A stretch of 32,202 nucleotides of DNA from Leptotrichia wadei (lineage in GTDB: Bacteria > Fusobacteriota > Fusobacteriia > Fusobacteriales > Leptotrichiaceae): NCBI RefSeq assembly GCF_007990545.2, contig NZ_AP019830.1, forward strand, positions 1-32,202. The letters are read 5' to 3'. Position numbers and translations under genes: made by a program. Below are positions 1-32,202 of this stretch, piece after piece (the first letter of the stretch is position 1; every line of letters starts with the position of its first letter). The notes below the pieces were generated by a model that was not told the DNA's origin, did no database searches, and saw only the letters and a list, made by a program, of their open reading frames with translations.

Positions 1-1
1 T

Positions 2-37
2 TTATATCATTTTCATAAATTGAAATTTATGATATAA
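2..37. repeat. Nested inverted repeats upstream of the Abi_2 gene
   Basis: TTATATCAT (2-10) is the exact complement of ATGATATAA (29-37). Inside it CATAAAT (14-20) faces ATTTATG (25-31) across TGAA. A TATAAT hexamer at 33-38 lies on the right arm, but no good -35 box sits 16-18 bp upstream. It may be an operator over the Abi promoter or the terminator of something left of the window. Confidence 0.35.
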
Positions 38-118
38 TTATTCTTGAATAAGATACAAGTAAACAGTAATTTTTAATAAAAAAATTTTTTATGATAAAGA
101 AAGGGAAATTAATCTAAA

Positions 119-1231
119 ATGGCAATAAAAATTTTCGAATCAAGAGAAAATTTAAAAAATAAACTTCGAAATAGAGGATTAGAATTTGATTCTGATAAAC
201 TTGATAATGTCTTAAAAAAATATAATTATTTTGATTTGTTCAATGGATTTGAATCATTACTGCTAAGTTCATCACATCCTAAAAAATACATCAACATAAA
301 ATTAGAAGATTTTTTAAATTTATATGAATTTGATGAACTATTTACAGCAAGATTATTACGTTATTTAAATAGATTTGAAAAAAGTTTAAAATCTTCTATT
401 TCATATCATTTTACAAGCATGTACTGTAATACAATAAATGATACTATGCAATATACTAATAAAGAAAATTATATGAATCCAAAAGAAACAGATATTAATA
501 ACAGAAAATACTGTAGGTATTCAAATAATTATCCATTTGCAGGTTATCAAAATAAAGGGATCTATAATGAATTTGATAATTTTTGTTTGTTTAAGCCATA
601 TTTTTTAACTAATCTTGTTGATAAGAATGATCATATCAAGATAGATTTTTATACTGATACAAATTATAATGCGCCATCTAATGTTGCGATATATAGGGAT
701 ATTAATCATAATCTGAATTATAATGTAGCTGTTCCATTTTGGGTTGCTATTGAAACACTTACATTCGGAGAAACACTTAGAATATTACATTATTTAAAAG
801 ATGAAATAATGGAGAAAGTTTTAGAAGATTTTAAATTATCATTACCTAAAAGAACGATATTTTTAAATATGGTTGATTTTTTATTGTGTTTAAGAAATAG
901 TTGTGCACATAATTCTTTAGTAAATAGATTCAGAACACCCAATAAATATAAAGTAAATGCTTTCTTAGTTTCTACATTTAACTTAAATCCTAGTAATACT
1001 GATAATTCACAATATTCTATTTTAAAATTATTTGATGTTATGAAATTGTTGAGTTATTTTGAAAACATTTATGAGCTAAAAGAAATATTAGATGATATGA
1101 TTAGAAAGAATAGAGATTGTTTGGGATTTGATAAAGGTGATAAATTAAACAAAAAAATATTAAAAAGAATGGGATGTGAAGATTATTTACAATGGGAAGA
1201 ATTGTTTTTAAGAAAATTTGAATACATGTAA
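119..1231 (+). CDS. Abi_2/AbiF-family abortive-infection HEPN protein
   Basis: This 370-residue protein reads as an Abi_2 (AbiD/AbiF) family member: short polar N-terminus, then LFNGFESLLLSS, then helical LRYLNRFEKSLKSSISYHF near residues 80-98, a FWVAIETLTFGE motif in the middle, and LRNSCAHNSLVNRF near 258-271. The last contains R259-NSCA-H264, the RX4H signature of HEPN ribonucleases. Length fits the family. The start has an AAGGGA ribosome site about 12 nt upstream, slightly long. Abi_2 proteins are phage-defence or toxin-like proteins thought to cleave RNA when triggered. The gene stands alone; a small RNA with its own promoter follows 65 bp downstream, the arrangement known for AbiF genes with an associated RNA. 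Family call is fairly secure; substrate and trigger are not visible. Confidence 0.82.
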   Translation: MAIKIFESRENLKNKLRNRGLEFDSDKLDNVLKKYNYFDLFNGFESLLLSSSHPKKYINIKLEDFLNLYEFDELFTARLLRYLNRFEKSLKSSISYHFTSMYCNTINDTMQYTNKENYMNPKETDINNRKYCRYSNNYPFAGYQNKGIYNEFDNFCLFKPYFLTNLVDKNDHIKIDFYTDTNYNAPSNVAIYRDINHNLNYNVAVPFWVAIETLTFGETLRILHYLKDEIMEKVLEDFKLSLPKRTIFLNMVDFLLCLRNSCAHNSLVNRFRTPNKYKVNAFLVSTFNLNPSNTDNSQYSILKLFDVMKLLSYFENIYELKEILDDMIRKNRDCLGFDKGDKLNKKILKRMGCEDYLQWEELFLRKFEYM

Positions 1232-1260
1232 GTCATGATTTAAGAATATGTAAAAAATTC

Positions 1261-1289
1261 TTGACATAAATTACTAAATAAGTTAAAAT
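1261..1289 (+). promoter_or_regulatory. Sigma70-type promoter of the Abi-linked small RNA
   Basis: TTGACA at 1261-1266 and TAAAAT at 1284-1289 are separated by exactly 17 bp. It lies just after the Abi_2 stop codon and points into a non-coding stretch that ends in an intrinsic terminator, so it appears to drive a small RNA rather than a protein gene. Confidence 0.75.
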
Positions 1290-1295
1290 GATTTT

Positions 1296-1380
1296 AACAA
1301 ATGAAAGGCTCTTAAGAGCATTAAGTAATGAAATCATTACTTTCGAAGAAAATCTCCATGCAGAATGTATGGGGATTTTT
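1296..1380 (+). ncRNA. Candidate AbiF-associated small RNA (~85 nt)
   Basis: A consensus promoter and a strong intrinsic terminator bracket about 85 nt with no credible reading frame. Three structures are visible: the palindrome GCTCTTAAGAGC (1308-1319), a hairpin AAGTAATG/CATTACTT with an AAAT loop (1323-1342), and the terminator. Established knowledge: a conserved 'AbiF RNA' is found next to AbiF-type genes, and such pairs have been proposed as RNA-based toxin-antitoxins related to the ancestry of Cas13. Inference: this RNA is the partner or antitoxin of the HEPN protein upstream. I cannot test covariance against the published motif. Confidence 0.65.
1349..1380 (+). terminator. Intrinsic terminator of the Abi-linked sRNA
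   Basis: AAAATCTCCAT (1349-1359) pairs with ATGGGGATTTT (1369-1379), one G-U pair, nine-base loop, ending in a T run. It is flanked by an A tract and a U tract as expected of an intrinsic terminator. Confidence 0.75.
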
Positions 1381-1489
1381 AGGTTATTATATTTTTTTTT
1401 ATGGGAAAAATAAATTAAGTGGATTACCTTAAAAAATTTCAGTTAGTTAAAATTGGAATTTTTGAGTATTATTTTTCAAATGAAAAGGG

Positions 1490-1840
1490 CAGAAAAATGA
1501 TTCAGTTTTGCGAAGTGTAACGCTCGCATTACGAACTCATTTTTTTGCCTGAAAAGCCCTCGGCGTTTGAGAGCTCGGCAGTAATTTTTGAAAAAAATGA
1601 CAGGCGAGCCATTCATTTTTAATGAATGGAGGAGCTTTGCAAAGGGCTTCGCCCTCTTGCATTGCGACTGGCCGATACAAAAATTGAGCAGTCCCGAAAC
1701 TTACGATTTGCAAGAAAAAAAGAATACCCTAATGCAAGAGTATTCTTCTACAAAATCTACTATGGACGAGCTTTATCAAATACGAAAGAACTATGGAATT
1801 TATATGAGTAAGGAGATGGAGAGATAAAAACATCTCCCTT
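1490..1840. repeat. Hairpin-rich, less A+T-rich interspersed-repeat-like region
   Basis: Base composition changes abruptly here to a clearly G+C-richer stretch. It holds a 9-bp perfect hairpin CCATTCATT/AATGAATGG (1609-1629), a GC hairpin around GCAAAGGGC-TTC-GCCCT (about 1637-1658) and GGAGATG/CATCTCC (1812-1837). Overlapping open frames (TTG at 1588, ATG at 1626, up to 79 codons) have no ribosome site and an arginine/lysine-rich translation, so I do not call them genes. It resembles interspersed non-coding repeats seen between genes in fusobacterial genomes, from memory only. The last hairpin could also end the ariB transcript, though it lacks a U run. Confidence 0.4.
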
Positions 1841-1844
1841 CTCC

Positions 1845-2741
1845 TTACACAGATAGTCTTTCTTTAATATAAGAAATCAATCCTGGCGGAGTATCTGCAT
1901 ACGCAGACAACTCACAAATTATGTCTGATAAATTCAAATGTATTTTTCTCTTTTTTGAAAATAATTTTCTATTATGCTTTTTACCTGCATCTTGAAATAT
2001 ATTTCTAAATATAGGTGTTAGAGCTTGAGTGAAATATTTTCCTCTTATTTCATTTACTGGGTTTGTTTTTAATACTTCTATCGCATTGTTCATTTCCCAT
2101 TCAGTAGTCTCAATTGAATCTTTGACCAATCTCTCAAAATCACATATTTGATTTAGGTTTTTAACCACACTATATTCTTTTAAAGGTGTCATTTGTGGAA
2201 ACTTTCCACAATCTTTAGACTTTTTTATTTGCAAAGAGTACCATGCATTAGCATAAATAATTTCTTCAATGATTTCATTTCTTTTATTTACTATATGATC
2301 AAAAACAATTTTAAAATCTAAACTATCCTCTTCACTTTCTTCAGAAAATCCAACAACTCCTATCAACATCCTCTTTATAGCAGAATCTGTAAAATAGTAA
2401 TTCTCTATTGAGTATGAGGATGTAATGTATATACTATCAGGGATATCTTCATTATCATCATAATCACGATCTATAAAATATAAGTTCTTCTTATCATCTT
2501 GAATTGCAGTTTGGTTAGCAATCATTTCTTGAATGGTTAACACATTCATTTTACAATTACAATGAAAAACGCCATATTCCTTATCCCCAATATGTGATGA
2601 TACCCTGCTAACATAATACTTAAAATCATCCTTCCCTTCAAAAAATAAAAATATATCTTTTTTACTTTTTGAAGAAATATAACTTTGAAAAATAGACTCT
2701 ATACAGTCAGATTCGTTCTCCATAACATCCAACAAACTCAC
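1845..2741 (-). CDS. ariB: PARIS-like AriB: DUF4435/TOPRIM effector
   Basis: The protein is 298 residues with a GTG start chosen because AAGGAGGTG lies 9 nt upstream, on the end of the ATPase gene; the longer open frame to 2828 starts inside that gene without a ribosome site. Near the N-terminus FLFFEGKDDFKYY places E35 as the TOPRIM glutamate, and YFIDRDYDD gives D91 and D93, the DxD pair. This is the DUF4435 pattern. DUF4435 proteins paired with an AAA ATPase form PARIS, in which AriB is released to attack host RNA (reported target tRNA) when AriA senses a phage anti-restriction protein. The ATPase ends 4 nt before this start, so the two are translationally linked. Assignment to PARIS rather than a related ATPase/TOPRIM pair is inference. 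Confidence 0.68.
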   Translation of the reverse strand: MSLLDVMENESDCIESIFQSYISSKSKKDIFLFFEGKDDFKYYVSRVSSHIGDKEYGVFHCNCKMNVLTIQEMIANQTAIQDDKKNLYFIDRDYDDNEDIPDSIYITSSYSIENYYFTDSAIKRMLIGVVGFSEESEEDSLDFKIVFDHIVNKRNEIIEEIIYANAWYSLQIKKSKDCGKFPQMTPLKEYSVVKNLNQICDFERLVKDSIETTEWEMNNAIEVLKTNPVNEIRGKYFTQALTPIFRNIFQDAGKKHNRKLFSKKRKIHLNLSDIICELSAYADTPPGLISYIKERLSV

Positions 2742-2745
2742 AGAA

Positions 2746-4284
2746 CTACACCTCCTTATATTTATCAAGTTCAATAACAAATTTTCTGTATTCATTCTTG
2801 AATATAAATGGAGAATGTGTTGTCGCAATCATTAATCCGATTTTTTCAGAATTAAAAATATCTTTCAAAAATTCTTTCTGCCATTCTATGGATAAAGATA
2901 TTTCAGGTTCATCAATTATAAATATGCACGGTGTTACTACATCCAAATAAACTTTTGAAAAAATAGAAATTACTTGTTTTTCGCCTGATGATAAATCTTC
3001 AAAATCAATTTTTTTATCATTACAATCATAAACATTCATAGTCAAAAGTGTTTCGTCATATATTATTTTTTTACCAGATAGATATTTTGTGCACACATCT
3101 GAAAAATTTCTGAGCTTTGAGTCTAATGGCTTTTGTGCGTCATATATTTTAACCAATTTTTGTAAATAATATGATAAAAATTCTATATTAGGTATTGTTT
3201 TTCTTCTACTGGACTTATCTAAAAAGCTTTTTAGACTATCGATATTATCTATTCTTTCTTCACCAATTCTTTTTATTATTACATCTACTTTATGCAGGTC
3301 AATTGGATTGTATTCATCGAGATAGTAACTTACATTTTTCTTCAGTAGCTCGCTAATGATATTTGCATTCATTTTTATATATGCTGTATTTGCATCTTTT
3401 CTCATTTTATCCAACACACTGCTTATTCTATTTTTAACATCATTCATTCCAAATCCCATGTATTTTGGAGACAACTCATATCTATTGTACTCACCTCTAC
3501 GATTTAGAAAAACTTTATCCAAACCAACTTCTACTCTTCTATATGTTGGATAAAAAAGTATATCTTCCTCTAATACTTCTTTAATTTTATATAATGTCCT
3601 AGAAAGATCTTTATATTGCAGTTCTTTCAGTTCACGCAATATATACATAATTTTCTTATCTTTAATTAAGTCAATATCATTATTAAAAAACCTATAAGAT
3701 AACTCTTCAATAAACTCTAAATCAATATATTTTTTATGTGCAAAATCATTTCGTAGTTTCATGGAGTACTTTTTTGGCACATACATTGATAATTCTTCAA
3801 GCAATGCTTCTATTCTCTCAGAAGAATATCTATTATTGTTACTATTAACTTGGAAATATTGTTCTCTATCTATTTGATATGACTCTCCAGAAATATTAAC
3901 AATAACTTTTTTAAAATTAATATCCATTAGTGTGTTTTTATCACCTGTCAAAATAGCAACAATTATATTCAATATAGTTGTTTTTCCAATACCATTTTCA
4001 GATACCCAAATAGAAATATCATCTCTAAAATTTATTAAGTAATTATATTTTCCAAACAATCCCTCTATTTCTATACTTTCAAAAGATGTTAAATTATTAT
4101 GATTATTTAATTTTTTATTACGATTAATTCTATCTAAAATTGCCATGATATTTTTATTGTTTAGATCAATTTTATCCAAATCACTTATTGCATCAATATC
4201 ATTTGATAACAAATAGTCCAGTAATTGCTCATTTGTAAGTGCGTATTCTTTGGCTATTTCATCTATACTCCCATATCGTCTCAC
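2746..4284 (-). CDS. ariA: PARIS-like AriA: ABC/OLD-type AAA ATPase
   Basis: A 512-residue SMC/ABC-like ATPase: Walker A SENGIGKTT (G98-K101-T102), ABC signature LSSGEKQ, Walker B CIFIIDEPE and switch histidine ATTHSPF near the C-terminus. This is the AAA_15/AAA_21 layout of AriA, the sensor and scaffold of PARIS. The first ~65 residues (IDEIAKEYALTNEQLLDYLL) look like an additional small helical domain. The GTG start at 4284 follows directly after the TAA of the XRE gene and uses AAGGAGG inside its end. The TOPRIM partner follows 4 nt after its stop. Alternative: an OLD-family or Gabija-like defence ATPase, but the DUF4435 neighbour favours PARIS. Confidence 0.72.
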   Translation of the reverse strand: MRRYGSIDEIAKEYALTNEQLLDYLLSNDIDAISDLDKIDLNNKNIMAILDRINRNKKLNNHNNLTSFESIEIEGLFGKYNYLINFRDDISIWVSENGIGKTTILNIIVAILTGDKNTLMDINFKKVIVNISGESYQIDREQYFQVNSNNNRYSSERIEALLEELSMYVPKKYSMKLRNDFAHKKYIDLEFIEELSYRFFNNDIDLIKDKKIMYILRELKELQYKDLSRTLYKIKEVLEEDILFYPTYRRVEVGLDKVFLNRRGEYNRYELSPKYMGFGMNDVKNRISSVLDKMRKDANTAYIKMNANIISELLKKNVSYYLDEYNPIDLHKVDVIIKRIGEERIDNIDSLKSFLDKSSRRKTIPNIEFLSYYLQKLVKIYDAQKPLDSKLRNFSDVCTKYLSGKKIIYDETLLTMNVYDCNDKKIDFEDLSSGEKQVISIFSKVYLDVVTPCIFIIDEPEISLSIEWQKEFLKDIFNSEKIGLMIATTHSPFIFKNEYRKFVIELDKYKEV

Positions 4285-4452
4285 TTATTTTTCCTCCTTA
4301 ATATCATTTATTTCTACTATTTCATCCATGTCATAATCTGAAGCATTGCAAATTCTAAGCAAAACATCCGTAGTTACATTTTGCCCGTTCTTCATTTTGT
4401 AAAATGTACTTTTACTCACTTTTGCCTTTTCCATCAATTCATTATTTGTCAT
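4285..4452 (-). CDS. Small XRE-family (Cro/CI-type) regulator
   Basis: A 55-residue frame reads MTNNELMEKAKVSKSTFYKM, then KNGQNVTTDVLLRICNAS and an acidic tail, the pattern of short HTH_26/YozG-type XRE repressors. The frame stays open upstream to the relE stop (KRKKYLQIKKLIDLD before the ATG), and those residues look like helix 1 of the fold, yet no ATG, GTG or TTG is available there. Either a rare start such as ATT is used or the N-terminus was trimmed at the junction with relE. Its TAA touches the GTG of ariA, so it is cotranscribed and probably regulates the operon. Confidence 0.6.
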   Translation of the reverse strand: MTNNELMEKAKVSKSTFYKMKNGQNVTTDVLLRICNASDYDMDEIVEINDIKEEK

Positions 4453-4507
4453 ATCTAAATCAATGAGTTTTTTAATTTGTAAATATTTTTTTCTCTTTCC
4501 TGTATAT

Positions 4508-4822
4508 TTATTTTATTTTTCCATCTTTATATGTTTTTCTCTTTTTATCTTTATAAGTTTCTTTTCTATCTGAAATTTCTATAATTAATATTAATAAAAT
4601 ATCATTTTTTATTTCAGCTACGATTCTATAGGAGCCTACTCTATATCTCCATAATCCTTTTAAATTTCCTGTTAGTGCTTTTCCTCTTTGCTTTGGATTC
4701 TGTGTACCTATTAAATTTTCTGAAATCCATTTTTTTAGAAGTTTAGCAATTGATTTATTTAATTTTTTTAGATCTTTTTCTGCAGATTCAGTAAACTTTA
4801 CTTCATAACATTTTTTTTCCAT
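4508..4822 (-). CDS. RelE/ParE-superfamily toxin
   Basis: A 104-residue basic protein with the RelE/ParE layout: N-terminal YEVKFTESAEKDLKKLNK, central KALTGNLKGLWRYRVGSYRIV, C-terminal IIEISDRKETYKDK. Such toxins cleave mRNA at the ribosome or poison gyrase. It starts within the last base of the antitoxin gene (TAATG overlap). The usual GHR motif is replaced by SDRKETY, still basic. The last ~15 residues are an unusually lysine-rich tail. The XRE gene and PARIS-like genes follow on the same strand, so the autoregulated TA promoter may also feed the defence operon. Confidence 0.78.
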   Translation of the reverse strand: MEKKCYEVKFTESAEKDLKKLNKSIAKLLKKWISENLIGTQNPKQRGKALTGNLKGLWRYRVGSYRIVAEIKNDILLILIIEISDRKETYKDKKRKTYKDGKIK

Positions 4823-5049
4823 TATAATCCTAGCCTTTTGAATACGTCTTCAGCATCAGAAGTTTTTTCAGATTTTGATTTTTCCCATCTTTTCAATATT
4901 CTTTTTTCATCTTCCTCAGTTATTTCATCATATATTTTGTCTAAAATTAAGTTACGAACAAAGGATGACATGTTAAGATTATTTATATTTGAATATTCTT
5001 TTAAAAATTCTAAATCTTCTTTTTCCATTCTCAATGATAATGTAGGCAT
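4822..5049 (-). CDS. RelB-like ribbon-helix-helix antitoxin
   Basis: A 75-residue protein beginning MPTLSLRMEKEDLEFLKEYS, the N-terminal strand and helix of a ribbon-helix-helix DNA-binding domain (DUF6290/RelB-like), followed by an acidic tail that should wrap the toxin. GGAGG lies just upstream of the ATG. It heads the relBE-XRE-ariAB cluster and is preceded by a consensus promoter overlapped by a palindrome, as expected for an autorepressed TA operon. Confidence 0.75.
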   Translation of the reverse strand: MPTLSLRMEKEDLEFLKEYSNINNLNMSSFVRNLILDKIYDEITEEDEKRILKRWEKSKSEKTSDAEDVFKRLGL

Positions 5050-5065
5050 TTTTTATCCCTCCAAG

Positions 5066-5112
5066 TGTAATATTTGTATTACAATTGTACCAAGTATTAT
5101 TCTATTTGTCAA
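5066..5112 (-). promoter_or_regulatory. Promoter and operator of the relBE-XRE-ariAB cluster
   Basis: On the minus strand TTGACA (5112-5107) and TACAAT (5089-5084) are 17 bp apart. Immediately downstream is the palindrome TGTAATATTTGTATTACA (5066-5083), placed around the start site where a RelB-type antitoxin would block transcription. Confidence 0.75.
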
Positions 5113-5152
5113 GATATAAAAGTTTCCTTTTAAACCATTTATATCACCATCT

Positions 5153-5188
5153 TTTTGTTCTTATATTATGTAATTTATAAGAACAAAA
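5153..5188. repeat. 13-bp perfect inverted repeat
   Basis: TTTTGTTCTTATA (5153-5165) faces TATAAGAACAAAA (5176-5188) across ten bases. It lies between the relBE promoter and the resolvase. It could be an accessory resolvase subsite or an operator; there is no T run for a terminator. Confidence 0.5.
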
Positions 5189-5248
5189 GTCAATAAATGA
5201 TAAAAAAAATTATAATAAGTAAATACTCGAAAATAAGAAGATTTATTT

Positions 5249-5276
5249 GTGTACTAAAACAGATGTTTTAATACAC
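5249..5276. other. Candidate resolvase crossover site (28 bp)
   Basis: GTGTACTAAAACA and TGTTTTAATACAC are 13-bp arms with one mismatch around a 2-bp centre, GA. The 28-bp size and 2-bp centre match the crossover site of small serine recombinases, and it lies 99 bp upstream of a serine resolvase gene. Confidence 0.5.
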
Positions 5277-5319
5277 GATTAAAACTATACTGAATTTAAG
5301 GGTATAATAAGCAAAATAA

Positions 5320-5352
5320 TGTACACTAAATTAAAACATATTTTAGTATACA
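5320..5352. other. Second candidate resolvase subsite, 33 bp
   Basis: TGTACACTAAA (5320-5330) and TTTAGTATACA (5342-5352) form an imperfect inverted repeat with the same half-site flavour (TGTAnnCTAAA) as the 28-bp site upstream but wider spacing, as in accessory res subsites. It lies just before the resolvase ribosome site, so the enzyme may repress its own gene. A TATAAT at 5303-5308 between the sites is the likely -10 box. Confidence 0.45.
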
Positions 5353-5374
5353 TTTTTGTAAAGGAGTTGTCTAA

Positions 5375-5992
5375 ATGAAATTTGGATATGCAAGAGTAAG
5401 CACGGCAAAGCAGGATTTGACAAGGCAGATAGCATCGCTTGAAAATGCTGGCTGTAATGAAGTTTATTGTGATATACAGAGCGGAAAAAATATGAAGAGG
5501 GATGAACTGCAGAAAATTTTATCAAAAATTCGTGAAAATGACACATTTGTTGTCACAGATATTGACAGGCTTGGGCGTAATTTTACAGAAGTTACTGAGC
5601 TTTATACAAAGCTTAAGGATATGAAAGTTAATATTGCTGTAATCAATCAGGAACTTTTAAATCATAATGTGAATGACAAAAAGGATGAAATTGTAAATGT
5701 TGTTGTAATTCCTCTTCTAATATATTTAGCTGAAAGGGAACGAAGCATTTTGATTGAAAGAATAAATGACGGAATTAAAAATATGCCACTTGGAAAATCT
5801 GGGAAAAGATACAGCAGGAAAACTGGAAATGTAATTGGACGGCCAGTTAAAGTCTTAAATCTTTCAAAAGAGGAGCAGGATATGTTAAAACGAGTACGAA
5901 ATAAAGAAATAAGCGTAAAAAGTTTTTGCAGGTTTATGCAGATAAGCAGATCCTCGTATTATAAATATTACAGGAACAGTTATCTTGATTAA
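5375..5992 (+). CDS. Small serine recombinase (resolvase/invertase)
   Basis: A 205-residue Tn3/Hin-type recombinase. The N-terminus MKFGYARVSTAKQDLTRQ carries the catalytic serine (S9), followed by FVVTDIDRLGRN, the conserved arginine motif of the catalytic domain. The C-terminus (ISVKSFCRFMQISRSSYYKYYR) is a helix-turn-helix. AAGGAG precedes the ATG at good spacing. Likely roles are resolving plasmid multimers or cointegrates, or inverting DNA. The two palindromes upstream are its probable targets. The element contains long inverted repeats (6588-10601), but those need not be its substrate. Confidence 0.9.
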   Translation: MKFGYARVSTAKQDLTRQIASLENAGCNEVYCDIQSGKNMKRDELQKILSKIRENDTFVVTDIDRLGRNFTEVTELYTKLKDMKVNIAVINQELLNHNVNDKKDEIVNVVVIPLLIYLAERERSILIERINDGIKNMPLGKSGKRYSRKTGNVIGRPVKVLNLSKEEQDMLKRVRNKEISVKSFCRFMQISRSSYYKYYRNSYLD

Positions 5993-6018
5993 AAACTAAA
6001 GATAGGTGAATTTCAATT

Positions 6019-6189
6019 ATGACTGATGAATTTTTTGAAGCTGAAAATGTAGATGATGAGGAAAACAATCTTGAATATGACAGGGATATTTTTGACATTG
6101 AAATTGAATTTGATGACGAAGTTGTTAAGAGAATTGAAAGAACTGAAACAACTAGAGAGTTTGAAAAGCTGATTGAAAATGAAGAGTAA
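6019..6189 (+). CDS. Very acidic 56-residue protein downstream of resolvase
   Basis: An ATG with AGGTGA upstream opens a 56-residue frame 27 bp after the resolvase stop, probably cotranscribed. I do not recognise it. About 24 of 56 residues are Asp/Glu and only six Lys/Arg, so net charge is near -18. The middle (DRDIFDIEIEFDDEVVKRIE) could form a strand plus helix. Such charge suits a protein that binds a basic partner, for example the recombinase, or a DNA mimic, but this is speculation. Confidence 0.6.
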   Translation: MTDEFFEAENVDDEENNLEYDRDIFDIEIEFDDEVVKRIERTETTREFEKLIENEE

Positions 6190-6260
6190 TTATTAAAACA
6201 GAGTAACAAATTTCTAGACTTAAATTTTAATTTACAATCAAAATTATTGATGTTAAATCA

Positions 6261-6289
6261 TTGATTTTTTTTAGTCAAAATGTTATAAT
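6261..6289 (+). promoter_or_regulatory. Promoter of the type I antitoxin RNA
   Basis: TTGATT (6261-6266) and TATAAT (6284-6289) are 17 bp apart. The expected start is near 6296 and leads into a short RNA ending at a terminator about 65 nt later. Confidence 0.75.
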
Positions 6290-6295
6290 TAACGC

Positions 6296-6359
6296 AACAG
6301 TACTGTAGGATAAAGACCATAAGTGTATAAAAAAAGGAGAGTTAGTGGCTCTCCTTTTT
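6296..6359 (+). ncRNA. Candidate type I antitoxin RNA (RNA II-like)
   Basis: A ~65-nt RNA from a consensus promoter to the terminator at 6331-6359. It contains CCATAAGTGTATAA (6317-6330). The same 14-mer recurs in direct orientation at 6439-6452, where on the opposite strand it lies exactly between the AGGAGG and the first ATG of the toxin mRNA. This RNA can therefore pair with the toxin mRNA initiation region and, through the shared terminator, with its 3' end. This is the geometry of RNA II in the pAD1 par system. No reading frame of note is present. Confidence 0.72.
6331..6359. terminator. Bidirectional terminator shared by toxin mRNA and antitoxin RNA
   Basis: AAAAAGGAGAG (6331-6341) pairs with CTCTCCTTTTT (6349-6359) around a seven-base loop. 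A T run follows the stem on both strands, so converging transcripts from both sides should stop here. Confidence 0.85.
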
Positions 6360-6362
6360 CCG

Positions 6363-6431
6363 TTACTTCCAAAATTCTTCGATTAAAATAATTGCTATCT
6401 GTAAAGCAATTATGATTAAGATTTTTACCAT
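6363..6431 (-). CDS. Candidate type I toxin: 22-residue hydrophobic peptide
   Basis: The peptide begins MVKILIII, continues as an almost pure Ile/Leu/Ala helix with one Gln, and ends EEFWK: a single membrane span with a charged tail, typical of type I toxins that damage the membrane. The strong AGGAGG (6453-6458) does not precede this ATG directly; it serves a five-codon leader frame (MDKLW) whose TGG-TAA overlaps the toxin ATG, so translation is probably coupled. It lacks the Pro-x-x-x-Gly of Fst, so the peptide family seems different although the locus has par/Fst architecture. The mRNA would run from about 6471 to 6331. Confidence 0.72.
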   Translation of the reverse strand: MVKILIIIALQIAIILIEEFWK

Positions 6432-6442
6432 AACTTATCCAT
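6425..6442 (-). CDS. Five-codon leader frame coupled to the type I toxin
   Basis: ATG at 6442 lies 10 nt after AGGAGG and reads M-D-K-L-W-stop. Its last codons overlap the toxin start in another frame (TTATGGTAA). It likely acts as a coupling leader, like mok in hok/sok: blocking this start by the antitoxin RNA would also block the toxin. Confidence 0.5.
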   Translation of the reverse strand: MDKLW

Positions 6443-6452
6443 AAGTGTATAA
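6439..6452. repeat. 14-bp direct repeat over the toxin translation start (partner at 6317-6330)
   Basis: CCATAAGTGTATAA is present identically at 6317-6330 and 6439-6452. Because the two RNAs converge, each repeat appears sense in one and antisense in the other, giving a 14-bp RNA-RNA contact that covers the toxin leader start. Confidence 0.85.
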
Positions 6453-6477
6453 CCTCCTTTCATCAAGGATTGTTCAG

Positions 6478-6506
6478 ATTATACCATTTTTTGGAAAGCC
6501 ATTCAA
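6478..6506 (-). promoter_or_regulatory. Promoter of the type I toxin mRNA
   Basis: On the minus strand TTGAAT (6506-6501) and TATAAT (6483-6478) are 17 bp apart, and TGG directly precedes the -10 box as in extended -10 promoters. The start near 6471 leaves a short leader before AGGAGG. Confidence 0.78.
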
Positions 6507-6868
6507 ACAAATATATAAAGATAACAGTTTTAAAATATAACAGATTCTAGTAGATAAATATTACAATAAAGGTGCAGATAATTCACAAAAATTAATCTTT
6601 AAAAATTGTCTTTATGAGAATTTTTTTGCACAAAATTTGTATAAATTTCTACAAAATATGATCTTTAAATCTGAGAATTGTAACTTTATTTTCACGAATG
6701 AAATGAGTTTTTGAGTGCAAACGAAAGCCATTTTTTCAAAATTTTATGTGCTGAAAAAATCACGATAAGTTTCTAAAATTTTTTAATTTTCGAGAAACTT
6801 GTAAGCGTGCTTTCCAAAATTTAAAAATTCTGGAAAGTTTACGGGTAAAAATTTTTATGGAAAAGGGC

Positions 6869-6897
6869 TTGCTTTTTTGAAAGAAATGAGGTAATAT
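6869..6897 (+). promoter_or_regulatory. Promoter of small-RNA unit A
   Basis: TTGCTT (6869-6874), 17 bp, TAATAT (6892-6897). The other arm keeps the same spacing with TTGATT and TAATAT. Confidence 0.5.
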
Positions 6898-6903
6898 TAA
6901 CAC

Positions 6904-7089
6904 AAGAATAAAACAGCGTGGAAAATGAGAGTCCAGTTTTCGGAGGTGGATGGGCAGTTTAAGAAATTTTACTTCAACTCATTTTAAAATATCAAAAGAA
7001 AATTTAATTGAATAAAAAATAAAATATTTGAGCTTATGTACAGATTATTGGGAGTTTTCTTCTAAAAAGTTTGTACAGGCTCTTTTTTT
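6904..7089 (+). ncRNA. Duplicated structured small RNA, copy A (~185 nt)
   Basis: From a promoter at 6869-6897 to a terminator at 7030-7089. AAAATGAG (6922-6929) pairs perfectly with CTCATTTT (6978-6985), enclosing AGTCCAG and GGAGGTGGATGGGC. No convincing frame exists. The copy on the minus strand (10286-10113) differs from 6922 onward by a single one-base indel, far less than the surrounding repeat. Function unknown; a replication-control RNA is one possibility because copy B lies upstream of a replication gene. Confidence 0.5.
7030..7089 (+). terminator. Terminator of small-RNA unit A
   Basis: GAGC (7030-7033) plus TGTACA (7037-7042) pair with TGTACA (7072-7077) plus GCTC (7079-7082), followed by seven T. 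The loop is long (~29 nt). Confidence 0.6.
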
Positions 7090-7189
7090 GATTAAAAAAA
7101 TATATCAGAAAAATCAGGGTAAAATTTCTTAAAATTATAAAATAAAATTGATGATGATAAAAATTAAAGTTCATATTGCGTCATATTAA

Positions 7190-7260
7190 GCCCATAGCGT
7201 TCGTTAAATTGCTTTTTGGTATAAATCCTTGTCTGATGCAAAATTTTTTTGTTATGGGGC
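7190..7260 (+). other. Conserved TTTTTGGTATAAA element, copy A
   Basis: GCCCATA (7190-7196) faces TATGGGGC (7253-7260), enclosing TTTTTGGTATAAA (7213-7225) and TGATGCAAAATTTT. The same core occurs in arm B (about 9955-10012, minus strand) and after the second rep gene (17812-17902), where the closing stem has changed sequence but still pairs. It may be a structured RNA or origin element. Confidence 0.45.
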
Positions 7261-7360
7261 TAATATAGGCTTATTTTAGTTCTATATTGTAAATTAGATT
7301 TTTAACTGTAAAATATTTTTATATTTTTTATGATGACAGATGAATTTGAAGTAAAAATTA

Positions 7361-7398
7361 TTGACAAAAATTTAAAAAGTAGTATAATGGTATTACCA
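7361..7398 (+). promoter_or_regulatory. Promoter and operator of the second RelBE pair
   Basis: TTGACA (7361-7366) and TATAAT (7383-7388) are 16 bp apart. The palindrome TGGTATTACCA (7388-7398) abuts the -10 box and is a probable antitoxin operator. Confidence 0.72.
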
Positions 7399-7427
7399 AA
7401 AAAAATAAAATATAAGGAGTGAGCGTT

Positions 7428-7643
7428 ATGGCTTCTATAAGTTTAAAAGTGTCCGATATGGAAAAAAAATTTTTGCAAAGTATGGCACAATTTGAAGGAG
7501 TTACATTGTCAGAGTTAATAAAATCAAAAGTGTTTGACTCACTAGAAGATGAATACGATGCCAAAATAGCAGATTTAAGATTATCAGAATATGAAAGCTA
7601 TTTGAAAAATGGAGGAGAAGTTTTAAAATGGGAAGAACTGTAA
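7428..7643 (+). CDS. RelB-like antitoxin (DUF6290 type)
   Basis: A 71-residue protein starting MASISLKVSDMEKKFLQSMA, a ribbon-helix-helix strand and helix, then an acidic tail with EDEYDAKIADLRLSEYE that should bind the toxin. ATG at 7428 is chosen over GTG at 7419 because AAGGAG (7414-7419) lies 8 nt before it. Its end overlaps the toxin gene by 16 nt. Confidence 0.82.
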   Translation: MASISLKVSDMEKKFLQSMAQFEGVTLSELIKSKVFDSLEDEYDAKIADLRLSEYESYLKNGGEVLKWEEL

Positions 7644-7900
7644 AATATAAAATAATCCCAACTCCACATTTCGCAAAAGACTTTAGCAAACTAGATGAAT
7701 TTGTAAAAAAAAGAATAAAAATTTATTTAGAAAATATTACAAAAGATCCACGCAGTAAAGGAAAAATGTTGAAAGCAAATAGAAAAGGACAATGGAGATA
7801 CAGAATAGGAGATTTCAGAGTTATTGTAAATATCCAAGATGAAAATTTAGTAGTATTAGCGTTAGAAGTAGGACATAGAAAAAATATTTATAATAGTTAA
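7628..7900 (+). CDS. relE: RelE-family mRNA interferase toxin
   Basis: A 90-residue basic protein with classic RelE features: IPTPHFAKDFSKLDEFVKKRI, KANRKGQWRYRIGDFRVI and the terminal ALEVGHRKNIY with its basic and Tyr residues. RelE toxins cut mRNA in the ribosomal A site when the antitoxin decays. It overlaps the antitoxin gene and has GGAGGAGAAG upstream. This pair is only loosely similar to the one at 4508-5049, so cross-neutralisation is unlikely. Confidence 0.85.
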   Translation: MGRTVKYKIIPTPHFAKDFSKLDEFVKKRIKIYLENITKDPRSKGKMLKANRKGQWRYRIGDFRVIVNIQDENLVVLALEVGHRKNIYNS

Positions 7901-7907
7901 ATATTGA

Positions 7908-7947
7908 GGTTATTTTATAAAGTTAATTTTATGAAATAGCCTTTTTT
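7908..7947 (+). terminator. Intrinsic terminator after relE
   Basis: GGTTATTTTATAAA (7908-7921) pairs with TTTATGAAATAGCC (7928-7941) with two G-U pairs, followed by TTTTTT. Confidence 0.8.
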
Positions 7948-7993
7948 GTTATTAACTTTTCGTATTAAAAAGTACCAAAGTAATAAAAAATTG

Positions 7994-8074
7994 GAGTGTG
8001 TCCAGAATTTTGTGTAAACTCAAAATATAATATATGGTACAGGATGGTAGTTTTATCATCCTGTTTTTAAATTC
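7994..8074. repeat. ~80-bp direct repeat with terminator hairpin (partner 10691-10769)
   Basis: The IS-like end plus the hairpin ACAGGATG/CATCCTGT and T run is repeated almost exactly at 10691-10769 in the same orientation. There its last bases are the final codons and stop of a rep gene, so this copy may carry a scrap of that gene's end. The hairpin should terminate plus-strand transcription. Confidence 0.8.
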
Positions 8075-8145
8075 TTCGAGTGTGTAAAAATTTTTGTGTA
8101 AATAGAACAATTTATCTATTAGTTTACACAAAATTCTGGACACTC
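7994..8145. mobile_element. 152-bp miniature remnant with IS256-like ends
   Basis: The left end CAGAATTTTGTGTAAAC (8003-8019, preceded by GAGTGTGTC) faces GTTTACACAAAATTCTG (8122-8138, followed by GACACTC), a ~24-bp inverted repeat with one indel. The sequence TTGTGTAAA is typical of IS256-family ends. No transposase is inside. A third degenerate end (GAGTGTG...TTTTTGTGTAAA) begins at 8079. Flanks show no target duplication. It could be a MITE or a nested deletion product. Confidence 0.5.
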
Positions 8146-8172
8146 TCGTCCGAGACATATTCGGCATATTTA

Positions 8173-9600
8173 TTATTGATTCCACCATTTATACACAGTC
8201 ATTTTTGACAATCCAGTGTCTCTAATGCACTGTGCCTTTTTTCCATCAGGATTATTTTTTCTCCATTCTTTTACCTGATTTTCTTTTGTACCACTTCCTT
8301 TAGGTCTTCCATTTCCTTCTCTCCAATTTGTTCCATTCATTCTATCATTAACTTCTTGAACAGCTCTAGCACCCATTAAATGAACTTTCTGTTTTCTTCC
8401 ATTTCTTTTATTTTTAGGAATATCAACATTAGTCAGTTTCGCTATCGTATCTCTAGGAAATGTAAAATAATTATCATGATAACAATTTAAAGCTGCCACA
8501 ATATCATCAATTTCAAAATGATTATCTTCCTCCTCAGTTCTGTTGTCTAAAATTTCCAGAAATCCAAAAGCATCCTTTTCTAACTCTTCATAGCTTATCC
8601 CACACTTCTTAGCATAAATTGCCAGAGTCATAATCCCAAAATATCTATGACCCGCACCTATTTTCTCTATAATTTTCATTTTCCACCAGTCATACAAGGC
8701 TCTCTTAACTATCCATTTTCTTTCCCTTGCCGGTTCTTTATTTATAATCCTTCTCTCATACCAGTCTGGAAAATTTTTTTTGTAATATTCTAATTTTTTA
8801 GATTTTTTCTTATCTTTCTGTGGAAATTTTAAACTGACATCAAATTTACAAAACGGAATACTCGCTTTTAATTCTTCCAAATTCGTTCTTTTACCTACTT
8901 TAAAAGCTCTTACTGGATATTCTTTTCCTAATTTGCTCCAAGATCCAACAGTCCTAAATCCTTGCAGAACTCCAGTCATATCCTTTTCTTTTTTAGAACT
9001 TGTATAATCATTCCAAATTCTATCAATCAGAAGTTCTTTAAATTGAGTTAAAGTTTTTTGATAATGCCGATATAACGGCAACGGTTCATCAAGAAAATAA
9101 TATAGATGAAGTCCACGGCCGCTGTTTACAATGTATGTAGGATTAGGCAAAAGCTTATTTTTAATTTGAAACAGTAGATCTCTAATATTATTTTCCCTTA
9201 CATAATCCAAATCAATGACGAAAGCAAAAAGAAATCTGGCATTTTTAGAAATCCTATTCTTTCCAAAATAATTAACAGGAGCAATTAAACCAAAAGAAAC
9301 ATCTGTAACATATTTTATTCCTTCCAGATCATCAGTGATAATAAAACTTTTACTTCTTTTCTTTGCCTTACTAATTTGAATACCAATTATATTGCCCTTA
9401 ATGCTATGATTTTCATCTAGGTGCTCTCCTTTTTTCTGCAAACTACCTTCAGGAAATAAATCCCTATAGAAAGTAAAAGGATCAACTTCCTTAAATCCTC
9501 TATCTTTCAAAAACTTATTTTTATAACCATACAAACGAATCCAATCTTCAACTGAACCTAATTGATAAGAACTGATCCTAACGAAATCATCTTTAGACAT
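8173..9600 (-). CDS. Primase-polymerase-like plasmid replication protein
   Basis: A 475-residue protein starting MSKDDF at 9600. This start has AGAGGA 7 nt upstream and lies 3' of the promoter at 9729-9757; the upstream ATG at 9729 overlaps the -10 box and is rejected. FAFVIDLDYV (D130, D132), IVNSGRGLHLYYFLD (S160-H165) and GFRTVGSWSKLG (R216) match the three catalytic motifs of archaeo-eukaryotic primases. The C-terminus (GRPKGSGTKENQVKEW, then DTGLSKMTVYKWW) is a helix-turn-helix. Such proteins prime and start replication of plasmids. The leader holds a GC hairpin that may control expression. It is the only cellular-scale replication enzyme in the core between the inverted repeats. Confident as a replication protein, less so on exact family. 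Confidence 0.75.
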   Translation of the reverse strand: MSKDDFVRISSYQLGSVEDWIRLYGYKNKFLKDRGFKEVDPFTFYRDLFPEGSLQKKGEHLDENHSIKGNIIGIQISKAKKRSKSFIITDDLEGIKYVTDVSFGLIAPVNYFGKNRISKNARFLFAFVIDLDYVRENNIRDLLFQIKNKLLPNPTYIVNSGRGLHLYYFLDEPLPLYRHYQKTLTQFKELLIDRIWNDYTSSKKEKDMTGVLQGFRTVGSWSKLGKEYPVRAFKVGKRTNLEELKASIPFCKFDVSLKFPQKDKKKSKKLEYYKKNFPDWYERRIINKEPARERKWIVKRALYDWWKMKIIEKIGAGHRYFGIMTLAIYAKKCGISYEELEKDAFGFLEILDNRTEEEDNHFEIDDIVAALNCYHDNYFTFPRDTIAKLTNVDIPKNKRNGRKQKVHLMGARAVQEVNDRMNGTNWREGNGRPKGSGTKENQVKEWRKNNPDGKKAQCIRDTGLSKMTVYKWWNQ

Positions 9601-9649
9601 AAGAACATCCTCTCTTAATAAATACTTAAAGAAATAAAAAACCCAGGGT

Positions 9650-9669
9650 AAAGGGGGACTACCCCCTTT
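9650..9669 (-). promoter_or_regulatory. GC-rich leader hairpin upstream of the primase-like gene
   Basis: AAAGGGGG pairs with CCCCCTTT around a 4-base loop inside the ~120-nt leader. Downstream on the minus strand is CTGGG followed by six T, and upstream is another G run (GGGAGGGGGG) able to compete for the C run. This suits an attenuator or a blockade controlled by an RNA, as in other rep leaders. Confidence 0.5.
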
Positions 9670-9728
9670 AAATCCCCCCTCCCCTTGACGCTTTATATTA
9701 TCAATACATTTTTTTATACCTTTTTTCA

Positions 9729-9757
9729 ATTATACAAAATTTCCCATATTTTTTCAA
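9729..9757 (-). promoter_or_regulatory. Promoter of the primase-like replication gene
   Basis: On the minus strand TTGAAA (9757-9752) and TATAAT (9734-9729) are exactly 17 bp apart. The start near 9722 gives a ~120-nt leader. Confidence 0.78.
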
Positions 9758-9954
9758 GAAAAAAAATTGAGGTTTCTCTAAAATTTAAGAACTAAAAAAA
9801 TGAACTTATTTTAAATTCAAACTAGAAATGTATCAAAATGCACTAAAAATTTTTTAAAAAAGTTAATTTAATAGCATAAATAAAGGATTTAGTAAGGATT
9901 TATTAATGTTGTCGGGTTACTCGCTGAAACAATTTCAATTATCTCTGATTCAGC

Positions 9955-10601
9955 AAAAAAATTCATCAGGCAAAGATTTATACCAAAAAGTTATTTATCG
10001 ACCGCTACGGGCTTAATATGGCGCAATATGAGCTTTAATTTTTATCATCATCAATTTCATTTTATAATTTCAAGAAACTTTATCCTGATTTTTCTAATAT
10101 ATTTTTTTAATCAAAAAAAGAGCCTGTACAAACTTTTTAGAAGAAAACTCCCAATAATCTGTACATAAGCTCAAATATTTTATTTTTTATTCAATTAAAT
10201 TTTCTTTTGATATTTTAAAATGAGTTGAAGTAAAATTTCTTAAACTGCCCATCCACCTCCAAAACTGGACTCTCATTTTCTACGCTAATCAAATATTATC
10301 CCATTTTTTTCAAAAAATCAAGCCTTTTTTCATAAAAATTTTTCCCAATAAACTTTCCGAAAATTAAAATTTTGGAAAGCACGCTTACAAGTTTCTCGAA
10401 AATTAAAAAATTTTAGAAACTTATCGTGATTTTTTCAGCACATAAATTTTGAAAAAATGGCTTTCGTCTGCACTCAAAAACTCATTTCATTCGTGAAAAT
10501 AAAGTTACAATTCTCAAATTTAAAGAGTATATTTTGTATAAATTTCTACAAATTTTGTGCAATAAAATTTTCATAAAGACAGTTTTTAAAGATGAATTTT
10601 T
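9955..10601 (-). repeat. Long inverted repeat, arm B (partner 6588-7247)
   Basis: The reverse complement aligns with 6588-7247 across ~650 bp, including the hairpins, the small-RNA unit and the TTTTTGGTATAAA element. The inner edge diverges past TGATGAATTTTTTT, the outer edge near 10601. Between this arm and the primase-like gene (9730-9955) I see only A+T-rich promoter-proximal DNA. Confidence 0.85.
10113..10286 (-). ncRNA. Duplicated structured small RNA, copy B (~174 nt)
   Basis: Promoter TTGATT (10321-10316), 17 bp, TAATAT (10298-10293); terminator GAGC...GCTC stem ending in seven T at 10119-10113. The body matches copy A at 6922-7089 except for one missing C in TTTTGGAGG. It points toward the primase-like gene 500 bp downstream. 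Confidence 0.5.
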
Positions 10602-10690
10602 ATGTATTATTGAACTTTAAATTTGATATTTTTTAAATTAATTTTTTTACAAAACAGCAAAAAATAATTTCAATTTTTCTAAAAATATGA

Positions 10691-10769
10691 GAGTGTACAG
10701 AATTTTGTGTAAACTCAAAATATAATATATGGTACAGGATGGTAGTTTTATCATCCTGTTTTTAAATTC
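10691..10769. repeat. Second copy of the ~80-bp IS-end/terminator repeat
   Basis: Nearly identical to 7994-8074, with GAGTGTACAG in place of GAGTGTGTCCAG. It directly follows, and slightly overlaps, the end of the rep gene at 10762. Its hairpin can serve as the gene's transcription end. Confidence 0.8.
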
Positions 10770-11692
10770 CATACTTGCTAAACCAATTTTCAAAATGTCT
10801 TATACTTTCAAATTCAAAAACTTGCTTATACATATCATCCATATTCTGAACTCTTATTAGTACCGTTTCATCTTCCTTTATTCGCATAGATTCTATTGCT
10901 AAAATATTAAACATTTTTGTCATTCTATCGTACATTCTAACTTTTCTATGTAAAAAATAACTAATAAAACTGTCTTTATCTATTTTTTTATTTTCAATAC
11001 TTCTTTCTTTCCTTTGTTCTAAATCTTCTCTTAGAAATGTAAAAATAAATCCTGAAACACTTGGACGTCCTCTTGATTTTTTGTTATATAATTTTTTTAT
11101 TTTTAAGTTAAATCTATCTCCAAGTTCTTTTTGTATCGGTTTTAAAACCCATTTATCAATTTCTCCTATTTTATATTTTTCAGAAATATCAAGCATTTTT
11201 CTAAATTCTTCAATACTAACCCTCCAAATTCCAGTAGATTTAAATTGCTTCATTCTTCGATAAAATTCTTTTGCATAGCTTGATTTTAAACTTAAAAATT
11301 CTTTTAATTCAAATGCAGTAAAACTGACATTTAGTGCATTTAGAACCCAAGCAAATTCCTTATTAACGGCTATTTCAACTATTTTTTCTTCTATATCTAC
11401 TGAATATCGAGTAAATAACACAAATTTTATAAAACGTCTTTCATCTCCAACTTTTAATTTAATACTGATTAACTTATCATACGTACTTTCAAGATCTTTT
11501 ACAAAAGTTGCAGGTGTATTATCAGAATAGTTAATAAGTTTTTTTAATTTGTCAAAATGAAAAGTTATTACTTCTTCCTCTTTTTCTTTCATTCTGCTAC
11601 AAATTGCCATCAAAATATTAAGTTCATTTGAATTAAAATTTCTTAATCCGATACTATTAAGATTATTATGATATTTAACTATTATTATTCAT
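10762..11692 (-). pseudogene. Rep_3-type initiator with N-terminal frameshift
   Basis: Residues match the intact initiator at 16782-17786 throughout: EFYRRMKQFKSTGIWRVS, GRPSVSGFIFTF, and the end HFENWFSKYGI. The ATG at 11692, with GGGAG upstream, reads only M-N-N-N-S and stop. One base later another frame continues V-K-Y-H-N-N-L-N-S-I-G-L and then NFNSNELNILMAICSRM, matching the N-terminus of the paralogue (VKFNNQFNN...GFTSQELNLL). So a +1 or -2 shift sits near 11680. Translation may restart near 11613 to give ~283 residues lacking the first winged-helix segment. It is probably inactive or a sequencing error; iterons and promoter remain intact. Confidence 0.78.
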
Positions 11693-11711
11693 AAAATCAT
11701 CTCCCTAGCTA

Positions 11712-11740
11712 ATCATACCATATTTAAAAGTAGATATCAA
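11712..11740 (-). promoter_or_regulatory. Promoter of the frameshifted rep gene
   Basis: On the minus strand TTGATA (11740-11735), 17 bp, TATGAT (11717-11712). The spacer ends AATATGG, as does the spacer of the paralogue's promoter. Confidence 0.7.
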
Positions 11741-11758
11741 AAAACACCTACTTTTAAA

Positions 11759-11850
11759 AATACTGAAAAACTACCTTTTATTTACTGAAAATCTCCGTTT
11801 TAATCTACTGAATTTCTACTTTTTATTTACTGAAAAACTACTTTTTTAAT
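11759..11850. repeat. Four iterons (22-23 bp) of origin 1
   Basis: TACTGAA recurs at 11761, 11783, 11806 and 11828, spacing 22, 23, 22. The unit is TACTGAAAAACTACCTTTTA with variation. A degenerate inverted half (AAAAGTAG...CTACTTTT) lies at about 11727-11754 over the promoter, a likely site of autorepression. Iterons upstream of a Rep_3 gene mark a theta-type origin. The rest of 11851-11935 is A+T-rich with AAAGGTATAA repeated twice. Confidence 0.82.
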
Positions 11851-11939
11851 ATGCTTAAATACATTAATTATAAGTGTTTGCGAGGAGGTAAAAAGGTATA
11901 ACATAAAAAGTAAATATATAAAAGGTATAAATAAAAAAA

Positions 11940-11981
11940 GAAGTAGCAACTTTGAAAAATTTCAAATTAGATTGCTACTTC
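11940..11981. terminator. 10-bp stem terminator between origin 1 and the orphan CDI cassette
   Basis: GAAGTAGCAA (11940-11949) pairs perfectly with TTGCTACTTC (11972-11981). A and T tracts flank both sides, suiting termination of the minus-strand immunity gene at 12018. Confidence 0.6.
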
Positions 11982-12017
11982 TTTCTAAAGTCTCAAAAAA
12001 ACATTCAATACATTCTT

Positions 12018-12662
12018 TTATTTGGAAATATTTTTTATATAATTTTTCATATATTCTCTTTGAGGCGTATAATTCAAGGAAGTATTGATAAAAATAATAA
12101 GATTTTTTATAGTTTCATCTTTATAGAAATTTTCATCTTCATATAATATTATTGCAGTATTTTCATATTCTACTTTGTATAATCTTCCTACGGCACTAAC
12201 TGATACATTATTTAAAAACAATTCTTCCCTTTCTTCTTCCAGAATTTTTTTATAAAGTTTAACTATATTTTTAGGAGGCTGAACCATAGCTTCTGTAGTT
12301 AATTCTATATCATTTTGTAATATGTTACAAATTGTACAACTTACAAATAATTTTTTATTAGAAAAATTTTTATCAAAAACATTTTTTAAAATTTCTTTTA
12401 ATTCAGTTGAATCATAGTTTTTATTTTCTATATAGCTTTTAAAACTTCCATTCTTTTCTTTTGTAAATTTTTTTATATTAATTATTCCATTTGAATTATA
12501 AATAATTTTTGTAAAAGGTAATTTATAATCTGAACTCTTAATTTTTGAAGTTAAGGCGTATCTTTGATTTCGCAAGTTTATTATTTCCACATCTAATAAT
12601 TCTTTTCCTTTAGACAACGTATAAGAAAAGAGCAATAAGTATAAGATTATTATTTTATTCAT
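12018..12662 (-). CDS. Candidate immunity protein of the orphan CDI cassette
   Basis: A 214-residue protein with an N-terminal hydrophobic segment (IIILYLLLFSYTLS) that looks like a signal peptide, then a soluble domain with a CTIC motif. I recognise no family. The ATG follows the stop of the orphan CdiA C-terminus directly (TAAATG), the usual toxin-immunity arrangement, and the gene is cotranscribed with it. An exported immunity protein would imply that the toxin is met in the periplasm or envelope. Confidence 0.5.
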   Translation of the reverse strand: MNKIIILYLLLFSYTLSKGKELLDVEIINLRNQRYALTSKIKSSDYKLPFTKIIYNSNGIINIKKFTKEKNGSFKSYIENKNYDSTELKEILKNVFDKNFSNKKLFVSCTICNILQNDIELTTEAMVQPPKNIVKLYKKILEEEREELFLNNVSVSAVGRLYKVEYENTAIILYEDENFYKDETIKNLIIFINTSLNYTPQREYMKNYIKNISK

Positions 12663-14649
12663 TTACTTCACTCCTTTAAAAAGATTTTCTTTTTCTTTAT
12701 CACTTTGAACCTCTATTATAAATTGAGAATCATCAGGCATATATAATCTTCGCTTATCTTGATTCTTTCTTCCTACATTTTCCATATAAATTGAGTTAGC
12801 TTCAGATACAGGAACTCCAAAAAATTTATATATAATTTTTCCAGTATTTTTATCTTTTTCTATTTTAACTTGATCTTCGAAATAAACATACTTTACTTTT
12901 TTATCTACTATATTACCTTCTTCATCTGTTGTTTTTATAGTTTGTTCTTTTTCAAAATATCTATTTTTATTAAAATATTCATATTCAGGTTGTGGATGAA
13001 GAAAAATAATACCATTCTTATTTCTATCTTCATTATTTTCGTCAGGAATATTTATATATGCTCCTCCCATATTTTTTAATTTTTCACTATCTCCTATAGA
13101 TTGAACATAAACTTTATATTCTTTTTCTATAAGTTCTCTCATTGCTAATGTTTTCGCTATTTTTTCCTTATCTAGATCCGTTTTAGGTTTAGGTAGTTTT
13201 CCTTTCTTTTTTAAATATAAAATTGTATCTCCGTTTTCATCCAATTTAATTCCATATGTATCAAAAGTATCCGCTGATATATCTTTTGCTAATTCTTTTT
13301 GCGCATCAGAAGAAAGTTCTTTATAAACTAATTGTTCTCCTAAATAATTTGATAATTTTTCAAGATCTCCGTCTATTTTCCTAGTTCCATCATTATTTTT
13401 CTTTTCTTTTAGAACAACACTATCTCCAACATTAGTCCCAAGTTTACTAGTATCAATCTTCCCATCAGATGTATAAGTCATATTTTGATTGCTTCCCTTG
13501 TACTCTTCCTTGAAGTAGGCATTTGCAGCCTTTCCTGTGCTTTCCAGTCCTTTTTCATCTGTTCCAGTTGCTATCTGTCTTCCTGCCACTCCATTTACAA
13601 TATGGCTTGCCTCTTCTGCAAGTGTTCCGATTAATCCTGCCTTTGTTGAGTTCTCTTTTGCATTTATGTTGATTATTATTGTATGTACTCCATCTTTTGA
13701 AACATATGCTGTTCCTGCCTTGTTTTTCATTTCAGGAGTATCTTCGCCAGTTGTATATTTTACATCAAGATTGTATCCTAAATCCTTGTAGGCATCTTTC
13801 CAAGCTGAAACAACATCTTCTGACTTGTCAGCTTCATTAAGTCTTTTACCTGCTATGTTGTTCACAGTTTCATTAAGCCTTACCTCCCTAAGCTGTCCAA
13901 AGAAGTTCCTGTTATCATCTCCTCTGTCATTTATTGATTCCTTTATTGCTGTTGTTACATCTGAGATTTCTTTTTTAGCTTTCCCAATATCCTCTTTCAG
14001 TTTACCAGGATTAGTAGCATATTCAATTGTCTGGCTCTCAACATTAATATTTGTGCTTCTATGAGTGTCCTTCGTTACTTCATTGGCTTTTTCTAAGTCC
14101 CTGTTTATTGGACTTCCTTCAGTTTTTGTGATTTCAACATCTCCAACTACTGTATTTCTTGTAATACCTTGCTTGTCTCTGCTATCCTGATTAAATCCAA
14201 CATTGGTAATTCCTGGTTTCCCTCCAAGTGAAGCTCCTATTGAACCTCCTGTTGTTGTCATTGTATCATAATTTTGGATATCTTTTCCAGCATAAGTGTC
14301 AATCTTGAATGTAGAGTTTCCTTCCTTGCCTATTACAGCTCCTGTATTTTCAACTGTTCCAACATGAAGGTTACTTCCTTCTCCAACAACGAATGTACTT
14401 TGATTGTCTACGAATGCTCTATCTCCATTTGTTCTGCTTCCGTTTATGTTTACAGAGCTTGGCACTCCGTTGGCACTTATTCCAAGGCTTATTCCACTTG
14501 AGCTTCCAGTTGTCGTGCTTGTGTTCTGTCTTGAAATAACTTCCACTTTTCCAATGTTTCCAGTTACTTTTCCGCCTTCCTGGTTAAAACCGTTTAATAC
14601 CATTGAGCCTGTGTTGTTGTGAACTTCATTTACATTCTTGAAATTTCCG
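12663..14649 (-). pseudogene. Orphan CdiA C-terminal module without secretion domains
   Basis: From 14649 the frame reads G-N-F-K-N-V-N-E-V-H-N-N, exactly as inside the main cdiA, and stays ~90% similar at DNA level for 672 bp (to 13978), then diverges into its own C-terminus. A TAA lies immediately upstream at the junction, so there is no native start; ATG at 14603 would give 646 residues without signal or TPS domain. The divergent part has TLAEEASHIVNG, aligned with the HELTH of the main protein, and ends in a Lys-rich tip (DKRRLYMPDDSQFIIEVQSD). Orphan cdiA-CT/cdiI pairs are stored toxins that gain function by recombination with the full-length gene. Confidence 0.78.
13978..14649 (-). repeat. 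672-bp block shared with main cdiA (partner 21102-21770)
   Basis: Encodes MVLNGFNQEGG...NVESQTIEY...KLKEDIGKAK in both copies, differing by one codon in length and scattered substitutions. Same orientation, ~7.1 kb apart. A crossover here would put the orphan toxin tip on the main adhesin and delete the second rep gene between them. Confidence 0.85.
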
Positions 14650-15125
14650 TAGTTTTAAAAATATCTGAATCTCTATAAATTTTTCCTGTTCTTTCTCCGC
14701 CATAATAAACATAACTATAATTATCCCGCACATAAGTACTTTGAGCTAATGCTTTTCCTAATTTTTTTTCATCTGGGTTCAATTTACTAATCATCAAATT
14801 TCGTCTACCATTATGAGCATAGTAATTTAATGCTGTTTTAGGATCCGCATTTCTTAATAAATCATTCTCTGCTTCCAGTATTCCAAGCTTCCTAGCCATA
14901 TTATCTTCAGCATCGACTTTTTGTATTTTTTTCTGAGCCTCTGCTGTAATTTGTTTCCCTTTTTCTTGCTGCTTATTATACTTTCCTCTTCCTTTATGTC
15001 CAATCTGACGTTTTGGTTGGGTATTTTTTTTCTGTTGCCTATCCATTTCATTATATATTTCTATATATTTTTGAGCTTTAACTAATTGTCGTGCATAAGC
15101 TGCGTTTCCAGAACGTCGATCTAAT
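14630..15125 (-). pseudogene. Truncated toxin C-terminus from an older cassette
   Basis: An open frame without its own start reads QLDRRSGNAAYARQLVKAQK at the upstream side, passes an internal ATG at 15046, a basic Q/K/R-rich linker, and ends KIYRDSDIFK at the junction with the cdiA block (14650), where it runs out of frame to a stop at 14630. It looks like the tip of a polymorphic toxin cut when the newer orphan module was inserted. No family recognised. Confidence 0.5.
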
Positions 15126-15165
15126 TGTATTGAAAACTTAATATTAAAGAAAATTAATTTTTAAA

Positions 15166-15681
15166 TTATTTGTTCAAAATTTGGGATACACTCCAATATT
15201 TTTTTAAAATTTCATTCGCTTCATCTGCAACATAAAGTTTTATTTTTTTAATTTGACCATTATAACTAATTTTTAGTATATCATCCATATCACAAATATT
15301 TCCTTTTGAATCTTTACTATCAACACAATCAAAATTGTTAAATATTTCAAAACTTATTTCTGTATTTTTTCTCTTTAATTTTATTTCAATTCCTTTCATA
15401 TCCTTAAGATCGCTAGATACTTGCTCTTGAAACGGAGAAACATCGTAATTTTTTCCTGTAAAAATTTCATTTATTATCTCCTTTTCCTTACCTTCTATTT
15501 TTTGATTTTCTAAATATATTTCCGTATCTTTTTCATCAATATATTCTAAAATTTTATCTTTAATATTTTTAACATCAATATCTTCTTTAAAAGCGCCTAA
15601 ACTTATTAACGTAATCAAAATAAATAAAAAACTAAAAAGCCAAATAGATATAAAAATTTTTGTAAATGAATTATTATTCAT
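15166..15681 (-). CDS. Membrane-anchored candidate immunity protein
   Basis: A 171-residue protein starting MNNNSFTK at 15681 with GGAGGG upstream; the longer frame from 15702 lacks a ribosome site. Residues ~8-30 (IFISIWLFSFLFILITLISL) form one membrane span, followed by a soluble part with several Cys and Asp. Its ATG overlaps the TGA of an upstream toxin remnant (ATGA). I recognise no family. It is probably the surviving immunity gene of a lost toxin. Confidence 0.45.
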   Translation of the reverse strand: MNNNSFTKIFISIWLFSFLFILITLISLGAFKEDIDVKNIKDKILEYIDEKDTEIYLENQKIEGKEKEIINEIFTGKNYDVSPFQEQVSSDLKDMKGIEIKLKRKNTEISFEIFNNFDCVDSKDSKGNICDMDDILKISYNGQIKKIKLYVADEANEILKKYWSVSQILNK

Positions 15682-15822
15682 TTTGTGATAGCCCTCCACC
15701 AATTAAATGGATTTGGTAATAGATTTAAAAGTTTAGTTATGTTATTAGGAACTTTTTTTGAATCAGTAATTTTACTTAAATTTAATTGATTTTTATTGCA
15801 TTTTCTAATTTTACATCTCCCC
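15678..15822 (-). pseudogene. Remnant of a third toxin C-terminus
   Basis: The frame ending at 15678 reads NQLNLSKITDSKKVPNNITK, then LLNLLPNPFNWWRAITK and TGA, protein-like sequence without a start codon. It stops inside the start of the candidate immunity gene. It abuts the truncated YoeB-like gene upstream, so a deletion joined two unrelated genes here. Confidence 0.4.
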
Positions 15823-15867
15823 CTATATTAAAATTAACCATGTTTCATCAGTCCATGATTTAATCAT
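15823..15867 (-). pseudogene. Truncated YoeB/Txe-like toxin start
   Basis: ATG at 15867 overlaps the end of the DinJ-like antitoxin gene and reads MIKSWTDETW before passing into unrelated sequence and a TAG at 15823. MIKSWTDEtW is the typical N-terminus of Txe/YoeB toxins. The toxin is therefore lost after about ten codons. Confidence 0.55.
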
Positions 15868-16114
15868 AATCAATCTCATGAACAGTTCCACCAGTTTTTT
15901 CCATCTGCTCAATAGATTTTTTTAATCTTTCAATGTTTTTTTGACTATAGAAAGGGGCTGCATCTAGTTCAAACGGCATTTTTCTTTCACGAGTAAATTT
16001 TTTTGCAAAGATATTAAATGCTGTCCCTATTGAAATTCCTATGTCTTTACAAATTTCTTCCATTTCTTTTTTTGTATCTTTATCTATTCTAAAATTAACA
16101 ACAACTTTTTCCAT
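15860..16114 (-). CDS. RelB/DinJ-family antitoxin, toxin lost
   Basis: An 84-residue protein: MEKVVVNFRIDKDTKKEMEE starts the ribbon-helix-helix domain, followed by DIGISIGTAFNIFAKKFTRERKMPFEL, the signature stretch of RelB/DinJ antitoxins, and a toxin-binding tail. AAAGGAATTG precedes the start. Its promoter and operator are intact but the toxin gene is only a stub, so it is a solitary antitoxin that might still block a homologous toxin elsewhere or act only as a repressor. Confidence 0.8.
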   Translation of the reverse strand: MEKVVVNFRIDKDTKKEMEEICKDIGISIGTAFNIFAKKFTRERKMPFELDAAPFYSQKNIERLKKSIEQMEKTGGTVHEIDYD

Positions 16115-16135
16115 ATAACATCAATTCCTTTCATT

Positions 16136-16173
16136 TGATATAATTATTATATCATTTAAAATTATTTTATCAA
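16136..16173 (-). promoter_or_regulatory. Promoter and operator of the DinJ-like gene
   Basis: On the minus strand TTGATA (16173-16168), 16 bp, TATAAT (16151-16146). The perfect palindrome TGATATAATTATTATATCA (16136-16154) covers the -10 box. Confidence 0.72.
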
Positions 16174-16590
16174 TATTTTTAATAATATTTTTTTAAATTA
16201 ATTACAATTTTTAAAATTTTTTGTTTAAAATAATTTTTTAGTTTCTTTTATTGTATCTTTCAGATATTTCATAACCCATATGAATAATAACGTTAAGTAT
16301 TATTAAAAGTACCAAAATAATATAAAATTTATAAATAAAAAGTACTAAAACAATAAATTAAATAAAGTATTTTTTTGAGAAAAACTATAGTGTTTTAATT
16401 CTTATTTAACTAAACAAATTTTATTTAAATTTAAAAAATTAAGAATTTTATTCCCTTTTATTTATACCCTTTTTATATATATCTTTTAATTATACATATA
16501 CTTTTAGAGCATTTTTTGAAAAAAATTGATATGCTCCTAACTATGATAAACATTGGGATTGCCTATTATTGAAAAAATTGTTTTTTGTGA
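16174..16590. other. Extremely A+T-rich stretch before origin 2
   Basis: No gene is visible. It contains two AAAGTACC/TAAAA repeats (near 16305 and 16338), also echoed near 7968, and a GAGCAT...ATGCTC hairpin (near 16507-16532). Being next to iterons, it is a candidate DNA-unwinding element. I see no good DnaA box. Confidence 0.4.
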
Positions 16591-16592
16591 TT

Positions 16593-16724
16593 AAAAAGGT
16601 CATTTTGGGAAAATAAAAGGGGCAAAAAGGGAGAATAAAAAGGACATTTTGGGAATTTAAAAGGTCAAAAAGGGAAATTAAAAAGGACGTTTTGGGAAAA
16701 TAAGAAGGTCAAAATTATTGAAAT
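16593..16724. repeat. Six iterons (21-22 bp) of origin 2, alternating types
   Basis: The GG of each unit falls at 16598, 16620, 16642, 16663, 16685 and 16707. Odd units read GGxCATTTTGGG or GGACGTTTTGGG, even units GGTCAAAAAGGG or similar, so the true period is 43-44 bp. They end at the rep promoter. Such direct repeats bind Rep_3 initiators. Confidence 0.85.
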
Positions 16725-16746
16725 GCCCGTTTTAATATGGTAAAAT
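16718..16746 (+). promoter_or_regulatory. Promoter of the intact rep gene
   Basis: TTGAAA (16718-16723), 17 bp, TAAAAT (16741-16746). The spacer contains GCCCGTTTT, a partial inverted iteron, so Rep may repress its own promoter. Confidence 0.75.
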
Positions 16747-16781
16747 AACTATAGAAAATAAATAAAAATGGGAGGACAATT

Positions 16782-17786
16782 ATGGCAAATGAAATTGTTA
16801 AGTTTAACAATCAGTTTAATAATGTTGCTTTGAAAGGGTTTACAAGTCAGGAACTGAATTTATTAATTACCATTGCTTCCAAATTAAAGGAAAAAGAGGG
16901 GGAAAAAGTTACTTTTGATTTCTTTGACTTGAAAAAATATATCAAGCTGAATAAAAATGAAACAACAAAAGAGTTTATAAAAAATGTAATGAACGTCAAC
17001 AAGAAATTATTAAAAATAAATTTTACATTCTACAATCAGAATAAAATAATCCAGTTTGCCTTATTCAAGTCTTTTGTAATTGATACGGATCTTCAGACTT
17101 TGGAAGTTTCCGTTAATGATGAATTTCTATTTTTGTTAAATGAATTGACTTCAAACTTTACACGCTTTGAACTGGAGGAATTTGTAAAATTCAAGTCTAC
17201 TTATACAAAAGAATTTTATCGTAGAATGAAGCAATTCAGGCATACTGGAGTCTGGAAAATTTCCATAGATGATTTTAATAGACTATTAGGAATTTCTGAA
17301 AGCTATAAAATATCAGATATTGATAAAAGGGTTTTTCAGCCTATTTTAAGCGAACTTGGAGAAAAATACAACTTGAAAATAATAAAAAAATATTCAAAAA
17401 AAACAGGGCGTGGGAGAAGCAGTGTCAGTGGATTTGAATTTCATTTTAAAAAAGAAAATAGGAGAGTTGTTGAACAGGAAAACCTTGAAGAGATTAAACA
17501 GGCAGGATTTGACATAGAAAAAGTTAGGGAGCATAAAATAAAAGAAAAAATACAGAAGGAAGAAAAAAATAGGATAAATAAAGTATCCGATTTTTATTTG
17601 TACAGAAAAGTTAAAATGTACGACAGTTTTTATGAGCAGTACAATTATCTTGAAATTCTGGCATTCAATCAAAAAAATGATAAATTAAACGTAAAAATCA
17701 GAAATGTAGATGATAGCTATGTTCAGGACTTTACTTTTGACAGTTTCAAAAATTTTGAAAACTGGTTTAGGAAATATGCTATCTAA
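16782..17786 (+). CDS. repB: Rep_3-family replication initiator
   Basis: A 334-residue initiator with tandem winged-helix character: GFTSQELNLLITIASKLKEK in domain 1, LEEFVKFKSTYTKEFYRRMK, QFRHTGVWKISIDDFNRLLG in the linker and helix-turn-helix of domain 2, then TGRGRSSVSGFEFHF. A long charged coil follows (about 225-270) before a C-terminal domain ending NFENWFRKYAI. ATG has GGGAGG upstream. Six iterons lie just before it. Rep_3 proteins bind iterons and melt the origin. It is the intact paralogue of the broken gene at 10762-11692. Confidence 0.9.
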   Translation: MANEIVKFNNQFNNVALKGFTSQELNLLITIASKLKEKEGEKVTFDFFDLKKYIKLNKNETTKEFIKNVMNVNKKLLKINFTFYNQNKIIQFALFKSFVIDTDLQTLEVSVNDEFLFLLNELTSNFTRFELEEFVKFKSTYTKEFYRRMKQFRHTGVWKISIDDFNRLLGISESYKISDIDKRVFQPILSELGEKYNLKIIKKYSKKTGRGRSSVSGFEFHFKKENRRVVEQENLEEIKQAGFDIEKVREHKIKEKIQKEEKNRINKVSDFYLYRKVKMYDSFYEQYNYLEILAFNQKNDKLNVKIRNVDDSYVQDFTFDSFKNFENWFRKYAI

Positions 17787-17811
17787 CCTATTCAAAAATA
17801 TCATCTAAAAA

Positions 17812-17902
17812 GCCCATATAACATCCATACAGCTCAAAAAATCAATTTTTGGTATAAAACTATGCCTTAAATGAAAATTTTAGCTTGTAGGGAGTATATG
17901 GG
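17812..17902 (+). other. Conserved TTTTTGGTATAAA element, copy C
   Basis: CCCATATA (17813-17820) pairs perfectly with TATATGGG (17895-17902) and encloses TTTTTGGTATAAA (17848-17860) and ATGAAAATTTT. Two relatives occur in the long inverted repeats. It lies right after the intact rep gene, without an obvious frame. Function unknown. Confidence 0.5.
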
Positions 17903-17965
17903 TGAATTTAGTATAATTAAAGTTTTTTGTATTAATTATTTAGAATGTATGAAAATGAGAGAAAA

Positions 17966-17997
17966 AATAATCGCTGTCTTTTACAACAACGATTATT
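17966..17997. terminator. Hairpin between rep and the CDI immunity gene
   Basis: AATAATCG (17966-17973) pairs with CGATTATT (17990-17997), between two convergent genes, with A tracts on one side and weak T tracts on the other. Confidence 0.5.
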
Positions 17998-18062
17998 TGA
18001 AATTTTATAATTCAACTCTCACTTTCAATTTCTAATTTAAAATTTTTCTGTATTAACTTTTT

Positions 18063-18809
18063 CTATTTTTTATTATTTTCAAGTAAATTATACAATTTTA
18101 TTAAATCCTCGTTCAAAGAATAGTAATAAGTATCTAGAAACCAATCTTCAAAATATACTTCATTAGAAAAATTTAAATATTTATGCAAATCTGAATAAAT
18201 CCTAAAATTAGAATTGAAATTAACTATAGATTCATACTCTTCTTTCTTAGAATAAATGTATTCTGCTACTTTTTCTATTTTTTTTAATTTATCTTGAAAA
18301 TCATCTATTTTTTCCATCTTTTTTTTCATTTTTTCATATTCATGCAAATCTAAATAATAATTAAAATCTTTTGATAAATATATTATTACTTCTGAATCAA
18401 TTATCTTTTTATTAAAAAATGTTGTTTCAGGAAGATCAGTAGTTGTAATTCTTGGAATAACTGATATACCCTTTGATAAATACATTTTTTTATCTAATTG
18501 TTTTACTAAATTTTTAATTTCATCACTATAATTTTTTAATTCATCTTCTTTTATAGTAAATTCTTTTATTTTATCTTTATCTATCAAAAGGGAGCAATTT
18601 GAAACCAAAAAATTTGATAAATTATATTCTTTAAGACATAAAGACAATTTTTGTTTCGTTTTTAATATTTTTATTTTTTCATCTTTCTCTATTTCCATAT
18701 TTAACCAATTTTTATCATCTCTTATATTATTATTTATTCTAGCTATTTCTTTACAATTTACACTGATACCAATCAGAAAAAAAATAATTATTTTTTTTAA
18801 ATAGTTCAT
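18063..18809 (-). CDS. Candidate immunity protein of the main CdiA
   Basis: A 248-residue protein with a signal-like N-terminus, MNYLKKIIIFFLIGISVNC, whose Cys19 could be lipidated although the box (SVNC) is weak. The rest is Lys/Glu-rich and helical, ending in a Tyr-rich segment. The ATG overlaps the cdiA stop by one base (TAATG), so production is coupled to the toxin. I recognise no family. By position it is the CdiI-type protector; an export signal suits a toxin with an envelope target. Confidence 0.55.
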   Translation of the reverse strand: MNYLKKIIIFFLIGISVNCKEIARINNNIRDDKNWLNMEIEKDEKIKILKTKQKLSLCLKEYNLSNFLVSNCSLLIDKDKIKEFTIKEDELKNYSDEIKNLVKQLDKKMYLSKGISVIPRITTTDLPETTFFNKKIIDSEVIIYLSKDFNYYLDLHEYEKMKKKMEKIDDFQDKLKKIEKVAEYIYSKKEEYESIVNFNSNFRIYSDLHKYLNFSNEVYFEDWFLDTYYYSLNEDLIKLYNLLENNKK

Positions 18810-21800
18810 TAGTATACACCTCTTTTTAAATTCTCTTTACCATGATTTATCATAGTTTTAACTTCAGTAGAGTTTGGAGTGGATGATTTTTCATATTTAC
18901 TACCTTTTATTCCCGTTGTGTTAATCTCTTCTTTATTAGTTGGATAATCAAAAAACGGAATATTCAAATTCACAGTAGTTTGTGAATTTTTTTTTGCTTT
19001 ATTCATTTTTTCTTCAAGTTCAATTCTAAAAAATTTGTAATAATCTGAATTTTTATCTTCTAATTTTTTTAATATTTCTGAATGTACAGTATCTATCTTA
19101 CCCTCTTTATTATAAGCTGTAAAATTTTTATTTTTCAAATTATTTATAATTTTATTATAGAAATCATCTAATGAATCTGCTAATACAGGTACTTCAAATT
19201 TTCTTTCCCCACTAAAATGAATTCCATTTCCATCTCTATATATTTGATAATGAGGTGTTAATACTTCGTTTATGCCCTCTTGATTATGGGAACCATGATT
19301 CAATTCGTGTGAATAAGCTACATAGGGTATAAATGTTTCGTCTTGATCTCTTACTTTAATTAATCCTGTCTTTTTATCAATTCCATCATACACTTTATAA
19401 GAAATGTTTTTATATTTGTCTATATGATAGTCTATGCCTAGTATTGAATCTGAACCTTTTCCTTCTATTCCATTGTCTATCACAGCATCCTTAGGTGATA
19501 CTGAATTCACATAGGCATTCCCCGGAGTATTTCTGACAAAAATTGTATTTTGATCCTTTATAACTCTTTCTATTAAATTATTTTCACTTGTATAGTTTTT
19601 TCCATCCCAAACTTTTGTATCAAATGTTTCATTTGAATTTTTAATTTCAGGTTCTCCATTCCAGGAATTTAAAATTTCTGCTTTATCTTCTCCTTTGTAC
19701 ATATAATTCTCATTAATAAAAGCTACCTTTCCAGTTATTGAATGTTTAGCTGAAGGACTTTTAACTTTTCCTTTTTCCCAAACTATTTGTGAAGATGATA
19801 ATTTACCATCATTTCCAGCATACCATACAAAATCGTCTTCATCTATTACAAGTGGTCTATTTGTTAATTTTTGAGTATTTGCATAAAAATCTTTAAAAAA
19901 TTGAGATTCCCATCTCATCTTATTAGCAATTTTATCAGTATCTTGAGCCACTATTCTTTCTAATGAAGCATTTTTTATTATATCCTGCGAAATTTGAGAA
20001 TTATTTTTTAAATCCTCAATTGTTACACTAATACCAAATTTTCTGCCTATTTCTTTAACTTTTTCATCATCATTCAAATTTTTATTATTTAAAATTTCTT
20101 TTAAATTATTTTCTGCATTTGAACTTTTTAAAATTGTCCCTCTGATTATTTCGGGTATATTTTTTTCTGCTGTTGCCAAATCAGAATTAGAAATACCATA
20201 TTTCTGAATTATTTCTTCTCCTATCTTTTTCTTGTTATCTCCGCTAGCATTTTTATAATCAGTTAGTTTATTCTGTAATTCACTTTGTAAATCTCCTGTA
20301 ACACTTTTAGCTAAAAGTTCTTTACCTTCTAAATCCAAACTTTTTATAGAATTTGGCAAGTTATAACTTTTAATCCCTAACTTATCTTGTATTTCTTTTT
20401 CTAATTTAGAAATTAAGTTCATATCTTTTCCTACTTCTATAAAATTATCTTCGGCAGAGTGAACAACTTCATTTTGTTTTGCACTTCTATATATTCTAAG
20501 ATAATTCGATATTTTTAACTTCTCTTCAATATCCTGATAACTAGCCAGCCTATCTTTTTGTTCCCTAGTCAATGTTTCACTGTTCCAGTTCAATCCTCCA
20601 CCAGTTCTAGCAAGATAACCCTTATCCATTGCCTTCTCTATAAATCCTGAAGCTCTTGCTTCTCCAAAGTTGGCTAGTAGTTCTGTATCTTTACCAGTTA
20701 CGTTATGTGTTAGTTCGTGTCCGAATACCGAATTTAAGTTAAAGTTGCTTACTGATGAAATATTGTCCGCATTTAGCCATATTGAGCCATCTTCAGCTAC
20801 AAATCCTGCTGCATTCATTTTATTTTTGGCATTAGGATCATCTTGCGATACTTCTGAGTTGACATAGAAGTTAATTTCTAATTTCTTGCCGTTCTTTGCG
20901 AAAATTTCTCCATATTTATCCTGCATTTCCTGTGCTATCTGCTCTTTTGTCTTTCCTTTAGTGTCAATATAGCCTAGATTTCTTACAGTTTCCTGAACCC
21001 TTTCAGTTCTTAGGAAGTCAAGGAAGCCATTTTTTTCTTTAGAGCCGATTGTATTGAAAGCCGCTTTTGCCACAGCACCAACCGCTTCAATTTCATCCTT
21101 GGCTTTCCCAATATCCTCTTTCAGTTTAGCTGGATTAGTAAGATATTCAATAGTCTGGCTCTCTACATTGATATTGGTACTGCTATGAGTGTCCCTCGTT
21201 ACTTCATTGGCTTTTCCTAAGTCCCTGTTTATTTGGCTTCCCTCAGCTCCTGCAATCTCAACATCTCCGACTACTGTATTTCTTGTGATTCCTTGCTTGT
21301 CCCTGCTGTCCTGATTAAATCCAACGTTTGTAATTCTCGGTTTTCCTGTTGAAATTCCAAGTGATCCGCCTGTTGTCTTCATTGTGTCGTGATTCTGAAT
21401 ATCTTTTCCAACATAGCTGTCAATCTTGAAAGTTGAGTTTCCTTCCTTTCCAACTACAGCTCCTGTATTTTCAAGCGTTCCGACGTGAAGACTACTTCCA
21501 TTTCCGACAATGAATGTGCTTTGGTTGTCTACGAATGCTCTATCTCCATTTGTTCTGCTTCCGTTTATGTTTACAGAGCTTGGCACTCCATTTGCACTTA
21601 TTCCAAGGCTCATTCCGCTTGAACTTCCAGTTGTGGTGCTTGTATTCTGTCTTGAAACAACTTCAACTTTTCCAATATTTCCAGTTAGTTTTCCACCTTC
21701 CTGATTAAAGCCATTTAATACCATTGAGCCTGTGTTGTTATGAACTTCATTTACATTCTTGAAGTTTCCGTTTGCATAGACAGTTTCAACTGTATTCTGG

Positions 21801-24800
21801 TTGCTTCTGCTTGTTGAAATGCTTCCGCCATTTCCAGTAGTCTGTATCTTATGTCCATAGCCAATTGTAGCTCCTGCATTTATTCCTCTGCTTGAACTGC
21901 TTGAGCTGTAGCTGTTATGAAGTTCCACGGCTTCCTTCTGAATGTTTGCCACGTTGTTGTAGATGAATGTTCCGCCCTGAGCCTGTGTTCCCTGATACGT
22001 TATGTTGTTTACATTATTGTAGGTAATGCTTGAATTTTCATTCATTGGCTTCAATGTAGTTACAGCCGCACCTTCAGTATGGGAGCTTGAACTGCTTTGT
22101 GAACGTGTAAATCCTGCATTTACTCCGATATTGGCGTAGAAGTTGCTGTTTGCCTGTGCGTCTCTTGCACCTTTTGCTCCTACGCTTCCGTTCACATAGT
22201 TTGTCTGTCTTGTCCCCTGATTGTCTGCTAATCCTTTAATTGTCCCAGTTACGGCGTTTACTGCTTCCATAGCTCCGCCTGCCGCATCTCCATTCTTGAC
22301 TTGGCTTACAGCACCTGCAGCCTGTTTAATTCTATCCTTAATTGGGCTGTTTATTCCTGCCGATATTGTAAATCCGCTGCTCTTACTTGAAGTATGCACA
22401 TCCCTTGTGTCAATTCTTGCACCATATTTTACATCGCCATTATTGATTTGGATATTTCCATATTCAAAGTTTGTGGCTGTAATTTCTGCACCCCTGTTTA
22501 ATACTGAGCCATCTCCAACTTGAAAGTTTGATTTTGCATTTATTGTACTCTTTTCATCATATGTACTTTGTGATTTTCCATATCCTGCTGAAATTGTGCC
22601 GTGGCTTACTCCACCAGTAAATCCTTTGCTCTTGTTCTTTTCGTAGTAGCTGTTGTGCAGTTCTCTTGAGTCCGTTGTAACTTTTCCGCCTACAAAGGTG
22701 TTTTCTCCAAGAACGATGTTGCTTCCTATCCCTTCAACATTTCCTGTAATTACAGCATTCTTTCCAAGCTGTAAATTACTTGCAACGTTTTCTTCCTGAT
22801 GAGATTTTATGTAATTGCTATTTGATGCAAAAGTGCTTTTATTACTTTGTCTTGATTCAATATCATAGGTGTTGATTACTGATTCAGCCCTTACATTTCC
22901 AACTGCAAGCCCTGTCGTGTCTTCAGCTATGAATGATGAGCCTCTTAGATTAAGGTTTCCAATTCTTCCTTCTGCTGAATTTGCAACTGCTCCACCGCCA
23001 AAATGTGTTGTTTCTGCATATTTTGAATAGTTGCTTCCACTTATTCCAAGCGTGCTCTGCCCTGATAATGATAATGCGCTTGTATTGAAGCTGTTTACAT
23101 CAAGTGCCAGATGATCAGTCTTTAGCATTCCGCCTACAGAGTTATAGCTGTCAGCCTTGATGAAAGTTGTACCTTTTGAAGTGATTCCACCAATTGAGGC
23201 TATTTCCTCACGCTGAGATTTATCGTACTCCCCATAGTTAAATCCAGTTGTTCTTTTTGTGGTATTGTTAATCACATTCCCCTTTTCAGAAATCAGGGCA
23301 ACCGCCTCTTCACCGTTAATCCGTCCGCCGATATTTTCAATATTTCCAACAGAACTTATATATGTCTTGTCTCCTGAAATTTCTGAAAGCAGGTTGTTAG
23401 TCGTCTCATTTCTTACAGTATTCGCTTCAACATAGGTAACTCCGCCATTACCCCATTTTGTACCATCATTTACAAAATCCTTGGTCTTGACATAAGTTCC
23501 GTTTATTCCGCCAACCCTGTTTCTAGTATCATCGCTTATGCTTTCCCTAGTCTTGCTGCTTAGATAAACTTGTGGAGCAAGGACTTCAACTCCATTTACA
23601 TTTTTGGTTACATACCAGACAATATCCTCGTTCAAGTTATTTATCTGATCTTGAGTCAGTTCTTGCCCTACTGTAAGTCCAAGCCTTGTACCTTCAGTTG
23701 CGGCATTGTCCATCATTGACTGAATTAGCTCCTGATTAGATTTTCCATTTATGAATGATGTTCCCAACTTTTCAGCTAATGATCTAGTTAATAACTGGTT
23801 TTCATAATATGCATCTCCAAGCCGTCTGGTTCTATCCCATATTTCGGAATAGCCAACTCTTGAAGTGAAGTAGTCGCTTCCAAAATATTGCCCAAGACTT
23901 ATGTATCTGCTTCTAGTTTCCAGCAAATATTTAGAACTTGGATTCATATTTGTTGTAAACATTGCGCTTGAAAGTATTGGATTTACGTCTATTCTTCCGG
24001 TATTTTTAATATCCTTAATCCCTGAATTGTTTCCTGCAATCTGAATTGCCCTGTCAAATCCATTGTTTACAGGATTATTTAAGTTTGTGCTTCCATTAAC
24101 CTGTGAATTTCCGTTAAAGCTGCTGTTTACTTTAGACAGCAAGGTATTTCCTGCAGCCTGAACCTGCCCGTTGGCAGAACTTGTCCCTTTATTCATTCCA
24201 ACTGAAGTTGAAGAAATCAAGGCTCTGCCAGTCGCTCCGCCATTATTTAATACTTTACCATTTCCAGCTTCTATTGGATTTTTTATGATATTTGGAGCAT
24301 TTACATTTACTACTGCCCCTTCAATGATGGAAGGCTGTCCGCTTTCATATCCGATGCCGCCATTCTCTAAGTATCTGCTGTAAGTTCCGTTTGCGGAGCT
24401 CCTTCTGCTCCCGTGTCTATATGTTAAATACAGTTTTTCCTGTCCATTCTTTAACTGGACTGCATTCCCTAACGTTACAGAATTTTCAAAATTTGTTGCA
24501 TTAATATTGACTAGGCCTCCGCCTGAAATTATGCTGTCCCTGTTTTTAAAATTACCTGAATTTATTGTAATATTTCCACTTGCTAAAACCTTACCATATT
24601 CAGTTGTTGCCCTGCTATCTATTTTTCCTGTCAAAGTATTTCCAGGTACTTCCGGAGTATTTGTTCTAGTAAGCTTTCTTCTCTGTCCCAATTTTGCTCT
24701 GGCAAGATCAGCATACTGAGAAAACAGCAGAGAATTTCCAGAATGTTTTGCAATCATGCTTTCAAGCCAGCTTCTCTGATGCCTTTTTACGCTGCCCCTG

Positions 24801-27800
24801 TCCCTGCTTCTATGTTGAAAGTCAGGCTCATTGACTATCCATCCATTCAGAACTTCAGCTTCGGATAATCTTCTGCCATCCCAAGTTTCATAATACTTCT
24901 CATAACTTCCTAAATTAGAAACCCTACCAATGTTTTGAAAATCGCTGGAAGTAATTGTAATATTTCCTGTCGACTGGATTGTACCCACATTGTTTGTAAT
25001 CTTTGCGGCATTAAGATCCATGTTTCCGCCAAGTATTTCGGCCTCATCATTCATTATCTCATTTGCCTTGATGGCAAGAGCCTGCCCTCCATAGATGGCT
25101 TTGCCTTTATTATTCTGAACCTTGCCCTGTACGTTCATTTCAAGATAATTGTCAAATGCAATTAAATCATTATTCGTAATGTTTCTTCCTGAAACTTTTC
25201 CGTTATTTCCAGTAATCATGCTGTTGTTGACTACTTCCCCACGGCCATTTACGATAACCGTATCGGAAGCAAGCTCCCTGTTGTTCGTAAAGTCATTTGA
25301 GTTAATCTCAATTAATCCAGTTCCAGTAGTGTTCCCATTGTTTGTAATGTTGTTTGCTGAAATCTTAAGCCTATGCTGTCCGTGAAGATTCCCAGTAAGG
25401 TTAATATCCTGGTTAATGCCAAGCTCAACATTGTTCCCCTTGATTGTTCCAGTATTATCAAATCTTTGAGCATTTCTCATCAGTATTTCGCCTGATAAAA
25501 TTTCCCCAGTGTTTGCAATTGCTGAACCGTCAAGCAGAACTCTATTATTTGAGGCAATCTTTCCGCTATTTGTAACATTCGCATTTGCGGCGTTTACATT
25601 ATTGACTGCAGTAATTTCCTTAGTATTAATTAAGGTATTTGTAGTCAAATCAATATCTTTTCCTGAATAGATAAATCCGTCATTTCTTGTATTAGTTACG
25701 TTAGCTTTAATATTGTCAGCATTTATCTTTCCTGAATTTACAAAGTCAGCTCCTAAAATATCAATTCCCTTACCGTCAACCGTTCCGCTGTTCACAAGCG
25801 AGTTTGTGCCCTTAATATCTCCATTTGTCGCAAATGTTCCAGAGTTATCAATTCTTTCCCCAGTTATGCCTTTTCCAGCCGCAATTTTGCTGGAACTAGT
25901 GGCATTTTTTATATTCTTGGCACTAATTGTATCATTGGCAAGCAGTTTTCCTGAATTGTCAATGTTTTCGCCTGAAACTTTACCGATTGCTGTAATGTCT
26001 CCGCTGTTTGCAATATCATCCGTCTTAAGGTTTACGCCTTCAACTTTTCCAGTATTCTTTAAGTTATTAACTTCCAGATTCTTGACATAGATATTTCCAT
26101 TGTTTTCAGTATTCTTCCCTGCAAGGTCATCATTTGCCGCAATTCTTCCATCATTCTTAATGTTTCCTGCAACTGATATGTTCTTGGAAGTTTCAACGGC
26201 CCCGCTGTTCTCCAGTTTTCCTGAAACTGTGATTTTTCTGTTTGCCCTTACATTCCCTGACGTTACCAGGTCATCAGATGAAACTGTCCCAACAGCTGTA
26301 ATATCCTTAGTATTCTTAACATTTTTTGCCTTTAAGTCCCCATTTGCAATGATTTTACCATCATTCTGAAGATTTCCAGCTGTTACGTTTTTTGAAGAAA
26401 TTGTACCTGAATTAATAGTGTCCTTACCTGTCAAATCTCCGTTTGAAGCAATTCTTCCAGTATTTCTTATACTTCCAGACACCTTCACATCTTCAGCAGT
26501 TTCCACTGTCCCGTCATTCTCAAGCTTTCCTGAAACTGTAACTGTCTTATTTGCCTTTACAGTTCCTGAAGTTGCCATATCGTCACTTGAAACTGTTCCA
26601 GCCGCAGCAATGTCTCCAGTATTTGTTACCTTCTTAGCTGTAATATTTTCTCCTGCAGTAATTTTTCCATCATTCTTCAAATTGTCCACAACAACATTCT
26701 TAGAAGCAATGACTCCAGATGAAACAGTATTTTTACCACTTAAATTACCACTGACCAATATTTTCCCAGTATTATTAATGTCCCCTGAAACAGCTACATT
26801 CTTTGAGGTTTCAACTGTTCCGTCGTTGTCAAACTTTCCGTTAATCGAAAGATCTTCATTAGTTCTTAAACTCCCTGATGATTTTAAGCTGTCAGCTGAA
26901 ACTTTACCAACAACAGTAATATCCCCCATACTTGAAACATTTTTAGCCGTTAAATTACCGTTAGTTAAGATTTCTCCAGTATTTTTAATATCCTTTGCCA
27001 GTAAATTACCATTTGCACTGATTTTACCGTCATTAGTCAAGTTATCAACTTTTAGGTTCTTAGCTGCAACTGTTCCTGACGTTACTGTATTTCTAGCCGT
27101 TAAATCTTCATTTGTCAAAATATTTCCAGTGCTGGCTACATTTCCTAAAACTGAGATTCGCTTAACGGAAGTCAATGCTCCTGTATTGTCAAATTTTCCA
27201 TTAATATCAGTAATTCCTGAAACCTGTATATTTCCGGAATTATCCAAGTTTTTTACATTAAAGTTTCCTCCGGAAAGAACTGTTGCAAGAGAGTTTCTAA
27301 AATCTTTTGCCGTTATGTTCCCTGAAGCATTAATATTCCCAGAATTTATCATATCAAGCGTATTCAGGTTTCCGCCTGTGTATATGTTGGACTTGTTCTC
27401 AACGTTTCCATTAAGATTGATGTCCTCATTTGCCTGAGTCTCCCCATCCAGCTTTATTTTAGCCGCATTAATATTAATCCCCTTGTCAGAACTTGCAAGC
27501 TCACTTTGGGCATACTCAGTCCCGTTTATTTCAATGCCGTTTCCTTTAATCTTTGCGACATTGATTTTCCCGTCAGCTGTAATCTCAAGCTTTGTGTCCC
27601 TTGAGTAGATAAGTCCATTGGAGTTTACCCCTGCCCCCTTGTCCGTACTTACTATCTTTATCTGCCCGGCATACATCGATCCAAGGTTGCTTGCATCAAT
27701 TGCAACTGAATTTATTCCGTTTTTTGAAGTTACAGTTCCGCTAGAGTCAACAGTATTTTCCCCCAGAGTTACATCAACCTTGTTTCCAACAAGATTTCCC

Positions 27801-28411
27801 TGCAGCTCCATAGCTTTTGCAATAACGTTTACATAATCGGTATTAGTCGCATCAAAGCCATTAGCCCCAATAACAACTCTTCCCTTTTCGACATCAATGC
27901 CGATTACATCCCCGTCCTTCAACTTAACTTTTCCAGTTGTAGGGATAAAGTTCTTTATGTTGATTGTCCCTGCGCCGTTTAAATATATTCCATTTTCATT
28001 GCTTAAGATCACGTTTACTTTCTGCCTGCTGAGAGCCTCGATATATCCCTCAATCTGCGATCGGTTTGCCCCATTAACCTGCAATAAAATTAGATTTGCG
28101 GCCTGATTCGGCCCAAGATTAGGATTTGCGTTAATAATACCGGCAAGATGGCTTCTTCCGATGTTGTCGGCATTGTTAAGAACCTGCCCCTCACGTCCCA
28201 CATTGTACTCTAAAAACTCGTTAATACTTACACCACGGCCATTCGGAGTGGAAATATTAACGACAGGAACGCCATTCTGGGATCTGTCAAGGCTTGTGTT
28301 GTACCTTGAATTAGGGTCAACCTGAAGTCCGTCGGCAAGAATATTAAAGCTGAACACGTTTAGCAGCAGTGCCGCAGTTAATTTGCGTAATATCTTACTT
28401 TTTCCTCTCAT
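18809..28411 (-). CDS. CdiA/FhaB-like two-partner secretion exoprotein with C-terminal toxin region
   Basis: A 3200-residue secreted protein. Residues 1-27 are a signal peptide (ALLLNVFSFNILA). Residues ~28-270 form the TPS domain with NPNLGPNQAANLILLQVNG and NENGIYLNG. Residues ~300-1000 are many short filamentous repeats (NxGKIxAxGNLxAKxVxNTG) forming a beta-helix, then less regular shaft, and STTTGSSSGMSLGIS near 2230. After ~2437 the sequence is unique to this copy: HELTH (H2565-H2569) and, near the end, HELNHG (H3035-H3039) followed by EGINE, a zinc-metallopeptidase pattern. AAAGGAG precedes the ATG. It follows tpsB by 72 nt, which should export it, and is followed by an immunity candidate. 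Adhesin plus contact-dependent toxin is the best reading; the metallopeptidase activity is inference. Confidence 0.85.
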   Translation of the reverse strand: MRGKSKILRKLTAALLLNVFSFNILADGLQVDPNSRYNTSLDRSQNGVPVVNISTPNGRGVSINEFLEYNVGREGQVLNNADNIGRSHLAGIINANPNLGPNQAANLILLQVNGANRSQIEGYIEALSRQKVNVILSNENGIYLNGAGTINIKNFIPTTGKVKLKDGDVIGIDVEKGRVVIGANGFDATNTDYVNVIAKAMELQGNLVGNKVDVTLGENTVDSSGTVTSKNGINSVAIDASNLGSMYAGQIKIVSTDKGAGVNSNGLIYSRDTKLEITADGKINVAKIKGNGIEINGTEYAQSELASSDKGININAAKIKLDGETQANEDINLNGNVENKSNIYTGGNLNTLDMINSGNINASGNITAKDFRNSLATVLSGGNFNVKNLDNSGNIQVSGITDINGKFDNTGALTSVKRISVLGNVASTGNILTNEDLTARNTVTSGTVAAKNLKVDNLTNDGKISANGNLLAKDIKNTGEILTNGNLTAKNVSSMGDITVVGKVSADSLKSSGSLRTNEDLSINGKFDNDGTVETSKNVAVSGDINNTGKILVSGNLSGKNTVSSGVIASKNVVVDNLKNDGKITAGENITAKKVTNTGDIAAAGTVSSDDMATSGTVKANKTVTVSGKLENDGTVETAEDVKVSGSIRNTGRIASNGDLTGKDTINSGTISSKNVTAGNLQNDGKIIANGDLKAKNVKNTKDITAVGTVSSDDLVTSGNVRANRKITVSGKLENSGAVETSKNISVAGNIKNDGRIAANDDLAGKNTENNGNIYVKNLEVNNLKNTGKVEGVNLKTDDIANSGDITAIGKVSGENIDNSGKLLANDTISAKNIKNATSSSKIAAGKGITGERIDNSGTFATNGDIKGTNSLVNSGTVDGKGIDILGADFVNSGKINADNIKANVTNTRNDGFIYSGKDIDLTTNTLINTKEITAVNNVNAANANVTNSGKIASNNRVLLDGSAIANTGEILSGEILMRNAQRFDNTGTIKGNNVELGINQDINLTGNLHGQHRLKISANNITNNGNTTGTGLIEINSNDFTNNRELASDTVIVNGRGEVVNNSMITGNNGKVSGRNITNNDLIAFDNYLEMNVQGKVQNNKGKAIYGGQALAIKANEIMNDEAEILGGNMDLNAAKITNNVGTIQSTGNITITSSDFQNIGRVSNLGSYEKYYETWDGRRLSEAEVLNGWIVNEPDFQHRSRDRGSVKRHQRSWLESMIAKHSGNSLLFSQYADLARAKLGQRRKLTRTNTPEVPGNTLTGKIDSRATTEYGKVLASGNITINSGNFKNRDSIISGGGLVNINATNFENSVTLGNAVQLKNGQEKLYLTYRHGSRRSSANGTYSRYLENGGIGYESGQPSIIEGAVVNVNAPNIIKNPIEAGNGKVLNNGGATGRALISSTSVGMNKGTSSANGQVQAAGNTLLSKVNSSFNGNSQVNGSTNLNNPVNNGFDRAIQIAGNNSGIKDIKNTGRIDVNPILSSAMFTTNMNPSSKYLLETRSRYISLGQYFGSDYFTSRVGYSEIWDRTRRLGDAYYENQLLTRSLAEKLGTSFINGKSNQELIQSMMDNAATEGTRLGLTVGQELTQDQINNLNEDIVWYVTKNVNGVEVLAPQVYLSSKTRESISDDTRNRVGGINGTYVKTKDFVNDGTKWGNGGVTYVEANTVRNETTNNLLSEISGDKTYISSVGNIENIGGRINGEEAVALISEKGNVINNTTKRTTGFNYGEYDKSQREEIASIGGITSKGTTFIKADSYNSVGGMLKTDHLALDVNSFNTSALSLSGQSTLGISGSNYSKYAETTHFGGGAVANSAEGRIGNLNLRGSSFIAEDTTGLAVGNVRAESVINTYDIESRQSNKSTFASNSNYIKSHQEENVASNLQLGKNAVITGNVEGIGSNIVLGENTFVGGKVTTDSRELHNSYYEKNKSKGFTGGVSHGTISAGYGKSQSTYDEKSTINAKSNFQVGDGSVLNRGAEITATNFEYGNIQINNGDVKYGARIDTRDVHTSSKSSGFTISAGINSPIKDRIKQAAGAVSQVKNGDAAGGAMEAVNAVTGTIKGLADNQGTRQTNYVNGSVGAKGARDAQANSNFYANIGVNAGFTRSQSSSSSHTEGAAVTTLKPMNENSSITYNNVNNITYQGTQAQGGTFIYNNVANIQKEAVELHNSYSSSSSSRGINAGATIGYGHKIQTTGNGGSISTSRSNQNTVETVYANGNFKNVNEVHNNTGSMVLNGFNQEGGKLTGNIGKVEVVSRQNTSTTTGSSSGMSLGISANGVPSSVNINGSRTNGDRAFVDNQSTFIVGNGSSLHVGTLENTGAVVGKEGNSTFKIDSYVGKDIQNHDTMKTTGGSLGISTGKPRITNVGFNQDSRDKQGITRNTVVGDVEIAGAEGSQINRDLGKANEVTRDTHSSTNINVESQTIEYLTNPAKLKEDIGKAKDEIEAVGAVAKAAFNTIGSKEKNGFLDFLRTERVQETVRNLGYIDTKGKTKEQIAQEMQDKYGEIFAKNGKKLEINFYVNSEVSQDDPNAKNKMNAAGFVAEDGSIWLNADNISSVSNFNLNSVFGHELTHNVTGKDTELLANFGEARASGFIEKAMDKGYLARTGGGLNWNSETLTREQKDRLASYQDIEEKLKISNYLRIYRSAKQNEVVHSAEDNFIEVGKDMNLISKLEKEIQDKLGIKSYNLPNSIKSLDLEGKELLAKSVTGDLQSELQNKLTDYKNASGDNKKKIGEEIIQKYGISNSDLATAEKNIPEIIRGTILKSSNAENNLKEILNNKNLNDDEKVKEIGRKFGISVTIEDLKNNSQISQDIIKNASLERIVAQDTDKIANKMRWESQFFKDFYANTQKLTNRPLVIDEDDFVWYAGNDGKLSSSQIVWEKGKVKSPSAKHSITGKVAFINENYMYKGEDKAEILNSWNGEPEIKNSNETFDTKVWDGKNYTSENNLIERVIKDQNTIFVRNTPGNAYVNSVSPKDAVIDNGIEGKGSDSILGIDYHIDKYKNISYKVYDGIDKKTGLIKVRDQDETFIPYVAYSHELNHGSHNQEGINEVLTPHYQIYRDGNGIHFSGERKFEVPVLADSLDDFYNKIINNLKNKNFTAYNKEGKIDTVHSEILKKLEDKNSDYYKFFRIELEEKMNKAKKNSQTTVNLNIPFFDYPTNKEEINTTGIKGSKYEKSSTPNSTEVKTMINHGKENLKRGVY
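21102..21770 (-). repeat. 669-bp block inside cdiA shared with the orphan module
   Basis: Partner of 13978-14649 in the same orientation. It sits just before the toxin region begins to differ, the position where CDI toxin tips are exchanged. Confidence 0.85.
25700..27450 (-). repeat. Repetitive coding segment of the adhesin shaft
   Basis: Dozens of imperfect 40-60 bp coding repeats for motifs such as KNxxNxGKI and SGxVxAxKxxxVSGxLENxG. They give a long anti-sense open frame (26418-27437 plus) that is only a by-product. Confidence 0.75.
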
Positions 28412-28483
28412 TGTTCATCTCCTTTCGATATTTTTACTGATTACAATTTGAAATTTTTTATTATTTCTATTTTGAGTTATTAT

Positions 28484-30292
28484 CTAAAAATTTACTTTCA
28501 AAGAGCCACTAAAATACATTTCCTGCTTCTTAGGGCTTAAATACTCTGAATGTGCCATAGGTTTTGCATATCCAAAGTCAAAATCAAACATTTTTGTATC
28601 AAACCTGATTCCAGCTGTCATTCCAGTTACATATCCAGTCCTGTATTTAGATTTATCCCTGTTGTACTTTGCAGCCCCGTATCCATAATTAACATATGGA
28701 GAAACAACCGCAAATTTCTTAACTGGAATATTATATGCCAGCTCATTGCTGATTTCTATAGCCTTATCTCCCTGAATGGATTCTCTTGTATTATATCCTC
28801 CTACACTTCCAATACCACCTATAGTCTGCCTTTCACTTCCATAGAGCACATCATTTGAATAGCTTCCATAAACATTGGCCCTATAGATAAATTTGTTTGT
28901 TACTGGCTTGTAGTAGCTAAGGTTCACATTGTATTTATGAAACTGTGCTTTCGGAGTTGTATCTATTTTGCCGTTATCCCTTTCAGCATTAAATATTTTT
29001 AATCCTCTTTCGTAACCAATAGAACTTCCAAAAATTCCTCCAAAGAGTGAAGTAGTAGTATTAAGGCTCACTGTACCGACTGTAAGTTTTCTGTCAGACA
29101 ATACCGACTTTTCAAGATAGCTCTGATTATGTCTTCTTCTAATTCCCAAATCAAGACTAACCTTGCTTTTCTGATTTCTAAACAATATTTTTTCGAGATC
29201 TGCTGATAAAATATGATTGCTCGAATACATGTCATATACAGTATTTGCTGTATAAAAGCTGCTTTCCTGAATACTTTTACTTGAATTGAGTTTTAAGGTG
29301 TAAGTTCTGAACTTCATTGTATATCCAAAATTAAACATATCAAGCCGCCTTTTATATGGCAATGTATCCCCATTTGCAGGATCATATCCTACTGGTCCTA
29401 TTGGCAAAATCTCTCCGGGCTTTAATTCTTCAATTGTTTTCTTCCAGCTTCTGTCTGGATCCTTTTTAGGTACAGTCATATATGTGAAATAGAAGTTGTC
29501 TCCAATTCCAAGAGGGCTGTCAATATTAAGGTTGATACCTCTCCTCCATATTCCATTCTGCTTGCTGTCCCCATAGTTGTTAGCTAAGATTCCGACAGTA
29601 TATTTATTCTTTAATCTATTTTTTACTTCAATTCTTGAATAGTTTTCCTTTCTTCCAGGAAGAACTTCCATAGTCATATTGTTGGCATTGATTGAGTTAA
29701 AATTGTCAGTTGCCGTGTCAATGTCCCTGATATTAAAGATTTTCCCCTTGTTCTTTGAAAACATAAAAAATTCCTTATACTTATCAAGCCCATTGCCGGA
29801 ATTAATCCTTATATCCTCGATTCTTCCTGCAACAATTTCAAGGTTTAAAGTTCTAGTAGTCAGGTCATTATTCCTATCGAAGTTTACAACAGATGTAGTA
29901 TATCCTTTAGAAATTAACTTGTTTGTAAGATCTGTAAGAAGGTTTCTGATGTCATCGGAACTAAGTTCAAGATAGACATATTTTTCAATAATTTTATTTT
30001 TTTCCCTTTGAGATAGCAGCCTGTCATTGTCTTTTATATTGACTGATTTAATTAAAAATTTATTAGTATTCAGATTATTACTTTCAATATTCTTATCAAC
30101 CTGAGGCTTAGGGCTGTCAAACTTTGTATTCTCAAATTCCTTCTGTATTTTCTCTTGCTGCTGCCTTGTTCTTTCTTGCTCAATCTGTCTTTGCTGAATA
30201 TCAATAATTCTGTTAGCTTCATTAACTGGAGCTGGAAAGGCAAGATTTGCAAGCAAAAATGTACCAAAAATTATTATTTTCTTATATCCCAA
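28484..30292 (-). CDS. TpsB/ShlB/FhaC-type outer-membrane transporter
   Basis: A 602-residue Omp85-superfamily transporter. A signal peptide (IIIFGTFLLANLAFPAP) is followed by a Gln/Arg-rich helix (QQRQIEQERTRQQQEKIQKE), the plug helix region, then POTRA-like segments (FLIKSVNIKDNDRLL, TTRTLNLEIVAGRIEDIRI) and a beta barrel ending SGSLKVNF with the terminal Phe needed for insertion. The start is TTG, 6 nt after GGAGG; no better start is near. Its partner is the adhesin directly downstream, whose TPS domain it recognises and threads across the outer membrane. Confidence 0.9.
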   Translation of the reverse strand: MGYKKIIIFGTFLLANLAFPAPVNEANRIIDIQQRQIEQERTRQQQEKIQKEFENTKFDSPKPQVDKNIESNNLNTNKFLIKSVNIKDNDRLLSQREKNKIIEKYVYLELSSDDIRNLLTDLTNKLISKGYTTSVVNFDRNNDLTTRTLNLEIVAGRIEDIRINSGNGLDKYKEFFMFSKNKGKIFNIRDIDTATDNFNSINANNMTMEVLPGRKENYSRIEVKNRLKNKYTVGILANNYGDSKQNGIWRRGINLNIDSPLGIGDNFYFTYMTVPKKDPDRSWKKTIEELKPGEILPIGPVGYDPANGDTLPYKRRLDMFNFGYTMKFRTYTLKLNSSKSIQESSFYTANTVYDMYSSNHILSADLEKILFRNQKSKVSLDLGIRRRHNQSYLEKSVLSDRKLTVGTVSLNTTTSLFGGIFGSSIGYERGLKIFNAERDNGKIDTTPKAQFHKYNVNLSYYKPVTNKFIYRANVYGSYSNDVLYGSERQTIGGIGSVGGYNTRESIQGDKAIEISNELAYNIPVKKFAVVSPYVNYGYGAAKYNRDKSKYRTGYVTGMTAGIRFDTKMFDFDFGYAKPMAHSEYLSPKKQEMYFSGSLKVNF

Positions 30293-30326
30293 AATTTACC
30301 TCCTTTTTTTAATTAAAGATTAAATA

Positions 30327-30355
30327 ATTCTAACACAAATTAAAAAAAAAAGCAA
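30327..30355 (-). promoter_or_regulatory. Promoter of the tpsB-cdiA-immunity operon
   Basis: On the minus strand TTGCTT (30355-30350), 17 bp, TAGAAT (30332-30327) preceded by TGT as an extended -10. The remaining gap to the partition genes (30356-30596) is A+T-rich and shows nothing I can name. Confidence 0.55.
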
Positions 30356-30596
30356 ATAAAAAACGTTTTTAAAGAAACAGTATTTTAGATGAGAATATTA
30401 TTAATATATATTCATATAGAGGCATATGAGGGTAAATTTGACTATGAAATAAGTTTGTAGTGTAAAAGGTTGGATAATTAGAAAAAATTGCTTAAAATGG
30501 CTTATATTAGCAAATTTTAAATTTATAAAAAGTGTATATACATCGTATTCCCCTTTTTTGATATAAAAATAACTTTTTACGAGTGATATAAATTTA

Positions 30597-31181
30597 TTAT
30601 AACTGTGATTTTATTTCCATTTTTTCGATTTTTAATTGTCTAATTTTTCTTTGAAATTTTTTTATTTCCTTGTTTATTTCTTCAAGTCTTTTTGTATAAT
30701 CTATTTCAGCTTTTGCCTTTAATTCTTTTATTATATTTGGAGCTTCTTTTGGGTTATTTAAAATTTCCTCTATTTTTTCTTCAGATAAATTTTCAGAGTT
30801 TTGGTTAATATATTTCACAGTTCTTTTTGAACTTTTCAAGGCCATAGGATTTTCTCCATATTCTAAATATTGTTTATATTTCATAATAGAAATTGAGACC
30901 TGATCCTTAGAGAAGCCCATACTTTTATACCATGCCATAAAAGAGCCATCTTTTTGTGTTTTAAATTTTTCCTGTGCTTCATATAAATATTTACACATTT
31001 CTTTTGTTCTATTTTGTATCAGATTCCAAGCCATATACAAATTATTTTCAATACTTCTTATTTCAGAAATAAATTTATCATCTGTTATTTCATAAGCTGA
31101 AAAATCAAAATTACTTTCATATTGTTTTATGTTTTCAATTGTTAATTCGTCTATTTTCTTTAATGAGTCAAATCTTCCCAT
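30597..31181 (-). CDS. ParB-like partition partner protein
   Basis: A 194-residue, highly charged protein. The centre (GSFMAWYKSMGFSKDQVSIS, then IMKYKQYLEYG) resembles a helix-turn-helix of plasmid partition or replication-associated proteins. The C-terminus (AEIDYTKRLEEINKEIKKFQ, RKIRQLKIEKMEI) is a coiled coil suited to dimerisation. It starts after AAAGGAG and lies 64 nt downstream of parA with a perfect 20-bp palindrome between. By position it is the centromere-binding partner of ParA, though I do not see a canonical ParB motif. Confidence 0.6.
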   Translation of the reverse strand: MGRFDSLKKIDELTIENIKQYESNFDFSAYEITDDKFISEIRSIENNLYMAWNLIQNRTKEMCKYLYEAQEKFKTQKDGSFMAWYKSMGFSKDQVSISIMKYKQYLEYGENPMALKSSKRTVKYINQNSENLSEEKIEEILNNPKEAPNIIKELKAKAEIDYTKRLEEINKEIKKFQRKIRQLKIEKMEIKSQL

Positions 31182-31217
31182 TGTAATACTCCTTTGAATT
31201 TTTTATAAAGATTGTAT

Positions 31218-31239
31218 CATTTCGACCGCGGTCGAAATG
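31218..31239. promoter_or_regulatory. Candidate parS centromere, copy 1
   Basis: Contains ATTTCGACCGCGGTCGAAAT (31219-31238), perfectly palindromic and extended by one base pair on each side. A run of 10 G/C-rich bases in DNA this A+T-rich is striking, and an identical copy lies upstream of parA. Confidence 0.75.
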
Positions 31240-31245
31240 GAAAAA

Positions 31246-32202: not shown

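What the first reader, a model, noticed from the sequence alone, without database searches (positions are those of the whole stretch)
6261..6506. Compact par/Fst-like type I toxin-antitoxin locus with a new 22-residue membrane peptide
Two consensus promoters with 17-bp spacers face each other 190 bp apart, and both transcripts end at one bidirectional terminator (6331-6359). One encodes a hydrophobic peptide (MVKILIII...EEFWK). The other is non-coding and carries CCATAAGTGTATAA, whose identical direct repeat spans the space between the toxin's AGGAGG and first ATG. This is the logic of the Enterococcus pAD1 par locus, but the peptide lacks the Fst Pro-x-x-x-Gly motif and is read from a second start coupled to a five-codon leader. 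I know of no such locus described in Fusobacteriota.
Basis: partly seen in the sequence, partly recalled or inferred. Interest (0 to 1): 0.85.

Follow-up and report, generated by a model that had tools for sequence, protein, structure and literature searches.

The report
Par-like antisense toxin-antitoxin of Leptotrichia plasmids
A short stretch of an oral-bacterium plasmid carries what looks like a membrane-peptide toxin gene kept silent by a small antisense RNA, and its relatives show the two RNAs changing together to keep pairing, although this particular copy has a broken toxin gene.

Summary
The window is a whole 32-kb Leptotrichia plasmid contig. Its locus belongs to a family found in 13 of 98 Fusobacteriota genomes searched, all Leptotrichiaceae. 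In 18 copies analysed, two convergent TATAAT sites flank a hydrophobic short frame (broken in two), a shared terminator and an antisense copy of the start-codon repeat that changes together with it. Nine specificities were seen; over nine representatives no other pairing of 362,880 is as good as the true one. Mismatches are mostly G-U-compatible (11 against 2 reverse transitions at -9..+4, counted). The 'five-codon leader plus second start' is a one-base frameshift of this copy: five near-identical plasmid copies encode one 26-aa ORF. The peptide passes no Pfam or NCBIfam cut-off, lacks PxxxG and is not filed as Fst. A paralogous subfamily pairs at the 5' hairpin instead. At one chromosomal site the repeat is near-random between species (54%; shuffled baseline 43-48%) while the rest is 94-99% identical. 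Transcription and toxicity are untested. I found no earlier report in the papers I could search.

The parts
6478..6506 (-). toxin promoter: -35 TTGAAT (6501-6506), 17-nt spacer, -10 TATAAT (6478-6483)
   Evidence: TATAAT -10 in 18 of 18 copies analysed, -35 poor in several
6329..6471 (-). predicted toxin mRNA (about 143 nt)
   Evidence: ends inferred; same span hit by covariance model R1, which was not built from the window, E 4.1e-24
6455..6469 (-). 5' hairpin UCCUU-gauga-AAGGA over the Shine-Dalgarno
   Evidence: a 5-6 bp stem is possible in 18 of 18 copies and forms in the minimum-energy fold of 17 of 18; no shuffle control was made
6453..6461 (-). Shine-Dalgarno GAAAGGAGG
6439..6452 (-). 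toxin-side direct repeat TTATACACTTATGG covering the SD-to-start gap and the start codon
6425..6442 (-). five-codon ORF MDKLW*: N-terminus of the 26-aa toxin of relatives, cut off by a one-base frameshift
6363..6431 (-). 22-aa ORF MVKILIIIALQIAIILIEEFWK*: toxin core, reachable only by re-initiation at an overlapping ATG
6331..6359 (.). shared bidirectional terminator hairpin; second region where the two RNAs are complementary
   Evidence: not reported by the simple terminator scan
6317..6330 (+). antitoxin-side copy of the direct repeat (CCATAAGTGTATAA)
6296..6360 (+). predicted antitoxin RNA (about 64 nt, non-coding)
   Evidence: ends inferred
6261..6289 (+). antitoxin promoter: -35 TTGATT, 17-nt spacer, -10 TATAAT
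   Evidence: TATAAT in 18 of 18 copies analysed

Best explanation
A type I (antisense-RNA) toxin-antitoxin module with the regulatory logic of par/pAD1 but its own toxin family. The minus-strand RNA encodes a ~26-aa single-helix membrane peptide, MxxLWIKILIxIxLQIxIILIxEFWK in intact relatives. Its Shine-Dalgarno is held in a 5' hairpin. The ~64-nt plus-strand RNA is complementary to it at the shared terminator and at the repeat covering the SD-to-start region; pairing there blocks ribosome entry. If the plasmid is lost, the antisense RNA would decay first and the peptide would be made (plasmid addiction). In this window the toxin ORF is frameshifted; residual toxin could come only from re-initiation at an ATG overlapping the stop of a five-codon remnant. 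Shown by sequence: anatomy, conservation, covariation. Inferred: transcription, toxicity, RNA half-lives, addiction.
For: Homologs: a single-peptide search hit 12 of 60 genomes at E<=10, best foreign hit 1.7e-6. The profile A1 made from those hits finds 18 places at E<1e-5 in 12 of 98 phylum genomes (E-values of its own members are by construction). Model R1, built from 11 mRNAs, adds two copies in G019 (E 1.9e-5 and 0.0013) with the same anatomy. RNA pairing: cognate duplexes -17.5 to -27.7 kcal/mol over 18 copies. Over 9 representatives the cognate is the best partner 9/9 in both directions, and 1 of 362,880 permutations is as good, the true one. ATG-anchored cells -9..+4: 180 of 196 paired, 55 double changes; 0 of 5000 shuffles reach either. 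In the best local alignments all 16 transition differences are G-U-compatible. TATAAT on both sides in 18 of 18. SD hairpin in 17 of 18 minimum-energy folds. Hydropathy max15 2.79-3.21 in six peptides. Coding part lost while the antitoxin promoter, repeat and terminator stay: window, own chromosome, G005, G010.
Against: No RNA or growth data. The window's own ORF is broken. Promoter and terminator scans of the window alone are at chance, and -35 hexamers are poor in several copies. Some non-cognate duplexes are strong: -24.0 against a cognate of -27.2, and window toxin with the G022 plasmid antitoxin -20.0 against -22.7. Two types are less extreme against shuffles (L020 8 of 500, L019 2 of 500). 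In the fixed frame -9..+4 two transition cells go the wrong way (C:T in L013 and L014). ORF loss also happens to neutral genes; G010 has lost the toxin promoter and SD too. No known toxin shares the peptide sequence.
Confidence: 0.78

Rival explanations
1. The antisense RNA does silence the peptide by pairing at its start, but the peptide is a non-toxic regulatory or stress membrane protein rather than an addiction toxin.
For: Toxicity not tested; nine copies lie at one syntenic site beside a small cysteine-containing, metal-binding-like gene (the gene's nature is judged from its sequence, not from a family search), where addiction of a replicon is not needed.
Against: Copies on several small plasmids beside type II TA genes; repeated loss of the coding part with the antisense half retained; Ile/Leu-rich helix like type I toxins.
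Confidence: 0.15
2. For this window copy only (not exclusive with the best explanation of the family): it is a dead remnant. The frameshift abolishes toxin synthesis, and only the antitoxin RNA is still useful, if anything is.
For: 5 of 5 near-identical plasmid copies are intact; the chromosomal copy of the same genome is also frameshifted and has a weakened 5' hairpin.
Against: Promoters, repeats, SD and terminator are intact; an ATG overlapping the remnant's stop codon leaves a 22-aa core in frame, so re-initiation is possible.
Confidence: 0.6
3. The frameshift is a sequencing or assembly error and the real plasmid encodes the 26-aa ORF.
For: A single-base difference; both copies of this genome show one near the same stretch; the frameshifted allele was seen in no second record (searched viral contigs only).
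Against: By comparison with relatives the missing base is not in a homopolymer run. Only one assembly was available and no reads could be checked.
Confidence: 0.15
4. The repeats are DNA operators for a protein, not RNA-pairing sites.
For: Direct repeats near promoters are often operators.
Against: Nine different sequences, each repeated within its own locus (imperfectly in L019), with differences mostly in the direction that preserves G-U RNA pairs; always over the SD/start or the SD hairpin.
Confidence: 0.03

Closest known systems
par (RNA I/RNA II, Fst) of Enterococcus faecalis pAD1
   Same: Convergent promoters, shared bidirectional terminator, direct repeat over the toxin start, 5' stem-loop on the Shine-Dalgarno, plasmid and chromosomal copies with separate specificities (features as given in passages of PMC7472228)
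   Different: One repeat pair instead of DRa plus DRb; toxin without P/D/S/TxxxG and without a charged C-terminal tail; no PF13955 match; different phylum
Lpt of Lactobacillus rhamnosus plasmids (Fst-type)
   Same: Plasmid-borne short hydrophobic peptide with a par-like layout (passages of PMC6811638)
   Different: Lpt depends on Pro11 and its C-terminal tail for toxicity; neither is present here
Ldr/Rdl of enterobacteria
   Same: Small hydrophobic toxin with a Trp near the C-terminus (superfamily signature, PMC7472228 passages)
   Different: Described there as regulated more like hok/sok
msoT1/msoA1 of Microcystis
   Same: Type I TA outside the classical phyla (abstract and passages of PMC12390103)
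   Different: Different phylum; its sequence was not compared here

Membership tests
Fst/Ldr (par-type) toxins | Convergent promoters with a shared bidirectional terminator | tested here: met
   18 of 18 copies by sequence: TATAAT on both sides, hairpin with T-runs read; transcription not shown
Fst/Ldr (par-type) toxins | Direct repeats giving antisense pairing at the translation start | tested here: met
   one repeat pair rather than two
Fst/Ldr (par-type) toxins | 5' stem-loop sequestering the SD | tested here: met
   17 of 18 minimum-energy folds; prediction only
Fst/Ldr (par-type) toxins | YUNR U-turn in the toxin terminator loop | tested here: inconclusive
   window yes (CUAA); fully inside the predicted loop in 4 of 18, within two bases of the loop in 17 of 18; the motif is too short to be informative
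Fst/Ldr (par-type) toxins | P/D/S/TxxxG(C) motif in the membrane helix | tested here: not met
   0 of 18 peptides of both subfamilies and G019; the review says the majority of the family has it
[quoted passage not shown]
   9 of 11 subfamily-A peptides end in WK, with no tail; subfamily B and G019 peptides have no Trp there. The review notes that Fst-pAD1 itself lacks the Trp
Fst/Ldr (par-type) toxins | Match to the family profile PF13955 | tested here: not met
   no hit for five family peptides at E<=10; 0 of 98 genomes over cut-off (0 of 14 control genomes were over it either, so the profile's power is limited)
Type I toxin-antitoxin system | Small hydrophobic peptide encoded by the target mRNA | tested here: met
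   22-27 aa, GRAVY 1.32-1.85 in six peptides
Type I toxin-antitoxin system | Antisense RNA pairs with the toxin mRNA | tested here: met
   covariation; computational only
Type I toxin-antitoxin system | Peptide toxic when the RNA antitoxin is absent | not testable with these tools
   recurrent loss of the coding part is only indirect

The most novel reading that the evidence does not exclude
Leptotrichiaceae carry a type I toxin-antitoxin family, possibly evolved independently of Fst, in which the antisense recognition sequence is hypervariable. At one chromosomal site the repeat is replaced wholesale between species (54% identity, close to shuffled sequence) while hairpin, toxin coding DNA and terminator stay 94-99% identical, with a matching change in the antitoxin. 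This would be selected diversification of RNA specificity, for example to stop chromosomal antitoxins from silencing incoming plasmids' toxins or the reverse. G-U wobble pairs would be the stepping stones between specificities.
Probability: 0.3. Interest if true: 0.78.

Novelty: new variant of a known kind. Interest (0 to 1): 0.66.

Why it matters
A 2025 paper (PMC12390103, abstract and passages) states that type I systems were known only from Proteobacteria, Firmicutes and Tenericutes before its own cyanobacterial case; a family in Fusobacteriota would add a phylum. It would also add a toxin family that no profile library used here recognises, and a natural set of nine or more mostly orthogonal sense/antisense pairs on one scaffold. 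That lets one ask directly how cis-antisense specificity evolves and whether co-resident plasmid and chromosomal systems are selected not to cross-talk.

Tried and rejected
Searches that led nowhere: the search for related loci with A1 in viral contigs and genome contigs confirmed nothing, and tblastn on plasmids found no match. One search missed plasmids that one search shows to carry the gene, so I take these nulls as uninformative (probably low-complexity filtering of an Ile/Leu-rich peptide). A DNA pattern for SD plus EFWK-stop gave 8 stretches in genome contigs: 2 Leptotrichia with the gene and 6 chance matches without a fitting ORF; and 0 in viral contigs. Exact patterns of the frameshifted and intact alleles found nothing in viral contigs. 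No search reached Bacilli or other phyla with the profile, so a wider spread is not excluded.

Weak hits in other families of the phylum: R1 hits in G088, G066, G053 and G090 and the A1/A3 hit in G072 were opened and rejected for lack of the architecture. G053 has an SD with a short hydrophobic ORF that I left unresolved. A4's G039 hit (E 0.005) and the other weak A1 hits (E 0.02 to 1) were not opened.

The RNAalifold structure behind model R1 pairs the SD with the terminator and is probably an alignment artefact; R1 was used only as a search model, and one search ran with stricter filters. Rfam: 0 matches over the whole window. I rejected the 22-aa peptide plus leader as an ancestral design. 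The T1TAdb paper and two papers I know as Coray 2017 and Fozo 2010 (identifiers recalled) are not held, so earlier reports there cannot be excluded.

Rows dropped: A2 uses 11 of the 13 mRNAs printed (near-duplicates left out). The permutation test uses 9 representatives, one per repeat type, picked by me from 18 copies; the counts use the 14 distinct rows of those 18. L017 (G010, toxin 5' half replaced), the G005 chromosomal copy and a decayed fourth G022 copy (L107) were left out of the 18-copy pairing and promoter analyses.

Mended after checking: the U-turn count (one search replaces a reading); the hairpin count (17 of 18 folds); the two reverse transitions; the circularity of profile E-values.

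Full report
Setting. The window is all of contig C2 (32,202 b) of a two-contig genome. The first 25,000 bases match 7 PLSDB plasmid records, all Leptotrichia. The locus at 6261-6506 is bracketed by DUF6290/ParE-type toxin-antitoxin pairs on both sides. On the four named plasmids opened, no listed feature covers it, and it lies between RelE-type and PemK/MazF-type genes; the PLSDB gene table is incomplete, so an annotation in the original records is not excluded.

Observation. In isolation they are not striking: promoter-like sites are at chance level and no terminator passes the scan, and other 14-mer direct repeats exist in the window. The case rests on homologs.

The family. A 22-aa query found matches at E<=10 in 12 of 60 genomes, the own genome included. 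The profile A1, built from those peptides, gave 18 places at E<1e-5 in 12 of 98 Fusobacteriota genomes: 10 of 13 of the window's genus, plus G022 and G026. E-values of the profile's own members are by construction. Covariance model R1 added two divergent copies in G019 that were not in its alignment (E 1.9e-5 and 0.0013). Their anatomy fits: SD, hydrophobic ORF, repeat with one T/C difference each, terminator; cognate duplexes are -23.7 and -22.3 against cross-pairings of -17.3 and -8.2. Profiles A3 and A4 contain the G019 peptides, so their hits on them are no independent confirmation. All 13 positive genomes are among the 33 of the window's family (Leptotrichiaceae by the named plasmid records); 20 of those 33 had none. 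In the 65 other genomes nothing convincing was found: best E 0.007 (A1), 0.004 (A3), 0.005 (A4) and 0.03 (R1). Genomes outside the phylum were not searched with these profiles.

What the toxin is. The window copy is one base shorter, which stops the frame after five codons. The 'second start' is an ATG lying out of frame inside Leu-Trp codons of the intact genes. The same genome's chromosomal copy is also frameshifted. G005's copy at the same site has lost the hydrophobic core, and G010's has its 5' half replaced, with toxin promoter and SD gone; in all four the antitoxin promoter, repeat and terminator remain. Of nine copies at the syntenic site, six are intact and three broken. A fourth G022 copy is decayed. 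Repeated loss of the coding part is what one expects of a harmful product, but with so few cases it is suggestive only.

How it works. The predicted toxin mRNA starts with a hairpin pairing UCCUU (or a variant) with the Shine-Dalgarno AAGGA: possible in 18 of 18 copies, present in 17 of 18 minimum-energy folds (SD unpaired probability 0.16-0.55); no shuffle control was made for it. The antisense RNA carries a copy of the region between SD and start codon. Across 18 copies there are nine different sequences for this region, each matched within its own locus, imperfectly in L019. Among nine representatives cognate duplexes average -24.0 kcal/mol against -10.6 for non-cognate ones (the strongest non-cognate is -24.0); the cognate partner is best in 9 of 9 rows and columns, and no other permutation of 362,880 is as good. 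In the best local alignments of the repeat pairs there are 23 differences: 16 transitions, all of the kind that keeps a G-U pair (about 7 independent changes by my count), and 7 transversions. In the fixed frame -9..+4, 180 of 196 cells pair with 55 double changes, against means of 124 and 18 in shuffles and 0 of 5000 reaching either; counted there, transitions are 11 G-U-compatible against 2 reverse (L013 and L014). These counts include related sequences, so they are not independent events; the switch between types at one site is the stronger argument.

Orthogonality. In genomes with more than one copy the cross-pairings are mostly weak: in G003 -9.0 and -10.1 against -20.5 and -27.0; in G008 -6.6 and -9.2 against -17.5 and -27.7; in the window's genome -7.8 and -9.7 against -22.7 and -27.0. 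In G022, with three copies, cross-pairings reach -18.7 against cognates of -22.1 to -26.9. These energies leave out the terminators, which resemble each other between copies. This agrees with what PMC7472228 (passages) reports for the two E. faecalis par loci.

Hypervariable specificity. Seven copies share flanking DNA at one site. Between specificity types their 5' hairpin is 99%, coding DNA 94% and terminator 95% identical on average, but the repeat is 54% (44-62%); shuffled repeats give 43%, or 48% with the ATG kept, under the same scoring. L015 and L016 have identical coding DNA after codon 3 and different repeats. G005's broken copy is a mosaic: toxin-side repeat of one type, antitoxin-side copy of another, although that combination still gives -24.0 in the matrix (L016 by L015).

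Second subfamily. Profile A3, which holds none of them, drew in a paralog (MRVKETIKILLLILLELLRYLIEKFL) in six Leptotrichia genomes at E 3e-4 to 0.009 (read). Its antitoxin repeat matches the 5' hairpin and SD (CTCCGAATGTTAG against CTCCAAATGTTAG) rather than the start codon. Cognate energies are -21.5 to -28.6 in five of six copies, at or beyond nearly all shuffles (0 or 1 of 300); copies of the same repeat type pair as well with each other. The sixth (G005, L113) has lost its SD and promoter and is little better than shuffles (17 of 300).

Comparison with what is known. The regulatory anatomy is that of par/pAD1. The peptide is not filed as an Fst: no P/D/S/TxxxG in 18 of 18 peptides, no charged tail, no profile match. 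Pfam, NCBIfam and PHROGs gave only weak hits (ASFV_J13L E 7.2; Prli42 E 0.03, under its cut-off; two PHROGs E 0.24 and 0.62) and the PDB chains none at E<=10. Shared layout with an unrelated peptide could be deep divergence or convergence; 26 residues cannot decide.

Literature. PMC12390103 (abstract and passages) lists three phyla plus its own cyanobacterial case. The search pairing 'type I toxin-antitoxin' with Fusobacteri listed 20 papers, of which two were opened at passages (PMC4147584; PMC10326533, which calls a RelB protein type I). The Leptotrichia search gave 16 papers, 15 listed; passages of PMC3535699 mention one unnamed toxin-antitoxin cassette in Sneathia. Further searches, whose longer lists were seen in part, and passages of the TADB 3.0 paper (no Fusobacteri in its text) showed no such locus. 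Key surveys are not held, so a first in the phylum is provisional.

Verdict. A real, conserved, par-like type I toxin-antitoxin family of Leptotrichiaceae, new in toxin and apparently in host group, with strong computational evidence of antisense pairing and no experimental test of toxicity. The window copy itself is probably a disabled member.

Noticed in passing
L111, L112, L114, L115, L116 (five Leptotrichia genomes; decayed copy L113): Second paralogous peptide/antisense locus whose antitoxin repeat targets the 5' hairpin and SD instead of the start codon.
   Followed up: partly
L108 (G005 chromosome): Mosaic copy with toxin-side and antitoxin-side repeats of different types and the toxin core deleted.
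   Followed up: partly
window 6331-6359 versus L010-L012, L027, L029: The terminator loop appears inverted between the window copy and its plasmid relatives.
   Followed up: no
window 5240-5980: Segment with a resolvase that does not align with the four annotated relatives; no ORF of 60 aa or more besides the resolvase and one opposite-strand frame is listed there, although relatives have PemK/MazF next to the locus.
   Followed up: partly
window 6019-6189: 56-aa acidic ORF beside the locus, no Pfam family; it lies where relatives have an unnamed small ORF next to PemK/MazF.
   Followed up: no
window 10762-11613 and 16782-17786: Two Rep3 replication initiators on one plasmid, each with short direct repeats nearby (11761-11841, 16603-16703) that may be iterons.
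   Followed up: no
window 18809-30292: 3200-aa ORF in a region that matches hemagglutinin genes of related plasmids, with a ShlB-type transporter: probably two-partner secretion on a small plasmid.
   Followed up: no
window 119-4284: Abi_2 gene, and a DUF4435 plus AAA ATPase pair, a possible defence module.
   Followed up: no
L105 (G053): SD plus 21-codon hydrophobic ORF between terminator-like hairpins in another fusobacterial genome, weak model hit (E 0.06); might be an unrelated small membrane peptide.
   Followed up: no
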